Assembly: GCF_009908315.1 (NCBI RefSeq)
Contig: NZ_JAAATW010000004.1
Coordinates: forward strand, 1 to 64,000
Direction: 5' to 3'
Origin: Paragemmobacter ruber
GTDB taxonomy: Bacteria > Pseudomonadota > Alphaproteobacteria > Rhodobacterales > Rhodobacteraceae
Length of the DNA: 64,000 nucleotides
The translations under genes and the position numbers were made by a program. Below the pieces are notes generated by a model. The model worked only from the letters and a program-made list of their open reading frames with translations, searched no databases and was not told where the DNA came from. The stretch's first letter is position 1; each line of letters opens with the position of its first letter. Positions 1 to 64,000 of the stretch are shown here, piece by piece.

Positions 1-287
1 CGCAATCGCCCGTCCCGCTGCACGCGATGAAAGTTCCGCGCGCCGGGTGATTGCTCAACCCGCGCCGAAGGGCGTAGATCAGCTACCGGCTCCGGTCGCA
101 ACTGGATGATAGACCAGTGGCAGGTCAACTCCCCCCGCAGAGCGCAGCGTCCCTTGACGTGGCTGCAGCCGGGCCGAACGCCGCCCCCGACCAAAGGCCC
201 AAGCGCATCGCGACGTTTAGACGGTCACGTGTGAGGCGCAGACCAACATGGCAATCTGGGCGGGGCTGAGTGAGCGTGAGGGCTGGA
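1..287. other. Window-edge non-coding stretch
   Basis: No supportable gene is seen here. A frame open from base 2 to a TGA at 107-109 could be the tail of a protein that begins outside the window. It is short, shows no recognisable motif, and cannot be told from chance in GC-rich DNA. The rest carries stops in all frames examined. It lies downstream of the opine-dehydrogenase-like gene that reads towards it. Confidence 0.3.
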
Positions 288-1325
288 TCAACCCATCAGT
301 GCCGCCAGATTGACGGCGGGGAGTAGATCGTTCTGTTCGCCGAACTTTGTTCCATAAAGGGCATCGACCAGTGCCAGACCCGCCTGATGCAAGGGTACCG
401 CCACCCCGGCAGCTGCGGCCAGAGTGATGATCTCCACGATCCCGAAGGGCACGTCTTCGGTGATGAATCGCGTGTCCAGCGTCACGGGTCCGGGTGGCCC
501 ACCGCGCCTTTGATGGATCTGTGCCGCCATTTCAGCCAGGGCCATTCCGTCGGGCAGGCCAAAGCTCATGCGGAAATGATCTTCCACGCTGCGCACCGAC
601 AGGCCGAAGGCCTGCGCCACTGACTGCCGCTCGGCATCCAGCGCTAGGATGAGGCGCGCGACTGACTTCGTCATGCCGTTGTAATTGAACCAGGTTTCGC
701 CGTTCTCGATCCGCGTCAGATTGCAGAGCGCATTGGCCAGATGCACGGGCGGATTGAGATTGCCGAGCGCGATGGCCAACAGGCCGGGCTCGGGCTGAAA
801 GCGATCTCCAAAGAGGGTGCGGCACAGGGCAAGCGCGCTGTCCATGCGGGAACTGGGCAGAACAGCCATGGGCACCGCGGGACGCAAGCCACCGATCTGC
901 ACGAAGCCCGGCGCGCTTTGCCGCCCCATGACAACCGTGGTGCCCCAGCCGATGACCGTCGCATCCATACTTCGCGCCACAAGCTCCTGTCGCAGGTAGG
1001 CCGCCCCCAGCGAGAGTTGCGCGCTGACGATCACGCAATGCTCTTTCGTCAGATGCGGGATCGCCAGATCCATCACCCGACGGTGCCCATTCGCCGGCAA
1101 CGCCACCACCACGACCGCTGCGGCCTTCACGGCCGTTGCAAGATCGTAGGCCAGATCAACGCGGAACCGGGCCTGTAGCGCGCCGCTGGCCTGAAGGTCG
1201 GTCTGCGCAAGATCGACAACGCCCTTGCCCGACGGCGACCAGAGCAAGGGCTGATGTCCGCCAAAGTGTAGCAGCGCGGCCATGCCGCGGGCGATACCGC
1301 CGGCCCCAAGGATCAATACCCGCAT
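288..1325 (-). CDS. Octopine/nopaline dehydrogenase family protein
   Basis: A predicted NAD(P)-dependent oxidoreductase of the opine dehydrogenase fold, which reductively joins an amino acid and a 2-oxo acid or splits such an opine. The N-terminus starts with a Rossmann dinucleotide motif GAGGIA at residues 7-12. The C-terminal half carries the octopine-dehydrogenase domain, with Asn191 and His195 in an NPPVH motif where the family keeps its catalytic histidine. Length is 345 aa, usual for the family. It is the last gene of a minus-strand operon, 12 bases after the PLP-enzyme gene. The substrate is unknown. An opine-forming or opine-splitting role is inferred from the fold only. The start is an ATG with the Rossmann motif immediately behind it. 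Confidence 0.8.
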   Translation of the reverse strand: MRVLILGAGGIARGMAALLHFGGHQPLLWSPSGKGVVDLAQTDLQASGALQARFRVDLAYDLATAVKAAAVVVVALPANGHRRVMDLAIPHLTKEHCVIVSAQLSLGAAYLRQELVARSMDATVIGWGTTVVMGRQSAPGFVQIGGLRPAVPMAVLPSSRMDSALALCRTLFGDRFQPEPGLLAIALGNLNPPVHLANALCNLTRIENGETWFNYNGMTKSVARLILALDAERQSVAQAFGLSVRSVEDHFRMSFGLPDGMALAEMAAQIHQRRGGPPGPVTLDTRFITEDVPFGIVEIITLAAAAGVAVPLHQAGLALVDALYGTKFGEQNDLLPAVNLAALMG

Positions 1326-1337
1326 CCGATGCCGCCG

Positions 1338-2450
1338 TCAGGCTGGAAGACAGCGGCCATGATCGAGGAAATCCTCGATCCGGGCGCGCCAGGGGGCAAT
1401 GTCGATCTGCTGCTCGGCCAGCCAGTCATCGTTGAAACAGGTGGCGGCATAGCGGTCACCACTGTCACAGATCAGCGTCACCAGCGCGCCGGTGCGCCCC
1501 TCGCGGCGCATCTGCGCGGCGATGCAGAGCAGGCCATAGAAATTGGTTCCCGACGATCCGCCCACCCGGCGGAAGAGCCGTTCGGAAAGCACATGCGCGG
1601 CGGCAAAGGACGCGGCATCAGGCACGCGGATCATGTGATCAATCACGCCCGGAATGAAGGACGGTTCGACCCGCGGCCGTCCGATCCCCTCGATCCGGCT
1701 GCCCGCAGCGGTTGCCCCCCTGTCGCCACTGCGCCAGGCCTCGTAGAAGGCAGAGCCTTCGACATCCACCACGCAAAGCCGCGTCGCCAGATTGCGATAG
1801 CGGATATAGCGCCCTATGGTGGCCGAGGTCCCGCCGGTGCCTGCGCTCATCACCACCCAATCGGGCACGGGTTCTGCCTCGGCCTGCATCTGATCAAAGA
1901 TGCTTTGCGCGATGTTGTTATTGCCGCGCCAGTCCGTTGCACGCTCGGCATTGGTGAACTGGTCGAGGTAATGACCGCCGGTCTCGCGGGCAAGCTGTTC
2001 GGCGACGGCATAGACTTCAGCCGCGTGATCCACGAAATGACAGGCGCCACCGAACTGCCGGATTGCCGCAACCTTGGGATGGCTTGTCGAACGCGGCATC
2101 ACGGCGATGAATTTCAGGCCCAGAAGACGGGCGAAGTAGGCCTCAGACACGGCGGTTGACCCGGAGGAGGCCTCGATCAGCGTGGTCTCGGGGCCGATGT
2201 GCCCATTGCAGATGCCATAAAGGAACAGAGACCGCGCCAGCCTGTGTTTCAGGCTGCCGGTGGGATGGCTACTTTCATCCTTGAAATAGATGGAGATGCC
2301 CGGAAGGCCCGTGAAAACAGGCTTGATCATATGGGTATCGGCCGATCGGCGCGCATCGCCCAGCAGCAGCTCGATCGCGTGACGGCCCCAGTCGCGAACC
2401 GGGTTTTCACCCGAGGGAAGGGTCTCGGTAAAACAGCAGTCAGCCCGCAT
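1338..2450 (-). CDS. PLP-dependent cysteine synthase family enzyme
   Basis: A fold-type II PLP enzyme (cysteine synthase/threonine dehydratase superfamily) of 370 aa. The cofactor lysine is Lys68 in the GSLKHR motif, followed by a phosphate-gripping SSGSTA loop at 95-100 and a glycine-rich TGGTSATIG stretch in the large domain. The reading frame stays open upstream to 2585, but the ATG at 2450 is preferred. It lies just after the RidA stop (TGACATG), and everything upstream is antisense-like sequence inside the ridA gene. Enzymes of this class form enamine or 2-aminoacrylate intermediates, which suits coupling to RidA. The exact reaction (beta-replacement, elimination or diaminopropionate lyase-like) cannot be read from the sequence. 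Confidence 0.82.
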
Positions 2451-2451
2451 G

Positions 2452-2835
2452 TCAGGTCTCCGGCAAGGCGATGACGGCCTCGACCTCGATCTGCGCGCCT
2501 TTGGGCAGGGCCGAAACTTCAAAGGTGGCGCGGGCGGGGTAGGGGGCCACGAAGGCCTCCGCATAGGCAGCGTTGATCTCGGCAAAGCGCGTCAGATCGC
2601 GCAGAAGCAGGGTGGTCTTGACGGTGCGGTGCAGGTCGGTGCCCGCCGCAGCGGCAATGGCTGCGATGTTCTTCAGGCACTGTCGCATCTGGTCCACCGG
2701 ATCCTCTGACGGGAAGGCGCCGGTTGCAGGATCAATCGGCAGTTGGCCCGACACGAAGAGAAAGCCGTAGCAGGCGATGGCCTGCGAATAGGGGCCGATG
2801 GCGGCGGGCGCCGCCTCTGTGACGATGGGGGTCAT
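2452..2835 (-). CDS. RidA family enamine/imine deaminase
   Basis: A RidA/YjgF/UK114 family protein of 127 aa, which hydrolyses reactive enamines and imines released by PLP enzymes. It has the GPYSQAI motif at 14-20 and the catalytic arginine Arg102 in an ARATFEV motif, followed by [12 protein letters not shown]. The start is the ATG at 2835. A longer open frame upstream is antisense to tctA and is not part of this protein. One base separates it from the downstream PLP-enzyme gene, so the two are almost certainly translated together. That points to a PLP enzyme which releases an unstable enamine as the partner. Confidence 0.9.
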
Positions 2836-2858
2836 GGGGAAACCTTCAGGTGGGGGGC

Positions 2859-2878
2859 GCGGGGGAACTGCCCCCCGC
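2859..2878 (-). promoter_or_regulatory. Stem-loop between tctA and ridA
   Basis: Perfect 7-bp GC arms, GCGGGGG at 2859-2865 and CCCCCGC at 2872-2878, around a 6-base loop in the 56-base gap between tctA and ridA. There is no U-run, so it may be a processing or stability element rather than a terminator. Its role is inferred. Confidence 0.35.
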
Positions 2879-2891
2879 ATCCGTTTGGTCA

Positions 2892-4385
2892 TCAGGCGGC
2901 GCTGCGTCGGCCCTTCCACATGCCCCAGAGCGGCACGCAGAGAATGAACAGCGTCAGCGCCACGATGATCATCGACATGGGCGAAGACACCAGCGCCAAG
3001 GGATTGCCACCCGAGATGGTCAGCGCAAGGGACAGCTGGCTTTCCGCGATCGGGCCAAGGATCACGCCGAGGATGATCGGCGCACTGGGATAATCCAGCT
3101 GGTCCATCACATAGGCGAAAACCCCGATGCCCAAGAGCAGATAAAGATCGAACATGGCATTGTTCACTGCATAGACACCGATGGCAACGAAAAGCAGGAT
3201 AAGCGGGGCCAACACCACATGCGGCAGGCGCAAGGCCTGGCCGAAGATCCGGGTTGCGGCAAGCCCGCCGACCAGCATCAAAAGCCCTGCGGACAGCAGC
3301 ATCTGCAGCATGAAGCCATAGACGACATCGGGATGGTCGGAAAACAATTGCGGTCCGGGGCGCAGCCCATGCACCAGCAAGCCGCCGAGGATCACCGCCG
3401 CGACGCCCGATCCGGGAATGCCCAGCGACAGGGCAGGGATGAGCGAGGCTGCATTGTCCGCGCCATTCCCACATTCCGAGGCGGCAACACCTTCGGGGTT
3501 GCCTTTGCCAAAGCTTTCGGGATTGGGCGAGCGGCGCTTGGCATCGTTGTATGCCAGATAGCAGGACATCGAACCCCCCGCGCCGGGCAGAATGCCGATG
3601 ATGATGCCAATGACCGAAGACCGCGACCAGACCGGGAGATAGCGCCGCCAGTCGCGCAGCACCGACCCCTCTTTGCGAAGCTTCAGCAGGTCCTTCGACA
3701 TCCCCTGATGGCTGGCGGTTTCGATCATCCGGATCACCGGCGGTACCGCGAAAAGCGCGGTCAGAAGTACAACGATATCCAGACCATCGGCAAATTCCAA
3801 CCGGCCAAAGGTGTAGCGTTCCGTCCCGGTGGCGAGATCTGTACCCATGGTGCCGATCAGCAGGCCGATCACGGCTGCGATCAGACCCTTCACGAAGTCA
3901 TCGCCCAAAAGCGAAGCGACCGTGGCCAGACCCAACAGCGCGACCCAGAAATACTCGGCAGGCCCGAACATGAGGCTGACCTTCACCAGCGACGGCGCAA
4001 AGACGATCAGCGCGACCGCCGACAGCGCAGAGCCGATGACGCCTGACACGACAGCGACCTGCAGCGCATAGGCCGCCTTGCCCTGTTTCGTCATCTCATA
4101 GCCATCAAGCAGCGTGGCGACCGACGCGGGTGTCCCCGGCACCCGCAGCAAGATCGCGGGGATGGCGCCGCCATAGCTCCCGCCATTGTACATGCCGGCC
4201 ATCATGCCCAGGGCAAACAGCGGATCCATGCCGAAGGTCAGCGGGATCAGCACGGCAAGGCCGGTCGTCACGGTCAAGCCGGGCAGCGCGCCGACCAGCA
4301 GGCCCGCAACGGTGCCCAGCAGCACGGCAAACAGGTTGGCAGGCGCCAGCACATGCGGCAGCGCGCTAAGCAGGGCGTCGATCAT
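2892..4385 (-). CDS. Tripartite tricarboxylate transporter, large permease TctA
   Basis: The large membrane subunit of a TctABC solute carrier, 497 aa, usual for the family and built of about 12 hydrophobic segments. Typical TctA signatures are visible: the N-terminal G-LPGLT segment near residue 35, MYNGGSYGGAIPAILL and RVPGTPAS, and a GILPGAGG motif in mid-protein. It is driven by the ion gradient and imports carboxylates delivered by the periplasmic TctC protein. It overlaps tctB by 4 bases. The genes around it (RidA, PLP enzyme, opine dehydrogenase, URO-D protein) suggest an amino-acid-related carboxylate, but the ligand is unknown. Confidence 0.93.
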   Translation of the reverse strand: MIDALLSALPHVLAPANLFAVLLGTVAGLLVGALPGLTVTTGLAVLIPLTFGMDPLFALGMMAGMYNGGSYGGAIPAILLRVPGTPASVATLLDGYEMTKQGKAAYALQVAVVSGVIGSALSAVALIVFAPSLVKVSLMFGPAEYFWVALLGLATVASLLGDDFVKGLIAAVIGLLIGTMGTDLATGTERYTFGRLEFADGLDIVVLLTALFAVPPVIRMIETASHQGMSKDLLKLRKEGSVLRDWRRYLPVWSRSSVIGIIIGILPGAGGSMSCYLAYNDAKRRSPNPESFGKGNPEGVAASECGNGADNAASLIPALSLGIPGSGVAAVILGGLLVHGLRPGPQLFSDHPDVVYGFMLQMLLSAGLLMLVGGLAATRIFGQALRLPHVVLAPLILLFVAIGVYAVNNAMFDLYLLLGIGVFAYVMDQLDYPSAPIILGVILGPIAESQLSLALTISGGNPLALVSSPMSMIIVALTLFILCVPLWGMWKGRRSAA

Positions 4386-4870
4386 CGCAGCATCTCCAGC
4401 AGCGGGTCGAACAGATCCGAAGGCATCGGGCGTTCGAGGATCACAGCAAAGACCAGAAGAATGAAGCCTATCCCGCCAAGGGCGGCGAGAACGGTCAGAC
4501 GCAGATCGCGATAGCCCAGCAGCAGCGGCAGCAGGACAACAAGGGCAAAGCTGGGCAGGATGTATCCCAGCAGGTCGATCCCGATGACATACAGCGCCAT
4601 GGCGGCAAAGCCGAGCAGGCAGCGGCCCGGGTTCGCCATCAACGGCACCCGGCCGTTGTCACCGTTCTGCCGCCAGGCCCGCGCCAGAACCACGATTGCG
4701 CCACAGCCCAGCAGGACAGAAAGCACCCTAGGATAGGTGCCGCTCGCACCGGGATAATCGCCCGCTGTGACAAAGCAGAGGCCTGCGACGGCAAGAAGCA
4801 CCGCCGCAAAGCCCAGCTCTCCTCGGCGTCGGGAGGGGGAGGAGATCAGCGCCAAGGGGTGACCTTCCAT
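4382..4870 (-). CDS. Tripartite tricarboxylate transporter, small permease TctB
   Basis: The small membrane subunit of the TctABC carrier, 162 aa with four hydrophobic segments (about residues 17-35, 45-62, 82-112 and 120-145). TctB proteins have little sequence conservation, so the call rests on size, hydropathy and position between tctC and tctA. Its start overlaps the end of tctC by 25 bases and its stop overlaps the tctA start by 4 bases, so the three subunits are translationally coupled. Confidence 0.88.
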   Translation of the reverse strand: MEGHPLALISSPSRRRGELGFAAVLLAVAGLCFVTAGDYPGASGTYPRVLSVLLGCGAIVVLARAWRQNGDNGRVPLMANPGRCLLGFAAMALYVIGIDLLGYILPSFALVVLLPLLLGYRDLRLTVLAALGGIGFILLVFAVILERPMPSDLFDPLLEMLR

Positions 4871-5805
4871 GTCTCGGCCAGTTCGCCCGTGATCTGGTCG
4901 ATCAAGGTGCGGTAGGCGGGCGCATCCAGATAGGCAAGCGGGATCTCAGCCTCTTCCGCGGCCTTCAGATATTCGGGATCCTCCATCGCTGCCTTGAGCG
5001 CAGCCTGAAGTTTCTCCACCACTTCGGGCGGGGTGCCTGCGGGGGCAGCCAGCCCGCGCGATGCGGTCACGATCAGGTCGTACCCCTGTTCCTTGAACGT
5101 GGGCGCATCCGGCAGATAGGGCGACCGTTCGGTTGACATGACGCCCAGCAGGCGGATGTCGCCGCTGCGCACCAGCGGCAGGGCTTCGGACAGGTTCATG
5201 GTGGCAACCGGGACATGGCCCCCGAGAAGGGCCTGACGCACCGGCGCGGTCGATCCGAAGAAGGCCGGGGTAAAGCTGGTTCCGGCGGCACGGTTCAGGT
5301 TCAGGATGCCGATATGCTCGGAAGAGCCGGCAGCGCCCGAGGTGCCCACCACGATGGCGCCCGGCGCGGCCTTCGACGCCTCGACCAATGCGCCGAGGGA
5401 CTCGTAGGGGCTGTCCTTGCCGACAACCAGGATACCGGGGTCAAGCACGATGTTCCCGATGGGCTGGAAGTCATCCATCGTGTATTTCGCCTTGCCCTCG
5501 ACGGCGAGCGCCACGAAAGAGGGCGGGTTGATCATGCCGATGGTATAGCCATCGGGTTCGGCCGTCGACAGCGCGGTCCAGCCGATTTCGCCACCGGCGC
5601 CGGGCTTGTTGATGACCGCGATCGATGCGCCATTGCCCAGATGCTTTTCCATGAACATGGCTATGGAGCGCGCCGCCACATCCGTGCCGCCGCCGGGCGC
5701 GAAGGCCACAATCATCTCGATGGGCTTTTCGGGAAACTCTGCCAGCGCCGGCTGGCCAAAGCTCATGGCCAGGGCAAGGCCAAAAAGGATATTCGAGCGT
5801 TTCAT
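4846..5805 (-). CDS. Tripartite tricarboxylate transporter substrate-binding protein TctC
   Basis: The periplasmic solute-binding subunit (Bug/TctC family), 319 aa. Residues 1-22 form a signal peptide with a cleavable PALA-E boundary. The mature protein opens with the family pattern FPEKPIEMIVAFAPGGGTD, which contributes to the ligand pocket, and continues with a VVGTSGAAGSSEH loop and an APAGTP segment. It binds a carboxylate and hands it to TctA/TctB. It is the second gene of the operon, 81 bases after the URO-D gene. That gap holds a small inverted repeat (CCGTGA at 5863-5868, TCACGG at 5879-5884). Confidence 0.92.
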   Translation of the reverse strand: MKRSNILFGLALAMSFGQPALAEFPEKPIEMIVAFAPGGGTDVAARSIAMFMEKHLGNGASIAVINKPGAGGEIGWTALSTAEPDGYTIGMINPPSFVALAVEGKAKYTMDDFQPIGNIVLDPGILVVGKDSPYESLGALVEASKAAPGAIVVGTSGAAGSSEHIGILNLNRAAGTSFTPAFFGSTAPVRQALLGGHVPVATMNLSEALPLVRSGDIRLLGVMSTERSPYLPDAPTFKEQGYDLIVTASRGLAAPAGTPPEVVEKLQAALKAAMEDPEYLKAAEEAEIPLAYLDAPAYRTLIDQITGELAETWKVTPWR

Positions 5806-5886
5806 CTGTTCCTCATGCTGTTGTGTCGGTGTCTTTCTTGGTCAGGCCGACGGTCCGGCCCTCCGTGATCTTTGGCAGTCACGGTA

Positions 5887-6903
5887 TCAGGCAGCCACGG
5901 TCTGCGCGGCATCGGGGCCGGTCAGACTGCGGACGAAATCGCGGATCGCATGCATGGTCTGGGCCGAAAACCCGGCGCGGATCGCGCAGCTGGGGGCGAT
6001 GATCAGATCGCCCTGTCCCGCGACCGCGCGAAGGGTTTCCAGTATCTGCCGCTGCACGGCGGGCACGTCATTGCGGGTGATCGACCAGCGATCCACCCCG
6101 CCCACGATGCATTTGCCCGAGGTGAGCATGCCAGCGGCCATGCTTGGCCGCGTTTCCCAGTTGTGCCAGTTCAGCGCCTGCACCGGGTAATCCTGAATCT
6201 CGCGGAAGCGGATCTGTGCGCCATGGGCATGCAGGATGTTGAACCGCCCCCGCTGCGCACCCAAAAGCGCCTCGATGTCATAGGGCACCACGAACTCGCA
6301 GAAATCATCATAAGACAGCAGGTCGCGCCCGGTGTCCTGATGGGCAAAGAATACGCCATCGGCGCCGGCCTCGATGGCGGCCTGCGACAGGGCGCTGACG
6401 CTGCGGGCGATGCGGTCCAATCCGACATGCACGGCCTCGAGCGAGACGCGCTCCGCGATCTGGGCGTGGATCCGGCCGCGGCTGAGCTTGGACGCGATGG
6501 TCATCGGGCTGAAGACGGTAAAGACGATCGGCACGCCGGGCATGGCCGCCCGCATCAGACGCAGGGCGCGCAACTCGCGCGCCAGCGCGCCGCGCGCAAG
6601 ATCGGCTTCGGGCAGGCGCAACCAGGCGTCGGGGGTGGCGTAGGGGGTTTCAGTGACCTTTGCGACACCGCCCTGCGGCACGTCCGAGAAATCGACCTGA
6701 ACGCCAAGGTCCTCGACGGCATACATGCCATTGGGGGCGGTTTTCACGAAATCCAGATCGAACGCGCGCTGAAAGTCGATGGTGGCCTCGGCCAGACGGT
6801 CGGCATCGAGATCGGCATCGGGAAAGTGGCTCCAGAAGGAAAACAAGGGCGCAGCGCCAATCCTGGTGCCAAAAATGCTTTGGACTTGCGCGCTGTATTT
6901 CAT
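5887..6903 (-). CDS. Uroporphyrinogen decarboxylase (URO-D) family protein
   Basis: A TIM-barrel protein of 338 aa in the URO-D superfamily. True haem-pathway HemE is one member; others are corrinoid-dependent methyltransferases of the MtaA/CmuA type. The N-terminal stretch with PLFSFWSHFPDAD and FDLDFVK, and the later GADGVFFAHQDTG and HAHGAQI segments, match this second group better than HemE. It leads the minus-strand operon with TctCBA, RidA and two catabolic enzymes, so a methyl-transfer or decarboxylation step on the imported compound is possible. No HemE function is claimed. The promoter lies in the AT-rich divergent region shared with the LysR gene. Confidence 0.75.
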   Translation of the reverse strand: MKYSAQVQSIFGTRIGAAPLFSFWSHFPDADLDADRLAEATIDFQRAFDLDFVKTAPNGMYAVEDLGVQVDFSDVPQGGVAKVTETPYATPDAWLRLPEADLARGALARELRALRLMRAAMPGVPIVFTVFSPMTIASKLSRGRIHAQIAERVSLEAVHVGLDRIARSVSALSQAAIEAGADGVFFAHQDTGRDLLSYDDFCEFVVPYDIEALLGAQRGRFNILHAHGAQIRFREIQDYPVQALNWHNWETRPSMAAGMLTSGKCIVGGVDRWSITRNDVPAVQRQILETLRAVAGQGDLIIAPSCAIRAGFSAQTMHAIRDFVRSLTGPDAAQTVAA

Positions 6904-6966
6904 CCTGGCTTGCCCTTTTGTCGGCAGCAGACCCTGCCCTGATACAGAAATAATTTACAAAAAGGC

Positions 6967-7012
6967 ATCGCGAAAATATTATTTCGCGATAGTTTCCATA
7001 TCAAGTCGCGAT
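6967..7012. promoter_or_regulatory. Candidate LysR operator in divergent promoter region
   Basis: Perfect 9-bp inverted repeat, ATCGCGAAA at 6967-6975 and TTTCGCGAT at 6982-6990 with a 6-base AT spacer. A third half-site, TCGCGAT at 7006-7012, starts 22 bases after the second. It sits between the URO-D operon (start 6903) and the LysR gene (start 7022), where a LysR regulator is expected to bind. The repeats are seen directly; the binding protein is inferred. Confidence 0.6.
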
Positions 7013-7021
7013 AGGCTTGCC

Positions 7022-7960
7022 ATGCGTCTGGACCATCTGCGATACTTCGTCGAAGCCGCGCGCAGCGGCAGCATCTCTGCTGCGGCGCGCAATGTGCGCC
7101 TTGCCCAACCGGCCTTTTCGGCGCATATTCGGGCACTTGAGCAGGAACTTGGCCTGACGCTGCTGGAGCGCAGCGCCAAGGGCGTGACCCTGACCGAAGC
7201 AGGCACCCGCCTATATGACGGAGCCCTGTCGCTGTTCCGCCATGTGGATCAGGTCCGCGAAGAGACGGTCAATGCCCAGTCCAGCCTCACGGGCGAGGTG
7301 CGGGTGGTCTTGGCGGCCTCGGCCGCGCCGCTTCTGGCGGGGCAGCTTTATTGGGCCGTGCGTGAGGCCCATCCGCAGATCAGGCTGGTGATCCTCGACT
7401 TGATGCGTGTGGAAAGCGATACGCTGGTCACATCCCGCCAGGTGGATTTCGGGCTCCTGCCCAATGTCTCGACGCTGGTCGGCGCGGCGTCCGAACCCGT
7501 GCTGGCGCAGGACCTGTATCTTGTGGGACGCACCCGCCCGCCAGAAGCGGGCGAAGAGATTGCCTTTTCCAACCTGCAGCATCTGCCGCTGGTGATGGGC
7601 GGTCGCAAGAACCAGTTGCGCATCGAAATGGAACACACGGCAGCGCGCATCGGTCACCGGCTGAACGTGGTGGTGGAACAGGACTCGCTGTCGGTGTTTC
7701 GCAGCATCGCGCTCAGCGGGCGTGCCTATACAGTGGTGCCCTATTCGGCCTTCGCCATGGAAATCGAGGCCGGGCTTATGGTGGCCTCCCGCATTGTCGA
7801 TCCGGGGATCGAGCGGACCTTGTCATTTGTCTGGCATGAGTTTTCCGAACTATCCCTCTCGGCCCGGGCGGTGAAAGAGGTGTTTCGTGACCTTGTGAAG
7901 ACGATGATGCAGCGCAATCAGATACGCGGGCGCCTATTGCTGGCCAGCGAGGCTGATTGA
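7022..7960 (+). CDS. LysR-family transcriptional regulator (next to tct operon)
   Basis: A LysR-type regulator of 312 aa with the N-terminal winged helix-turn-helix at about residues 1-60 (RLDHLRYFVEAARSGSISAA, then QPAFSAHIRALEQELG) and a periplasmic-binding-like effector domain from about 90. The ATG at 7022 is chosen because the HTH begins there; an in-frame extension upstream crosses the promoter region. It is divergent from the URO-D/TctCBA operon and most likely controls it in response to the transported compound or a metabolite of it. The palindrome at 6967-6990 lies 32 bases before this start and so suits both autoregulation and operon control. Confidence 0.9.
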   Translation: MRLDHLRYFVEAARSGSISAAARNVRLAQPAFSAHIRALEQELGLTLLERSAKGVTLTEAGTRLYDGALSLFRHVDQVREETVNAQSSLTGEVRVVLAASAAPLLAGQLYWAVREAHPQIRLVILDLMRVESDTLVTSRQVDFGLLPNVSTLVGAASEPVLAQDLYLVGRTRPPEAGEEIAFSNLQHLPLVMGGRKNQLRIEMEHTAARIGHRLNVVVEQDSLSVFRSIALSGRAYTVVPYSAFAMEIEAGLMVASRIVDPGIERTLSFVWHEFSELSLSARAVKEVFRDLVKTMMQRNQIRGRLLLASEAD

Positions 7961-8180
7961 TCGGCAGCAAGGCCGCCGCCGGGTCGCCCAATGCCGCTGC
8001 GTGGCGCTGATGATCGCGTGCTGGTCTTTACGCGCCTTGTTCTGTCTGCCCCCATGGCCCGGCGCGACTGGCCCTCCCAACACTCCCGCCAGTCGTTGAA
8101 AACGATCATGAGGCGGCCGCATCGGGCCCCGAGTGACCAAAGAAAAGTCACCTCGCAAGCCGATGATCAAAACGGCGCCT
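7961..8180. other. Convergent intergenic gap
   Basis: 220 bases between two convergently placed LysR genes. No gene, strong hairpin or U-run was found. Confidence 0.5.
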
Positions 8181-9041
8181 TCATCGACGGGCGACGCGCT
8201 CTTCGATGAAGCCTGCAAGGGCGGCGGCGGCGGGTGGGAGTCTTGCCTGCCCAAGCAGGGCGATCTCGACCTCGGCCAGTTCCGGCCAATCGTGAAGAAC
8301 GACAAGTTCGGTCGGCACCATGGCGCGCGGCATCACCGCATAGCCCAAACCCGCCCGCACCGCCGCAGCCTGCCCGGAGAACGACGGTGACGTGAATACA
8401 CCGCTCCACGTCACGCCGCTGGCTTCCAAGGTGCGGGTCGCCCTGCTGCGATAGACACAAGGCGAAGGGCTGAGAACCAATGGCAGGGGGCCGCGCGTTG
8501 CCTCGGCAAAGGGCCGCGAAAGCGATGTCGCGGCCACCCAGACCAGCCTTTCGCGCCAGATGGGACGTGATGCCGGATAGCGCTTTTCCGGGTCTTGCTT
8601 GACGATGATCAGATCCTGCGCGCCTGCCTCGAACTCCTCGACCAAGGGCAGCGTCAACTGGCAGGTGACGTGCAGTTCCACCGCCGGATGGGCTGCTGCG
8701 AAAACGCCAAGGATGTCGGGAAGATAGGCAGAGGCAAAATCTTCTGGGCTGCCAAATCGCACCTCCCCCGCGATGTCAGGGGCGCGAAAGCGCGCCAGCA
8801 TCGCATCCGCCTGCGCGACCATCGCACGGGCATGAACCAGCAGATGCTCACCCTCGGCGGTGAGACGCACGCTGCGCGTCGTCCGTTCAAGCAGCGTGCG
8901 GCCAAACAACTCTTCCAGCTTGCGGATCTGTTCCGAAACGGCTGATTGCGACCGCCCCACCATCACGCCCGCGCGTGAAAAACTGCCGGTTTCCGCCAGC
9001 GCCAGGAAGGTGCGCAGAACAAAGGTATCGACATCGTGCAT
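8181..9041 (-). CDS. LysR-family transcriptional regulator (next to SbtA-like gene)
   Basis: A LysR-type regulator of 286 aa. The HTH covers about residues 5-65 (DTFVLRTFLALAETGSFSRA, SQSAVSEQIRKLEELFGRTL) and the effector domain begins near 90 (GEVRFGSPEDFASAYLPDIL). It is divergent from the SbtA-like/DUF6671/ilvD operon with 109 bases between starts, the usual LysR arrangement, so that operon is its probable target. The effector is unknown. Confidence 0.9.
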   Translation of the reverse strand: MHDVDTFVLRTFLALAETGSFSRAGVMVGRSQSAVSEQIRKLEELFGRTLLERTTRSVRLTAEGEHLLVHARAMVAQADAMLARFRAPDIAGEVRFGSPEDFASAYLPDILGVFAAAHPAVELHVTCQLTLPLVEEFEAGAQDLIIVKQDPEKRYPASRPIWRERLVWVAATSLSRPFAEATRGPLPLVLSPSPCVYRSRATRTLEASGVTWSGVFTSPSFSGQAAAVRAGLGYAVMPRAMVPTELVVLHDWPELAEVEIALLGQARLPPAAAALAGFIEERVARR

Positions 9042-9103
9042 GGGTGCAACCTATCGGGTTTTCGAATGAATGTGATGTAAACTTCGCGTTTCTCTTTTCA
9101 AAT

Positions 9104-9121
9104 GCCGTTCGGCAAAACGGC
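9104..9121. promoter_or_regulatory. Inverted repeat upstream of SbtA-like gene
   Basis: Arms GCCGTT (9104-9109) and AACGGC (9116-9121), overlapping a second small repeat TGCCG/CGGCA at 9103-9114. It ends 29 bases before the transporter start, in the region shared with the divergent LysR gene. It is a possible operator, but the arms are short and GC-rich, so chance is not excluded. Confidence 0.3.
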
Positions 9122-9150
9122 GCGGCACACCGAGCGGAGCTTTGCAGACC

Positions 9151-10125
9151 ATGGATGCCATCCTGATCGAGAACCTGATTTCGCCGATCACCCTGTCCTT
9201 CATTCTGGGGATCATCGCCACGTTGATCCGGTCCGATCTGGAAATCCCGGAACCTGTGATCCGTATCTTTGCGATCTTTCTTCTGTTCTCCATCGGCTTG
9301 CAGGGCGGGCGCGAACTGGCGACCGCAGACCTTTCCAATGTTCTTGGCGCGGTGACGGTGACGGCGGCGATCGTGCTGTTCATCCCGCTGCTGATCTTCG
9401 TCGTCGCGCGCTATATCGTTCGGCTGTCGATCGTGGATTCCGCCGGGGTGGCGGCCTTGTACGGGTCGGTATCATCCGTGACGTTCGTGGTGGCCCGGGC
9501 CTATGCCGAAGGCGCGGGCTTCCCGATGGAGGGCTATGTCACAGGCCTTGTCGCCTTGATGGAATTGGGCATTCTGGTGGCCTTGTTCTATGGTCGGGTT
9601 GCACTGTCACGGGCGCAAGGCGTGCAAGGTGTGGCCCTGTCGGCGATCCTGAAGGAAACGTTGCGGGGGCGGGGGCTTTTGCTGTTGGGGGGCGGATTGG
9701 TGATAGGTGCTGCCTCGGGTGAAGCGAATTTCGCCAAGGTAGAGCCGTTCTTTGTCGATCTCTTCCGTGGTGTCCTCGTGCTGTTCCTGCTGGAAATGGG
9801 CATGACCGCCGGGCGGCAGTTGCGCGATTTCGCAAAGGTCGGCGGACGGATGCTCGCCTTCGGGCTGGCCATGCCCATGGTCAACGGCTTTGCGGTCAGC
9901 GGCCTTGCCACGCTGGCGGGTCTGCCGATGGGATCGGCCTTCGTCCTTGGCGCGGTGGCGGCATCGGCCAGCTACATCGACGCCCCCGCTGCCGTGCGGG
10001 CGACGTTTCCCGACGCCAATCCCTCGGTCTATCTGACGTCGTCGCTGGGCATCACCTTCCCCTTCATGCTGATCGCGGGGGTGCCGCTGGTCTGGCAGAT
10101 GACCGCGTTCTGGCAGGGTCTGTGA
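9151..10125 (+). CDS. SbtA-type sodium-dependent bicarbonate transporter family permease
   Basis: A membrane protein of 324 aa with about ten hydrophobic segments. The symmetric family segments are visible: RIFAIFLLFSIGLQGGREL near residue 40, ALYGSVSSVTFVVA near 105, and the C-terminal ASASYIDAPAAVRATFPDAN and TSSLGITFPFMLIAG. These match the SbtA family, known from cyanobacteria as high-affinity Na+/bicarbonate symporters. In heterotrophs the substrate is not established. The start is the ATG at 9151. It is followed after one base by the DUF6671 gene and then ilvD, so it forms an operon controlled by the divergent LysR gene. The presence of ilvD could mean an organic acid rather than bicarbonate is carried. 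Confidence 0.82.
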   Translation: MDAILIENLISPITLSFILGIIATLIRSDLEIPEPVIRIFAIFLLFSIGLQGGRELATADLSNVLGAVTVTAAIVLFIPLLIFVVARYIVRLSIVDSAGVAALYGSVSSVTFVVARAYAEGAGFPMEGYVTGLVALMELGILVALFYGRVALSRAQGVQGVALSAILKETLRGRGLLLLGGGLVIGAASGEANFAKVEPFFVDLFRGVLVLFLLEMGMTAGRQLRDFAKVGGRMLAFGLAMPMVNGFAVSGLATLAGLPMGSAFVLGAVAASASYIDAPAAVRATFPDANPSVYLTSSLGITFPFMLIAGVPLVWQMTAFWQGL

Positions 10126-10126
10126 C

Positions 10127-10945
10127 ATGGGATTGCCACAGCGCGTGGCGCTAGGAACGATGCACGGCAAAGAGGCGGCGATCGCGCCGCATTTCGCACG
10201 CATCGGCATCACGGTCGAACGGGCCGCCATCGACACAGATCGTTTCGGCACCTTCTCCGGCGAGATCGCCCGCATGGGAACCATGGCGGACGCCGCCCGA
10301 TCCAAGGCGCGCGCCGCCGCCGAGGTGACAGGCTTGCCGGTCGGTCTGGCCTCTGAAGGGGCCTATGGCCCCCACCCCGTGATCCCGTTCCTGCCCATCG
10401 GACAGGAACTCCTGCTCTGGCTCGATACGGAAACCGGACACGAGATCATCGAGACGATGACCGACGAACGCCCCAGCTACGATCAGCAGATCGTCACTTC
10501 GCCAAAGGACGCCGTGGCCTTTCTCGCGCGGACAGGCTTTCCCGCCCAAGCCGTGATCGTGCAGTCCGTACAGGCCATGGCGCCGGTGGCAAAGGGGATC
10601 ACCGATCCCGCCACCTTCGACAAGGCGGTGGCACAGGCGTTGGCCCAATCGGGCCAGGCCCATCTTCAGATCGACATGCGCGCGCATATGAACCCGCGAC
10701 GGATGGCGGTGATCGGGGAACTTGCCGGACGGCTGGCCGCCCGTCTGAACACCCCATGCCCGGCCTGCGCCGCACCGGGTTTCGGCCGTCTGCGCACAGT
10801 CGCCGGCCTGATCTGCCGTGACTGCGAAACCGAGACCGGCCTGATCGCGGCAGATGTGCATGGCTGCACCGCCTGCCGGCATGAGGTTGTCCTACCCCGC
10901 GCAGGCTTTGCTGATCCCGCCCATTGCCCCAGTTGCAACCCCTGA
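10127..10945 (+). CDS. DUF6671 family zinc-ribbon protein
   Basis: A protein of 272 aa with no signal peptide or membrane segment. The N-terminal two thirds are an alpha/beta domain (starts LPQRVALGTMHGKEAAIAP). The C-terminus holds two cysteine pairs of zinc-ribbon type: CPAC near residue 205 with CRDC near 228, then CTAC and a terminal CPSC. I recognise it as the DUF6671 family, whose function is unknown. It begins one base after the SbtA-like stop and ends 12 bases before ilvD. The coupling suggests a role linked to the transporter. Confidence 0.7.
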   Translation: MGLPQRVALGTMHGKEAAIAPHFARIGITVERAAIDTDRFGTFSGEIARMGTMADAARSKARAAAEVTGLPVGLASEGAYGPHPVIPFLPIGQELLLWLDTETGHEIIETMTDERPSYDQQIVTSPKDAVAFLARTGFPAQAVIVQSVQAMAPVAKGITDPATFDKAVAQALAQSGQAHLQIDMRAHMNPRRMAVIGELAGRLAARLNTPCPACAAPGFGRLRTVAGLICRDCETETGLIAADVHGCTACRHEVVLPRAGFADPAHCPSCNP

Positions 10946-10957
10946 AGGAGCCCGACC

Positions 10958-12688
10958 ATGACCTCCCGTTTCGACAAATCCCGCCTGCCGAGCCGCCATG
11001 TCACCGAAGGCCCCGCGCGCGCACCCCATCGCAGCTATTTTTACGCCATGGGGCTGAGCGAAGAGGAAATCCATCAACCTTGGGTCGGCGTCGCCACCTG
11101 CTGGAACGAGGCGGCGCCCTGCAATATCACGCTGAATCGTCAGGCGCAGGCGGTGAAGGCCGGCGTGAAGGCGGCGGGGGGGACGCCGCGCGAATTCACG
11201 ACGATCACCGTGACCGACGGTATCGCCATGGGGCATGAAGGGATGCGCTCCTCGCTCGCCTCGCGCGACGCGATTGCCGACACGGTCGAGCTGACGATGC
11301 GCGGTCATTGCTACGATGCGCTGGTGGGCTTGGCCGGGTGCGACAAATCCCTGCCGGGCATGATGATGGCGATGGTGCGGCTGAACGTGCCATCCGTCTT
11401 CATCTACGGCGGTTCGATCCTGCCGGGTCGCCTCGATGGGCGGGATGTGACGGTGCAGGACGTGTTCGAAGCCGTGGGCAGGCATCAGGCAGGCAACCTG
11501 TCGGATGCCGAACTGGCGATCCTCGAAAGGGTGGCCTGCCCGGGTGCGGGGGCCTGTGGCGCGCAGTATACGGCCAACACCATGGCCTGTGTGTCCGAAG
11601 CGATCGGCCTCGCCTTGCTGAACTCTTCCGGGGCGCCAGCCCCCTATGAAAGCCGCGACCATTACGGCCATACCAGCGGCGAAGCCGTCCTTCGCCTGAT
11701 CGAGAAGAACATCCGCGCCCGGGATATCGTCACCCGGAAATCCTTGGAAAATGCCGCGCGCATCGTAGCCTGCACCGGGGGCAGCACCAATGCCGCGCTG
11801 CACCTGCCCGCCATCGCGCATGAGGCAGGGGTGGATTTCGATCTGTTCGACGTGACCGATATCATGCGCGACACGCCCTATTTCTGCGATCTGCGTCCGG
11901 GCGGGAAATATGTGGCAAAGGACCTCTACGAGGTGGGCGGCGTTCCGGTCGTGTTGAAGGAACTCCAGAAGCTCGGCCTCATCCATGGCGATTGCATCAC
12001 CGCCTCGGGCCGGACATTGGGCGAGGAGCTGGATGATATCCGTGGCGAGGCGGACGGCCGCGTGATCTATCCCGCATCAACACCGCTCACGCCCACGGGC
12101 GGCGTGGTCGGCCTGCGCGGCAACCTCGCCCCCGACGGGGCCATCGTCAAAGTCGCGGGCATGACCGCAGAGGAACAGGTCTTCACCGGCCCCGCCCGCG
12201 TCTTCGAATCCGAAGAAGAGGCATTCGAGGCCGTCCGCGCCCGCGCTTATAGCGCGGGCGAGGTCATCGTGATCCGCAACGAAGGCCCCGCCGGTGGCCC
12301 CGGCATGCGCGAGATGCTGGCCACCACCGCAGCCATCTCGGGGCAGGGGATGGGCAAGAAGGTCGCCCTCATCACCGATGGCCGGTTCTCCGGCGCGACC
12401 CGTGGCTTCTGCGTCGGCCATATCGGGCCCGAAGCGGCCCATGGCGGGCCGATCGCGCTGATCCGGACGGGTGATGTCATCACCATCAACGCGATCACCG
12501 GCGAGTTGTCCGTGGCACTGAGCGATGCGGAACTCGCCGCCCGGCGTGCCGCGTGGTCTGGCCCACGCCCCACCCAATATGCCACAGGCGCCATCTGGAA
12601 ATTCGCCAAGCTCGTCGGCGGTGCCCGCTGGGGCGCGGTCACCCATCCGGGCGCCAAGGCGGAAAAGCACATCTACATGGATCTATGA
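10958..12688 (+). CDS. ilvD: Dihydroxy-acid dehydratase
   Basis: A 576-aa IlvD/Edd family dehydratase. In branched-chain amino acid synthesis IlvD converts 2,3-dihydroxy-isovalerate and its methylvalerate homologue to the 2-oxo acids. Iron-sulfur ligands are recognisable as Cys55 (CWNEAAPCN), Cys128 (GCDKSLPG, with Lys130) and Cys200 (CPGAGACGAQYTANTM). A strong ribosome site GAAGGAG precedes the ATG. Length and motifs fit IlvD rather than the longer Edd or the sugar-acid dehydratases. The setting is unusual for ilvD because it is third in an SbtA-like/DUF6671 operon under a LysR regulator, so a second copy acting on another dihydroxy acid cannot be excluded. Confidence 0.85.
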   Translation: MTSRFDKSRLPSRHVTEGPARAPHRSYFYAMGLSEEEIHQPWVGVATCWNEAAPCNITLNRQAQAVKAGVKAAGGTPREFTTITVTDGIAMGHEGMRSSLASRDAIADTVELTMRGHCYDALVGLAGCDKSLPGMMMAMVRLNVPSVFIYGGSILPGRLDGRDVTVQDVFEAVGRHQAGNLSDAELAILERVACPGAGACGAQYTANTMACVSEAIGLALLNSSGAPAPYESRDHYGHTSGEAVLRLIEKNIRARDIVTRKSLENAARIVACTGGSTNAALHLPAIAHEAGVDFDLFDVTDIMRDTPYFCDLRPGGKYVAKDLYEVGGVPVVLKELQKLGLIHGDCITASGRTLGEELDDIRGEADGRVIYPASTPLTPTGGVVGLRGNLAPDGAIVKVAGMTAEEQVFTGPARVFESEEEAFEAVRARAYSAGEVIVIRNEGPAGGPGMREMLATTAAISGQGMGKKVALITDGRFSGATRGFCVGHIGPEAAHGGPIALIRTGDVITINAITGELSVALSDAELAARRAAWSGPRPTQYATGAIWKFAKLVGGARWGAVTHPGAKAEKHIYMDL

Positions 12689-12826
12689 CACCTGACGCCG
12701 GCGTGGAGCGCTGATCCCCAACCCAAACGAACGGCAAAGGCCCTGCGTGAGCGGTGCCTTTGTCCAGAGGCCTGCCAAAAGGCACAGGGTCGCGCTGTCG
12801 CGGGACCATGCTGCCGTTCCCGCCGA

Positions 12827-13414
12827 TCAGTCGTTGTCGGATGTCCCCGCCCCGGCATTGTTGCGGGACGCAGCCGATGGCGGCACGGTCGTCCGCAAAG
12901 CCAGCCCGTCGAGGCAGTCGATGACCGATGCCGCGGCGATTGCGCGGTCCGCCCACTGGCGCAGCGGGCGGGCCGGTCCGATTTCCCAGCTTCTGGATGT
13001 GTCACGCCAAGCCGGGCCAAACATCACATGGCCCGAAGCCTCGACACTGACGACAATCCCGCTGGGATCGGTGATCCCCACGCTGCCAAATGTTCCTGCC
13101 ACCCGATGCAGAAACGGCAAGAGATAGCCAGGCCCCGCCAACCCGTCGGGTATCGCCACGGTGCTGCCTGCCGCAATCCCGCTTGGCAGGCTGTCGGCCA
13201 ATGCCGCGCCAAAGGTGACGGGATCGCCCCTGCCTTCGCAACATGCCGCCAGCCATGCCGCTGCCCAATCGGCCGCAGGAAGGGCGCGGCGCGACAGCCA
13301 GTCAGCAGCCCATCCCGCCTCCTCCGCCAGACCCCATGGCAAACCCGCCCCCCGCGCCGCCTTGGTCACAAGGGTGCGGATCTCGGAATGGGCCATGTCC
13401 AGCGATGCGACCAT
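12827..13414 (-). CDS. DUF3726 family protein
   Basis: A soluble protein of 195 aa that I recognise as DUF3726; function unknown. The N-terminus (SEIRTLVTKAARGAGLPWGLAEEAGWAADWL) is a conserved amphipathic start, and the middle holds an IPDGLAGPGYLLPFLHRVAG segment. There are no membrane segments and no signal peptide. It is the last gene of a tightly coupled catabolic operon; its ATG overlaps the stop of the 554-aa protein gene by one base (TGATG). Families of this kind that persist in one operon are often subunits or assembly partners of their neighbour. Confidence 0.68.
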   Translation of the reverse strand: MVASLDMAHSEIRTLVTKAARGAGLPWGLAEEAGWAADWLSRRALPAADWAAAWLAACCEGRGDPVTFGAALADSLPSGIAAGSTVAIPDGLAGPGYLLPFLHRVAGTFGSVGITDPSGIVVSVEASGHVMFGPAWRDTSRSWEIGPARPLRQWADRAIAAASVIDCLDGLALRTTVPPSAASRNNAGAGTSDND

Positions 13415-15078
13415 CAGCCGGCCAATTCGTCAGGAAAGGGCTGCCCCTGAAACAGGCTGATCCGAACCCAGCGGTCAGAGCGGGGATCAAACCGGTTGGC
13501 ACCGAAGAACGCCAGTTTGCAGCGCAGGATGTCGATGGGCAGCATGCCATGATCCAGAACATTGTCACGGATTTCGGCATAGGAAAGACCCTGCAGCATC
13601 TGGATCCGGCGCACCATATGCCGATGCTCGGGATGACGCAGCAGGAAGGCCGCGACGGGCCCGTCCTCTGGCCAGCCCTCCAGAGCAGCCGCCAGATCGC
13701 GAATGGCCCGCGCGATGCCCAGCGGTTGCTCCCGCTCCTGTCCGGCTTCTTCGTGGCGGTTGCCAAGCCGGGGTTCCAGCTTTTCTTCCGACACATACCA
13801 GAACCGCGCCACCTGTGCGGGGTCGTCAAAGTCGAACCTGCCCACCCAGCCATAGTCACGCGCCAGCACATCGCGCAGACGCGCCACGGTCAGCGCTCCG
13901 TCGATGGCGAAACCCGCCTCTTCATCGGCATGCAGGTGGTCCGACAGATCGTCGATCCATGCACCCTGCGGTTCAAGCATGAGGGACACCAGACATTCCT
14001 GCCCTTCCATCGACAATCGCGCCTCGGCCCACCGCCACAGCGCATCCCAAGGCCGGTGGCCATCTTTCTCCCAGCCCGTGGCGACATGATCCGCGATGCA
14101 GGCAAGATCGGCCCGCAACTGGGAAAGCTTCGCGATTTGCGCCGGATGATCGCTGTGCCAGGACCGGGCGTTTTCGGTCGCGCTGGCCAGGGCCGCCAAG
14201 AACCCCTCAAGCGCGGAAGGATCAACCGCGGGCAGCGCGCGCACGCGCGCCAGCGCGGTTTCGCGCACGGTGATCCAGTTGTTCAACAGGCGCGGATGGC
14301 GGACAAGGAAAGGCGCCATGCCCAACCCGGTAGAGTTGCCAACACCCAATCTGCGCCGCAAATCGCGGGCCAGCGGAACAGCCCGGTCTCCGCCTTTCAC
14401 CCGCGCCAGATGCTCTGCGATATCCACCGTAAAGGCACGGATCAGCCAGACGGAAAGCATCTCGGCCTGGAAGGGCGCCTGCAACTCTGGCCGATCGGCG
14501 ATCTGATCCCGGTCCGCTGCGCCGAACTTGCCCGAACCATAGACGGCGGTCGTCCGCATCAGATAGCCCACCGCGTCGATTTCCGCGATGTCGGGTTGCC
14601 GCCCCTCGGCCAGCCGGTCAACGACATGCGAAAACAGCCGGACGGAACGGTTGGCCCGGCTCAGGCACAGCTCGCGCGCGCTGATGCGACCTGCCTCTTG
14701 CACGGGGACATTGGCCGCCAGCCGGTCAAGATCGCGGGTCGTCGGTTCGCCATCGACCAGCGCAAAGGTGGCGTCCCATGCGGTGGCGATCACGCGGTCC
14801 GACCGCATCTCATCGGGCAGGTCATGGGCAAATGCGACCAGACAATAGGTCCGCTCCGGCCCGCGTGCGCGATACACCGCGCGCCCCACACCCCGGCTGT
14901 CCACCTCCCACAGGGGGCGGTCGAAACGCCAGCCTTCCGCCTTCAGCCGCCGCAACAAAACACGCAGGAAGGACAGCCGCATCGGATGGGCCGATCCCAT
15001 GCGCAACAGCCGCATCACGCAATCAGGATCGCGCAGCGGAATGGTCGTCTCCGTATCCTTGCGTTCCGCGATGGTCAT
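13414..15078 (-). CDS. Conserved protein of unknown family, 554 aa
   Basis: I do not recognise a named domain. It is a 554-aa soluble protein, rich in Arg, Trp and acidic residues, with no signal peptide, membrane helix or nucleotide-binding loop. Visible segments include a basic N-terminus (VMRLLRMGSAHPMRLSFLRV), GVGRAVYRARGPERTYCLVAFAH, a central RRLGVGNSTGLGMAPFLV, and a C-terminal part ending in QGQPFPDELAG. Repeated Arg-His-Pro and Trp-containing helices suggest an alpha-helical enzyme or binding protein. Its stop overlaps the DUF3726 start by one base and its start overlaps the M19-like gene by four, so it belongs to the same pathway. Confidence 0.75.
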   Translation of the reverse strand: MTIAERKDTETTIPLRDPDCVMRLLRMGSAHPMRLSFLRVLLRRLKAEGWRFDRPLWEVDSRGVGRAVYRARGPERTYCLVAFAHDLPDEMRSDRVIATAWDATFALVDGEPTTRDLDRLAANVPVQEAGRISARELCLSRANRSVRLFSHVVDRLAEGRQPDIAEIDAVGYLMRTTAVYGSGKFGAADRDQIADRPELQAPFQAEMLSVWLIRAFTVDIAEHLARVKGGDRAVPLARDLRRRLGVGNSTGLGMAPFLVRHPRLLNNWITVRETALARVRALPAVDPSALEGFLAALASATENARSWHSDHPAQIAKLSQLRADLACIADHVATGWEKDGHRPWDALWRWAEARLSMEGQECLVSLMLEPQGAWIDDLSDHLHADEEAGFAIDGALTVARLRDVLARDYGWVGRFDFDDPAQVARFWYVSEEKLEPRLGNRHEEAGQEREQPLGIARAIRDLAAALEGWPEDGPVAAFLLRHPEHRHMVRRIQMLQGLSYAEIRDNVLDHGMLPIDILRCKLAFFGANRFDPRSDRWVRISLFQGQPFPDELAG

Positions 15079-16085
15079 TCCGCCGCCCTCTTCGCCACGG
15101 TCCCCGCTGCGGCCGCCCCAAAGGACGTTCCAAAGAACCGCGCCCAGTTGCCGCCCATGATCGCCTCCACCTCGGCGGTCGAGAACCCGGCCACCCGCAA
15201 CCCATCAGCGATATTCCTGAAATCGCGATTGTCCCGGAACCAGCCCGGCATCGCGGGAAAGCCCGGCGCGTCCTTGCTGCCTTCGCCATAGTCGATGGCC
15301 TTGGTCCAGCGCCCGGTCCGCATCCATTCCACGACGCTGTCAGGCTGGTTCTGGCACAGATCGGTGCCGATCCCGATGAAATGCGTCCCGAACCGTTCGG
15401 CAGTACGGGCGATCATCGTGCAGAAGTCCTCGATCCGGCAGGCCGAGCCGCCCGCCAGATGGTGCGGATAGAGAGAAAAGCCAAGCATCCCCCCCGTTTC
15501 CGCCAAGGCCCCGATCACCGTTTCCGATTTGTTGCGCCGTGCGGGGTGCCACAGGGCCGGATTGGCATGGGTGATGGCAATAGGCCGTGCCGATTGCTCC
15601 ACGGCCGCCAGAGTTGAGCGTTCCCCCGAATGGCTCATGTCCACGACCATGCCCACGCGGTTCATCTCGGCCACGACCTCGCGGCCCATCCGGGTGAGGC
15701 CGGTGTCCTCTGTCTCATAGCAGCCCGTCGCCAGAAGCGACTGGTTGTTGTAGCTCAACTGCATGAACCGCAGCCCGAGCCGGTGCAGCACCTCGACCAG
15801 ACCGATGTCATCCTCGATGCAGGAAGGGTTCTGCGCCCCGAAAAAGATCGCCGTCCGCCCGCTGGCGCGCGCCGTTGCGATGTCATCGGCGGTAAAGCCC
15901 TGAAAGATCAGTTCCGGCCAGCGCTCGAACCAGCGGTTCCAGCGTTCGATGTTTGCCACCGTCTCGCGAAAGTTCTCGTGATAGACCAGCGTCACATGCA
16001 CGGCATCCACGCCACCTGCGCGAAGTTCGTGAAAGATGGCCTCGGACCAATTCGAATACTGCAGCCCGTCGATCAGGTAACTCAT
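15075..16085 (-). CDS. M19 membrane-dipeptidase-like metallohydrolase, altered metal site
   Basis: A 336-aa TIM-barrel hydrolase of the peptidase M19 (renal dipeptidase) family. The second half of the active site is kept: His152 (VDMSHSG), His173 (ITHANPA), Arg183 (ARRNKSE) and Asp242 (GIGTDLCQNQ). The first metal motif, His-x-Asp after the initial DG, reads DGLQYSNW here, and the bridging Glu of the EGG-type motif is replaced in FFGAQNPS. So the classic binuclear zinc centre is incomplete and true dipeptidase activity is doubtful. It overlaps both flanking genes by four bases. A hydrolytic ring-opening or amide-cleaving step in the operon's pathway is inferred. Confidence 0.8.
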   Translation of the reverse strand: MSYLIDGLQYSNWSEAIFHELRAGGVDAVHVTLVYHENFRETVANIERWNRWFERWPELIFQGFTADDIATARASGRTAIFFGAQNPSCIEDDIGLVEVLHRLGLRFMQLSYNNQSLLATGCYETEDTGLTRMGREVVAEMNRVGMVVDMSHSGERSTLAAVEQSARPIAITHANPALWHPARRNKSETVIGALAETGGMLGFSLYPHHLAGGSACRIEDFCTMIARTAERFGTHFIGIGTDLCQNQPDSVVEWMRTGRWTKAIDYGEGSKDAPGFPAMPGWFRDNRDFRNIADGLRVAGFSTAEVEAIMGGNWARFFGTSFGAAAAGTVAKRAAE

Positions 16086-17536
16086 TCCGGCGCCCCTGCC
16101 GCCATGTAGGCGGTCTTGACCGTGGTAAAGAACTCGGCGGCATAGCGTCCCTGCTCACGCGGACCAAAGGACGACATTCCGCGCCCGCCGAAGGGAACGT
16201 GATAGTCCGTTCCCGCCGTGGGCAGGTTTACCATGACACAGCCCGCACGCATGTTGGCACGAAAATGTGCCGCCCGTGCCAGACTGCGGGTCATGATCCC
16301 GGCGGTCAGTCCGAAGGGCGTGTCATTGGCGATGGCCAGCGCCTCGGCATAGCTGTCGGCGGGAAGGATGCAGGTGATCGGGGCGAACAGTTCCGTGCGG
16401 TTCACCTGCATGCTGTTGCTGGTTCCGGCTAGAATGGTGGGCGCCATGTAGTGGCCTTTCGTCGGGCGCTCCAGCGCGTCCCCGCCAGTTAGAACCTCTG
16501 CCCCTTCCGCCCTGCCCCGCGCCACCCAGTCCAGATTGGCGGCCAGCTGTGCCGCGCTCACCACAGGGCCGATCTGCGTGCCCTCGGCCAGCGCATGGCC
16601 CACCCGCAGGGCTTCTGTGGCGGCGACCAGCCGGGCGGTGAACGCCTCCAGCACCTTGCGATGCACGATCAGGCGCGACGCGGCGGTGCATTTCTGCCCC
16701 GTCCCGCCAAAGGCCGCATTGCAGGCATGTGCCACGGCCAACTCCATGTCGCAGTCATCCATGATGAGCATCGGGTTCTTCGACCCCATCTCCATCTGCA
16801 GCTTGGCACGATTTGCCAGCACGCGGGCGGCGATGCCCTGGCCTACCTCCACCGATCCGGTGAAGGTGACCGCCGCCACGTCCGGATGGCCCACCAGCGC
16901 ATCGCCCACCGCGCGCCCGGGTCCAAGCACCATGTTGAACGCTCCCGCAGGCAACCCTGCCCGCGCGATCACCTGCGTCAGCGCCACGGCCGAGGCCGGG
17001 GTCAGGTTGGCGGGTTTCCACACCACGGCATTGCCATAGGCCAGCGCCGGGGCAATCTTCCACGCGGGCGTCGCCACGGGAAAGTTCCACGGTGTCACGA
17101 TCGCCACCACGCCCACGGGTTCGCGCCGAACCTCGATCTCTATCCCCGGGCGCACGCTTTCCGCTTGGTCGCCGTGGCAGCGCAAGGCCTCGGCGGCGAA
17201 CCAGGTGAAGAACTGGCCCGCACGATAGACCTCGCCTTTCCCCTCGGCGAAAGGTTTGCCCTCCTCCCGCGACAGGACTGCGCCGATCTCGCCCGCGCGG
17301 GCCATCAGTTCCGTGCCGATCTGCATCAGCGCGTCATGCCGTCGCTGGATTCCCGCGGCGGCCCATTTCGGCTGCGCGTCGCGCGCAGCGGCCACCGCGC
17401 GATCCATGTCTGCGGCCGAGCCTTGCGCATAATTGCCGATCACATCGGACAGGTCCGACGGGTTTACATTGGCGACCGTCGCCTCCCCCTCGCACCAGTC
17501 GCCCGCGATGTAGTTGCGTGTTTCCAAGTCCATCAT
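16082..17536 (-). CDS. NAD(P)-dependent aldehyde dehydrogenase
   Basis: A 484-aa aldehyde dehydrogenase superfamily enzyme that oxidises an aldehyde to its acid. Catalytic Cys283 lies in GGTGQKCTAASR, Glu249 in LQMEMGSKNP and Asn151 in TPWNFPVATPAWK; the nucleotide-binding FTGSVEVGQ follows near 226. A second ATG one codon in (17533) is an equal start. It overlaps proV-like and M19-like genes by four bases each. The substrate is probably the semialdehyde made in the operon's pathway. Motifs resemble the succinate- and 2,5-dioxopentanoate-semialdehyde dehydrogenase group, but this cannot be fixed from sequence. Confidence 0.9.
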   Translation of the reverse strand: MMDLETRNYIAGDWCEGEATVANVNPSDLSDVIGNYAQGSAADMDRAVAAARDAQPKWAAAGIQRRHDALMQIGTELMARAGEIGAVLSREEGKPFAEGKGEVYRAGQFFTWFAAEALRCHGDQAESVRPGIEIEVRREPVGVVAIVTPWNFPVATPAWKIAPALAYGNAVVWKPANLTPASAVALTQVIARAGLPAGAFNMVLGPGRAVGDALVGHPDVAAVTFTGSVEVGQGIAARVLANRAKLQMEMGSKNPMLIMDDCDMELAVAHACNAAFGGTGQKCTAASRLIVHRKVLEAFTARLVAATEALRVGHALAEGTQIGPVVSAAQLAANLDWVARGRAEGAEVLTGGDALERPTKGHYMAPTILAGTSNSMQVNRTELFAPITCILPADSYAEALAIANDTPFGLTAGIMTRSLARAAHFRANMRAGCVMVNLPTAGTDYHVPFGGRGMSSFGPREQGRYAAEFFTTVKTAYMAAGAPE

Positions 17537-18558
17537 CCCTGCCCCCGCGCCAAGGCTTCCATCACGCGCTGCGGTGTCAGCGCCCCGGCGATCCGCCCGT
17601 CACCATCGCGCACCGCCACGACCGGCGCCCCGCCCGCGAAGGCGGCAAAAGCGGCCTCCAGCGTCGCCTCTGCCCCGATCACCGGCGCATCCGGCGCGGT
17701 GCTCAGGCCCGCATCGGCAAAGGCGCCGCACAAAAGGATGCGGCTGCGGTTCACGTCGCGCACAAAGCGCGCCACATAGTCATCAGCCGGGCGGGCAAGG
17801 ATCTCTGCCCCGGTGCCCACCTGCCGCAGCGTGCCGTCCTTCAGGATCGCGATGTGGTCGCCCAGCATCAGGGCCTCGTCCAGATCATGGGTGATGAAGA
17901 CGATGGTCTTGCCCAGTCGCGCCTGCAGTTCCTTCAACTGCACCTGCATGTCATGGCGGATCAGCGGATCCAGCGCCGAAAACGCCTCGTCCATCAGCAG
18001 GACCTCGGCATCGGTGGCCAGCGCGCGTGCCAGCCCAACGCGCTGCTGCATGCCCCCCGAAAGCTGCGCCGGATAGCTGCCCTCGAACCCCGACAAACCC
18101 ACCAGCGCAATCTGCTCGCCCGCGCGGCGCAGGGCCTCGGCCCGGGGCACGCCATCCAGAAACAGCCCATAGGCCACATTCTCGGCCACCGTCCGATGCG
18201 GCAGCAGCGCGAAACGTTGAAACACCATCGCGACCTTGCGCCGCCGGAAGGCCTGCAGGCGCGCCGCGTCGTATTTCAGGATATCGTCCCCATCGAACAG
18301 GATACGTCCCCCGGTCGGCTCGATCAGCCTGTTGAAGTGACGGATCAGCGTGCTTTTCCCCGACCCCGACAGTCCCATGATGACAAAGGTCTCGCCCGCC
18401 CGGATGTCCAGCGTGACGTCATGCAGGCCCAGCACATGGTCCGTCTCGGCCTTCAGTTGCCCCTTGTCCATTCCCGCCCGCACCTTTGCCAAGGCGCCTG
18501 CCGGATCACGGCCAAAGACCTTTGATACGTTTTCGACCCTGATCTTCACCGGGCGCAT
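17533..18558 (-). CDS. Betaine/proline-type ABC transporter ATPase (ProV-like)
   Basis: A 341-aa ATP-binding subunit of the QAT/ProU class importing quaternary amines. Walker A is GLSGSGKST near residue 63, the signature LSGGMQQR near 167, and Walker B VLLMDEAFSALD near 189. The C-terminal 60 residues form a single, poorly conserved CBS-like segment, shorter than the paired CBS domains of E. coli ProV. The ATG at 18558 is preferred over the GTG one codon upstream because it overlaps the permease stop by one base (TGATG). It forms an importer with the permease and binding protein just upstream. Confidence 0.92.
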   Translation of the reverse strand: MRPVKIRVENVSKVFGRDPAGALAKVRAGMDKGQLKAETDHVLGLHDVTLDIRAGETFVIMGLSGSGKSTLIRHFNRLIEPTGGRILFDGDDILKYDAARLQAFRRRKVAMVFQRFALLPHRTVAENVAYGLFLDGVPRAEALRRAGEQIALVGLSGFEGSYPAQLSGGMQQRVGLARALATDAEVLLMDEAFSALDPLIRHDMQVQLKELQARLGKTIVFITHDLDEALMLGDHIAILKDGTLRQVGTGAEILARPADDYVARFVRDVNRSRILLCGAFADAGLSTAPDAPVIGAEATLEAAFAAFAGGAPVVAVRDGDGRIAGALTPQRVMEALARGQG

Positions 18559-19433
18559 CACTTCCCCTCCCGATGCAGGTTCGCCTGCACGCGGCGGCCA
18601 TAGCTTTGTGCGATGCGGTCAAAGATGATCGCCAGCAAGACGATCCCCAGCCCCGCGATCAGACCCCGGCTCACCTCAAGGCGTTGGATGCCCTGCAGCA
18701 CCTGATAGCCCAGCCCCCCCGCCCCGATCATCGACGCGATCACCACCATGGACAGCGCCATCATCGTGGTCTGGTTGATTCCGGCCATGATCGTCGGCAT
18801 GGCCAGCGGCACCTGCACCGTCCACAACTGCTGGCGCGGTGAGGCGCCGAAGGCGCGCGCCGCCTCCACGATCTCGGCATCCACCTGCCGGATGCCCAGG
18901 TCGGTCAGCCGGATGACAGGCGGAATGGCAAAGACGATGGTCGCCAGCAGGGCCGGGATCTTGCCGGGGCCGAACAGCATGACGAACGGGATCAGATAGA
19001 CGAAGATCGGCATGGTCTGCATGATGTCGAGCACGGGCAACATGCCACCCCGCACCCGGTCGGATCGCGACATGGCGATCCCCAAAGGCACGCCGATCAG
19101 CACCGACAGGACGGTTGCAGCCAACATCAGCGCAACTGTCGCCATCGCGTCGTTCCAAACGCCCAGAAGGCCCAGCAACACCAGCAGGGCGGCGACAACG
19201 ATTACCGGCACCACCTTTCGGCCTGCCCCCCAGGTCGCGGCGCAGAACAGCGCAACCACCACCCACCAGGGCAGGAATTGCAGGCCCCGCTCCAGCCCGG
19301 TGATGGCCCGCAACACGGGCATGAAAATGATTTCCAGCGTCTCGCCCCAGTTGGCGACGATACCGTTGAAGGCGGCGTCGAGGGCGCGGCCAAAGCTGCG
19401 CGTATCCCAAAGTTCCGGGAAGCCGGAGGTCAT
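18558..19433 (-). CDS. Betaine/proline-type ABC transporter permease (ProW-like)
   Basis: A 291-aa inner-membrane permease with about seven hydrophobic segments. The BPD_transp_1 EAA loop reads [20 protein letters not shown], followed by [18 protein letters not shown], which is characteristic of ProW/OpuAB. A polar N-terminal extension precedes the first helix as in other ProW proteins. It partners the ATPase gene (1-base overlap) and the binding-protein gene, from which it is separated by 67 bases holding a strong stem-loop. Confidence 0.92.
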
Positions 19434-19454
19434 GGCTGTCGTCCTTCAAAATGA

Positions 19455-19488
19455 CGTGCCGCCCGCTCCACCAACGGGGGGCGGCACG
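19455..19488 (-). promoter_or_regulatory. Intercistronic stem-loop after binding-protein gene
   Basis: Perfect 10-bp arms, CGTGCCGCCC at 19455-19464 and GGGCGGCACG at 19479-19488, with a 14-base loop. It begins 12 bases after the ProX-like stop, before the permease gene. Only a weak TTTT follows in the minus direction, so partial attenuation or 3'-end mRNA protection is more likely than full termination. Such hairpins are known to raise binding-protein levels over permease levels in ABC operons. Confidence 0.6.
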
Positions 19489-19500
19489 CGCTGGCGCTGC

Positions 19501-20508
19501 TCAGAGGCTGGCCTTCACCTTCGCTGCCACCTCGGCGGGGACCCACGCGCTCCAGATCGCCTCGTATTCCGCCAGGAAATGTTCGGCGACCTCCTCAGCC
19601 GTGGCCCCGTTGTCATCCCCCCAGGCGAGGACGGTGCTGATCTCGTCATTCGGGACCTGCATCTTCGACAGGAACTCCGCCACCGCCGGTGCCTGCGTCT
19701 TCAGATCCGACACCACCGCCACCGCCACCTCTCCCGCGGCCCAGCCGGTGACTTGCGGATCGGCACAGTTGGCATCGGTCAGGCAGGTGAATTTTTCCCG
19801 GTCACTCTCGGGCATCCCGAGGCGGACAAGGTTGAACTTCCCGACCACATCCGACGGCCCCCAGTAATAGCCAACCCAGGGTTCCTGCTGCGCCACCGCC
19901 CGTGCGATGGACGCCTTCAGGTTTTCCCCCGAACCCGGCGAGAAAAGTTCGAACTCGTCCTCAAGCCCCAGCGCCTTGTAATAGTTGGTGATGATGACTT
20001 CGCTCGCCCAGCCGGGCGGCCCGTTGTACAGCCGTCCCTTGCCAGGGCTCTGGTTGTCTTCGAAGATCTGCCAGTTTGCAGCCAGATCCTCGATGGTCTT
20101 GATCTGCGGGTTCTGCTCCAGCACGTAATCCGGCACCCACAGCCCATCCTGACCCCCGCCCGCAAAGACATCGGACGCCTTGTAGACATTTCCCTTCGCC
20201 TGCATCTCGTCCCATTGCGCCTGCACGGTAGACACCCACAGTTCGGGCGCCACCGTCGGCTCTGACCGGGTCAGCATCGACGTCGCCGTCGGCACCGTGT
20301 CCCCGGGAACCAGCTGCGCATCGCAGCCATAGCCTGCCGCCATGATCTTCTGCGCCACATGCGCCAGCGTGGCCGCCGAAAGCCATGTCATTTCGGCCAC
20401 TGTAATCGTTCCGGCCGTGCCGCAATCCTGTGCGGCGGCGGGCTGGGCCTGCGTCATTCCCGCAACGGCAAGTGCGGCCAGCGCGGGGAAACCTATCTTC
20501 CGTGTCAT
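19501..20508 (-). CDS. Quaternary-amine-type ABC transporter substrate-binding protein (ProX-like)
   Basis: A 335-aa periplasmic binding protein of the OpuAC/ProX type. Residues 1-27 are a signal peptide ending AQPAAAQ. The mature protein has the family ITVAEMTWLSAATLAHV start and aromatic residues of the kind that form a cation-pi cage for methylated ammonium groups (YNGPPGWASE, EPWVGYYWGPSD). Four cysteines in the mature part could form disulfides. The ATG at 20508 gives an intact signal peptide and is preferred to the longer frame. It lies 98 bases after the Ldh2-like gene. The ligand is likely a betaine-like compound. Confidence 0.92.
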   Translation of the reverse strand: MTRKIGFPALAALAVAGMTQAQPAAAQDCGTAGTITVAEMTWLSAATLAHVAQKIMAAGYGCDAQLVPGDTVPTATSMLTRSEPTVAPELWVSTVQAQWDEMQAKGNVYKASDVFAGGGQDGLWVPDYVLEQNPQIKTIEDLAANWQIFEDNQSPGKGRLYNGPPGWASEVIITNYYKALGLEDEFELFSPGSGENLKASIARAVAQQEPWVGYYWGPSDVVGKFNLVRLGMPESDREKFTCLTDANCADPQVTGWAAGEVAVAVVSDLKTQAPAVAEFLSKMQVPNDEISTVLAWGDDNGATAEEVAEHFLAEYEAIWSAWVPAEVAAKVKASL

Positions 20509-20606
20509 CGCGAACCTCTCTGTTAGGCAGGGCTTTCCATGCCCCTTGTGGCGGCAGTGTCCGGCAGGGTTGAACTTCAATCAAACGACAACGAATGAGA
20601 TTGATT

Positions 20607-21608
20607 TCAGTTTTGCTGAACCCCAAGGCGCTGCGCGAGATCGCCATCCACCTCGACACCGTCCCGCATCGTGCGCGCCCGCGCGGCCTGCCGCCGCGCC
20701 CCGGGCAGCCGCGCGCCCGGTTGCGCCTCGATCGCGGCAACGAGGCCGGCCATGCGGTCGGTGAAACCCGCGGCAAAGGCGGCTGGATCCAGCGCGATGA
20801 AGCATTGCCCCGTCCCCGGCGGCCCACCGACCGGCCCGGAAAACGGGCTGGCCTCCCGACTGGCCACCGCCCCGGCCAGCGCTGATGCCAGAACCTCCAC
20901 CAGCAACCCCATGCCGAAACCCTTCGTCCCACCCGCTGGCAACATCGACCCTTTAAGCGCTTTGTCCGGGTCCGTCGTCGGCGCACCGTCGGCGTCAAGG
21001 GCCCAACCTTCGGGGATCGCCTCGCCCCGCCTTGCCCGCAGGATCACCTCTGACTTCGCCACGACACTGGCGGATTGATCCAGCACGAACCGCGCCCCGC
21101 CAACACCGTCCGGAACCGCCAGCGCAAAGGGATTGGTCCCGATCACAGGCACCCGCCCGCCCGGTGGCGCGATCGAGGCCGGCGCATGCGTAAAGCAAAG
21201 ACCGACCAACCCCGCCTCGGCGATCCGCTCCGCGTGATGGCCAAGGATGCCGCAGTTATACGACCGGTGCAGCGTCATCGCCGCGATGCCGCAGGTGCGC
21301 GCGGCCTCGATCAACACGGGCAGGCCCAGATCGACGGCTGGATGGGCAAAGCCATGCGCCGCATCCACGGTCACGGCGCCCGGTCGCGGCTGTGCAAGCT
21401 GCGGTTCGGCGCTGCCGATCACCTTGCCGCAGGCCAGATGCTCGGCATAGATCGGCAGATACATCAATCCATGCGACCGCACACCGTCCCGCTCGGCCAG
21501 ACGGATGGATCGTGCCACCGGCATCGCCTGCGCCCGGCTCGCCCCGGCGCCGATCAGTATCCGCAAGGCCAAAGCCTCTATCTCGTCCAGCCCGATCCGC
21601 AGCGACAT
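20607..21608 (-). CDS. Ldh2/malate-lactate dehydrogenase family oxidoreductase
   Basis: A 333-aa NAD(P)H-dependent reductase of the Ldh2 (type II malate/L-lactate dehydrogenase) family, which also includes delta1-piperideine-2-carboxylate/pyrroline-2-carboxylate reductase (DpkA), ureidoglycolate dehydrogenase and sulfolactate dehydrogenase. The catalytic histidine is His46 in DGVRSHG, and the VIGTNPFALAVPDG and KGFGMGLLVEVLA segments are typical. The ATG at 21608 has GGAGG six bases upstream, so it is preferred to a TTG two codons earlier. It heads the operon with the betaine-type importer. An imine or 2-oxo-acid reductase role is inferred from context. Confidence 0.85.
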   Translation of the reverse strand: MSLRIGLDEIEALALRILIGAGASRAQAMPVARSIRLAERDGVRSHGLMYLPIYAEHLACGKVIGSAEPQLAQPRPGAVTVDAAHGFAHPAVDLGLPVLIEAARTCGIAAMTLHRSYNCGILGHHAERIAEAGLVGLCFTHAPASIAPPGGRVPVIGTNPFALAVPDGVGGARFVLDQSASVVAKSEVILRARRGEAIPEGWALDADGAPTTDPDKALKGSMLPAGGTKGFGMGLLVEVLASALAGAVASREASPFSGPVGGPPGTGQCFIALDPAAFAAGFTDRMAGLVAAIEAQPGARLPGARRQAARARTMRDGVEVDGDLAQRLGVQQN

Positions 21609-21699
21609 CCGCAACCTCCATCCTGCCTTGACGCAGCATTCCGATTGCTCGCTTCAACTCAACGCAGTACTTCTTTGGTAGATTTCAGGGAAATTGAAC

Positions 21700-22602
21700 A
21701 TGATCCGCCTCGAAGCCTTGCGCGCCTTTGTCGAAGTGGCCGATCACGGCAACATCAAGGATGCCTCGGAACGGCTGTTTCGTACGCCTTCGGCCCTGTC
21801 CATGACGCTGAAACAGATCGAAGACCGGCTGGGATGCCCGCTGTTCGAAACCGATCGCAAGTCCAGCCTCACCGACATGGGGCGCTTCCTCTACGATCAG
21901 GCCGTTGTCCTGTTGCGCGACTACGACCGCGCGATGGAGCGGATCGACGCGCAGTCCAAGGCGCGCAGCGGGCGCTTGCGCATCGCCTCTGTCCCATCGG
22001 TGGCGACGATGCTGCTGCCCGCCTTCCTGCAGGAATTCATTTCCACCCGTCCCGATCTTGATGTCGAACTGGTCGATACCGACAGCACCGATGTCCGCCT
22101 TCTGGTCGAGACGGGGCAGGTCGATCTCGGCATAGCCGGGTTTTCGGCCGATCAGCCCGGCATCGCCACGCGGCCCGTTTTCCGCGATCCCTTCCTTCTG
22201 GTCTGTCGCACGGACAGCCTGCTTGCCGCCAAGGGGCCGGTGCTCGACTGGGATGATCTGAAAGGCCAATCCCTCATCGTGAACGAGGCGGCCCGCGGCC
22301 TGCCGTCAGACGGGTTTCAGGCACTCGTCCGAGAGGCGCGCTTTTCGGTGCGCAACGTGGCATCCCTGATCGCCATGGTGCAATCGGGCATGGGCGTCAC
22401 GCTTCTGCCCGCACTGGCCACGGTCAATCTGCCCGCCGCGCTGACCGCCCGGTCCCTGCGCGATCCGGCCTGCCTGCGCACGGTCAGCCTGCTCTGGCGG
22501 GCGGGCCGCGTCCACAGCCCCGTCGCCCAGCGGTTCCTGCAGGACTTCGTGCTTGCCGCGAGGCAGACAACACGCAGCCTTGGGCTCGAAGCCATGGGGT
22601 GA
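21700..22602 (+). CDS. LysR-family transcriptional regulator (next to Ldh2/ProXWV operon)
   Basis: A LysR-type regulator of 300 aa: HTH at residues 1-60 (IRLEALRAFVEVADHGNIKDASE, then PSALSMTLKQIEDRLG) and effector domain from about 90 (SGRLRIASVPSVATMLLPAF). The ATG at 21700 follows a CAGGGAA ribosome site; a TTG two codons upstream is possible. It is divergent from the Ldh2/ProXWV/ALDH operon with 91 bases between starts and is the obvious regulator of that operon. Confidence 0.9.
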   Translation: MIRLEALRAFVEVADHGNIKDASERLFRTPSALSMTLKQIEDRLGCPLFETDRKSSLTDMGRFLYDQAVVLLRDYDRAMERIDAQSKARSGRLRIASVPSVATMLLPAFLQEFISTRPDLDVELVDTDSTDVRLLVETGQVDLGIAGFSADQPGIATRPVFRDPFLLVCRTDSLLAAKGPVLDWDDLKGQSLIVNEAARGLPSDGFQALVREARFSVRNVASLIAMVQSGMGVTLLPALATVNLPAALTARSLRDPACLRTVSLLWRAGRVHSPVAQRFLQDFVLAARQTTRSLGLEAMG

Positions 22603-22985
22603 ACCGGGCTTCGCCGCGCAGCACCACGTCCCTCCGGCCGCGTTGACCATTGCAGCACCGCCAACGATCCGGCACGTCATTCCGGTCGCGGTCGGGGCGC
22701 CGCAGCACCAGCGAACGGCACAGCCCGGCTATGGCGAAAGAAGCGCACTCACTTCCCCAGGGCCGCGATGCACCTTCCCGCCGCCAACCCGACCTCCTGG
22801 TCGGCGCCGCGCAGCAGGATGACGCAAGTCATCCCGACCGCGATGATCCATTTATCCGGGTTTGGCGCCGCGCGGTCAGGATGGTTCGGGTTGACGCAAA
22901 TTCCCCGTCAACGCGGCCAATCCAAAGCACGGCGGCAGCCGCGTCGTGAACATGCCGTCGCGCGGCCCCGCCCTGTGCTACACCG
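22603..22985. other. Intergenic region without a gene
   Basis: 383 bases between the ends of a LysR gene and the Gfo/Idh/MocA gene (convergent). No protein-like frame, RNA gene or terminator with a U-run is apparent. It has scattered GC-rich imperfect repeats only. Confidence 0.5.
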
Positions 22986-24146
22986 TCAGAGGTTCAACCC
23001 TACCCAAGCCCCATTGCGCGCCGAGGACCGGGCACAGGCATCGACGAAGGCCACGCCCTCCAGCCCCTCCCGCAGGCCGGGGAAAGTGGTCCCCTCCGGC
23101 AGGGGCGTGCCCGACTTGGCCGCGCGGATCGCGCGCGCCGCTTCGGTGTAGATCGTGGCGAAACCTTCCAGATACCCTTCCGGGTGGCCCGGCGGCACAC
23201 GGCTGACCCGGCCCGCCTCCGGCCCCGAACCGGCCCCGCCCCGCGTGATCAGCCGCTTGGGTTGTCCGAATGGCGTGAACCACAGATAGTTCGGGTCTTC
23301 CTGCGCCCATTCCAGACCGCCCTTCGATCCGTAAACCCGCAGCCGCAGCCCGTTCTCGTTGCCTGGCGCCACCTGGCTGCACATGAGCGTGCCTTTCGCC
23401 CCGCCCCGGAACCGCATCAGCACATGGCCGTTGTCATCCACCCGCCGCCCCGGAACGAACGCACTTAGGTCCGCCGCCAGTGCCTCCAGCGAAAGCCCGG
23501 TCACGAAATTCGCAAGGTTGAAGGCGTGGGTGCCGATATCGCCCGTCGATCCGCCCACCCCCGACCGCGCCGGATCGGTGCGCCATTCGGCCTGCTTGTT
23601 GGTCACCGCCTCGGTCAGCCAGTCCTGCAGGTATTCCACATGCACCACGCGGATCTCGCCCAGCTCGCCCGCCGCCACCATGGCCTTGGCCTGCCGCACC
23701 ATCGGATAGCCCGTGTAATTATGCGTCAGCGCAAAGACCACGCCCGACGCCTCCGCCGCCTTGGCCAGCCGCTTTGCTTCGGGCAAAGTTGCCGTAAGCG
23801 GCTTGTCACAGATCACATGGATACCCCGCCGCAGGAACTGCATCGCCACCGGGGCGTGCATGTGGTTCGGCGTGACGATGGCCACCGCGTCAATCCCGTC
23901 CTTCCGCCGCGCCTCGCGCGCGGCCATGTCGGCAAAGCTCGTATAGGCCCGCGCCACCCCCAGATCGGCGGCCGAAGCCAGCGCCTTCTCTGGATCGGCC
24001 GAGAACGCGCCAGCCACAAGTTCGTACTGGTCGTCGATCCGGGCCGCGATGCGGTGAACGGCACCGATGAACGCGTCCCGGCCCCCCCCAACCATCCCGA
24101 GGCGCAGGCGCTCCGGGCGGGCGGTATGTGCGGCATCAATGGGCAT
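22986..24146 (-). CDS. Gfo/Idh/MocA family oxidoreductase
   Basis: A 386-aa NAD(P)-dependent sugar or cyclitol dehydrogenase. The N-terminal Rossmann motif is GMVGGGRDAFIGAVH at about residues 17-31, followed by the family active-site motif CDKPL near 110 (Lys in HVICDKPLTAT). The C-terminal half is the alpha/beta substrate domain with GDIGTHAFNLANFV, whose Asp and His complete the catalytic set. The ATG at 24146 is chosen; the open frame continues upstream without a conserved start. It is the last gene of a sugar uptake and catabolism cluster, after the isomerase gene. Confidence 0.9.
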   Translation of the reverse strand: MPIDAAHTARPERLRLGMVGGGRDAFIGAVHRIAARIDDQYELVAGAFSADPEKALASAADLGVARAYTSFADMAAREARRKDGIDAVAIVTPNHMHAPVAMQFLRRGIHVICDKPLTATLPEAKRLAKAAEASGVVFALTHNYTGYPMVRQAKAMVAAGELGEIRVVHVEYLQDWLTEAVTNKQAEWRTDPARSGVGGSTGDIGTHAFNLANFVTGLSLEALAADLSAFVPGRRVDDNGHVLMRFRGGAKGTLMCSQVAPGNENGLRLRVYGSKGGLEWAQEDPNYLWFTPFGQPKRLITRGGAGSGPEAGRVSRVPPGHPEGYLEGFATIYTEAARAIRAAKSGTPLPEGTTFPGLREGLEGVAFVDACARSSARNGAWVGLNL

Positions 24147-24231
24147 GAAAGCACCTCGCTTATTGATTTTTGTCCAAGACCGTATGGCGGGCCGCGGGCG
24201 CACCCCGGCCCGCCCGCTCATTCCAGCCGCT

Positions 24232-25287
24232 TCATTCCAGGCCGAGCATCCGGCGGTTCGCGGCGCGGTCCGTTCCGGCATCGGCGAAATCGTCAAAGGC
24301 CTTTTCCGTCACGCGAATGATATGGGCCGCGACAAAGGCCGCCCCTTCCCGAGCGCCGTCTTCGGGGTGCTTCAGGCAACATTCCCATTCCACCACGGCC
24401 CAGCCGTCAAAGCCGTATTGGGTCAGCTTTGAAAAGATGCCGCCGAAATCCACCTGTCCGTCACCCGGACTGCGGAACCGCCCCGCCCGGTTCACCCAGG
24501 ATTGGAAACCGCCATAAACCCCCTGCCGCCCCGTCGGGTTCAACTCGGCATCCTTCACATGGAACATGCGGATCCGGTCGTGATAGATGTCGATGTGGTC
24601 CAGATAATCCAGATGCTGCAGCACATAATGGCTGGGATCATACAGCATGTTGGCGCGGCCGTGACCCTTTACCCGATCAAGGAACATCTCAAAGCTGATG
24701 CCGTCATGCAGATCCTCGCCCGGGTGGATCTCATAGCAGACATCCACCCCGCATTCCTCGGCATGGTTCAGGATCGGCAGCCAGCGCCGCGCCAATTCGT
24801 CAAAGGCCTCTTCCACCAGCCCCGCCGGGCGCTGCGGCCACGGATAGACGAAAGGCCACGCCAGCGCGCCGGAAAACGTCGCATGGGCCGACAGGCCAAG
24901 GTTGCGTGACGCGCTCAGCGCCTTCTTCACCTGATCCACGGCCCATTCTGCACGCGCCTTGGGATTGCCCCGCACGGCAGGGGCGGCAAAGCCGTCAAAG
25001 GCCGTGTCATAGGCCGGATGCACGGCCACAAGCTGGCCCTGCAGATGGGTGGAAAGCTCGGTCACGGCGATGCCGTTCTCGGCCGCCTCGCCCTTGAATG
25101 TGTCGCAGTAATCCTTCGACGTCGCAGCCTTCTCCAGATCAAACAGCCGCGCATCCCAGCTTGGCACTTGCACGCCCACATAGCCGCAATCCGCCGCCCA
25201 AGCGGTGATCGACCGCCACGAATTGAACGGCGCAGCATCGCCCGCAAACTGCGCCAGAAACAGCGCCGGGCCCTTCATCGTTTTCAT
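24232..25287 (-). CDS. Sugar phosphate isomerase/epimerase (xylose-isomerase-like TIM barrel)
   Basis: A 351-aa AP-endonuclease-2/xylose-isomerase-like TIM barrel. Metal-binding residues typical of the family are seen: Glu in DVCYEIHPGED, Asp-His in LYDPSHYVLQHLDY, His in MFHVKDAE, and the C-terminal Glu in GWAVVEWEC. It probably isomerises or epimerises a keto-sugar or its oxidised form together with the adjacent dehydrogenase. The ATG at 25287 has GGAGGG nine bases upstream, so the longer frame is rejected. It sits between the GntR regulator and the dehydrogenase. Confidence 0.87.
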   Translation of the reverse strand: MKTMKGPALFLAQFAGDAAPFNSWRSITAWAADCGYVGVQVPSWDARLFDLEKAATSKDYCDTFKGEAAENGIAVTELSTHLQGQLVAVHPAYDTAFDGFAAPAVRGNPKARAEWAVDQVKKALSASRNLGLSAHATFSGALAWPFVYPWPQRPAGLVEEAFDELARRWLPILNHAEECGVDVCYEIHPGEDLHDGISFEMFLDRVKGHGRANMLYDPSHYVLQHLDYLDHIDIYHDRIRMFHVKDAELNPTGRQGVYGGFQSWVNRAGRFRSPGDGQVDFGGIFSKLTQYGFDGWAVVEWECCLKHPEDGAREGAAFVAAHIIRVTEKAFDDFADAGTDRAANRRMLGLE

Positions 25288-25434
25288 CTGATCCCTCCTC
25301 CCTTTTCGGCCCGCTTGGTGCGGACCTTGATCCCTCTGCAGGGGCCAACCTGCCCTGCTCCTCCCCATCTGTCCGTCACGGTTCCGATATGCTGGCCGAT
25401 CCCATGTATCCTGTCCACCTCGCAATTGCCGCCC

Positions 25435-26172
25435 TCAGGCGCGTCCGCTTCGTCCTTGCAAGATAGACAGCATCCGCTTCGCCGCCGCCTCTTCGTCGCC
25501 GTGATCAACGGCGCCCACCAGGGCGTCGTACTCGGTCGCCACCGCACCTGCCAAACCCTCGCGCGGCGCGTTGCCATCACCATCCAGCCGCGCCAGCACC
25601 GCCACGGCCACCCCGAATTCGATCACGGACGTGGCGGCCCGCAGAAAGGGATTGCCCGACGCCTCGGCCACCAGTCGATGGATCTCGAACAGCGCAAGCG
25701 CAAAGGGTTCGGGTTGATGCGACTGCACCGAAAGCTGGTTCTTCCAGTACTGCATGAGCCGGATCTGCTCGGCCTCGCGGTTGCGCGCCGCCAGCCGCGC
25801 CGCCTGCACCTCAAGGCTTTCACGGATCACGTCGAAGGCGGCAAGGAACCCCTCCGTCGGCCCGCTTTCCAGCTTCCAGGTCAGCACCTGCCGGTCGAAC
25901 ATGTTCCACCGCGACTGCGGCAGCACCCGCGTCCCCACCTTGGCCCGCGCCTCCACCAGCCCCTTCGCCTCCAGCGTCTTCAGCGCCTCGCGCAGCACGG
26001 TGCGCGACACGCCGAAGCGGTCCATCATCTCGGCATCGCCGGGCAGGCTTGATCCCACGGGCATCTCTCCGGCCACGATGGCCCGCCCGACCTCGTTGAT
26101 CACATAAGAATGGAAGTTCCGCGCCGCTTGCCGCCCAGAGAGCGTTCGGATCAGGCTCCCGGGTTCGCTCAT
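25435..26172 (-). CDS. GntR-family (FadR subfamily) transcriptional regulator
   Basis: A 245-aa regulator: GntR winged HTH at about residues 20-85 (YVINEVGRAIVAGEMPVGSSLPGDAEMMDRFGVSRTVLREAL) and an all-helical FCD domain from about 100, with histidine, aspartate and arginine residues of the metal/ligand pocket (FALALFEIHRLVAEAS). It lies inside the sugar cluster, 18 bases after the last permease gene, so it probably represses the importer in the absence of the sugar. A GT-N3-AC palindrome upstream of the binding-protein gene is a candidate site. Confidence 0.92.
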   Translation of the reverse strand: MSEPGSLIRTLSGRQAARNFHSYVINEVGRAIVAGEMPVGSSLPGDAEMMDRFGVSRTVLREALKTLEAKGLVEARAKVGTRVLPQSRWNMFDRQVLTWKLESGPTEGFLAAFDVIRESLEVQAARLAARNREAEQIRLMQYWKNQLSVQSHQPEPFALALFEIHRLVAEASGNPFLRAATSVIEFGVAVAVLARLDGDGNAPREGLAGAVATEYDALVGAVDHGDEEAAAKRMLSILQGRSGRA

Positions 26173-26190
26173 CTTTCTCGGTCCAAGGGA

Positions 26191-27150
26191 TCAGGTTCTT
26201 CGCGGCCCGGCCCGGAAGACCAGCCGCTGCAGCACGATGAACATAAACAAAAGCACACCGACCACAATCTTGGTCCACCAACTCGACAGCGTTCCATCGA
26301 ACACGATGTAGGTCTGCACCAAGCCTTGCAGCATCACGCCGATGAACGTGCCCGCCACGAACCCGTATCCGCCCGTCAGCAGCGTGCCCCCGATGACCAC
26401 CGCTGCGATGGCATCCAGTTCAACCCCCAGCGCGTTCAGCGAATACCCCGCCGATGTGTAAAGCGAAAACACCACCCCCGCCAAACCCGCCAGCGCCGAT
26501 GACAGCGCATAGATCGCGATCGTCGTGCGCGCCACCGGCACACCCATCAGCGCGGCCGAGGTTTCCGATCCCCCCAGCGCATAGATGTTCGATCCGAACC
26601 GCGTCCGATGTGCCAGAAGGATGGCCAGAGCAAAGACCGCCAGCATGATCATCCCGATCACCGTAAGCCGCCCACCGCCCGGCATCAGGATGTAGCTGCG
26701 CGACACGGCGGTGTAGAAGTCATGCTCGATCCCGATGCTGTCGGGCGACAGGACCGATGCGCCGCCCCGCGCAAGGAACATCCCTGCCAGCGTCACGATG
26801 AAACTGGGCACCCGCAGGTAATGGATCGCCGCCCCCATCACCGCCCCGAACAGCGCCGCCACGGCCAGCGCCACCGCAAAGGCCGCCAGCGGGTGCAGAC
26901 CCACCCACATGATCAAGACGGCGATCAGCACCGTGGTAAACCCGATCACCGCCCCCACCGAAAGGTCGATCCCGCCGGACAGGATGACAAAGGTCATCCC
27001 CACCGCCGCGATCCCCAGAAAGGCATTGTCGGTCAGGAAATTCCCCACCACCCGGGTGGACAGCATCCCCGGATGCTGGCCCACCGCCATCAGATAGGCG
27101 AACAGGAAGATCAGGGCGGTCGCCAGAAGCGGGCGCAGGCTACGGTTCAT
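26191..27150 (-). CDS. yjfF: Sugar ABC transporter permease (YjfF-like)
   Basis: A 319-aa permease of the RbsC/BPD_transp_2 type with about ten hydrophobic segments. The family motif GGIDLSVGAVIGF appears near residue 58 and the EAA-like region (LGGSETSAALMGVPV) near 195, then VVIGGTLLTGGYG. Two different permeases in one cluster match the YtfT plus YjfF pair of the galactofuranose importer. The ATG at 27150 overlaps the ytfT-like stop by four bases. Confidence 0.87.
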   Translation of the reverse strand: MNRSLRPLLATALIFLFAYLMAVGQHPGMLSTRVVGNFLTDNAFLGIAAVGMTFVILSGGIDLSVGAVIGFTTVLIAVLIMWVGLHPLAAFAVALAVAALFGAVMGAAIHYLRVPSFIVTLAGMFLARGGASVLSPDSIGIEHDFYTAVSRSYILMPGGGRLTVIGMIMLAVFALAILLAHRTRFGSNIYALGGSETSAALMGVPVARTTIAIYALSSALAGLAGVVFSLYTSAGYSLNALGVELDAIAAVVIGGTLLTGGYGFVAGTFIGVMLQGLVQTYIVFDGTLSSWWTKIVVGVLLFMFIVLQRLVFRAGPRRT

Positions 27151-28199
27151 TTCGCTTTTCCGGAATTGCCGCCCGACCGGCCACGGAACATCCGCGCCGA
27201 CAATGGCGATTGCAGGACAAGGATCACGATGATCACGGCAGACTTCACCACCAGATTGAACTCGGGCGAAAAGCCCGAAATCAGGATGCCGGTGTTCATC
27301 GCCTGAATGATGATCGCGCCCAGCACCGCCATGGGAATGGAGAACCGCCCCCCCAGCAGGGATGTGCCCCCGATCACCACCGCAAGGATGGCATCCAGTT
27401 CCAGCCACAGGCCCGCATTATTGGCATCCGCCCCCCGGATGTCGCCTGCCACGATCAGCCCGGCCACCGCCGCGCAGAACCCGGCGAAGGTATAGACGAT
27501 CAGCAGCAGCGCCCCGGCAGACAGCCCGGCAAATCGCGCCGCCGACCGGTTCACCCCCACGGCCTCGATCAGCAGGCCAAGCGCGGTGCGCCGCACCGCC
27601 AGCGTGGCCGCGATCATCAGCAGCAGCGCAATGACCACCGGCGTGGGCAGGCCAAGGATCGACCCCGTCCCGATGAACACCAGCACCGGGTCCGAAAAGG
27701 TGACGATCGACCCTTCGGTGACAAGCTGCGCCAGCCCGCGCCCCGCCACCATCAGGACCAGCGTCGCGATGATCGGCTGGATGTCCAGCACCGTCACCAG
27801 AATCCCGTTCCACAGCCCGCACAGAAGCCCGGCCCCCAGCGCCGCCGCCACTGCAACCGGGGCGGACACGCCGGAACTCACCAATGTCGCCGCCACCGCG
27901 CCGGAAATCGCCATCACGGCGCCCACCGACAGATCCACCCCCTTGGTCGCGATCACCGCCGTCATCCCGATGGCCAGAATGGCCACGGGGGCGCCCCGGT
28001 TCAGCACGTCGATCAGGCTGCCGAACAGCCGCCCGTCCTGCCATGTGATGGTGAAGAAACCGGGAAACAGCATCCAGTTCACCAGCAGCACGGCTATCAG
28101 CGCGATGACCTGCGGACGGGTGAAGAAGGCATGGATCGGCCGCGCGCGCGGATAGGGCGGCTGCGTCGTCGGGCGCAGATCAATCGTCGGCCGCGTCAT
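27147..28199 (-). CDS. ytfT: Sugar ABC transporter permease (YtfT-like)
   Basis: A 350-aa permease of the RbsC type. It has a 30-residue polar N-terminus before the first helix, the TKGVDLSVGAVMAISG motif near residue 85, and VVIGGTSLLGGRFSIPMAVLGA near the end. It overlaps the ATPase gene and the second permease gene by four bases each, so the membrane subunits are translated together. The assignment rests on the pairing with YjfF-like and YtfQ-like partners. Confidence 0.87.
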   Translation of the reverse strand: MTRPTIDLRPTTQPPYPRARPIHAFFTRPQVIALIAVLLVNWMLFPGFFTITWQDGRLFGSLIDVLNRGAPVAILAIGMTAVIATKGVDLSVGAVMAISGAVAATLVSSGVSAPVAVAAALGAGLLCGLWNGILVTVLDIQPIIATLVLMVAGRGLAQLVTEGSIVTFSDPVLVFIGTGSILGLPTPVVIALLLMIAATLAVRRTALGLLIEAVGVNRSAARFAGLSAGALLLIVYTFAGFCAAVAGLIVAGDIRGADANNAGLWLELDAILAVVIGGTSLLGGRFSIPMAVLGAIIIQAMNTGILISGFSPEFNLVVKSAVIIVILVLQSPLSARMFRGRSGGNSGKAK

Positions 28200-29728
28200 G
28201 CCCGTGCCTCCCGTGTCGTGCCTGCAATCGCCTCGACAATCGCCTCCGGGGCGATCGCATCGCCCTCCAGTTCCGCCACCATCTCGCGGTCGCGCATCAC
28301 CACCACCCGGTTCGAATAGGCCACCACCTCATCCAGTTCGGACGAGATCACGAACAGCGCCAGCCCCTCCTCGCGCAGGCGGTTGATTGTCCGCACGATT
28401 TCGGCATGGGCGCCCACGTCGATGCCCCGCGTTGGCTCGTCCAGGATCAGGAACGTCGGATCAATCGCCAGCCAGCGCGCAAGGATCACCTTCTGCTGGT
28501 TCCCCCCGGACAGAAGCTTCACCGGCATGTCATGGCTTGCCGCCCGGATATCCAGCGCTTCGGCATAACGCCCGGCCAGTTCGATCTGATCCTCGTGGTT
28601 CAGCGCCCGGAACCAGCCCAGCTTTGCCTGCAGCGCGATGATGATGTTCTCGCGCACCGACAGATCGCCAAAGATGCCGTCCAGCTTGCGATCCTCGGGA
28701 CAAAAGCCGAAACCCGCGGCCACCGCCTGCGCCGGATTGCGCACCGAAACCGCCTCACCATCCACCCGCACCTCGCCGCCCTCGGCCGCATCCACGCCGA
28801 ACATCAGCCGCGCCACCTCGGTCCGTCCCGATCCGAGCAGCCCCGCCACCCCCACGACCTCGCCCTCATGGATGGCCAGATCGAAGGGCGGCATCCCCTT
28901 GCGTCCGATCCCCTTGAACTCCACCCGCACCGCACCGCGCGGCCCGCCCGCCAGCGCCGAAGGGTGATGCTCAAAGGCCATGTCCTTGCCCAACATCATC
29001 CGCACCACATCCGTGGTGTTCAGCGCCGCCAAGGGTTGCGTCGCCACCCGCGTGCCATTGCGCAGGATCGTCACCCGGTCGGCCAGCGCAAAGACCTGAT
29101 CCAGAAAATGGGTGATGAAGATGATGGCAAGCCCATCCGCCCGCAGCCCGCGCACCACGTCGAACAGCCGTTCCACCTCGTTGCGGTCAAGGCTGGCCGT
29201 GGGTTCGTCCAGCACCAGCACCTTGCCCGACAGTTCCACCGCCCGGGCAATCGCCACGATCTGCTGCACCGCGACCGAAAACTCCGAAAGCTCCGCCCGC
29301 ACGTCGATATCCAGCCCGTACCGCGCCAGCAGTTCGCGCGCCCGCCGCACGATCCCGGCCCGGTCCACAAGGCCGAAACGCGTGGGTTGGCGGCCAAGGA
29401 ACAGGTTTTCCGCCACCGAACGGTTGGGCAGCAGGTTCACCTCCTGATACACCGTTCCGATGCCAAAGCTCTGCCCGTGCAGCGGGTTGCGCAGTTGGAT
29501 CGGCGTCCCGTCCAGCCGCAACTCGCCCTCATCGGGCTGATAGGCCCCGGTCAGGATCTTGATCAGTGTCGATTTGCCCGCGCCGTTCTCTCCCAGCAGG
29601 GCATGAACCTCTCCCGCATGGGCCGTGAAATCGACGCCATCCAGCGCCCGGTGCTGGCCAAAGATCTTCACGATCCCCTGCGCCTCGAGCACCGGCCTTC
29701 CGCCCGGCGCCGCCATCTCCTCGGCCAT
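28196..29728 (-). CDS. ytfR: Sugar ABC transporter ATPase with two ABC domains (YtfR-like)
   Basis: A fused double ATPase of about 510 aa, as in RbsA/YtfR. Domain 1 has Walker A GENGAGKST and a FSVAVQQIVAIARAV signature region, with Walker B VLVLDEPTASLD. Domain 2 has the usual degenerate Walker A GLLGSGRTE, signature LSGGNQQKV and Walker B FLILDEPTRGID. The ATG at 29728 is preferred because GAGGGGG lies five bases upstream; ATGs at 29749 and 29752 are alternatives. It powers the importer made with the two adjacent permeases. Confidence 0.9.
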   Translation of the reverse strand: MAEEMAAPGGRPVLEAQGIVKIFGQHRALDGVDFTAHAGEVHALLGENGAGKSTLIKILTGAYQPDEGELRLDGTPIQLRNPLHGQSFGIGTVYQEVNLLPNRSVAENLFLGRQPTRFGLVDRAGIVRRARELLARYGLDIDVRAELSEFSVAVQQIVAIARAVELSGKVLVLDEPTASLDRNEVERLFDVVRGLRADGLAIIFITHFLDQVFALADRVTILRNGTRVATQPLAALNTTDVVRMMLGKDMAFEHHPSALAGGPRGAVRVEFKGIGRKGMPPFDLAIHEGEVVGVAGLLGSGRTEVARLMFGVDAAEGGEVRVDGEAVSVRNPAQAVAAGFGFCPEDRKLDGIFGDLSVRENIIIALQAKLGWFRALNHEDQIELAGRYAEALDIRAASHDMPVKLLSGGNQQKVILARWLAIDPTFLILDEPTRGIDVGAHAEIVRTINRLREEGLALFVISSELDEVVAYSNRVVVMRDREMVAELEGDAIAPEAIVEAIAGTTREARA

Positions 29729-29786
29729 GCCAGCCCCCTCGCTTCCCATCATCTCACTGTCCGCCGATCCGGCGGATAACGCAATT

Positions 29787-29818
29787 CCGCCGGGCGGGGG
29801 CAAACCCGCGCCCGGCGG
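29787..29818 (-). promoter_or_regulatory. Strong stem-loop between ytfQ and ytfR
   Basis: Perfect 10-bp arms, CCGCCGGGCG at 29787-29796 and CGCCCGGCGG at 29809-29818, extended by GGG/CCC inside the loop. A second small hairpin (CCGCCG-ATC-CGGCGG) lies at 29761-29775. Both are in the 108-base gap between the binding-protein stop and the ATPase start. No U-run follows, which points to mRNA stabilisation or partial attenuation that favours the binding protein. Confidence 0.6.
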
Positions 29819-29836
29819 CGCCTCGGGGAGGAAACC

Positions 29837-30808
29837 TTAGTATCCGAGGTCTTTACGACGCTCATACTCCCCCTGCGGATCGTCGGTCGGGGTATAGAGC
29901 TTGCTTTCCGTGATGATGAATTTCGGCGGCACCGTGCCCGCATCCCAATAGGCCTGCAGCGCGTCAAAGGCCGGGCCGGCCATGTTCGGCGTCAGTTCCA
30001 CCGTTGCATTGGCCTCGCCCGTCGCCATGGCGGAAAAGATGTCTGGCACAGCGTCGATCGACACAACCAGAATATCCGCCCCGGGCTTCAGCCCGGCATC
30101 CTTGATCGCCTGGATCGCGCCCACCGCCATGTCGTCATTATGGGCGTAGACGGCACAGATATTCGCGCCGCCGCCTTCGGCCTTCAGGAAGCCTTCCATC
30201 ACTTCCTTGCCCTTGGAGCGGGTGAAATCGCCGGTCTGGCTGCGGATGATCGCCAGGTTGTCCTTGCCCGCGAGGGCCTCTTCAAAGCCCTGCTTGCGGT
30301 TGATCGCGGGCGACGAACCGACCGTCCCCTGCAGTTCCACCACATTGCACGGCTTGTCGCCGACCGCGGCCACCAGCCACTCGCCCGCGACCCGGCCTTC
30401 CACCACCTGATCCGACGCGACCGATGTCAGGTACAGGTCTTCCGGCGCCTCGATCCCGCGGTCCAGCAACACGACCGGGATGTTGGCTTCCTTCGCCTCG
30501 GTCAGCACTTCCTCCCAGCCGGTCGCCACGACAGGCGCCACAAGGATCGCGTCCACGCCCTGCGCGACAAAGCCCCGGATGGCCTTGATCTGGTTTTCCT
30601 GCTTCTGCTGCGCGTCGGCGAACTTCAGGTCGATCCCCCGCGCTTCCGCCTCGGCCTTGGTCACGCTCGTCTCTGCCGCGCGCCAGCCGGATTCCGATCC
30701 GATCTGCGAGAAGCCGATCACCTTGCCGTCCAATCCTTCCGCCCACGCTGCGGAAAGCAACAGGCTTCCCAGTCCCGCGCCAAGCGCGAGAGTCTTGATT
30801 CCCTTCAT
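29837..30808 (-). CDS. ytfQ: Sugar ABC transporter substrate-binding protein (YtfQ-like)
   Basis: A 323-aa periplasmic binding protein (peripla_BP_4 fold). Residues 1-23 form a signal peptide. The mature sequence tracks E. coli YtfQ closely from memory: VIGFSQIGSESGWRAAE, QQKQENQIKAIRGFVAQGVD, APVVATGWE, CNVVELQGTVGSSPAINRK, RSQTGDFTRSKGKEVME, VYAHNDDMAVGAIQAIK and ELTPNMAGPAFDAL. YtfQ binds galactofuranose, so that sugar is the leading guess, though close paralogues may take other pentoses or hexoses. It is the first gene of the cluster. Confidence 0.92.
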   Translation of the reverse strand: MKGIKTLALGAGLGSLLLSAAWAEGLDGKVIGFSQIGSESGWRAAETSVTKAEAEARGIDLKFADAQQKQENQIKAIRGFVAQGVDAILVAPVVATGWEEVLTEAKEANIPVVLLDRGIEAPEDLYLTSVASDQVVEGRVAGEWLVAAVGDKPCNVVELQGTVGSSPAINRKQGFEEALAGKDNLAIIRSQTGDFTRSKGKEVMEGFLKAEGGGANICAVYAHNDDMAVGAIQAIKDAGLKPGADILVVSIDAVPDIFSAMATGEANATVELTPNMAGPAFDALQAYWDAGTVPPKFIITESKLYTPTDDPQGEYERRKDLGY

Positions 30809-30868
30809 CTATTCCTCCCTTGGATGTCGATGCCACTCTCCTCAGGTGGCTCTCTTTACGGTAGCAAA

Positions 30869-30877
30869 AGTAATACT
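30869..30877. promoter_or_regulatory. Candidate GntR/FadR-type operator upstream of ytfQ
   Basis: AGTA-A-TACT, a perfect short palindrome with the GT-N3-AC core of FadR-subfamily operators, 61 bases upstream of the ytfQ-like start in a small AT-rich island. The cluster encodes one GntR-FadR regulator that could bind it. The match is short, so confidence is low. Confidence 0.35.
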
Positions 30878-31120
30878 ATATGCAAGAATTCTGTCCGGGG
30901 GCGGTCGCTGCTCTGCAGCATGGCAGCCCTGCCGGGCGCCCGCATCCGCAATCGTGAAACAGTTTCAGACACCTGCCGAATGCTGCAGCGCAACGCGGGC
31001 CGGGGTCTTGCCAGGGCAACTTCCGGCGCCTGGCCCGACCTGACACCCGGCGCGGGCGCGTCCCAGCCATGCGCAAACCCGGCGTTCCCTGGCCCGCGCC
31101 GCGCATGATTCGCGCCCCCG

Positions 31121-32119
31121 TTACGGCTCCCGCGCCCGCTGCGTGTTGAACAGCTGCATGAACATCAGCCGCCGCGTGCGGGACACAGTCGCGCTGTCGC
31201 CGTTCACAAGCTCAAGCGTGATCTGACCGTTCTCCTCGTCACGCACCGATGCGATGGCCGAAAACGCCACCCATTGCGACCGGTTCACCTGCACGCCGTA
31301 CCGCCCGTCATGCAGTGCCGCGACATCTGACAGCTTTGCCCGCACCATGCTGCGCGCCGTGCGTGTGACCACGTTCAGATAATGGTCTTCCGTCCGCACC
31401 GATTGGATTTCGCTTATCGTAAAGACGCGATCCGCGATCCGTACGATGGTGCGGTCTGCAAAGGCATCAGGTGCCACGGGCGGCTCGCTGGTCGCGTCCC
31501 CCGGCAACCGGTCGGGTTCGCCCGATGATGGCACGGCCTGCCGCATCTCTTGCGGACGCGCAGCCTCGACCGGCGGGGATTGCTGCCGCGATCCTGCGGG
31601 CGCTGGTGTCTCTGCCTGTTGTTCGACCTGCGCCAGCGGGTGCTGGGGCACCACGAACTGCACATGCATCATGTCCATAAGGAGAAGCACCAGAAAATCT
31701 TGCGTCACGGACATCAGAAAGATCGGGACAGGCAGCCAATCCCCCGCCTGGAGCAGAACCACGACACCCTGCCGCGTCATCTCGGCAATCATCACGATCG
31801 GCAACAGGATGAACGGCGTGTAAAGCCGCCGGACATGGCGCTTGCGAAAAAGGTGCAGCATCCACCCGCCGATCAGCACATAGCCAAGGATCACCGCCAG
31901 GGCCATGGAAAGCCATAGCACCGGCAACTGCCAACCGATCAGGCGATCAGTGGCATGGCTTTCGTCCAGCAGGGCATGGATGCCGACACAAAGGATCGCG
32001 AACCGCAGAAAAACCGGGTGCAAAACGTAATCCGCGGCCGAATCACTGCGTATGAAAAAGCTCGTTCCAAACGCAGAAACCACATGCGCGTTAGAAACAA
32101 TGCTGCGCTGCTCACTCAT
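31121..32119 (-). CDS. Membrane-anchored LytTR-domain transcriptional regulator
   Basis: A 332-aa protein with four hydrophobic segments in the first 160 residues (around 30-48, 62-88, 98-122 and 130-150), then a Pro/Gln/Ala-rich linker (about 165-225) and a C-terminal LytTR DNA-binding domain (about 235-332) with VFTISEIQSVRTEDHYLNVV and YGVQVNRSQWVAF. It probably senses a membrane or extracytoplasmic signal and binds tandem direct repeats. It is single and divergent from the giant RTX/Hint gene, 870 bases away, which is a possible target. Confidence 0.87.
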   Translation of the reverse strand: MSEQRSIVSNAHVVSAFGTSFFIRSDSAADYVLHPVFLRFAILCVGIHALLDESHATDRLIGWQLPVLWLSMALAVILGYVLIGGWMLHLFRKRHVRRLYTPFILLPIVMIAEMTRQGVVVLLQAGDWLPVPIFLMSVTQDFLVLLLMDMMHVQFVVPQHPLAQVEQQAETPAPAGSRQQSPPVEAARPQEMRQAVPSSGEPDRLPGDATSEPPVAPDAFADRTIVRIADRVFTISEIQSVRTEDHYLNVVTRTARSMVRAKLSDVAALHDGRYGVQVNRSQWVAFSAIASVRDEENGQITLELVNGDSATVSRTRRLMFMQLFNTQRAREP

Positions 32120-32989
32120 AGGCTACTCACACCCTAACAAACTCAACCCACAGTTCTCGATTACGGCATTTGCCACCGCAACCCGGCGCTTCCTTTACAC
32201 CGCACCAACGGGTCTGACCGCTCCAGAACAGCCACAGCGCAGGGCGCGAAGGTCCGCTTCCGCCAAAGGCAGTGGGGCGAGTCACAATTTCCCGCCACCA
32301 ATGGCCGTCCACGCACATCGGAAACAATATGGCGGCGCCAATGGCGTTGTCCACGGGTCGCAAGCAGTACTTCGTGCCTGGTGACTGGCGCCAACCGACG
32401 TTGCCGACATTTCGACGGGTTTTTTCCCCGTTTTCGACTGAGCGCGCCACGAATTCCGAAGAAACCTCTAACAGTTTCAATTGTATCGGTCTTTGACGGC
32501 TGTCCGTCGCCTCCGATGCGCTGCGTTTCTCGCAATTTGGCCGGGTCTGCTCCGGTGCAAGGCGGGATGGGGGCACGCGGCGGCATCCTGGCGGGTCTGG
32601 AAGGCAGCTTAGGGGACAGTGTGTGTGTAATCAGTAAAGGCAGCTGCCATGCCCTCGTTCTTCCTACCGCCGCGACAGGCGTGCGGTCACACTTATGCGG
32701 ACGGGCATGATGCCGCCCGCAATCTCCATCCCGAAAGACAGGCCACGCTGTGGCGCCTTGCGGCGCGGTCCGCGCGCTCGGCGCTCGGCGGCCCGCACTT
32801 GGCACGGCATGTCGCGCGCCGCGTCCGCCTAGGCCACGCGTGGCCCGCGTCTGCGCCCTCCACCGGCTGCCGACGCTGGTCGGCCGGTTGCCCCGCTGCC
32901 GCCAGCGCGCCCGCAGCCTTCCCCGCGTTTCGCCCCCTTTGAATTGATCCGCCGGGCCCGGCCCAGGCGCGAGAGAATGGAGATACACC
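32120..32989. other. Long intergenic region upstream of RTX/Hint gene
   Basis: 870 bases between the divergent LytTR and RTX/Hint genes with no convincing gene on either strand. Open frames here have no family features and are continuations of antisense frames from the RTX gene. The region is less GC-rich near 32400-32490 and carries a short GGCAGCTGCC palindrome near 32640, close to a plausible promoter zone. It presumably holds the promoters and a long leader of the RTX gene. No RNA gene is recognised. Confidence 0.5.
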
Positions 32990-35900
32990 ATGGCCTTCCA
33001 GATCAACAGCACCGCAATCCAACCGCTTGCCGCCCTGATCCAGCTGAACTTCAGCACGGCAACGACGCAAACCATCAACCTGACCTTGAACCTGGGTCAG
33101 GTGCTGACGCAGTCGGGAACGCTCAACGCGGATGATCCGAACAACAACGGCCTGATCACCCGGGGCGAGACGATCGACCACAACAACCCCGATGGCGTGT
33201 TCGGCCTGCTCGATGCCATTCCCGATCTGCACAATGCCAGTGTCCTTGGCGTCGGGAAGATGAGCGCGCTGGTCACCGGGCTGCTGGTCGATTACCCCGT
33301 GCTCCTCGTCCAGAGCGGCGGCGATCAATACCTGATCTATCCCAACGGTGGCCCCGATCTGCTGTCGGTCGTCACCGGCACGATCAACACCAACATCACC
33401 TTCTTCAAGGATGGCGCGATCGACGGCGGCGGCAAGCTTGTCACGCCACCTGCGGCAGATGGGGTGGTGAACGGGACCAGCGGGGCTGATCTGATGAACC
33501 CCGGTTTCACCGATCCGCAGCTGGATCAGGTCGATGGCAAAGACGGTGTTAACGATGTGATCGCGGCCGGCGCGGGCAACGATACCGTGAACGCCGGTCA
33601 GGGCAATGATACGGTTGACGGCGGCACGGGTGCCGACGTCCTGAACGGCGGTGTCGGCAATGACCAGATCGGCGGCGGCGAAGGCGCCGACACGATCACC
33701 GGCGGCGCGGGCGATGACCTGGTCGAAGGCGGCGTCGGCGACGATGTCCTTTACGGCGATGACAGTGCCACCAGCGTCGGCCCGGTGGAACAGACCGTCG
33801 CGCCAGTACCCGGTGCAAAACACACGCTCCTCGTCTGGCAGCTTGACCAGGTCACCGTCACCAACCTGGGCAAGAATGACTTCCCCTTCCCGGATGATGC
33901 CAGCGGCGAAGAGGATGTCGCCGGCTCCACCTTCCGCATCAACAGCAACGCGGTGCCTGTGGCGGTCGGGGTCAACGACGATGACAAGAAGTTCGACGAT
34001 GGCGACGGCGATCAGGTGCTGGCCAAGCCCATCACCCTCAATGGCATTTCCGAACCCGAAGGCAAGCGGTTCACGCCCGAATATGCCTACTGCGTCCGCG
34101 CCTCGGACGGGACGATCATCAACGTCTATGCTGTCGAACTGGAAGGCAACAACACCGTCGGCTTCGTGACGGACAAGCCGTTGACGGTGGGGGAGACCTA
34201 CACCTTCCTTGGCCGCATCACCACGCATCCCGAAATCAACTATGACGCCCTGACCGACAGCTGGGTTGTCAGCACGGCACCAGCGACCCCCGGCGTCGGG
34301 AACGACACCGTGAACGGCGGTGACGGGAACGACCATCTGTTTGGCGGTGCAGGCAACGATACGCTCAACGGCGATGCCGGCAACGATCAGATCAACGGCG
34401 ATGCCGGGAACGACGCACTCTCTGGCGGCAGCGGGAACGATACGCTTACGGGCGGGGCCGGATCCGATGTTCTGGCCGGTGGCGAAGGCAGTGACAACCT
34501 CGCCGGCAATGATGGCGACGACGATCTGATCGTGTCCAGTGGCGACCGTGCCGAAGGCGGCTCGGGGGATGATGAATTCCGCGTGGACCCCACGACGACG
34601 GGTAACGCCACCATCACGGTGATTGGCGGTGAAACCGGCGAAGACCTGTCCGATCCCACGAACGGGGGCGCCGGGGACGTGCTCGACCTTCGCGGTCTGA
34701 CGGGGGTTACCGTTACGCCCACAGGGGCCGAAAGCGGCGTGGCCACGTTTGTAAACAACCTCAATCAGACGGTCACGATCAACTACTCTGAAATCGAACG
34801 TGTCCTGCGCGATACCAACGGGGTTGTTGACGGCACCGCAGGCAACGATGTGATCACGCCCACCTCCGGGCCCGGCGGCACGCCTTTTGTCGATGCCGAG
34901 GGCGACCAGCTGGACGGCGCACAACTGAACGACACCATCGCCGCGGGCGCAGGCAATGACAGGGTCGATGCGGGTCAGGGCAATGACACCGTGTTTGGCG
35001 GCACGGGTGCTGACAGCATCACGGGTGGCATCGGCAACGATGTCATCAACGGCGATGAAGGTGCAGACACGCTTGTCGGCGGGGCCGGCAATGACGCGCT
35101 GAACGGCGGATCGGGGGATGACGATATCGCCGTCGGCGGCGCGGATACCGCTTCTGGCGGGGCAGGCGACGACGTCTTTACCGTCGATGCCACCGATCCG
35201 GCAACCGACATCAACGCCACCATCGACGGCAATGGCGACGCCACCTCGGGCCAGCCCGAAGATGCCGCCAATGGCGATGCCGGCGATATCCTCGATCTGT
35301 CTTCCGGCACGTCGGGCCAGGTGGTGACCTACGGGACCAACCCCGAAACCGGCACCGTCAACGGCTTGGATGGCGATGCAGCAACCGACATCGGCTTTGC
35401 CGAGATCGAGCGCGTGCTCACCGGTTCCGGCAATGACACGATCAATGGCGGCGCCGCCAATGGCCCCATCGTGGTGGATACCGGGTCGGGCAACGACACG
35501 GTAACCGGCGGTTCGGGCAATGACAGCCTCAACACGGGTGCAGGCGACGATACCGTCGCTGGTGGCGGCGGAAACGATTCCATCGCCGCGGGCGGCGGTG
35601 ACGACTCGGTCGATGGGGGCAGTGGCGACGACACGCTGCAGGGCAACGAAGGCGAAGATACGCTTGCGGGTGATCAGGGCAATGACAGCCTCGACGGCGG
35701 TGCAGATGACGACAGCCTGACCGGCAATGACGGCAACGATACGCTGAACGGCGGCACCGGCGACGATACGCTGGATGGCGGCGCGAATGACGACCGGCTC
35801 ACCGGCGGCGATGGTCAGGACAGCATCGTCGGCGGCACCGGGAACGACACCCTGGCGGGCGACGGCGGGAACGACACGCTGAATGGCGGCGACGGCGCTG

Positions 35901-38900
35901 ACAGCATCGGCGGCGGCACCGGCAATGACAGCATGATCGGCGGCGATGGCGCGGATACGCTGTCGGGCGGTGAGGGGGCCGATACGCTGCAGGGCGGCGC
36001 GGGCAATGACTCGCTGATCGGGGGCGATGGCGACGATGACATCGTGGCCGCCGCCGGCGACGTGGCCCAGGGCGGCGCGGGTGACGATGAATTCACCATC
36101 GACCCCACGCTTGCCGGCGCGGCGCCGATCACCGTGATCGGTGGCGAAACGGTCGAAGAAGCGGTGATTGATCCCACCAACAACCCTGCCGGGCGCATTG
36201 GAGATGTGCTCGATCTGCGTGGCCTGACGGATGTGGCGGTGGTCTACACCAATCCTGATCCGATCAGCGGCACGTCTGAAAGCGGCACGGCGACCTATCG
36301 CAACACATCGGGCCAGCTTGTCACGATCAACTTCTCGGAAATCGAGACGGTGCTGACCAGCGCCGATGGCGTGGTCGATGGCACGGGTGGCGGCGATCTG
36401 ATGACGCCGACCAGCGGCCCGGGTGGCGCGCCCTTCACCGATCCGCAGGGCGACCAGATCGACGGGGCCGATGGCTTGAACGATAGTGTCGCCGCAGGCG
36501 CGGGCAATGACACCGTGGATGCAGGTCAGGGCAATGACACCGTGGATGGTGGCACCGGCAACGACGTGCTGGCCGGTGGCGCGGGCGATGACAGCCTGAT
36601 CGGCAACACCGGGGCTGACACGCTCGATGGCGGCGCGGGCAACGATGTGTTGTCGGGCGGCGCGGGCGATGACAGCCTGAGCGGGGGTATCGGCGACGAT
36701 ACGCTCAACGGCGATGCCGGGCGCGACACGCTGGCAGGCGGTGCAGGCAATGATCGCCTTGTCGGCGGGGATGACGATGACACCCTGTCGGGCAACGAAG
36801 GGCGCGACACGCTGTTCGGCGGTTCGGGCAATGACCTGCTCGATGGCGGCGACGAGGCCGACAACCTCAACGGCGAAGAGGGCAACGATACCCTCCTTGG
36901 CGGTGGCGGGAACGACACCATCCTTGCCGCTGCGGGCAACGACTCGGTCAACGGTGATGGCGGGGACGACTCGATCATTGCGGGGCAGGGCGATGATGTT
37001 GTCGATGGCGGTGCAGGGAACGATATCCTTGTCGGCAGCGAAGGGCAGGATCTGCTCCGGGGCGGCGATGGCGCGGATGACCTGATCGGCGATGTGGGCA
37101 ATGACACGCTCGAAGGCGGGGCAGGGGCAGATACGCTGTCGGGCAATGCCGGGTCTGACTCGCTGACCGGCGGCGAAGGCAATGACAGCCTCTTCGGGGG
37201 CGGCAATGACGATGACATCATCGTCGGCGCGGGCGACCGGGCCGATGGCGGGGATGGCGACGACGAATTCCGCGTCAACCCGGCCCTGTCGGGCAACGCA
37301 AGCATCACCGTCATCGGCGGCGAGGCGGGCGAAGACCTGACCGATCCGACGAATGGCGGGAACGGTGACGTCCTCGATCTGCGCGGCCTGACCAATGCCA
37401 CCGTCGCCTTCTCCGGCGCGGAAAGCGGCACGGCCAGCTATCAGAACGGCGGCGGCCAGACCGTCACCATCGCCTTCTCGGAAATCGAGCGCGTCCTTCT
37501 GGACAGCAACGGCGTGGTCGATGGCACCACGGCGGGCGATCTGATGACGCCCACCTCGGGTGCGGGCGGCACGCCGTTCCGGGACAACCAGGGCGATCAG
37601 ATCGACGGCGCCGATGGCCTGAACGACACGATCGCTGCCGGTCAGGGCAATGACACGGTCGATGCCGGCCAGGGTGATGACACCGTCGATGGCGGCACCG
37701 GCAATGACAGCCTCACCGGCAATGTCGGCAATGACAGCGTCATCGGTGGCGCGGGCGACGATACGCTTGCGGGCGATCTTGGCGACGACACGCTTGCCGG
37801 CGACGAAGGCGCCGACAGCCTGTCGGGCGGCAACGGCAATGACACGCTGACCGGCGGCGAAGGCACCGACACCCTGCTGGGTGGCATCGGCAACGACCTG
37901 CTGGATGGCGGGACCGAAGCCGACAGTCTCGAAGGTGGTGCAGGCAATGACACGCTGCAAGGCGGCACAGGGTCCGACACGCTGCAAGGCGGGGCCGGGG
38001 CCGACAGCGTGGTCGGCGGCGCGGGCGATGACGACATCACCGTCGGCGGGGCCGATACAGCCAGCGGCAACTCTGGCGATGACGTGTTCACCGTCGATGC
38101 CTCTGATCCGAACCTCGCCGCGCAGATCTTTGGCGGCAGCGACGGCACGGATGGAAACCCGGATGATGCGGCCAATGGTGATGCGGGCGATCTGCTCGAT
38201 CTCTCCGCGGGCACCACGGCACAGACGGTGAACTTCGATGCCAACCCGGAAAACGGCACCGTCAACGGGTTGGACGGCGATGCGGGGATCGACGTCACCT
38301 TCGCGGAAATCGAACGGGTCCTCACCGGGTCTGCGGGCGATACCGTCAACGGGGCGGGGGCCAATGGTCCCATCGACATCGGCACGAATGGTGGCAACGA
38401 CACCATCACGACCGGTGCCGGCAACGACATCATCGACGCCGGTGCCGATGACGACCTCGTCACCGCAAATGGCGGCAATGACAGCATCCTCGGCGGGGCC
38501 GGGAACGACACGCTGGATGCAGGCGCAGGCAACGACACCGTCGATGCGGGTTCGGGGAACGACTCCGTCTATGGCGGCGACGGGCGCGATCTTCTGTCGG
38601 GTGGTGACGGCAACGACACCATGGATGGCGGTGCCGCGAACGACACGCTCGCTGGTGGCGCAGGCGACGACCGGCTCACCGGCGGGGATGGCGATGACAG
38701 CGTCACCGGCAACGAAGGGCGTGACACGCTCATCGGCGGTCCGGGCAACGACACGCTGGATGGCGGCGACGATGCCGACAGCCTGCAGGGCGGCCAGGGC
38801 AATGACAGCATCATCGGCGGTGGCGGCGATGACACGGTCGAAGGCAACCTCGGCAATGACACGATCCAGGGCGGCGATGGCAATGACAGCCTTGCCGGCA

Positions 38901-40513
38901 ATGAGGGTGACGATCAGATCGACGGTGGCGACGGAAACGACAGTGTCCTTGGAGGGGACGGTCGGGATCAGGTCATCGGCGGTGCCGGGAATGACCTCAT
39001 CAACACCCGCGCCACGGCGGCGGTCCCTGATGAGGCGGGCGCCCTGTCCGATCCCAACCCGAACGATGACCGTGACACCGTGTTCGGCGGTATCGGCAAT
39101 GATACGATCCTGACGGGCGACGATGCCGATCTGATCGACGGCGGCGATGGGAATGACTCCATCGACGCGGGCGTGGATGATGACACCATCCTCGGCGGGC
39201 AGGGCGACGATACCATCATCGCGGAAGAAGGCGATGACAGTGTCGATGGCGGGGTCGGCAATGATCTGCTCTATGGCGGGTCCACAACCGAAACCGCGGC
39301 CGATCTGCCCAATGACGGCAGCGATCCGCTAGTCAGCAACAACGAAGACACGATCCGCGGCGGTGAGGGCAACGACACCATCTTCGGGCGTGACGACAAC
39401 GACACCCTGATCGGCGATGCCGGGAACGATGTCATCTTCGGCGGGCTGGACGATGACAGCATCGACGGCGGCATCGGCAACGACTCGCTGTCAGGCGACG
39501 CAGGCAATGACACGCTGACAGGCGGCACCGGCAACGACACCCTGCAGGGTGGCGAAGGCCGCGACCGTCTGGCAGGGGGGGGCGGGGCCGACCTCATGGT
39601 CGGTGGCATCGGGGCAGACCTCTTCGTTGCCGAAGGCACCGACACCATCACCGACTTCGATGCCACCACCGGCATCCAGGGCACCGATGGCGCAACGACC
39701 GATGACAACGACTTTGTCGATCTGTCGGGCTTCTACAACGAGGCGAACCTCGCCGCCTATAACGCGGCCAATCCGGGCGCGACCTTCGACAACCCGCTGG
39801 AATGGCTCCGCGCCGATCAGGCGGATGGCGTCCTGCAAGGGGCGGCGGGTCTGCGCATCCAGAACGGCGGCGCGGCGGTGGCGGGCGATCTGCTCAACGT
39901 CGAAAACACCGCCGTTGTCTGCTTCACCCGGGGCAGCCGCATCCTGACGGCGGAAGGCGAAAAGGCGATCGAAGATCTCGCCGCGGGCGATCTGGTTCTG
40001 ACCATGGACCACGGCTATCAGCCGATCCGTTGGATCGGGTCCAGCACCGTCGCCGGCAAGGGCCGCTTTGCCCCGATCGTGATCGAGGCAGGCACCCTCG
40101 GCAACACCCGCACCCTGCGCGTGTCGCCGCAGCACCGTATGCTTGTGTCCGGTTGGCAAGCCGAACTTCTGTTCGACGAACCCGAGGTGCTGGTGGCCGC
40201 CAAGATGCTGGTCAATGACCAGACGATCCGTGCCGAAGAGGTGGATCAGGTGGAATACTTCCACATGCTCTTCGACGCGCATGAAATCGTCTACGCCGAA
40301 GGTGCACCGTCGGAAAGCTTCCATCCCGGCCATGTCGGCTGGGGTGCGCTGGCCGAAGCCGCACGCGAAGAAATCCTGTCGCTCTTCCCGCAGCTGGAAG
40401 ACATGGATTTCGCCGCCTATGGCCCATCGGCCCGCCGCAGCCTCACCGCCGCCGAAGCGCGCGTCGCCCGCGACACGATCTTTGGCGACGGCGTGACCCG
40501 CGCCGCAGAATAA
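32990..40513 (+). CDS. Giant RTX calcium-binding repeat protein with C-terminal Hint domain
   Basis: A 2507-aa acidic protein, probably exported by a type I system, without an N-terminal signal peptide. Residues 1-155 are a non-repeat head ([17 protein letters not shown]). A second non-repeat insert lies at about 260-433. Most of the rest is GGxGxD-type nonapeptide arrays that bind calcium as parallel beta-rolls. The arrays are interrupted by recurring spacer modules, an A type (three full copies and one partial) and a B type (two copies). The C-terminal Hint_2 domain starts at Cys2311 ([11 protein letters not shown]), continues with SPQHRML, and ends with [11 protein letters not shown]. Hint domains cleave or rearrange at the Cys, so self-processing is possible. 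The start has GGAG eight bases upstream. Confidence 0.93.
33454..38420 (+). repeat. Intragenic modular repeats of RTX gene (A and B spacer modules)
   Basis: Two kinds of non-nonapeptide module recur inside the RTX arrays. Module A (ITVIGGE...DPTN...[10 protein letters not shown]..., then GVVDGT...GDQ-DG, then [15 protein letters not shown]) occurs at about 34520-34998, 36037-36552 and 37210-37695, with only its second half at 33454-33620. Module B ([51 protein letters not shown]) occurs at 35119-35482 and 38027-38388. The order A(half)-A-B-A-A-B implies block duplication. Confidence 0.8.
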
Positions 40514-40534
40514 GCGTCGCAACGAACCAGACGA

Positions 40535-40557
40535 GCGGACCCCGAACCGGGGTCCGC
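40535..40557 (+). terminator. Hairpin after RTX/Hint gene
   Basis: Perfect 10-bp arms, GCGGACCCCG at 40535-40544 and CGGGGTCCGC at 40548-40557, with a 3-base AAC loop, starting 22 bases after the RTX stop. No U-run follows directly (a TTTT lies 15 bases on), so it is either a weak terminator or an mRNA 3'-end stabiliser. Confidence 0.55.
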
Positions 40558-40697
40558 CGCCCCATCCGACCTTTTGCCAACCCTGTCCCTGCCAAAGGTC
40601 TGATCACGGGCCCAACCTTTCGCCCTGCACTTCCGCCGCCAGCTGCGCAAATCTGCCAAGGCAGTTCCGCAGCCATGCTCTGCGCAGGAAGGGGGCA

Positions 40698-40829
40698 ATT
40701 CTGTCAGCCCAGTTTGCAAAAGCCCTGTTCGCGGCGACCCGCGTCATTCTGCCCGTGCTGTCGCGGGGAAGCCTGATCGTTCTGGGCTTCCTGCTGGGCT
40801 TTCTGTTCAGCGGTCGCTGGGTGTTCTGA
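40698..40829 (+). CDS. Possible small hydrophobic peptide (43 aa), start uncertain
   Basis: A frame between the RTX and mgdA genes encodes a basic N-terminal helix followed by a hydrophobic stretch (SLIVLGFLLGFLFSGRWVF) ending at a TGA, as in small membrane proteins. No ATG, GTG or TTG occurs at a suitable point. The only start with a ribosome site (GGAAGGGGG) is an ATT at 40698, which is rare. It may be a real small protein with a non-standard start, or chance. Apart from this the 486-base gap holds the hairpin at 40535 and the mgdA promoter zone. Confidence 0.22.
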   Translation: MLSAQFAKALFAATRVILPVLSRGSLIVLGFLLGFLFSGRWVF

Positions 40830-40999
40830 TCTCCCCGCCCAAACATCCCAACCGCCCGGGCGCGGATCATCGCTGCTGTCGGATATGGGCGGTTGCGTGG
40901 CGGGAATGGATGGAGGTTTTCGCGCGCCCCGGCGCATATTCCGGCGGAGTGTTCGCTGGGCCGCAGACCGCAAGGCCCGCATCAGAATGGACTGTACCG

Positions 41000-42250
41000 A
41001 TGCGCTATTCCGGCTTCCGTGTGATCGCCGAGGCCCTCACCGGCCACAAGGGATGGAAACCCGCATGGCGCGACCCAGAACCGCAATCTTCCTATGATTA
41101 CATCATCATCGGCGGCGGCGGCCATGGTCTGGCCACGGCCTACTATCTGGCCAAGGAATTCAAACAGGCCCGCATCGCCGTGCTGGAAAAGGGCTATCTC
41201 GGCGGCGGCAATGTGGGGCGCAACACGACCATCATCCGCTCCAACTATCTGCTTGATGGGAACGAACCCTTCTACGAGTTTTCCCTGAAACTCTGGGAAG
41301 GTCTGGAACAAGACTTCAACTACAACGCCATGGTGTCCCAGCGCGGGATCATCAACCTGTACCACACCGATGCCCAGCGCGATGCCTATACCCGTCGCGG
41401 CAACGCCATGATCCTGCACGGGGCCGATGCGGAACTGCTGAACCGCGATCAGGTTCGCGCAATGTATCCCTTCCTAAATTTCGACAACGCCCGCTTCCCC
41501 ATCAAGGGTGCGCTGATGCAGCGGCGCGGCGGCACCGTCCGCCACGACGCCGTGGCCTGGGGCTATGCGCGCGGCGCAGACCAGCGCGGCGTGGACCTGA
41601 TCCAGAACTGCGAAGTCACGGGCATCCGCACGGAAGCAGGCCGCGCGACGGGCGTTGACACCACGCGCGGCTTCATCGGCGCGAAGAAGGTGGGCGTCGC
41701 CGTGGCGGGCAATTCGTCCAAGGTCATGAGCCATGTGAACATGCGCCTGCCCATCGAATCCCATGTGTTGCAGGCCTTCGTATCCGAAGGCCTCAAACCC
41801 CTCATCGACGGTGTCATGACCTATGGCGCAGGCCATTTCTACGTCAGCCAGTCCGACAAGGGCGGTCTTGTGTTCGGCGGCGATATCGACGGCTACAACT
41901 CCTACGCCCAGCGCGGCAACATGCCGGTGGTCGAAGACGTGGCCGAAGGCGGCATGTCCCTCATCCCCATGATCGGCCGCGCCCGCCTGCTGCGCTCATG
42001 GGGCGGGATCATGGACATGTCGATGGATGGCAGCCCCATCATCGACAAGACCGATATCGACGGCCTCTATTTCAACGGCGGCTGGTGCTATGGCGGCTTC
42101 AAGGCCACCCCCGCCTCCGGCTGGTGCTTCGCGCATCTCCTCGCCACCGATCAACCCCATCCCACCGCCACCGCCTATCGCTTTGATCGCTTCCGCAAGG
42201 GGCTGATGATCGACGAAAAAGGGCAGGGCGCGCAGCCCAACCTGCACTGA
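41000..42250 (+). CDS. mgdA: N-methylglutamate dehydrogenase subunit A (sarcosine oxidase beta-like)
   Basis: A 416-aa flavoprotein of the SoxB/DAO family. The FAD motif YIIIGGGGHGLATAYYL is at residues 34-50. His182 in RRGGTVRHDAVAWGYA sits where heterotetrameric sarcosine oxidases carry covalent FMN. With subunits B, C and D it forms the dehydrogenase that oxidises N-methylglutamate to glutamate and passes a one-carbon unit to tetrahydrofolate. The four-gene order B-D-A-G is that of soxBDAG. N-methylglutamate rather than sarcosine is chosen as substrate because mgsABC and gmaS follow in the same locus. The ATG at 41000 is preferred; an upstream in-frame ATG adds 30 unconserved residues. Confidence 0.9.
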   Translation: MRYSGFRVIAEALTGHKGWKPAWRDPEPQSSYDYIIIGGGGHGLATAYYLAKEFKQARIAVLEKGYLGGGNVGRNTTIIRSNYLLDGNEPFYEFSLKLWEGLEQDFNYNAMVSQRGIINLYHTDAQRDAYTRRGNAMILHGADAELLNRDQVRAMYPFLNFDNARFPIKGALMQRRGGTVRHDAVAWGYARGADQRGVDLIQNCEVTGIRTEAGRATGVDTTRGFIGAKKVGVAVAGNSSKVMSHVNMRLPIESHVLQAFVSEGLKPLIDGVMTYGAGHFYVSQSDKGGLVFGGDIDGYNSYAQRGNMPVVEDVAEGGMSLIPMIGRARLLRSWGGIMDMSMDGSPIIDKTDIDGLYFNGGWCYGGFKATPASGWCFAHLLATDQPHPTATAYRFDRFRKGLMIDEKGQGAQPNLH

Positions 42251-42260
42251 GGGCAAGCAG

Positions 42261-42560
42261 ATGATCATCAACCACCCCCTCCTCGGCCCCCGCGACGCGC
42301 AGGAATTCACCTATCTTGGCGACGCCGCCCTGATCGACCGGCCCGATGGCATGGCCTTCCCTGACGCCACCGCCGCGCAGGACGCCTTCCACGATTACCT
42401 CTACCTGCGCGACAACCCCGCAGGCGAACACCGCGAGCTTTGGTTCCACGAACAGGGCGACCGGTCATGGCTCGTCGTCACCCGCAACACCGTGACGCAT
42501 GAAATCACCAAGGTCGAATTCGCCCGCGATGTGGCCCGCAGCCGGGGGCGCAGCAAATGA
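42261..42560 (+). CDS. mgdB: N-methylglutamate dehydrogenase subunit B (sarcosine oxidase delta-like)
   Basis: A 99-aa SoxD-like subunit. SoxD of true sarcosine oxidases binds zinc through CPxCG at the N-terminus and a His-x3-Cys. Here the first motif is HPLLG (residues 5-9) and the second His63-x3-Asp67 (WFHEQGD), so all three cysteines are gone. The rest of the fold pattern (REFxYLGDA-like start, SWLVVTRNTVTHEI) is kept. The gene lies 10 bases after mgdA and overlaps mgdC by four. The changed zinc site may be a marker of the N-methylglutamate group. Confidence 0.88.
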   Translation: MIINHPLLGPRDAQEFTYLGDAALIDRPDGMAFPDATAAQDAFHDYLYLRDNPAGEHRELWFHEQGDRSWLVVTRNTVTHEITKVEFARDVARSRGRSK

Positions 42561-45508
42561 CGCAAGAAAACCGCATCAAGGGCGGCCAGATCGACCGCAC
42601 GAAAACGCTCCGCTTCACCTTCGACGGCCACCCCTATACGGGCCATCCGGGTGACACGCTGGCCTCTGCCCTGCTGGCGAACGGCGTCCGCCTGATGGGG
42701 CGCAGCTTCAAATACCACCGCCCGCGCGGCCCGCTTTCGGCGGGGTCCGAAGAACCCAATGCCATCGTCGAACTGCGCACCGGCGCGCGGCAGGAACCCA
42801 ACACCCGCGCCACCGTTGCGGAACTCTTCGACGGTCTGGAAGCCAACAGCCAGAACCGCTTCCCCTCGCTCAAATTCGATCTCATGGGGATCAACGACCG
42901 CCTGTCGCCCTTCTTCGCCGCAGGCTTCTACTACAAAACCTTCATGTGGCCCGCGGCCTTCTGGGAAAAGATCTACGAACCCATCATCCGCCGCGCCGCA
43001 GGCCTCGGCTCGCTGACCCGCGAAGAAGACCCCGATCAATACGACAAGGGCTTCCTCCACTGCGACATCCTCATCATCGGCGCTGGCCCCGCAGGCCTGA
43101 TGGCCACCCTCACCGCCGCCCGCGCCGGCGCGCGCGTCATCCTTGCGGATGAAGATTTCCGCATGGGCGGCCGCCTCAACGCCGAAACCCTCACCGTCGG
43201 CAACCATTCCGGCGCCGACTGGGCCGAAGATACCGTCCGCACGCTGGCGCAGATGCCCAACGTCCGCCTCATGCCCCGCACCACCGTGCTGGGCGCGATG
43301 GACCACGGCATCTATTCCGCCGTCGAACGCGTCTCCGACCACCTCCCCATCCCGGCCCCCGGCAAGCCGCGCCAGATCCTCTGGCGCATCTATTCGGCCC
43401 ACGCGATCCTCGCCGCAGGCGCCACCGAACGCCCCATCGCGTTCGAGAACAACGACCGCCCCGGCATCCTCCTCGCAGGAAGCTTGCGCACCTATGCCAA
43501 CCGCTACGCCGTGGCCGTGGGCGACCGCGTCGCCGTCTTCACCAACAATGATGACGGCCTGCGCACCGCGACCGACCTGCAAGCCAAGGGCATCGACATC
43601 GCCGCCGTCATCGACACGCGGCAGGAAGGCGACCTCCTCCCCGGTATCCGCCACCTCAAAGGCGCGCAGGTGATCGACACGAAAGGCAAACTCGGCCTGA
43701 AATCCATCACCATCCGCCACGCGAACGGTCGTTCGGAAACCCTCTCCGTCAACGCCCTCGGCGTCTCGGGTGGCTGGAACCCGAACCTCAACATCGCCAG
43801 CCACCACCGCGGCCGCCCGGTCTGGAACGACGCGATCCACGCCTTCACGCCCCCCACCGGCGGCCCGAAGAACCTGACTGCCGCAGGGGCAGCCGCAGGC
43901 GCGCTTTCCACCCATGCCGCCCTGCAAACAGGCGCTGCCCAGGCCAATGCCGCGCTTGAAGCCTTGGGCCTCAAAACCCACACCCCCGACCTGCCAAAGG
44001 CCGAGGACGCCCCCCTCAACCTCACCCCCTTCTGGTATGTCGGCGAAGGCAAGGGGCGGGCCTGGATCGACCAGCAGAACGACGTCACCGTGAAGGATGT
44101 CAAACTGGCGAAACAGGAAAACTTCACCTCCGTCGAACACCTGAAACGCTACACCACGCTGGGCATGGCAACGGATCAGGGCAAGACCGGCAACATCCTC
44201 GGCCTTGCGATCATGGCCGAACTCACCGGCCGCTCCATCCCGCAGACCGGCACGACCATCTACCGCCCGCCCTACACCCCCGTCGCCATGGGTGCCCTCG
44301 CAGGTCGCTCGCGCGGGCCTGAATTCAAACCCACCCGCCTGACGCCCAGCCACAAATGGGCCGCCGAACAAGGCGCGATCTTCGTCGAGGTGGGCATGTG
44401 GCTCCGCGCCCAATGGTTCCCCAAGGCGGGTGAGACCACATGGCGCCAATCCGTGGACCGCGAGGTTCTGCAAACCCGCGCCTCCGTCGGCATCTGCGAT
44501 GTCACCACCTTGGGCAAGATCGACATTCAGGGCTGCGACGCAGGCGCCTTCCTCGATCGCGTCTACGCCAACACCTTCTCCACCCTCCCCATCGGCAAGG
44601 TCCGCTACGGCCTGATGCTGCGCGAGGATGGCATCGTCATGGATGACGGCACCACCGCCCGCATGGGCGAAAACGAATGGGTGATGACGACAACCACCGC
44701 CAACGCCGTCCCGGTCTTCCGCCACCTCGAATATGTCCGCCAATGCCTCTATCCTGACATGGACGTGCAGCTCATCTCCACCACTGAGGCTTGGGCGCAA
44801 TTCTCCGTCGCCGGTCCCAATGCACGCAAACTGCTGCAAAAGGTGGTGGATCAGGACATCTCCGATGCTGCCTTCCCCTACATGGCCTGCGGCAACATCA
44901 CTGTCTGTGGCGGCCTGCGCGCGCGGCTCTTCCGCATCTCCTTCTCGGGCGAACTGGCCTATGAAATCGCCGTTCCCACCCGCTATGGCGATGCCCTGAT
45001 CCGCGAGATGATGAAGGCAGGCGAAGAGTTCGGCGCCGTCGCCTATGGCACCGAATCCCTCGGCGTCATGCGCGTCGAAAAGGGTCACGTCGCGGGCAAT
45101 GAACTCAACGGCCAGACCACCGCCCTCAACATGGGGCTGGGCAAGATGGTGTCGAAGAAGAAAGACAGCATCGGCATGGTCCTGTCGCAACGCGAAGGGC
45201 TGAACGCGGATGATGGCCTCCGCCTTGTCGGCGTCAAACCGGTGGACCCGTCAAAACCGCTCACCGCAGGTTCCCATTTCCTCGATATCGGCGCGGCCCC
45301 GGTGGCGGCCAACGATGGCGGCTGGCTCACCTCCGTCGTATATTCGCCCCACCTCAAATCCTCCATCGCGCTGGGCTATCTCAAGAACGGCACCGCCCGC
45401 ATCGGCCAGAAGATGCGCGCCGTGAACCTGCTCGCCAAGACAGAGGTGGAGGTGGAAATCGTCTCGCCCCACTTCTTCGACCCGGAAGGAGACCGCCTCC
45501 GTGGCTGA
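42557..45508 (+). CDS. mgdC: N-methylglutamate dehydrogenase subunit C (sarcosine oxidase alpha-like)
   Basis: A 983-aa SoxA-like subunit. In order: an N-terminal ferredoxin-like domain without Fe-S cysteines (about 10-100, FDGHPYTGHPGDTLASALLANG), an NAD-binding pyridine-nucleotide oxidoreductase domain (LIIGAGPAGLMATL at about 173-186), and a C-terminal GCV_T/folate-binding domain from about 600 (CDVTTLGKIDIQGCDAGAFL, with LYPDMDVQLISTTEAWAQFSVAGPNA). The folate domain receives the methyl carbon from N-methylglutamate as methylene-tetrahydrofolate. It overlaps mgdB by four bases and mgdD by eight. Confidence 0.93.
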   Translation: MTQENRIKGGQIDRTKTLRFTFDGHPYTGHPGDTLASALLANGVRLMGRSFKYHRPRGPLSAGSEEPNAIVELRTGARQEPNTRATVAELFDGLEANSQNRFPSLKFDLMGINDRLSPFFAAGFYYKTFMWPAAFWEKIYEPIIRRAAGLGSLTREEDPDQYDKGFLHCDILIIGAGPAGLMATLTAARAGARVILADEDFRMGGRLNAETLTVGNHSGADWAEDTVRTLAQMPNVRLMPRTTVLGAMDHGIYSAVERVSDHLPIPAPGKPRQILWRIYSAHAILAAGATERPIAFENNDRPGILLAGSLRTYANRYAVAVGDRVAVFTNNDDGLRTATDLQAKGIDIAAVIDTRQEGDLLPGIRHLKGAQVIDTKGKLGLKSITIRHANGRSETLSVNALGVSGGWNPNLNIASHHRGRPVWNDAIHAFTPPTGGPKNLTAAGAAAGALSTHAALQTGAAQANAALEALGLKTHTPDLPKAEDAPLNLTPFWYVGEGKGRAWIDQQNDVTVKDVKLAKQENFTSVEHLKRYTTLGMATDQGKTGNILGLAIMAELTGRSIPQTGTTIYRPPYTPVAMGALAGRSRGPEFKPTRLTPSHKWAAEQGAIFVEVGMWLRAQWFPKAGETTWRQSVDREVLQTRASVGICDVTTLGKIDIQGCDAGAFLDRVYANTFSTLPIGKVRYGLMLREDGIVMDDGTTARMGENEWVMTTTTANAVPVFRHLEYVRQCLYPDMDVQLISTTEAWAQFSVAGPNARKLLQKVVDQDISDAAFPYMACGNITVCGGLRARLFRISFSGELAYEIAVPTRYGDALIREMMKAGEEFGAVAYGTESLGVMRVEKGHVAGNELNGQTTALNMGLGKMVSKKKDSIGMVLSQREGLNADDGLRLVGVKPVDPSKPLTAGSHFLDIGAAPVAANDGGWLTSVVYSPHLKSSIALGYLKNGTARIGQKMRAVNLLAKTEVEVEIVSPHFFDPEGDRLRG

Positions 45509-46067
45509 CCATCGCTTGCACCCGATCACGCCCCTCGGCCACGACACGCCCCACAGCGTGACCATCGGCCCCGTAACGATCACCGAAGTCACCGACACGG
45601 CGCTTGCCTCCCTCGCCGCCCGTCTGGGCGAGGGGAAGGCCGTGGCCGACATCGCGGATACCGCAGGCATCCCGCTTCCCGGCTCCGGCCACGCCGCGCA
45701 GGGCGCGACCTTCGCCGCCTTCTGGCTCTCGCCCGACATGTGGATGGTAGAGGCGCCCTTCGCCACGCATGAGGATATCGTGGCGATCCTGAAACCCCAT
45801 TTCGGCGAAACCGCCTCCCTCACCGAACAGACCGACGCTTGGGCGCGCTTCGATGTGACGGCCCCCGACCTGCCCGCCATGTTCGAACGGCTCTGCAATT
45901 TCGACCTGCGCGCGCATGGCCCCGGCGCGGCCACCCGGACGGTGATCGAACATCTGGGCTGCTACGTCGTGATCCGCGCGCCGGGCCATCTGTCGGTGCT
46001 CGGCCCCCGCTCTTCGGCGGCCTCGCTCTTCCACGCTCTGGAAACCGCCGCGCGCTCGGCCTTCTAG
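45501..46067 (+). CDS. mgdD: N-methylglutamate dehydrogenase subunit D (sarcosine oxidase gamma-like)
   Basis: A 188-aa SoxG-like subunit, structurally a relative of the folate-binding domain. The start is a GTG that overlaps the mgdC stop by eight bases and has AAGGAGA upstream. Family segments seen are FWLSPDMWMVEAP, a Ser/Thr-rich VTEQTDAWARFDVTAPD-type middle and an ERLCNFDLR near residue 130. It caps the heterotetramer; no separate activity is known. It ends the mgd operon, 159 bases before the XRE regulator gene. Confidence 0.88.
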   Translation: MADHRLHPITPLGHDTPHSVTIGPVTITEVTDTALASLAARLGEGKAVADIADTAGIPLPGSGHAAQGATFAAFWLSPDMWMVEAPFATHEDIVAILKPHFGETASLTEQTDAWARFDVTAPDLPAMFERLCNFDLRAHGPGAATRTVIEHLGCYVVIRAPGHLSVLGPRSSAASLFHALETAARSAF

Positions 46068-46161
46068 GCTGGCAACCCGTCCCGCGGTTCATTTCCCTGC
46101 CGCATGGCCACAGGGCGCGGCCCAACATGCCGCGCCGCCGTTTGCAGACGGCCTTGCCGAC

Positions 46162-46195
46162 TTGTCCAATGCGCTTTTTTCCCTATAGTAAAAAA
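46162..46195 (+). promoter_or_regulatory. Predicted promoter with A/T inverted repeat upstream of XRE regulator
   Basis: A sigma70-like pair, TTGTCC at 46162-46167 and TATAGT at 46184-46189 with 16-base spacing. The -10 sits inside an inverted repeat of T6 (46175-46180) and A6 (46190-46195) around a CTATAG core. This is an AT island in GC-rich DNA and suggests autoregulation. Confidence 0.45.
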
Positions 46196-46226
46196 CCATT
46201 CGTATATGTTCACTATGGGGGAAGTG

Positions 46227-46904
46227 ATGGAAGATCTCGACACCGCGTCCGAAGCCGCGTCCGACGCTGCTCTCCCCCGCTCCAAACCGGTGTTCAGCCA
46301 GGATCCCCACCGCGTCCGCGAACTGGCCGAACGCAATCTGGAAATGGCCATCGGCCGCTCCGTCCGCGCCTTCCGCCGCCAGCAGGGCATGACCGTGGCC
46401 GATCTCGCTTCGGTGACCGGTCTTTCGATCGGGATGCTGTCCAAGATCGAGAACGGCATCACTTCGCCCTCGCTCACCACCCTGCAGATCCTGTCACACG
46501 CCTTTTCTACCCCCATCACCTCCTTCTTCCGGGGCTATGAAGAACGGCGCGAGGTTCAGCACGTCAAGGCAGGCGAACATCTCGAAATCGAACGCCGCGG
46601 CACCCGCGCCGGGCATCAGTATCACCTCCTGGGTCATATCGGATCGAACAGTTCCGGCGTGGTGGTGGAACCCTACATCATCACCCTGACCACCGAGTCC
46701 GACACCTTCCCCGCCTTCCAGCATGACGGGATCGAGCTTCTCTTCATGCTCGAAGGCGAAGTCACCTATCGCCATGGCGACAGCCTCTTCCACCTCGAAC
46801 CCGGCGACAGCCTGTTCTTCGATGCCGATGCGCCGCATGGGCCGGAAGTGCTCGTGAAACTCCCCGCCCGCTATCTGTCGATCATCAGCTACCCGCAGGC
46901 CTGA
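46227..46904 (+). CDS. XRE-family regulator with C-terminal cupin domain
   Basis: A 225-aa regulator: helix-turn-helix at about residues 43-98 (VRAFRRQQGMTVADLASVTGLSIGMLSKIENGITSPS) and a cupin sensor from about 115 (HDGIELLFMLEGEVTYRHG, LEPGDSLFFDADAPHG). It lies between mgdABCD and mgsABC/gmaS, so it is the likely switch for methylamine use. Starts at 46206, 46215 and 46227 are all in frame; 46227 is preferred for the GGGGA ribosome site four bases upstream. The effector bound by the cupin is unknown, perhaps a pathway intermediate. Confidence 0.88.
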   Translation: MEDLDTASEAASDAALPRSKPVFSQDPHRVRELAERNLEMAIGRSVRAFRRQQGMTVADLASVTGLSIGMLSKIENGITSPSLTTLQILSHAFSTPITSFFRGYEERREVQHVKAGEHLEIERRGTRAGHQYHLLGHIGSNSSGVVVEPYIITLTTESDTFPAFQHDGIELLFMLEGEVTYRHGDSLFHLEPGDSLFFDADAPHGPEVLVKLPARYLSIISYPQA

Positions 46905-46946
46905 AAGTCGCCCGTAATCGAACCGGCACTGCCTCGGCATGCCGGG

Positions 46947-46988
46947 CATTGCCCATTTTTTACACGTTCCAAAGAAATTCATTGCCCA
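46947..46988. promoter_or_regulatory. Direct repeat CATTGCCCA x2 upstream of mgsA
   Basis: Two identical 9-base copies of CATTGCCCA at 46947-46955 and 46980-46988, 33 bases apart (about three helical turns), in the 171-base region before mgsA. Each is followed by an A/T-rich run (T6 at 46956-46961; TTAAAAAA at 46993-47000). Likely binding sites of the locus regulator, by position. Confidence 0.5.
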
Positions 46989-47075
46989 GCAGTTAAAAAA
47001 GTTTCTTGCCAGTTGAGCGGCGACACCTTCGATGCTAGCTTCCTCTCAAGCAGACGAAGCAGAGGAGTCGACGCC

Positions 47076-47972
47076 ATGTGCGGAATCGTCGGTCTTTTCC
47101 TGAAAGACCCCAAGCTGGAACCGCAACTCGGTGCCATGCTCACCGACATGCTCATCACCATGACGGACCGCGGCCCCGACAGCGCCGGGATCGCCATCTA
47201 TGGCCGCCCCGAAAAGGGCAAGGCCAAGCTGACCGTGCAATCCGCCAACCCGGATGCCGATTTTGCGACCTTGGCCGATGATCTGGGCAAGGCCATCGCG
47301 GGCAAGGTGACCGGCGTGGTCAAGGACACCCACATGGTCCTCGAACTGCCCGAGGATCGGCTGGAAGCCGCACGCCATGCCATGCGCGATCTGCGCCCCA
47401 AGGCAAAGGTCATGTCGGCGGGCGAAGGCATTGAAATCTACAAGGAAGTCGGCCTTCCCAAAGATGTTGCCGCGCGCTTCGAAGTCTCGCGCATGTCCGG
47501 CACCCATGGCATCGGCCACACCCGCATGGCCACCGAATCCGCCGTCACCACCATGGGCGCACACCCCTTCTCCACCGGCGCGGACCAGTGCCTCGTGCAC
47601 AACGGCTCGCTCTCCAACCACAACTCCGTCCGCCGCGTGCTGCGTCAGGCGGGCATGACGTTCGAGACGGAAAACGACACCGAAGTCGCCGCCGCCTTCA
47701 TCAGCCACAAGCTGCAAGAAGGCGCCAAACTGGGCGAGGCGATGGAGGCCACGCTGACCGACCTCGACGGTTTCTTCACCTTCGTCGTCGGCACAAAAAA
47801 CGGCTTTGGCGTTGTCCGCGATCCGATCGCCTGCAAACCCGCCGTCATGGCCGAAACCGATCAATACGTGGCCTTCGGCTCCGAATACCGCGCGATGGTC
47901 AACCTGCCGGGCATCGACAACGCCCGCGTCTGGGAACCCGAACCCGCCACTGTCTATTTCTGGGAACGCTGA
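47076..47972 (+). CDS. mgsA: N-methylglutamate synthase subunit A (GlxB-like class II amidotransferase)
   Basis: A 298-aa Ntn-type glutamine amidotransferase. Cys2, exposed after Met removal (MCGIVGLF), is the nucleophile; further family motifs are DRGPDSAG near residue 33, GIGHTRMATES near 147 and VHNGSLSNHNS near 175. In this pathway it releases methylamine from gamma-glutamylmethylamide (or ammonia from glutamine) for the synthase. The ATG at 47076 is fixed by the catalytic Cys and an AGAGGAG ribosome site. It leads the mgsABC-gmaS set and is followed after five bases by mgsB. Confidence 0.92.
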   Translation: MCGIVGLFLKDPKLEPQLGAMLTDMLITMTDRGPDSAGIAIYGRPEKGKAKLTVQSANPDADFATLADDLGKAIAGKVTGVVKDTHMVLELPEDRLEAARHAMRDLRPKAKVMSAGEGIEIYKEVGLPKDVAARFEVSRMSGTHGIGHTRMATESAVTTMGAHPFSTGADQCLVHNGSLSNHNSVRRVLRQAGMTFETENDTEVAAAFISHKLQEGAKLGEAMEATLTDLDGFFTFVVGTKNGFGVVRDPIACKPAVMAETDQYVAFGSEYRAMVNLPGIDNARVWEPEPATVYFWER

Positions 47973-47977
47973 GAACC

Positions 47978-48667
47978 ATGCAGACATTCGATCTCGCCGC
48001 CCAAGGGCTGCGCGCGCTGAACTCCACGCTCCATGGCCTCAAGGGCCAGACGAACCAGACCGCCTGGGAAATCATCAACCCAAAAGGCGCACATGCCATC
48101 GCCGTGGGCCTTGATGCCCCCGTCGATGTCACCGTGCGCGGCTCCACCGGGTATTACTGCGCCGGGATGAACAAACAGGCGACCGTCCGCGTGAAGGGCT
48201 CTGCCGGCCCGGGCGTGGCGGAAAACATGATGTCCGGCACCGTCATCATCGACGGCGACGCCAGCCAATATGCAGGCGCCACCGGGCGCGGCGGCCTTCT
48301 CGTCATCAAGGGCAACGCCTCCTCGCGCTGCGGGATTTCGATGAAGGGCATCGACATCGTGGTCCATGGCAGTATCGGCCACATGTCCGCCTTCATGGCC
48401 CAGTCGGGCAACATGGTCGTCCTCGGCGATGCGGGCGAAGCGCTGGGCGACAGCCTCTATGAGGCGCGCCTTTTCGTGCGCGGCTCGGTCAAATCCCTCG
48501 GCGCCGACTGCATCGAAAAAGAAATGCGCCCCGAACACCTCGCCCTGCTGGCCGATCTGCTGAAACGCGGCGAGGCCGACCATCTGGCGAAACCCGAGGA
48601 ATTCAAACGCTACGGTTCCGCCCGCAAGCTTTACACCTTCAATATCGACAACGCATCGTCCTACTGA
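47978..48667 (+). CDS. mgsB: N-methylglutamate synthase subunit B (GlxC-like GXGXG domain)
   Basis: A 229-aa protein made almost wholly of the glutamate-synthase C-terminal beta-helix (GXGXG) fold: repeated glycine turns such as VRGSTGYYCAGMNKQATV, IDGDASQYAGATGRGGLLVIKGNASSRCG and VHGSIGHMSAFMAQSGNMVVLGDAGEALGDSLYEA. It has no catalytic residue of its own and scaffolds the channel between the amidotransferase and synthase subunits. The gene starts five bases after mgsA and ends 13 bases before mgsC. Confidence 0.92.
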   Translation: MQTFDLAAQGLRALNSTLHGLKGQTNQTAWEIINPKGAHAIAVGLDAPVDVTVRGSTGYYCAGMNKQATVRVKGSAGPGVAENMMSGTVIIDGDASQYAGATGRGGLLVIKGNASSRCGISMKGIDIVVHGSIGHMSAFMAQSGNMVVLGDAGEALGDSLYEARLFVRGSVKSLGADCIEKEMRPEHLALLADLLKRGEADHLAKPEEFKRYGSARKLYTFNIDNASSY

Positions 48668-48680
48668 GGCCGCAAGAAGA

Positions 48681-50009
48681 ATGTCCGATTTTCCCCGTAC
48701 GCCGCCCAAGCAGTCGTGGACCTTCTCCAACGACATCAACGCCGAAATCCGCCGCGCCGCCGCCACCGGCATCTATGACATCCGCGGCGGTGGATCGAAG
48801 CGCAAGCTGCCGCATTTCGACGACCTCCTGTTCCTCGGGGCCTCGATCTCGCGCTACCCGCTGGAAGGGTATCGTGAAAGATGCGCGACCGACGTCTGGC
48901 TCGGCACCCGCTATGCCAAGAATCCGATCCACCTCGACATTCCCATCACCATCGCGGGCATGTCCTTCGGCGCCCTTTCCGGCCCCGCGAAGGAAGCCTT
49001 GGGTCGCGGCGCCTCGGCCGCTGGCACCTCCACCACCACCGGCGATGGCGGCATGACGGAAGAGGAACGCGGTCACTCCAAAACCCTCGTCTACCAATAC
49101 CTGCCGTCGCGTTACGGCATGAACCCCGACGACCTGCGCCGCGCCGACGCGATCGAGGTCGTGGTGGGGCAGGGGGCCAAGCCCGGCGGCGGCGGCATGC
49201 TCCTCGGCCAAAAAATCTCTGACCGCGTCGCCCAGATGCGCAACCTGCCCAAAGGCATCGACCAGCGTTCCGCCTGCCGCCACCCGGATTGGACTGGGCC
49301 GGACGATCTTGAAATCAAGATCCTCGAACTGCGCGAAATCACCGATTGGGAAAAGCCGATCTATGTAAAGGTCGGCGGCGCGCGCCCCTATTACGACACC
49401 GCCCTTGCGGTGAAGGCCGGGGCGGATGTGGTGGTGCTCGATGGGATGCAGGGCGGCACCGCCGCCACACAGGACGTCTTCATCGAAAACGTCGGCATGC
49501 CCATCCTCGCCTGCATCCCGCAGGCCGTGAAGGCGCTGCAAGACCTTGGCATGCACCGCAAGGTGCAACTCATCGTATCGGGCGGCATCCGCACCGGGGC
49601 CGATGTGGCCAAGGCCATGGCGCTGGGCGCCGATGCCGTTGCCATCGGCACCGCCGCCCTCATCGCGCTGGGTGACAACGACCCTGCCTATGAGGCGGAA
49701 TACAACAAGCTTGGCACCACCGCAGGCGCCTATGACGACTGGCACGAAGGCAAGGATCCGGCCGGCATCACCACGCAGGACCCCGAACTCTTCAAGCGTT
49801 TCGACCCCATTCTCGGCGGCCGCCGCCTGAAGAACTACCTCAAGGTGATGACGCTGGAAGCGCAGACCATCGCCCGCGCCTGCGGCAAGAACCACCTCCA
49901 CAACCTCGAACCCGAAGACCTCTGCGCCCTCTCCATCGAAGCCGCCGCCATGGCCGGCGTCCCGCTGGCGGGCACCAATTGGATACCGGGCCGCAACGGC
50001 GGTTTCTGA
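48681..50009 (+). CDS. mgsC: N-methylglutamate synthase subunit C (GlxD-like, GltS domain)
   Basis: A 442-aa FMN-binding TIM barrel of the glutamate synthase alpha-domain family. Key segments: IAGMSFGALSGPAKEALGRGA near residue 95, STTTGDGGMTEEE, VVGQGAKPGGGGMLLG near 160, and VVLDGMQGGTAATQDVF plus SGGIRTGADVAKAMALGADAVAIGT for FMN phosphate binding. It reduces the imine from 2-oxoglutarate and methylamine to give N-methylglutamate. The Cys-x5-Cys-x4-Cys 3Fe-4S motif of GltB is not seen. It is followed after 45 bases by gmaS. Confidence 0.92.
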   Translation: MSDFPRTPPKQSWTFSNDINAEIRRAAATGIYDIRGGGSKRKLPHFDDLLFLGASISRYPLEGYRERCATDVWLGTRYAKNPIHLDIPITIAGMSFGALSGPAKEALGRGASAAGTSTTTGDGGMTEEERGHSKTLVYQYLPSRYGMNPDDLRRADAIEVVVGQGAKPGGGGMLLGQKISDRVAQMRNLPKGIDQRSACRHPDWTGPDDLEIKILELREITDWEKPIYVKVGGARPYYDTALAVKAGADVVVLDGMQGGTAATQDVFIENVGMPILACIPQAVKALQDLGMHRKVQLIVSGGIRTGADVAKAMALGADAVAIGTAALIALGDNDPAYEAEYNKLGTTAGAYDDWHEGKDPAGITTQDPELFKRFDPILGGRRLKNYLKVMTLEAQTIARACGKNHLHNLEPEDLCALSIEAAAMAGVPLAGTNWIPGRNGGF

Positions 50010-50054
50010 CAACAACGGCACAAAGCCGATCTGAATAAGGACAGGGAGCTAGAC

Positions 50055-51362
50055 ATGGCCAAAGACCTCGCCAAATGGGCCAAGGACAAGGGCGTCAAAT
50101 ACTTCATGATCTCCTACACCGATCTTTTCGGTGGTCAGCGCGCGAAACTCGTGCCGACGCAGGCGATCAATGACATGGCCGAGGAAGGGGCAGGTTTCGC
50201 AGGCTTCGCCACCTGGCTCGACCTCACCCCCGCCCATCCGGACCTGATGGCCGTGCCGGACCCCGACTCGGTCATTCAACTGCCGTGGAAGAAGGACGTG
50301 GCCTGGGTTGCCGCCCGCGCCACGATGGAAGGCGCGCTGGTCGATCAGGCCCCGCGCAACGTGCTCGAAAAGCTGATCGCCGAAGCCGCCAAGGAAGGCC
50401 TGCGCGTCAAGACGGGGGTGGAGCCTGAATTCTTCATCCTCAACGCCGAAGGCACCGCCGCGTCAGACATCTACGACACCGCGGAAAAGCCCTGCTACGA
50501 TCAGCAGGCCGTCATGCGCCGCTACGACGTGATCTCCGAGATCTGCGATTACATGCTCGAAATGGGGTGGGAACCCTACCAGAACGACCATGAAGACGCG
50601 ATCGGCCAGTTCGAGATGAACTGGAAATACGACGACGCCCTGCAAACCGCCGACAAACACAGCTTCTTCAAGTTCATGGTGAAGTCGGTGTCGGAAAAGC
50701 ACGGCTTCCGCGCCACCTTCATGCCGAAACCCTTCAAGGGCCTCACCGGCTCGGGCTGCCATGCCCATATCTCGGTCTGGTCGCTGGACGGCAAGAAGAA
50801 CGCCTTCTCCGACCCGTCGAAGGAACTGTCGCTGTCGGATCAGGGCCGCAACTTCCTCGGCGGGATCATGAAACACGCCTCGGCGCTGGCCGCGATCTGC
50901 AACCCGACGGTGAACAGCTACAAGCGCATCAACGCGCCCCGCACCTCGTCCGGCGCGACATGGGCCCCCAATACGGTGACATGGACGGGCAACAACCGCA
51001 CGCACATGGTCCGCGTCCCCGGCCCCGGCCGGTTCGAACTGCGCCTGCCCGATGGCGCGGCCAACCCCTACCTCCTGCAGGCCGTCATCATCGCAGCTGG
51101 CCTTGATGGCGTCCGCACAAAGGCCGATCCCGGTCGTCGCTACGACATCGACATGTATCAGCAGGGCCATACCGTGAAGGGCGCGCCGAAGCTGCCGCTG
51201 AACCTGCTCGATGCGCTGCGCGAATACGACAAGGACAAGACGCTGAAAGCGATGATGGGCGAGGAATTCTCCTCTGCCTACCTCAAGCTCAAGACGCAGG
51301 AATGGAACAGCTACGTCTCTCACTTCTCCCGCTGGGAGCATGAGAACACGCTGGATATCTGA
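50055..51362 (+). CDS. gmaS: Gamma-glutamylmethylamide synthetase (glutamine synthetase type III-like)
   Basis: A 435-aa glutamine-synthetase-fold ligase that uses ATP to join glutamate and methylamine. Glutamine synthetase features are seen: YFMISYTDLFGGQRAKL at the beta-grasp start, EPEFFIL (metal Glu) near 120, NDHEDAIGQFEMNW near 177, FMPKPF near 221, GSGCHAHIS with the ATP-site His near 230, and the arginine-rich NNRTHMVRVPG and RFELRLPD. Chain length and the run with mgsABC and mgdABCD favour GmaS over an ordinary GlnT. It is the last gene of the locus and ends at a clear terminator. Confidence 0.9.
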   Translation: MAKDLAKWAKDKGVKYFMISYTDLFGGQRAKLVPTQAINDMAEEGAGFAGFATWLDLTPAHPDLMAVPDPDSVIQLPWKKDVAWVAARATMEGALVDQAPRNVLEKLIAEAAKEGLRVKTGVEPEFFILNAEGTAASDIYDTAEKPCYDQQAVMRRYDVISEICDYMLEMGWEPYQNDHEDAIGQFEMNWKYDDALQTADKHSFFKFMVKSVSEKHGFRATFMPKPFKGLTGSGCHAHISVWSLDGKKNAFSDPSKELSLSDQGRNFLGGIMKHASALAAICNPTVNSYKRINAPRTSSGATWAPNTVTWTGNNRTHMVRVPGPGRFELRLPDGAANPYLLQAVIIAAGLDGVRTKADPGRRYDIDMYQQGHTVKGAPKLPLNLLDALREYDKDKTLKAMMGEEFSSAYLKLKTQEWNSYVSHFSRWEHENTLDI

Positions 51363-51390
51363 CGCCCGCGCCGCATCCGTGTCATCCATC

Positions 51391-51421
51391 CCCGCCGGAG
51401 CAATCCGGCGGGTTTCTTTTT
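51391..51421 (+). terminator. Rho-independent terminator after gmaS
   Basis: Perfect 8-bp GC stem, CCCGCCGG at 51391-51398 and CCGGCGGG at 51405-51412, loop AGCAAT, followed by TTTCTTTTT. It lies 28 bases after the gmaS stop and closes the methylamine locus. Confidence 0.9.
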
Positions 51422-51447
51422 GCCGCCCGATGCGCTATATGGACTAG

Positions 51448-51457
51448 CCTAGCTAGG
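51448..51457. promoter_or_regulatory. Palindromic operator candidate of the Phd/PIN module
   Basis: The perfect 10-base palindrome CCTAGCTAGG lies 8 bases before the antitoxin start and just downstream of a CTATAT -10-like element (51435-51440). Phd/YefM antitoxins repress their own promoter through such palindromes. Confidence 0.5.
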
Positions 51458-51465
51458 GTAATCCG

Positions 51466-51696
51466 ATGCAATACAACATCCACGCCGCAAAGACCCAACT
51501 GTCGCGCCTGATCGAATCCGCCCTTGCCGGCGAAGACGTCGTCATCGCCCGCGACTCGCAGCCCGTCGTCCGTCTGGTTCCGATCCCGCAATGCGGCTTT
51601 CACCTCGGCCTGCTTGCAGGGCAACTCGGGACGCCGCCCGACTTCCTCGCCCCCCTTTCCCCCGAAGAACTCGACGGGTGGGAGCCCCGCGATTGA
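51466..51696 (+). CDS. Type II antitoxin, Phd/YefM family
   Basis: A 76-aa antitoxin. The N-terminal Phd fold is clear (NIHAAKTQLSRLIESALAGEDVVIARDSQPVVRLVPI, residues 4-40); the C-terminal part (LGTPPDFLAPLSPEELDGWE) is the acidic toxin-binding tail. It represses its own promoter and neutralises the PIN toxin encoded next, with which its stop overlaps (TTGA). Confidence 0.9.
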   Translation: MQYNIHAAKTQLSRLIESALAGEDVVIARDSQPVVRLVPIPQCGFHLGLLAGQLGTPPDFLAPLSPEELDGWEPRD

Positions 51697-52082
51697 CCGC
51701 CATCCTCCTCGACACCCATGCATGGGTCTGGTCCCTGTCGGGTGACGAAAACCTCTCCCCCCGCGCCCGCGCCCTGATCACGGGCGCAACCTCGGTTCAG
51801 GTCAGCCCCATCACCTTCTTTGAAATCGGCCAGAAAGTGCGCCTCGGCAAATGGCCCGAGATGGAGCGTCATGTCCACGACCTCTCCGCCATTCTCAACC
51901 GTCAGGGTGGCAGTCCCGCCCCCCTGACGCCCGACATCTGCCTGCGTGCCGCGACCATGCCATGGGATCACCGCGATCCCTTCGACCGCATCCTCGCCGC
52001 GACCTGCGAAGTCACGGGCCTTCTCCTGATCTCCAAAGACCCCGCCTTTGCAACCCTGCCGGACCTTCCCTGTTTCTGGTGA
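51693..52082 (+). CDS. PIN-domain (VapC-like) toxin
   Basis: A 129-aa PIN-domain ribonuclease toxin. The acidic metal-binding set is Asp7 (LLDTHAW), Glu44 (FFEIGQ), Asp95/Asp98 (DPFDRILAA) and Asp116 (SKDPAF). The start is read as the TTG at 51693, overlapping the antitoxin stop; a GTG at 51678 is the alternative. This coupling ensures the antitoxin is made first. Confidence 0.88.
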   Translation: MTAILLDTHAWVWSLSGDENLSPRARALITGATSVQVSPITFFEIGQKVRLGKWPEMERHVHDLSAILNRQGGSPAPLTPDICLRAATMPWDHRDPFDRILAATCEVTGLLLISKDPAFATLPDLPCFW

Positions 52083-52103
52083 CTTGCCGGAAGTCCCCGA
52101 TGA

Positions 52104-52122
52104 AATTATACAACGTATAATT
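52104..52122. promoter_or_regulatory. Palindromic operator/promoter of RibD-like and TetR genes
   Basis: Perfect 8-bp arms AATTATAC (52104-52111) and GTATAATT (52115-52122) around a 3-base spacer. The right arm contains a consensus -10 TATAAT at 52116-52121, 17 bases before the ATG. It is likely the operator of the TetR regulator encoded second in this pair. Confidence 0.6.
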
Positions 52123-52138
52123 AAATCGGAACCTCCCC

Positions 52139-52684
52139 ATGCTTCCCACCACCGGCCCCACCACCGGCCACGTCTTCATCGCCACCAGCCTCGATGGCTT
52201 CATCGCTCGCCCCGACGGCAGCCTCGACTGGCTGCTCTCGCGCGATGACCCGACCGAAGACCATGGCTATGACGCCTTCATCGCCGGAATGGATTGCATC
52301 GTCATGGGGCGCGGCAGCTTCGAGACGATCCTGCAGTTCGCCCACTGGCCCTACACGCTTCCGGTCCTTGTCCTGTCCCGCAGCCTGCGCTCCATCCCCG
52401 ACCACCTGCAAGGCAAAGTCACCCTCGCCAACCTCTCCCCAAACCGGGCGATGGACCACCTCGCCGCCCAAGGCCACCGCCGCGCCTATATCGACGGCGG
52501 CCAGATCATCCAATCCTTCCTCCGCGACGGCCTGATCGACACCCTGACGATCTCCACCGTCCCCGTCCTTCTGGGCCAAGGCCGCCCCCTCTTCGGCACC
52601 CTCCCCGCCGACATCGCGCTGACCCATGAGGCGACCACGGCCTTCCCCTCCGGCCTCGTCCAATCCACATGGCGCATCGCATGA
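52139..52684 (+). CDS. Dihydrofolate reductase family (RibD C-terminal-like) protein
   Basis: A 181-aa NADPH-dependent reductase fold (RibD_C/DHFR-like, as in YyaP/YwjB). It has the SLDGFIARPDGSLDWL start at about 18-32, MGRGSFE near 57, VLSRSLR near 77 and YIDGGQIIQSFLRDGLIDTLTIS near 117-138, all family motifs. Members are common next to a regulator, but their natural substrates are mostly unknown. The TetR gene starts within its stop (ATGA). Confidence 0.87.
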   Translation: MLPTTGPTTGHVFIATSLDGFIARPDGSLDWLLSRDDPTEDHGYDAFIAGMDCIVMGRGSFETILQFAHWPYTLPVLVLSRSLRSIPDHLQGKVTLANLSPNRAMDHLAAQGHRRAYIDGGQIIQSFLRDGLIDTLTISTVPVLLGQGRPLFGTLPADIALTHEATTAFPSGLVQSTWRIA

Positions 52685-53187
52685 CCGCAGGCCGCCCCAC
52701 CACCCCGCGCCTGACGCAGGACGCGATCCTGACCGAAGCCCTCGCCCTCCTCGACCAATCCGAAACCGCCCTGACAATCCGCGCCCTGGCGGCACGGATG
52801 AACGTCACCCCCATGGCGATCCAGCACCATATCGGCACCCGCGACGCCCTGATCCACAGCCTTGCCGACCGCACCTACAGGGGCGTCACGGGCACCACGA
52901 TCCGTGAACTCCTGACCGCCTACACCGCCACCATCCGCCGCCACCCAACCCTGACGCTCGCCCTCTTCCGCATCCCCGGCCCCCTACCGATAGGGGCGCA
53001 GCGCATCACCGACACGCTCGACGCGCTGCTCCGCCAGACCCTCCCCGAAGCCAAGGCCAAACTCTGGCGCGACATCCTCATCGACTGGGCGCATGGCATG
53101 GCTCTGGCGCAGGCCCCCGAAGACCCGCGCCCCGCGCTGGACGCCCTGCTGGGCGCCCTCAGCCCCGGATGTAATGCACGCCCGTGA
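52681..53187 (+). CDS. TetR/AcrR-family transcriptional regulator
   Basis: A 168-aa TetR-type repressor. The N-terminal HTH lies at about 10-55 (TQDAILTEALALLDQ, ALAARMNVTPMAIQHHIGTRDALIHSLAD); the C-terminal part is a divergent ligand domain. It is co-transcribed with the RibD-like gene (ATGA overlap) and probably represses both through the palindrome at 52104-52122. Its 3' end overlaps the convergent SHMT-like gene by 29 bases. Confidence 0.85.
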   Translation: MTAGRPTTPRLTQDAILTEALALLDQSETALTIRALAARMNVTPMAIQHHIGTRDALIHSLADRTYRGVTGTTIRELLTAYTATIRRHPTLTLALFRIPGPLPIGAQRITDTLDALLRQTLPEAKAKLWRDILIDWAHGMALAQAPEDPRPALDALLGALSPGCNARP

Positions 53188-54481
53188 ACCGCGCCCGCAT
53201 CTCGCGCACCCGCGCGGCCACGGCCCCCGGATCATTGCCCCGCAGCCCCTCGGCAATCAGCGCCGCCAGCGCCGGCGCATCCGCCACTGTCACCCCCCGG
53301 CGCACCAGCTCTGGCGTCCCGATCCGCAACCCGTTCAGATCGCCCTCCACCGCGGCAATCGGCAGCCCGATTCCGCAGGCCAGAAACCCCGCCTTCCGCA
53401 AGGTCTTGCTCGCCGCCTGACCGCCCCCGAACGCCGCCGCTTCCACCGCAAACTGATGGCTCGTCGTCATCCCCCGGTCGGCAGCAAAGACCGGCAGCCC
53501 CAACGCCGCCAACTCCCCCGCCAGCGCCCGCGCCAGATCCACCATCGCCTGCGCATAGGCCCGGCCATGCACCCGCCAGTCCAGAAGCGAAATCGCCAGA
53601 GCCGCCGACTTCGCCGCATCGAAATTGGCCGTCATCCCCGGAAAGGCGATCCGGTCCAGCCGCTCGGCAATCCCGGCATCCCGCGTCACGATCAACCCGC
53701 CCGCAGGCCCGCCAAGGCTCTTGTAGGTGCTCATCGTCATCAGATGCGCCCCCTCATCCAACGGGTTCGCCCAGACACCCCCGGCGATGATCCCGCATTG
53801 ATGCGCCGCATCGAACAGGACCCATGCCCCCACCTCATCCGCGATCGCCCGCACCTCGCGCACCGGATGGGGAAACAGGTTCAACGATCCGCCGATGGTG
53901 ATGATCTTCGGCCGTACCCGCAACGCCATCTCGCGCAGCGCGCCAAGGTCCACCGTATAGCCATCTGCATTGACCGGCGCGTCATGCGTCACCAACCTGT
54001 AAAGCCCCGCGCAGCCCGCCTTGTGATGCGTCACATGCCCGCCCACCGCTGGGGGCGGCGCGATGATCGTATCCCCCGCCTGCGCCAGCGCCATGAAGCC
54101 ATACAGGTTCGCCATCGCCCCCGACGCGCACCTGATCTCGGCGAACGAGGCGCCGAACACCTCTGCCGCCAGTTCCGCCGCGATGACCTCGATCTCCTCG
54201 ATCGCCTCCAGCCCCATCTCGTACTTGTCGCCCGGATAGCCCAGCGATGGCCGCGATCCCAACCCCCGCGCCAGCGCCGCCTCTGCCCGCGGGTTCATCA
54301 CATTGGTTGCGGGGTTCAGGTTGAAACACTCCCGGTCGTGGATATCGCTGTTCCAGGCCATCAGCGCCTCCAACCGCGCCTCCACCGCCTCGGCCGTCCC
54401 GGCAGCGGCCTGCGCGGCCAGCGTCATCACATGATCCTCGCAGGCGGCAGGCACCCAGCCGCGGCGTTCAAGATGGGTCAT
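53159..54481 (-). CDS. Serine hydroxymethyltransferase-like PLP enzyme
   Basis: A 440-aa fold-type I PLP enzyme of the SHMT family. Lys254 (STYKSLGGPAGG) is the cofactor lysine, Asp224 and His227 (FDAAHQCG) hold the pyridine ring, and HVTHHKAG near 149-156 matches the SHMT stacking histidine. The lead motif GYPGDKYEMG replaces the usual EGYPGKRYYGG, so substrate preference may differ. It is single and divergent from a LysR gene, not in a folate operon, which suggests a catabolic or aldolase-type SHMT paralogue (for example acting on another beta-hydroxy amino acid). Confidence 0.82.
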   Translation of the reverse strand: MTHLERRGWVPAACEDHVMTLAAQAAAGTAEAVEARLEALMAWNSDIHDRECFNLNPATNVMNPRAEAALARGLGSRPSLGYPGDKYEMGLEAIEEIEVIAAELAAEVFGASFAEIRCASGAMANLYGFMALAQAGDTIIAPPPAVGGHVTHHKAGCAGLYRLVTHDAPVNADGYTVDLGALREMALRVRPKIITIGGSLNLFPHPVREVRAIADEVGAWVLFDAAHQCGIIAGGVWANPLDEGAHLMTMSTYKSLGGPAGGLIVTRDAGIAERLDRIAFPGMTANFDAAKSAALAISLLDWRVHGRAYAQAMVDLARALAGELAALGLPVFAADRGMTTSHQFAVEAAAFGGGQAASKTLRKAGFLACGIGLPIAAVEGDLNGLRIGTPELVRRGVTVADAPALAALIAEGLRGNDPGAVAARVREMRARFTGVHYIRG

Positions 54482-54581
54482 CGGCGGAAACTCCTCTGTT
54501 GCCCGCCCATCCGACCACCATCCCCCCTTGCCCGCAAATCAGAAATGCGGAAATCTAGGCTCAGAAAATCTAAGTCTTGCG

Positions 54582-55457
54582 ATGCCCGTCTCCCCACCCC
54601 GCCCCAAGGACCTCCCCCTCACCGCGCTGCGCGCGTTCGAAGCTGCCGCCCGCCTCAACGGCTTTGCCGCCGCCGCGCAGGAACTGGGCGTCACTCCCGG
54701 TGCGGTGACAGCCCACATCAAGCAACTGGAAGCCACCCTCGGCGCGCCCCTCTTCACTCGCACCCCGCGTGGCGTCCGCCTCACCACCTTGGGCCAGCAG
54801 GCGCTGCCGCACTTCACGCAGGCCTTCGACGCGCTTGGTCAGGCCGTCAACGATCTCCGCGCTGCCGCAGCCCCGCGCATCGTTCATATCGCCACGCTGC
54901 CCGCCATCGCCCAACTCTGGCTCTCCCCCCGCCTGCCTGCCCTGCGCGCGGCCGCGCCCGACATCACGGTTTCCATCACCGCCCTCGAAATCCCGCCCAA
55001 CCTCAAGCGCAGCCCCTACGACCTCTCGCTCTTCTACTCGGACGCCGCCGAAGGACGCCTGACCCAAGACACCCTCTTCCCTGTCTGCGCCCCCTCCCTC
55101 GCGGCCCGCCTGAAAACCCCGCAGGACATCGCGCACCATCCCTGCCTGTCAGATGCGACATGGTCCGACGACTGGCAGCTCTGGGCGCAAACCCTGCCCG
55201 ACCCGCCGCACATCCCCCAAGGCCCCACCTTCTCGCTCTATGCGCTGGCGGTCGAGGAATGCGTGAACGGCGCAGGGCTTCTCATCGGCCACGAAACCCT
55301 GATCGCCAATCACCTGAAGGACGGTCGCCTGATCGCCCCCTTCCCGCAGCGCCTCACCCTTCCCACAGGCCTCCGCCTCTGGTCCGACCGCCCCCTTCGC
55401 CCCGGAACGGCGGCGCGCTTCGTGGCCGACTGGCTTCGCCGCAATCCGATCGGATAA
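54582..55457 (+). CDS. LysR-family transcriptional regulator (GcvA-like)
   Basis: A 291-aa LysR regulator with HTH at about 10-68 (LPLTALRAFEAAARLNGFAAAAQELGVTPGAVTAHIKQLE) of the GcvA type and effector domain after 95. The ATG at 54582 fits the usual P-LPLTALRAFEA start. Upstream, AAATCTA is repeated directly at 54551-54557 and 54566-54572. It is divergent from the SHMT-like gene (100-base gap), a natural target, and is followed by the EamA transporter gene. Confidence 0.9.
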   Translation: MPVSPPRPKDLPLTALRAFEAAARLNGFAAAAQELGVTPGAVTAHIKQLEATLGAPLFTRTPRGVRLTTLGQQALPHFTQAFDALGQAVNDLRAAAAPRIVHIATLPAIAQLWLSPRLPALRAAAPDITVSITALEIPPNLKRSPYDLSLFYSDAAEGRLTQDTLFPVCAPSLAARLKTPQDIAHHPCLSDATWSDDWQLWAQTLPDPPHIPQGPTFSLYALAVEECVNGAGLLIGHETLIANHLKDGRLIAPFPQRLTLPTGLRLWSDRPLRPGTAARFVADWLRRNPIG

Positions 55458-55497
55458 CGCCCTTGGCTTCCCCGCCGCCGCCCGCTACCCATCGCTG

Positions 55498-56391
55498 ATG
55501 GATCCTGAAAAACCCCGCACGATCATCGGCATCGCCCTCATGCTGGGCGCCATGGCGGTGCTGCCCTTCCTCGATGTCGTGGCAAAGATGCTGGGCAATC
55601 AGGGGATGCCCATCCTGCAAATCGTCTGGGCCCGCATGGCGTTCTCGGCACTCCTCACACTGCCCTTCACCCTGCGCCACGGCGGCATTCCGGCCATCCG
55701 CCCCGATCGCCCGGCCTACCACACGCTGCGCGCCGCCCTCCTCATCGCGGCGACCTTCCTTTTCTTCTCGGCGCTGAAATACCTGCCCATCGCCGACGCC
55801 TTGGCGATCTTCTTCGTTCAGCCCCTGATCCTCACCGCCATCTCGCCCATCCTGCTGAACGAAAAGGTCGGCCCCCGCCGCTGGGCCGCCGTGGCTGTGG
55901 GCTTTGTGGGCACCCTTATCATCATCCGCCCCGGCTTCACCGACCTGAACCCCGGCACGCTCCTCGCCCTCGGCGCGGGCGCCTCCCTCGCCGTCTATTT
56001 CGCCATGACCCGCCGCATCGCGGGCAGCGCCCCCGCCATGGTCACCACCTTCCACACCAGCCTGATGGGTGCGATCCTCACCACCCTCGCCGTGATCCCC
56101 CTCTGGGACCCCCCGACCGCCGCGCAATGGGGCCTCCTCTTCCTGATCGGCTGTTTCGCGACCGTGGGCCATTTCCTGATCGTGCGCGCCTACGACCATG
56201 CCGAGGCATCGCTCCTCGCGCCCCTCGCCTATACCGAAATCATCATGGCCACCCTCGCGGGTTGGTGGTTTTTCGGCGACTTCCCCGATGGCTGGACGTT
56301 CTTCGGTGTCGCCATCCTGATCGCCTGCGCTACCTATATCTCGATCCGCGAACGAAAGGCGGCCCTCAAGGCAATTGCGCCACGGGCCTGA
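55498..56391 (+). CDS. DMT superfamily (EamA) transporter
   Basis: A 297-aa membrane protein with about ten hydrophobic segments in two EamA repeats (roughly residues 8-140 and 150-285). Family features are FLDVVAKMLGNQGMPILQIVWARM near 20 and ALKYLPIADALAIFFVQPLILT near 85. These proteins export or import small metabolites. It starts 40 bases after the LysR stop and may be co-transcribed with it. The substrate is unknown. Confidence 0.9.
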   Translation: MDPEKPRTIIGIALMLGAMAVLPFLDVVAKMLGNQGMPILQIVWARMAFSALLTLPFTLRHGGIPAIRPDRPAYHTLRAALLIAATFLFFSALKYLPIADALAIFFVQPLILTAISPILLNEKVGPRRWAAVAVGFVGTLIIIRPGFTDLNPGTLLALGAGASLAVYFAMTRRIAGSAPAMVTTFHTSLMGAILTTLAVIPLWDPPTAAQWGLLFLIGCFATVGHFLIVRAYDHAEASLLAPLAYTEIIMATLAGWWFFGDFPDGWTFFGVAILIACATYISIRERKAALKAIAPRA

Positions 56392-56455
56392 CCCGGGGCC
56401 CCACCGCATGTGAATAGGTCCCGCGTCACGCCCGGGAAGGGGCCGCGCAGCAGCC

Positions 56456-57103
56456 TCAGATCAGGCCCAGATCCCGCGCCACGATCACCGCCTGCGTGCG
56501 GTTCGATGCCGTCAGCTTCTTGCAGATGCTGGTCACATGCATCTTGATCGTGGGTTCCGCCAGCTTCAGATCGTTGGCGATTTCCTTGTTCTGCTTGCCT
56601 TCTGCCAGATAGGACAGGACCATCATCTCCTTGTCTGACAGGCGCCCGTTCTTGGTCGTCCGGCCCGCGTTATGCCGATCCCGCACCAGCTCCAGCGGCA
56701 TATAATGCTCGCCCGCATGCATGAAACGGATGGCATTGGCCAGCGACCGCACCCCGGTCGTCTTCAGCACGATGCCGGACGATCCGGCATTCATGATCTC
56801 GTCCAGCATGCGCGGCGTGGGGTTCCCGGTAATGATGGCCACCGGCTTGCCCGCGTTCAGCTTGATCGCCCGGCGCAAACCCGCCACGCCATTCATGCCC
56901 GGCATGTTCAGGTCCAGCAGGACCACGTCATAGGGCCCCTCCGCGCTGATCCGCTCCACCGCCTCGTCCAGCGTTTTCGCCGTTGTCACCGCCATGTCCG
57001 AGGCCGAAGACAGGTACATCGCAAAGACATCCAGCACCATTTCATGGTCGTCAGCGATCAAAATGCGAATCTTATCTGCCGCCATACCGTTCAACGCGCT
57101 CAT
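56456..57103 (-). CDS. LuxR/NarL-family response regulator
   Basis: A 215-aa response regulator: receiver domain at about 10-125 with phospho-acceptor Asp64 (YDVVLLDLNMPG) and acidic pocket IADDHE, then a LuxR-type HTH at about 150-212 (LSDKEMMVLSYLAEGKQNKEIANDLKLAEPTIKMHVTSI). The ATG at 57103 has AAGG eight bases upstream and is preferred over ATGs and a GTG further up. It is divergent from the Moco-fold protein and hybrid kinase genes, which may feed it. Confidence 0.9.
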   Translation of the reverse strand: MSALNGMAADKIRILIADDHEMVLDVFAMYLSSASDMAVTTAKTLDEAVERISAEGPYDVVLLDLNMPGMNGVAGLRRAIKLNAGKPVAIITGNPTPRMLDEIMNAGSSGIVLKTTGVRSLANAIRFMHAGEHYMPLELVRDRHNAGRTTKNGRLSDKEMMVLSYLAEGKQNKEIANDLKLAEPTIKMHVTSICKKLTASNRTQAVIVARDLGLI

Positions 57104-57361
57104 TTGACTGCCTTGCTCCATTCCTTCGCCCACACACACATTCCTTGGGCCATCTAAACAAACAGTTACGGTTCAAGGGCCTGCATCACCCAGACCTAAC
57201 GATACGACGTTTACGCGATAAAACAATCATACACAGGCCCCGGCCCGACTAACTTCACCACGTCCCATACTTTCGGATGGGAATGCATCCGTAATTGGAA
57301 TCGTGAATCCAGGGCGTTGCGCTATCCTGTCCGCCAAGAAGTTCCGGTTTGGGAGAGTGTG
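57104..57361. other. Divergent promoter region of two-component locus
   Basis: 258 bases, less GC-rich than the surroundings near 57150-57240, between the response-regulator gene and the Moco-fold protein gene. Presumably it holds both promoters. No repeat or hairpin of note. Confidence 0.4.
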
Positions 57362-57883
57362 ATGATCCTGTCCTTCGCAAGACGCCGCATCGCGGCGGTT
57401 TCGGCTGTTCTGCTCATGACCATCGGCCAGCCCGTCGCCGCCGAAATCGCCACCCCGACCGATGAGGTGATCCTCACGGTCAACGGCGCCGTTTCAACGA
57501 CAAATAGCGCCGATGGCGCAGAATTCGACATGGCCATGCTGCAGGCGCTGCCCGCCTCTGGCTTTGACACCACCACGACCTGGACGGAAGGCATGACCCG
57601 CTTCGACGGGGTGCCGCTCAAGGTGCTGCTGGACGCGGTGGGTGCCAAGGGCGCCACGGTCACCGCCACGGCGCTGAACAACTACAGCGTCGAAATCCCC
57701 TTCGACGTGATCGAGGATCAGGTCCCCATCATCGCCTACCACATCAACGGCGAACCCTTCTCGCGGCGGGACAAGGGCCCGCTCTGGATCGTCTTTCCCT
57801 ATGATGCCGGTCCAGACTATCAGACCGAACTGGTCTATGGCTGGAGCATCTGGCAATTGTCGGGGCTGACGGTCAACGAATGA
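57362..57883 (+). CDS. Periplasmic Moco-oxidoreductase-fold protein without cysteine
   Basis: A 173-aa protein with a signal peptide (residues 1-27, ending PVAAEIA) and a mature part resembling the sulfite-oxidase/YedY-type molybdopterin-binding domain (FDGVPLKVLLDAVGAKG, VEIPFDVIEDQ, RRDKGPLWIVFPYDAGPDY). It contains no cysteine at all, so it cannot supply the Mo-ligating Cys of that family. Together with its place 70 bases before a hybrid kinase gene, this suggests a ligand-binding or sensing role rather than catalysis. The ATG at 57362 follows GGGAGAG. Confidence 0.78.
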   Translation: MILSFARRRIAAVSAVLLMTIGQPVAAEIATPTDEVILTVNGAVSTTNSADGAEFDMAMLQALPASGFDTTTTWTEGMTRFDGVPLKVLLDAVGAKGATVTATALNNYSVEIPFDVIEDQVPIIAYHINGEPFSRRDKGPLWIVFPYDAGPDYQTELVYGWSIWQLSGLTVNE

Positions 57884-57953
57884 ACCGTGGCGCTGCGCCC
57901 ATGCGGGGCGCCGCGCCGTCAGCGACAGCAAGGCCGGTGCCCCGGATCCGTGA

Positions 57954-60587
57954 ATGAGCCAGTTCTTTGACGAAGTCTTGCAGGAAAGCCGTATCGCCCG
58001 CGCCGCGGTGCGGATTCGGCAGGTCGTGCTTGCGCTCGTCATTCTGGTCACGCTGGCGGTGATGGCCAATGTCTTCCTCCAGATCGACCACGAACTGGAA
58101 CGCTCCTCCTCGGTCAATTCCGACAACGCCACCTGGACCATGGCCCAGGTCGAGGTGGACACGCTGAAACTGCAACGCGCCATCCTCGTCGCGATGGATC
58201 GCCCGGGCGATCCGCAGGCGCTCGATGATCTGCGTCTGGCCTTCGATATCTTCTACAGCCGCTTCAACGTGCTGGCGCAATCCGGCCGTCTCGAAGGCCT
58301 GCCGATCAACAATTCGCTGCGCAGCGCGCTCTGGGCCGACGGCGCGTTCTTCGACCGTGTTACCCCCCTCATGGATGGCGATGATGCCGCGCTCGCCACG
58401 GCCCTGCCCGCGATCCGGGATGAGATGAACGGCGTCGCCGAACAGGTCCGCACCGATGTCGTGCAATCGCTGCAGGCCCTCCTGGCCAGCGGCGATGCCC
58501 GGCGCGGCGAACTGCGCCGGTCGCTGCAGATCTTCGCCGCCTCCGCGCTCGGCCTGCTCGCCCTGATGGCCGCGCTTTCGGTGGTCATCGTCCAGCAGAA
58601 CCGCGCCCAGGCCCGGCGCGCCCAAACCACCGTGCGCGCCGTCCACAACCTGCGCGCCGTCATCGAAAGCTCGCTCGACGCCCTCGTGATCTGCGATGCG
58701 CTGGGCCGCATCACCGATTGCAACGGTGCTGCAGAAGGCCTGTTCGGCCGCCGCAGGGACGAATTCAGCGGCCTCAATCTCGGCGACATGCTGTCGAAAG
58801 AGGGCCTTGAAGACCCCTTCGCCACCCTGCGCACCCAGTTCCGGGATGGCGCGGCCGATCTTCAGGATGGCCGCCTGCAGATGATCGGCCACCGTCGCGA
58901 TGCCACCACCCTGCCGATCGAGGTCGCCCTCGCCGAAGCCATGAGCGCGGATGGCGCCCCCATGTTCATCGCCTTCATCCGTGACATTTCGGAACGGATC
59001 GAACGCGAGGAAAGCCTGCGCAAGGCCCGCAACGACGCGCTCAAGGGCGAAGAGGCCAAGGCCCGCTTCCTCGCCGTCATGAGCCACGAGATGCGCACCC
59101 CCCTCAACGGCCTCATCGCCGCGACGGAACTGCTGCAAACCTCCACCGATCTCGACAAACGGCAAGCGTGGCTGTCCGACATCGTGCTGTCCTGCGGCAC
59201 GGCGGCCCTGGATCAGGTCAACAACGTGCTGGAACTCACCCGCCTCGGCGCCAATCGCACGGGCGGCGATCAGGTGACGGATTTCTCGCCCGTGCAGGTG
59301 GTCCGCGATCTGGTGACCCAGCACCTTCCCCATGCGGGAAAGCGCGGCAACCGGCTGGTCTTCGAAGAACCCGCCGATCCGATCCCGCGCGTCACCGCCT
59401 CGCAGCATCTGTTCCTGCGCGCGCTCTACAACCTGCTCGGCAACGCGATCAAGTTCACCGATGCGGGGTCAATCACCGTTTCGCTGCGGGCCGACACGCT
59501 GGAAGACGGGCGCCGCCTGCACCTGGCGGTGGACATCACCGACACCGGGATCGGGATCGCGGAACAGGATCTCGAACGCATATTCCATAACTTCGAAACC
59601 CTCGATTCCTCCTTCGCGCGCATGCGCGATGGCACCGGGCTGGGCCTTGGCATCGCCAAACTGTCCGCCGAGGCGATGGGTGGCGCGATCCGCGTCGTCT
59701 CCACCCTCGGCAAGGGCAGCACCTTCACCCTTGACGTCACCCTTCCGGTCGCGGTCGAAGCCACCCGCCCCAGCGCCGCCACCCCGCCCACATCCGATCA
59801 AGAGGCCCCCGCGCTGCACATCCTCGTGGTCGAGGACAACCCGATCAACAGCCTGCTCCTGAGCGAGATGCTCCGCCTGCGCGGCCATACGGTCAGCAAT
59901 GCCGTCGATGGTGTCGAAGCGGTCGAGAAGGCGGAAACCACCGCCTATGACATGATCCTCACCGATATCTCCATGCCGCGCATGGATGGCATCGAAGCCA
60001 CCCGCCGCATCCGCGCCCATGGTGCCTGCCGGACCGTGCCGATCATCGGTGTCACCGCCAACGCCATTCCCGAACGGATGCCCGAATTCCTCTCTGCCGG
60101 CATGACGGACGTGCTGGCCAAGCCCGTCACGCGCAGCGCGCTCATGGCGGTCATCGCCACCCATGCCCGGGGTGCCGCGCCTGCGCAGGCCATCCCCGCC
60201 GCGCCCCCCGCAGCAGAACCCGCCATCCTCAATCTCGATGTCCTGCGCGAAGCACAGCGCGAAATGGGTGCCGAATTCGTGGATCGCATCGCCAGCCGCC
60301 TTCTGAACGAGGCGGACGCCCTGATGATCGAGCTTGAGGAACTGGGTCTGAAGGCCGCCTTCGATCAGGCCGCCAAAGCCGCCCACAAATCTGCGGGTGC
60401 TGCGGCCTCGATCGGGCTTGCCGGTCTGCATGCCGCACTCCTGCGCTATGAAACCGCCGCCCAGGCGGGGGATGCCCCCGCCGCCGCCACGGCACTCACC
60501 GCCGCGCGCAAGGTGCTTCTGCGCACGGTCCTCGATCTGCGCGACAATGGCGTTACGCTGAACGCCGGTCCCGCCCTCGCGCTGTAG
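57954..60587 (+). CDS. Hybrid sensor histidine kinase with PAS, receiver and HPt domains
   Basis: An 877-aa inner-membrane kinase. Transmembrane helices lie at about 24-44 and 184-205, enclosing a helical periplasmic sensor. A PAS domain follows (about 230-355), then the HisKA domain with phospho-His378 (VMSHEMRTPLNG), HATPase_c (NLLGNAIKFTDAG, DTGIGI, GTGLGLGI), a receiver with Asp671 (ILTDISMPRMDG) and a C-terminal HPt domain with His811 (AAHKSAGAAAS). It can run a full phosphorelay. The periplasmic Moco-fold protein upstream may modulate it and the divergent LuxR-type regulator may be its output. Confidence 0.93.
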   Translation: MSQFFDEVLQESRIARAAVRIRQVVLALVILVTLAVMANVFLQIDHELERSSSVNSDNATWTMAQVEVDTLKLQRAILVAMDRPGDPQALDDLRLAFDIFYSRFNVLAQSGRLEGLPINNSLRSALWADGAFFDRVTPLMDGDDAALATALPAIRDEMNGVAEQVRTDVVQSLQALLASGDARRGELRRSLQIFAASALGLLALMAALSVVIVQQNRAQARRAQTTVRAVHNLRAVIESSLDALVICDALGRITDCNGAAEGLFGRRRDEFSGLNLGDMLSKEGLEDPFATLRTQFRDGAADLQDGRLQMIGHRRDATTLPIEVALAEAMSADGAPMFIAFIRDISERIEREESLRKARNDALKGEEAKARFLAVMSHEMRTPLNGLIAATELLQTSTDLDKRQAWLSDIVLSCGTAALDQVNNVLELTRLGANRTGGDQVTDFSPVQVVRDLVTQHLPHAGKRGNRLVFEEPADPIPRVTASQHLFLRALYNLLGNAIKFTDAGSITVSLRADTLEDGRRLHLAVDITDTGIGIAEQDLERIFHNFETLDSSFARMRDGTGLGLGIAKLSAEAMGGAIRVVSTLGKGSTFTLDVTLPVAVEATRPSAATPPTSDQEAPALHILVVEDNPINSLLLSEMLRLRGHTVSNAVDGVEAVEKAETTAYDMILTDISMPRMDGIEATRRIRAHGACRTVPIIGVTANAIPERMPEFLSAGMTDVLAKPVTRSALMAVIATHARGAAPAQAIPAAPPAAEPAILNLDVLREAQREMGAEFVDRIASRLLNEADALMIELEELGLKAAFDQAAKAAHKSAGAAASIGLAGLHAALLRYETAAQAGDAPAAATALTAARKVLLRTVLDLRDNGVTLNAGPALAL

Positions 60588-60594
60588 CGCCGCC

Positions 60595-62025
60595 TCAACG
60601 GCCGCCATCCGATCCATCGCCCAGACCCTTCATCGCCGCAAACTGCGCCGACAGATCCATCGCCACGCCCTTCCCCTTTGCGGGTGCCGCAGCGGGCTCC
60701 TCTCCCGTCAGCAGCGCGGCAAAGGCCGCGCCGGGATCGGCCAACACCCCTTGCGCCTTGCCGCGCTTCGGTGCCTTCGCCGGGGCCGCCGACCCTTGGG
60801 CAGACGCGGGCGCTGCCAGCGCGGCAAAGGCCGCAGCGGGATCGCTCAACGCCGCACCCGGTTCCGCTGCGGGCGATGCAGGCGCAGCCTCCGGCGCCGC
60901 AGCGGGTTCCTCACCCGTCAGCAGCGCGGCAAAAGCCGCGCCGGGATCGGCCAACACCCCTTGTGCCTTGCCGCGCTTTGCGGGTGCCTTCACCGGGGCG
61001 GCAGCCTCGTCCGCGGCCAGCGCGGCCAAGGCCGCGGCGGGATCGCTCAACACCGCACCCGGTTCCGCTGCGGGCGATGCGGGCGCAGCCTCGGGCGCCG
61101 CAGCGGGTTCCTCGCCCTTCAGCAGCGCGGCAAAGGCCGCGCCGGGATCGGCCAGCACCCCTTGCGCCTTGCCGCGCTTGGCGGGTGCCTTCGCCGGGGC
61201 AGCAGCCCCGGGCGCGGCCAGCGCGGCCAAGGCTGCGGCGGGATCGCTCAACGCCGCACCCGGTTCCGCTGCGGGCGGTGCGGGCGCAGCCTCGGGCGCC
61301 GCAGCGGGTTCCTCTCCCGTCAGCAGCGCGGCAAAGGCCGCACCGGGATCGGCCAGCACCCCTTGCGCCTTGCCGCGCTTGGCAAGCGCCTTCGCCGCGC
61401 CAGAGGCCGCCGCGAAGACGGGCGCCTCGCCCTCAGAAACCGCCCCCGCCTTGGCGCTCTCTGCCATCGGCGCCCATTGATCCCAATCCGCCCCCGGATC
61501 GGCCGACGCCATCCCCGGCACCTCGCCCGGATCCAGCCGGGCGGCCGTATCTTCCCAATCCAGCGCTGCAAAGGTCGCGGCCGGGTCCGGCAGCACGACC
61601 CCAGGCACAGGAACAGTCTCAGGCGCAGTTTCGGGCTCGGGTGCAGGCTCGGATGCGGGGGCAGGGGGCGGCGCGGGGGTCTCTTCCTGCGCCGACAGCA
61701 TCCGCGCCACGTCATCAAGGTTGATCGACATCATCACCCCCTTCGACAGGGGCTTCGGCGCCTTCACCACCGGCACCACCACCGGCTCCGGCTCGGGGTC
61801 TGGCGCGGGCGGCGGCAACACCAGCACCGGATCAGGCGCATCCAGCGCCCGGCGCATCACGGCAATCCGCGCCGCCAGCAGCGCGCGCCGCCGCAATCCC
61901 GCAGGCTCGCGGGCGGCATACTCGCTCAGCCGTACCACGGCAGCCGCCGATGGCAGATCGGCAACCGCCTTGACCAAGGCCTTGCTCACCGTCTCCAGCG
62001 CTGATCGCTTTCGCCGCACGCCCAT
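60595..62025 (-). CDS. Ala/Pro-rich repeat protein of unknown function next to flgB
   Basis: Not a recognised family. The 476-aa protein has a basic helical head (about 1-70, [20 protein letters not shown]), a Pro/Glu/Val linker, a short segment with [16 protein letters not shown] near 135, then tandem repeats of 67-70 residues built on [20 protein letters not shown] and [13 protein letters not shown]. It ends with a related [13 protein letters not shown]. No signal peptide or membrane helix. The ATG at 62025 is preferred, since the upstream frame runs antisense into flgB. The divergent flagellar genes suggest a flagellum- or motility-linked role, unproven. Confidence 0.72.
60680..61400 (-). 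repeat. Tandem repeats in Ala/Pro-rich gene, ~201-210 bp
   Basis: The marker TTG(C/T)GCCTTGCCGCGC recurs at 60751, 60961, 61162 and 61363, giving periods of 210, 201 and 201 bases (70, 67 and 67 codons). Four near-identical copies in frame point to recent unequal recombination or slippage. Confidence 0.88.
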
Positions 62026-62104
62026 GTTCCGCCCCAGTTGGCACGCCCCTTGCACATCCCGCGCCAGAAAGGCCGGGCCGCCCGGCGCAGAAGGATCAAG
62101 GTCA

Positions 62105-62488
62105 ATGACGGTCAGTTTCGCGGAATCGATAGGCCTGCACGCCCAATCCCTGATGCTGCGCGAAAAACGCGGCGAAATCCTTGCCTCCAACATCGCCAAC
62201 GCGGCCACCCCGAACTTCAAGGCCCGCGACTTCGACTTCGAGGCCGAACTTTCCCGCGCCAATGGCGGGTTCGACCTTGCCCGCACGGCGCCCGGCCATC
62301 TGGGCGGCGGCTTCGCCGATGCAGGCCTTGGCTATCGCGTGCCCCTCAACGCCTCGCTTGACGGCAACACCGTCGAACTGCCCGTCGAACAGATGGAGTT
62401 CGCCGAAAACACCCTGCGCTACCAGACCAGCCTGCAACTGCTGAACCGCCGCATCTCGGGTCTGATGACCGCGATCAAAGGGGAGTGA
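62105..62488 (+). CDS. flgB: Flagellar basal body rod protein FlgB
   Basis: A 127-aa proximal rod protein. It has the rod/hook N-terminal motif [28 protein letters not shown] at about 18-45 and a helical C-terminus ([30 protein letters not shown]). The ATG at 62105 follows AAGG; the long open frame upstream is the antisense of the repeat gene. It is the first of four rod/hook genes, two bases before flgC. Confidence 0.93.
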
Positions 62489-62490
62489 TC

Positions 62491-62901
62491 ATGACGGATA
62501 TCCGCAACGTCTTTGATGTGGGCGCCCGCGCCATGGCCGCGCAGATGGTGCGCATGAACACCGTGGCCTCCAACCTCGCCAACGCCTCCACCGTCGCCAC
62601 CACGCCCGAGGATGCCTTCCGCGCCCTCCGACCGGTGTTCGAAACCGAATACGCAAAGGCCAATTCCGGCCTCTCCACCGCCACCGTCGAAAGCGTCGTC
62701 ATGCTGGACCGTCAGCCGGAAAAGCAGTTCCGACCCGATCACCCCTCCGCCGATGCCGAAGGTTTCGTCTACGCCGCCGCCGTGAACACCGAAGAAGAGA
62801 TGGTGGAAATGGTGGAAGCCAGCCGCCAGTACCAGAACACGCTGGAAACCATGACGACACTCCGCGCGCTCATGGCACGAACCCTGCAGATGGGCCAGTA
62901 A
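62491..62901 (+). CDS. flgC: Flagellar basal body rod protein FlgC
   Basis: A 136-aa rod protein. The N-terminus shows the rod motif AAQMVRMNTVASNLANASTVATTPEDAFRALRPVF; the C-terminus is EMVEASRQYQNTLETMTTLRALMARTLQMGQ, typical of FlgC. The ATG at 62491 follows GGGGAG within a 2-base gap from flgB, so the two are co-translated. Confidence 0.93.
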   Translation: MTDIRNVFDVGARAMAAQMVRMNTVASNLANASTVATTPEDAFRALRPVFETEYAKANSGLSTATVESVVMLDRQPEKQFRPDHPSADAEGFVYAAAVNTEEEMVEMVEASRQYQNTLETMTTLRALMARTLQMGQ

Positions 62902-62946
62902 GCCCCGCCCCCATGGCCTGCCCGGACTGCCCCCGAAAGGACCGCG

Positions 62947-63627
62947 ATGATCACCTTCAACACCACCGTTCCCGCCGCCACCAGCACCGCCAACGCCACG
63001 GCCGCCTCCAGCAATGCGGCCACCGCGAACGCGCTCGGCCAGCAGGATTTCCTCACCCTCATGCTCGCCCAGCTCAAGAACCAGGATCCCATGCAGCCCA
63101 TGGAAAACGGCGAATTCCTCGCCCAGCTTGCCCAGTTCTCCACCGTCAGCGGGATCGAGAAGGTGAACGACACGCTCGAAAGCCTCGGCGACGGGATGCG
63201 CGATTTCCGCATCTCCACCGCCGCCAACCTTCTGGGGCATGAGGTGCTGGTCCCCGGCAACATCGCCCGCGCGGGCAAGGACGGCACCATCAACGGCGTC
63301 GTCGATCTGCCAAAGGCCGCAAGCTCCGTCACCGTCAGCTATTCCGACGCCACGACCGGCACGCTTCTGCACACCGAAAGCTATGCCGCGCAATCGGCGG
63401 GGCTCATGGGCTTCTCCTGGGCGGGCCTGCCGCCCGCCATGGTGGAAAACCGCAGCCCTGTCCGCGTCACCGTATCGGCCACCACCGATACCGGCACCGC
63501 ACAGGTCGGGCCTTCCGTCTTTGCCAAGGTGCTGTCGGCCCGCAACGGCGCCGACGGGGCCGACCTGACCCTTCAGATCGAAGATTACGGCGCGCTCAAC
63601 GCGCTCGAAGTCGAAGCCTTCCGCTGA
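62947..63627 (+). CDS. flgD: Flagellar hook-capping protein FlgD
   Basis: A 226-aa hook-cap protein. The FlgD N-terminal domain is plain: QQDFLTLMLAQLKNQDPMQPMENGEFLAQLAQFSTVSGIEKVNDTL (about residues 34-80). The C-terminal part holds the FLG/Tudor-like core (LLGHEVLVPGNIA...). It is needed for hook assembly and is shed afterwards. The gene follows flgC by 45 bases with AAAGGA upstream. Confidence 0.92.
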   Translation: MITFNTTVPAATSTANATAASSNAATANALGQQDFLTLMLAQLKNQDPMQPMENGEFLAQLAQFSTVSGIEKVNDTLESLGDGMRDFRISTAANLLGHEVLVPGNIARAGKDGTINGVVDLPKAASSVTVSYSDATTGTLLHTESYAAQSAGLMGFSWAGLPPAMVENRSPVRVTVSATTDTGTAQVGPSVFAKVLSARNGADGADLTLQIEDYGALNALEVEAFR

Positions 63628-63690
63628 TCCGCCCCCAACCACCGTCCCCCAAACACGTCCCCAAGATACGAACCAAAGGACAATCCGCCC

Positions 63691-64000
63691 ATGTCGATGA
63701 GCACCGCCCTTTCCGGCCTGATGGCCGCCCAGACCGAAATCTCGGCCACCTCGCACAACATCGCCAATGTCGGCACCGTGGGGTTCCGGGGCAGCCGCGT
63801 CGAATTCGCCGATGTCTTCTCCTCCTCGCCCATGTCCAACCAGCGCACGGCGGTGGGCTCCGGCGTCAACGTCCAGCGCGTGGCGCAGGATTACACGCAA
63901 GGCAACGTCGTCACGACCGGCAACCTTCTGGATCTCGCCATCGAAGGGCAGGGGTTCTTTGCCATCCAGCAGGCACCTGTCGGCGCGGCCATGGCGGGGG
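63691..64000 (+). CDS. flgE: Flagellar hook protein FlgE, 3' end cut by window
   Basis: The first 103 codons of a hook protein. The N-terminus MSMSTALSGLMAAQTEISATSHNIANVGTVGFRG-like start and the EGQGFFAI segment are standard for FlgE. The ATG at 63691 has AAAGGA 10 bases upstream. The rest lies beyond the window. It follows flgD by 63 bases. Confidence 0.88.
   Translation, partial: MSMSTALSGLMAAQTEISATSHNIANVGTVGFRGSRVEFADVFSSSPMSNQRTAVGSGVNVQRVAQDYTQGNVVTTGNLLDLAIEGQGFFAIQQAPVGAAMAG

Follow-up and report, generated by a model that had tools for sequence, protein, structure and literature searches.

A probable homarine uptake and degradation operon in Paragemmobacter ruber with a candidate two-protein ring opener

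The window analysed here is a stretch of 64,000 nucleotides of Paragemmobacter ruber DNA, in which positions 12827 to 22602 hold nine genes. Eight of them form a single run on the minus strand, divergent from a LysR-type regulator on the plus strand (21700-22602; PF03466 7.4e-41, PF00126 1.4e-17). Starting next to the regulator, the run comprises an Ldh2-family, DpkA-like reductase (20607-21608; PF02615 1.1e-94), a ProX-type substrate-binding protein with an onium cage (19501-20508; PF04069 1e-52), a ProW-type permease (18558-19433; PF00528 3.9e-30; TIGR03416 271.5 bits, below cut-off), a ProV-type ABC ATPase (17533-18561; TIGR01186 334.7 bits, above cut-off), an aldehyde dehydrogenase (ALDH, 16082-17536; PF00171 3.1e-154), an amidohydrolase resembling the M19 family of ‘membrane dipeptidases’ (15075-16085; PF01244 1.4e-70), a 554-aa protein of no known family (13414-15078) and a DUF3726 protein of 195 aa (12827-13414; PF12525 6.6e-12). 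Gene calls and Pfam/NCBIfam searches recover every gene named in the first-pass annotation, and the Pfam matches lie above the curated cut-offs for all operon proteins except the 554-aa protein. The same annotation had described nearly all genes as joined by overlaps of 1-4 bases; this holds at five of the seven junctions of the run, with one base shared by the DUF3726 and 554-aa genes and four bases at each of the next four, but fails at ProW/ProX and ProX/Ldh2, which are separated by 67 and 98 bases, the latter measured from the ATG of Ldh2. For ProX, the list of open reading frames opens at TTG 20580, and the signal-peptide-like stretch begins at the ATG adopted here. ATG starts were likewise used for Ldh2 (alternative TTG at 21614) and LysR (alternative TTG at 21694). 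The 91-base divergent intergenic region (21609-21699) is the likely place for promoters and for a LysR site; a sigma-70-type consensus was looked for there and none was found, the promoter scan returned no promoter-like site against 1.2 expected, and the terminator scan returned four terminator-like sites against 6.2 expected.

The nearest solved structure to ProX is 7yle (2.9e-64), deposited as RnDmpX/DMSP, and seven of eight pocket residues, mapped by hand on the alignment, are identical to those named for DmpX in PMC10030565. The DMSP bound to this relative would fit an importer that serves DMSP or glycine betaine and belongs to the operon by position only, an arrangement compatible with a homarine operon. 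However, both Paracoccus yeei (L085) and Roseateles (L145) have ProXWV of 57-69% identity together with the catabolic genes, more distant ProXWV accompanies them in L069, L081, L082 and L083, and the main text of the DmpX paper (PMC10030565) is silent on homarine; we therefore regard such a DMSP or glycine betaine importer as unlikely. No DMSP-catabolic gene was recognised among the nine genes. In 23 of 80 named loci, the best 80 of at least 566 relatives, BCCT betaine transporters stand in for ProXWV, so that the two betaine-type systems are interchangeable. The coupling of uptake to catabolism proposed at the outset is supported, as is a zwitterionic onium compound as substrate, with ProXWV here, BCCT in relatives and a ProX cage that is mostly kept.

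The Ldh2-family protein has 1wtj, the delta1-piperideine-2-carboxylate reductase DpkA, as its best solved match (4.9e-51); its Ldh2 domain and this nearest relative together place it among the DpkA-type imine reductases, an activity that is predicted only. For ALDH, the best NCBIfam model is that of alpha-ketoglutaric semialdehyde dehydrogenase, at 478 bits and below the 770-bit cut-off. The M19-like protein is nearest to the amidohydrolase 2i5g (3.8e-53). In the renal dipeptidases of the M19 family, an HxD motif and a bridging glutamate belong to the two-zinc site. The alignment check found neither in the M19-like protein, which reads IDGLQYSN against IDGHND of the dipeptidases and AQNP against AEGG; 2i5g has DGL and FQN at the corresponding sites. 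His-152, His-173 and Asp-242 are conserved, each in 97% or more of the 70 rows of an alignment. Ring opening had initially been assigned to this hydrolase, and the replacement of the family’s HxD and Glu speaks against that assignment; we propose that the enzyme, with its atypical metal site, is an N-formyl hydrolase.

The 554-aa protein had no family match in Pfam or NCBIfam and no match among PDB sequences, a profile search giving only E values of 0.031 and 0.46. A 23-sequence alignment was used for it (alignment A1 took 22 of the relatives found), and its predicted structure (pLDDT 86.8, pTM 0.89) retrieved nothing among PDB folds at E<=0.001 with Foldseek. Two motifs look similar by eye to those of Ldh2, but a relationship was rejected at an hhalign probability of 0.1. 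The DUF3726 gene, whose product we take as the partner of the 554-aa protein, comes next after the gene for that protein, and in four loci (L064, L072, L087, L140) the two homologues are fused. In alignment A2, 36 open reading frames downstream of 554-aa homologues in other loci match PF12525 too at E<=1; they were taken from 76 downstream frames, of which those of L064 and L072 are the Ldh2 gene behind the fused gene, and L063, L087, L105 and L121 yielded none. Because the mixed alignment A3, meant for a joint model of a natural 554-aa/DUF3726 fusion, was nearly without conserved columns, which we read as misalignment, DUF3726 was folded alone. The resulting model (pLDDT 86.7) gave top Foldseek matches mostly in the Ldh2 family, the best at a probability of 0.90 but all at E>=0.16, and hhalign against Ldh2 gave a probability of 18 and an E value of 0.0013 over 59 columns. 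Structure and profile comparison returned no significant known fold for either protein, and the idea that DUF3726 may be a subunit derived from Ldh2 is suggestive only. DUF3726 appeared in none of the papers searched. Since no cofactor or metal motif was recognised in either protein, an oxygenase role for the pair is an unproven proposal.

The 80 named loci are, as the best of at least 566, biased towards close relatives; their 554-aa homologues are 54-71% identical to the protein of the window, and the genera represented include Ruegeria, Leisingera and Shimia. In 48 of these best 80, the 554-aa homologue has ALDH, M19 and LysR genes no more than 9 kb away, a grouping that is not due to chance. 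Ldh2 joins them in 19 of the 80, where all six genes that lie together in the window, LysR and the five catabolic ones, are found. Any Ldh2 match occurs in only 28 of the 80, partly since some contigs end, and absences from loci are uncertain because of short contigs. Two loci labelled SAR116 (L117, L125) gave matches for ALDH, M19, the 554-aa protein and DUF3726, and none for LysR or Ldh2. Each of the 34 Ldh2 matches of at least 53% identity among 198 genomes of the family has a 554-aa gene no more than 12 kb away.

Genes of SoxBDAG, glutamate-synthase (mgs) and type III glutamine-synthetase type occupy positions 40910 to 51362. The SoxBDAG set, 18 kb beyond the LysR gene and on the plus strand, consists of SoxB-type (candidate mgdA, 40910-42250; TIGR01373 688.7 bits), SoxD-type (candidate mgdB, 42261-42560; PF04267 2.9e-28), SoxA-type (candidate mgdC, 42557-45508; TIGR01372 1336 bits) and SoxG-type (candidate mgdD, 45501-46067; assigned by position, with no family match) subunits. 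A regulator with HTH_3 and cupin domains (46104-46904) neighbours them, and the type III glutamine synthetase, a candidate gmaS, follows at 50055-51362 (plus strand; TIGR03105 656.3 bits, above cut-off). In P. inhibens, Ruegeria TM1040, Shimia and Roseateles, SoxBDAG lies near the cluster (loci L139, L141, L145, L133, L080), about 1.0-2.1 kb from the nearest cluster gene, and in Roseateles it stands alongside ProXWV, purU and folD. This nearness in several genera, together with a report cited in PMC13390433 that Mgd takes part in homarine catabolism, supports the end product proposed from the start, N-methylglutamate. The SoxA of the window is 68% identical to the cluster-near SoxA of Phaeobacter, TM1040 and Shimia and, in an unrooted tree of seven sequences, joins these hom-linked proteins and not the C3 paralogue; the Roseateles SoxA groups in the same tree with another paralogue of the P. 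ruber genome. The SoxG-type protein is 43-47% identical to that encoded at the same place in L139, L141, L133 and L080. The TIGR soxA and soxB models do not separate Mgd from sarcosine oxidase.

The nine-gene cluster is probably a homarine (hom) operon, and it is likely to serve both uptake, through its own ProXWV, and degradation of hom type, with the resulting N-methylglutamate passing to the Mgd-type (SoxBDAG) enzyme. Homarine is N-methylpicolinate; a pathway for it, encoded by a hom operon (homABCDER), was reportedly described by Ferrer-Gonzalez et al. (2026, Nat Microbiol 11:1531), with N-methylglutamate said to be the product and Rhodobacterales, SAR116 and SAR11 said to carry the operon. 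A literature search by title and abstract found no description of hom genes. We infer homarine as the substrate, and with it every chemical step of the route.

The original scheme ran from ring reduction through opening by the hydrolase to aldehyde oxidation. According to a formula check this order keeps all carbons and gives N-methyl-2-aminoadipate; it cannot yield N-methylglutamate, because one ring carbon must be lost. A homarine operon could nevertheless work close to that scheme, with Ldh2 reduction and then ring opening, free of carbon loss, leading to N-methyl-2-aminoadipate semialdehyde, ALDH to N-methyl-2-aminoadipate and SoxBDAG to its demethylation. Such a sequence draws on recognised activities only, makes an oxygenase unnecessary, balances by formula with a net addition of two hydrogens, and agrees with a reductase whose closest solved relative acts on a cyclic piperideine carboxylate. 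Yet it produces no N-methylglutamate, the product said to arise in the reported pathway, and leaves the regularly paired 554-aa and DUF3726 proteins without a role, which makes it rather improbable. For the route to N-methylglutamate, we propose instead that ring opening falls to the 554-aa and DUF3726 proteins as a pair. Using O2 and two electrons, they would cleave the pyridinium between C5 and C6, so that C6 stays on the nitrogen as N-formyl and C5 becomes an aldehyde. ALDH would then take the C5 aldehyde to the acid, the M19-like hydrolase would release the formyl group as formate to give N-methyl-2-iminoglutarate, the DpkA-like Ldh2 would reduce this imine to N-methyl-L-glutamate, and Mgd would convert the latter to glutamate and a one-carbon unit; LysR would respond to homarine or an intermediate. 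The five steps balance by formula, and we put forward their exact chemistry tentatively, at somewhat less than an even chance. Loss of C6 without oxygen, as formaldehyde, balances in atoms as well, but no enzyme for it was recognised in the operon, and it was set aside by reasoning.

How far do other genomes follow the proposed route? The counts of 554-aa, mgdD, gmaS and Ldh2 genes rest on lists copied by hand. They exclude MgdD matches that fell below 100 bits, as happened in 17 of 60 genomes, and gmaS matches below cut-off (2 of 63). The link between the cluster and N-methylglutamate dehydrogenase is present in a minority: 554-aa and mgdD-type genes lie within 15 kb of each other in 4 of the 26 genomes having both, against 0.2 expected with one 554-aa place counted per genome. 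No mgdD-type match above 100 bits was found in 65 of 91 genomes with a 554-aa gene, and no SoxA at least 62% identical to that of the window in 6 of 15 selected genomes with a linked Ldh2. Of two genomic predictions from the route, the one for mgdD held only under a narrow definition of Ldh2: mgdD-type genes were commoner with a linked hom-type Ldh2 (15/34 vs 11/57, p=0.016, uncorrected and ignoring shared ancestry, as are all p-values given here), and the association faded when any linked Ldh2 was counted (16/42 vs 10/49, p=0.10). The other prediction failed, as no excess of gmaS was found where Ldh2 is absent (23/49 vs 16/42, p=0.52), nor with hom-type Ldh2 only (24/57 vs 15/34, p=1.0). Genomes with the 554-aa gene carry gmaS more often than those without it (39/91 vs 22/107, p=0.001), which a shared lifestyle could explain. 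This enrichment, and the gmaS- and mgs-type genes of the window, would suit a conversion of homarine to methylamine and 2-oxoglutarate in which N-methylglutamate arises only secondarily via GmaS/Mgs. We give that conversion little weight, since the 554-aa gene occurs in 8 of 10 genomes with mgdD-type genes and no gmaS but in 18 of 33 with both, a difference that is not significant (p=0.27), and the annotation of the L139, L141 and L145 stretches, where SoxBDAG lies near the cluster, shows no gmaS.

Genes resembling betaine demethylases adjoin the P. inhibens cluster, and Sinorhizobium and Bosea carry a distant type of cluster, in which a relative of the 554-aa protein and an M19 gene occur with other partners. 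Both observations would agree with a relative of the hom operon whose substrate has changed to another zwitterionic N-methyl compound, such as trigonelline or the betaine of proline or hydroxyproline. We assign a low probability to this change of substrate, because no demethylating oxygenase, racemase or DHDPS-type deaminase was found by Pfam among the nine genes, and because the 554-aa protein shares only 31-34% identity with the distant type, as against the 54-71% seen in the best 80 loci.

Homarine is a ubiquitous marine metabolite according to PMC13390433, and bacteria that consume it recycle its carbon and nitrogen into the food web. Should the homarine reading be true, about 40 kb of the P. 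ruber genome would hold the genes for uptake and for ring opening as well as the N-methylglutamate branch. A homarine pathway of the hom kind was already reported in 2026; the question of how the aromatic pyridinium is opened would narrow to two proteins that lack a recognised fold, with relatives encoded at no fewer than 566 places in the genome collection. Our hypothesis is that a two-subunit enzyme of new fold, made up of the 554-aa protein and DUF3726, opens the N-methylpyridinium ring at C5-C6 independently of the trigonelline flavin monooxygenase, and that the related rhizobial core with other partners acts on other cyclic amines, a proposal that we hold to be possible rather than probable.

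Compared with the reported hom operon, the window agrees in the LysR regulator and the number of five catabolic genes, in its relatives in Rhodobacterales and in the link to Mgd; in the window the ProXWV set lies between Ldh2 and ALDH. In Acinetobacter baylyi, the trigonelline (tgn) pathway follows the same logic as that proposed here, with opening of an N-methylpyridinium that leaves an N-formyl group, then an aldehyde dehydrogenase and then a hydrolase; its two-component flavin monooxygenase is recognisable as such, and the nine genes offer no counterpart. Among solved proteins, the one nearest to Ldh2 is DpkA (1wtj), a reductase of a cyclic piperideine carboxylate, and a DpkA-type imine reductase has been used for making an N-methyl amino acid (PMC6237917). 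The DMSP importer DmpXWV (PMC10030565) is of the same ABC type as the ProXWV of the window, with Glu-113 of DmpX replaced by Asp in ProX. In R. pomeroyi, N-methylglutamate dehydrogenase is MgdABCD (SPO1585-1588), beside which lies the AraC-type regulator TmaR (PMC13390433); the window has the HTH_3 and cupin regulator instead, and shares with R. pomeroyi the four-gene SoxBDAG set and a nearby gmaS-type gene.

The genes listed in the first-pass annotation were all recovered at their positions by an ORF check and by Pfam domains (DUF3726, Peptidase_M19, Aldedh, ABC_tran, BPD_transp_1, OpuAC, Ldh_2 and HTH_1/LysR_substrate). The minus strand carries the genes for DUF3726, a 554-aa protein, an M19-like protein, ALDH, ProV, ProW, ProX and Ldh2 (12827-21608), and a LysR gene diverges from them (21700-22602). 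The same annotation had nearly all of these genes joined by overlaps of 1-4 bases, which holds at five of seven junctions, the other two having gaps of 67 and 98 bases. We consider it likely that this is a homarine uptake and degradation operon. It lies in the opening 64 kb of its contig, and the 3.96-Mb genome contains a single DUF3726 match. A bicarbonate transporter of the Sbt_1 type and a Gfo/Idh/MocA oxidoreductase adjoin the operon from outside (9142-10125 and 22986-24296).

Of 198 genomes from the family, 91 encode a relative of the 554-aa protein, as do 29 of 398 from the phylum; the family search found none in one congeneric genome (G104). At least 592 stretches in named genomes match it, and at least 566 encode relatives, the best 80 of which form the locus set used here. 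In these 80, tblastn matches to the window proteins, some of them non-orthologous, number 74 for M19, 62 for DUF3726, 57 for ALDH, 52 for LysR, 28 for Ldh2, 24 for ProV and 6 each for ProX and ProW. ALDH, M19 and LysR co-occur in 48 of the 80, and together with Ldh2 in 19. The two SAR116-labelled loci have four of the six genes, with no match to LysR or Ldh2 in either. In 73 of the best 80 loci the M19 gene lies upstream of the 554-aa gene, at most 400 bases away in 49 and across a wider gap in 24. All six ORFs tested from between the two encode BCCT betaine transporters, and BCCT matches are present in 23 of these 80 loci versus ProXWV in 5. The betaine-type transporter thus swaps between loci while the catabolic genes persist, which favours a zwitterionic onium substrate.

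MAGs labelled Acidimicrobiales (loci L116, L124, L127 and L132) carry 58-59% identical 554-aa relatives, reflecting either transfer out of Proteobacteria or mis-binning. A second cluster type, found on S. meliloti 2011 pSymB (L142 11139-22327) and in Bosea (L143 8992-16952), combines a 31-34% identical relative with a following protein of no family, an M19-like protein, an ABC importer and an IclR gene, and in S. meliloti also with a class III aminotransferase and an ALDH; it probably serves another substrate. Beside the P. inhibens cluster on pPGA1_262 (L139 15497-22980) are an FAD oxidoreductase, a ring-hydroxylating oxygenase and a VanB-type reductase of the betaine-demethylase kind, and an Ldh2 match in two overlapping tblastn pieces (L139 14417-15390) is absent from the gene table.

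The 554-aa protein has no family match in Pfam or NCBIfam, and profile searches of Pfam and the PDB gave weak, scattered matches only. Its predicted model is confident (pLDDT 86.8, pTM 0.89), and Foldseek returned nothing from the PDB at E ≤ 0.001. Across 23 sequences 58 residues are invariant, 32 of them Arg, Gly, Glu or Asp and one His; Gly-181 and Gly-186 are invariant in the loop 181-186, where model confidence is low. An ORF of 150 aa or more begins near the end of the 554-aa gene in 76 of the best 80 of at least 566 loci; in 54 of those 76, the chosen start gives a 4-base overlap with that gene. We aligned 36 of these 76 ORFs with the DUF3726 protein of the window, and every one of the 37 sequences matches PF12525 at E ≤ 1. 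The C-terminal tail of DUF3726 is conserved in the form SRxxGAGAGxxDND, a pattern that reads as if the tail might reach into a partner or active site; in the C-terminal columns it appears better conserved than mid-protein. For the predicted DUF3726 model (pLDDT 86.7), Ldh2-family chains are among the top Foldseek matches, none significant, and profile comparison with Ldh2 gave an E-value of 0.0013 but a probability of 18, over 59 columns at the DUF3726 start. The two proteins are fused into one at four loci (L064, L072, L087 and L140, Mesorhizobium sp. 131-2-1), and very probably act as a single enzyme.

The solved structure closest to the Ldh2 protein is DpkA, whose reductive methylamination of pyruvate has, according to PMC6237917, been used for making N-methylalanine. 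In the 198 family genomes all 34 Ldh2 matches of at least 53% identity have a 554-aa gene no more than 12 kb away, versus 8 of 81 weaker ones, and therefore the hom-type Ldh2 belongs to the pathway. Among solved structures, 2i5g is closest to the M19-like protein. In both, the HxD and Glu typical of the family are missing; the M19-like protein retains two His and one Asp, and "dipeptidase" is probably a misnomer for it. For ALDH the best NCBIfam model is alpha-ketoglutaric semialdehyde dehydrogenase, scoring below its cut-off, and the best PDB matches are succinate-semialdehyde and betaine-aldehyde enzymes. The closest solved relative of ProX is RnDmpX. PMC10030565 lists eight pocket residues, of which seven are identical in ProX by hand mapping, Glu-113 being replaced by Asp.

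The earlier idea that homarine-type catabolism feeds N-methylglutamate was a good one; its order of steps must change on carbon count. Homarine has seven carbons and N-methylglutamate six, N-methyl included, so that C6 must be lost, and the carboxyl carbon with C2-C5 can form C1-C5 of glutamate. The C5-C6 bond would be opened using O2 and two electrons, giving an N-formyl amino aldehyde; ALDH would convert the aldehyde to the acid, the amidohydrolase would take off formate to leave 2-(methylimino)glutarate, and the DpkA-like enzyme would reduce this to N-methylglutamate. Every step balances by formula, and the scheme assigns to each recognised enzyme a reaction that suits its type. We offer this ring-opening, deformylation and imine-reduction chemistry tentatively, as a scheme that is somewhat more apt to be wrong than right. 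The putative ring-opening pair, the 554-aa and DUF3726 proteins, merits further work.

N-methylglutamate dehydrogenase (Mgd) was recently reported to participate in homarine catabolism, according to PMC13390433, which cites Ferrer-Gonzalez et al. 2026. A SoxBDAG-type set also lies within the window (40910-46067), followed by glutamine-amidotransferase, glutamate-synthase and type III glutamine-synthetase genes, and these look like mgd, mgs and gmaS of the N-methylglutamate pathway. SoxBDAG-type genes adjoin the cluster, about 1.0-2.1 kb from its nearest gene, in Phaeobacter inhibens DSM 17395, Ruegeria TM1040 (SoxB being outside the stretch viewed), Roseateles sp. XES5 and two further loci (L133 and L080). 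The window copy of SoxA shares 68% identity with those of Phaeobacter, TM1040 and L133, compared with 55% and 46% with the two other full-length copies of this genome; the Roseateles SoxA (51%) clusters with one of these two, not with the copy of the window. In Roseateles ProXWV is followed by purU and folD (L145 16522-18303), which fits disposal of the N-methyl one-carbon unit.

In the comparisons across genomes, p-values are uncorrected and kinship is ignored. The gene for the SoxG-type subunit (mgdD type) is present in 26 of the 91 genomes that carry the 554-aa gene versus 17 of the 107 that lack it (p=0.038), and the two lie at most 15 kb apart in 4 of the 26, where 0.2 are expected. It is commoner with linked hom-type Ldh2 (15/34 vs. 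11/57, p=0.016), and not clearly so with any linked Ldh2 (16/42 vs. 10/49, p=0.10). The 554-aa gene is present in 8 of 10 genomes with mgdD type but without gmaS, versus 18 of 33 in which mgdD type and gmaS coexist (p=0.27). Against the link count the lack of an mgdD-type match above 100 bits in 65 of the 91 genomes and of a close Mgd-type SoxA in 6 of 15 selected genomes in which Ldh2 is linked. An excess of gmaS where Ldh2 is missing, predicted from the proposed chemistry, was not found (23/49 vs. 16/42, p=0.52).

An HTH_3 and cupin regulator (46104-46904) adjoins the mgd-type genes, whereas R. pomeroyi has the AraC-type TmaR in this place. The trigonelline pathway is a parallel of the proposed homarine route. 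The hom operon reportedly bears the name homABCDER, occurs in Rhodobacterales, SAR116 and SAR11, and has N-methylglutamate as its product. The system described here most likely belongs to a kind reported in 2026, as a new example.
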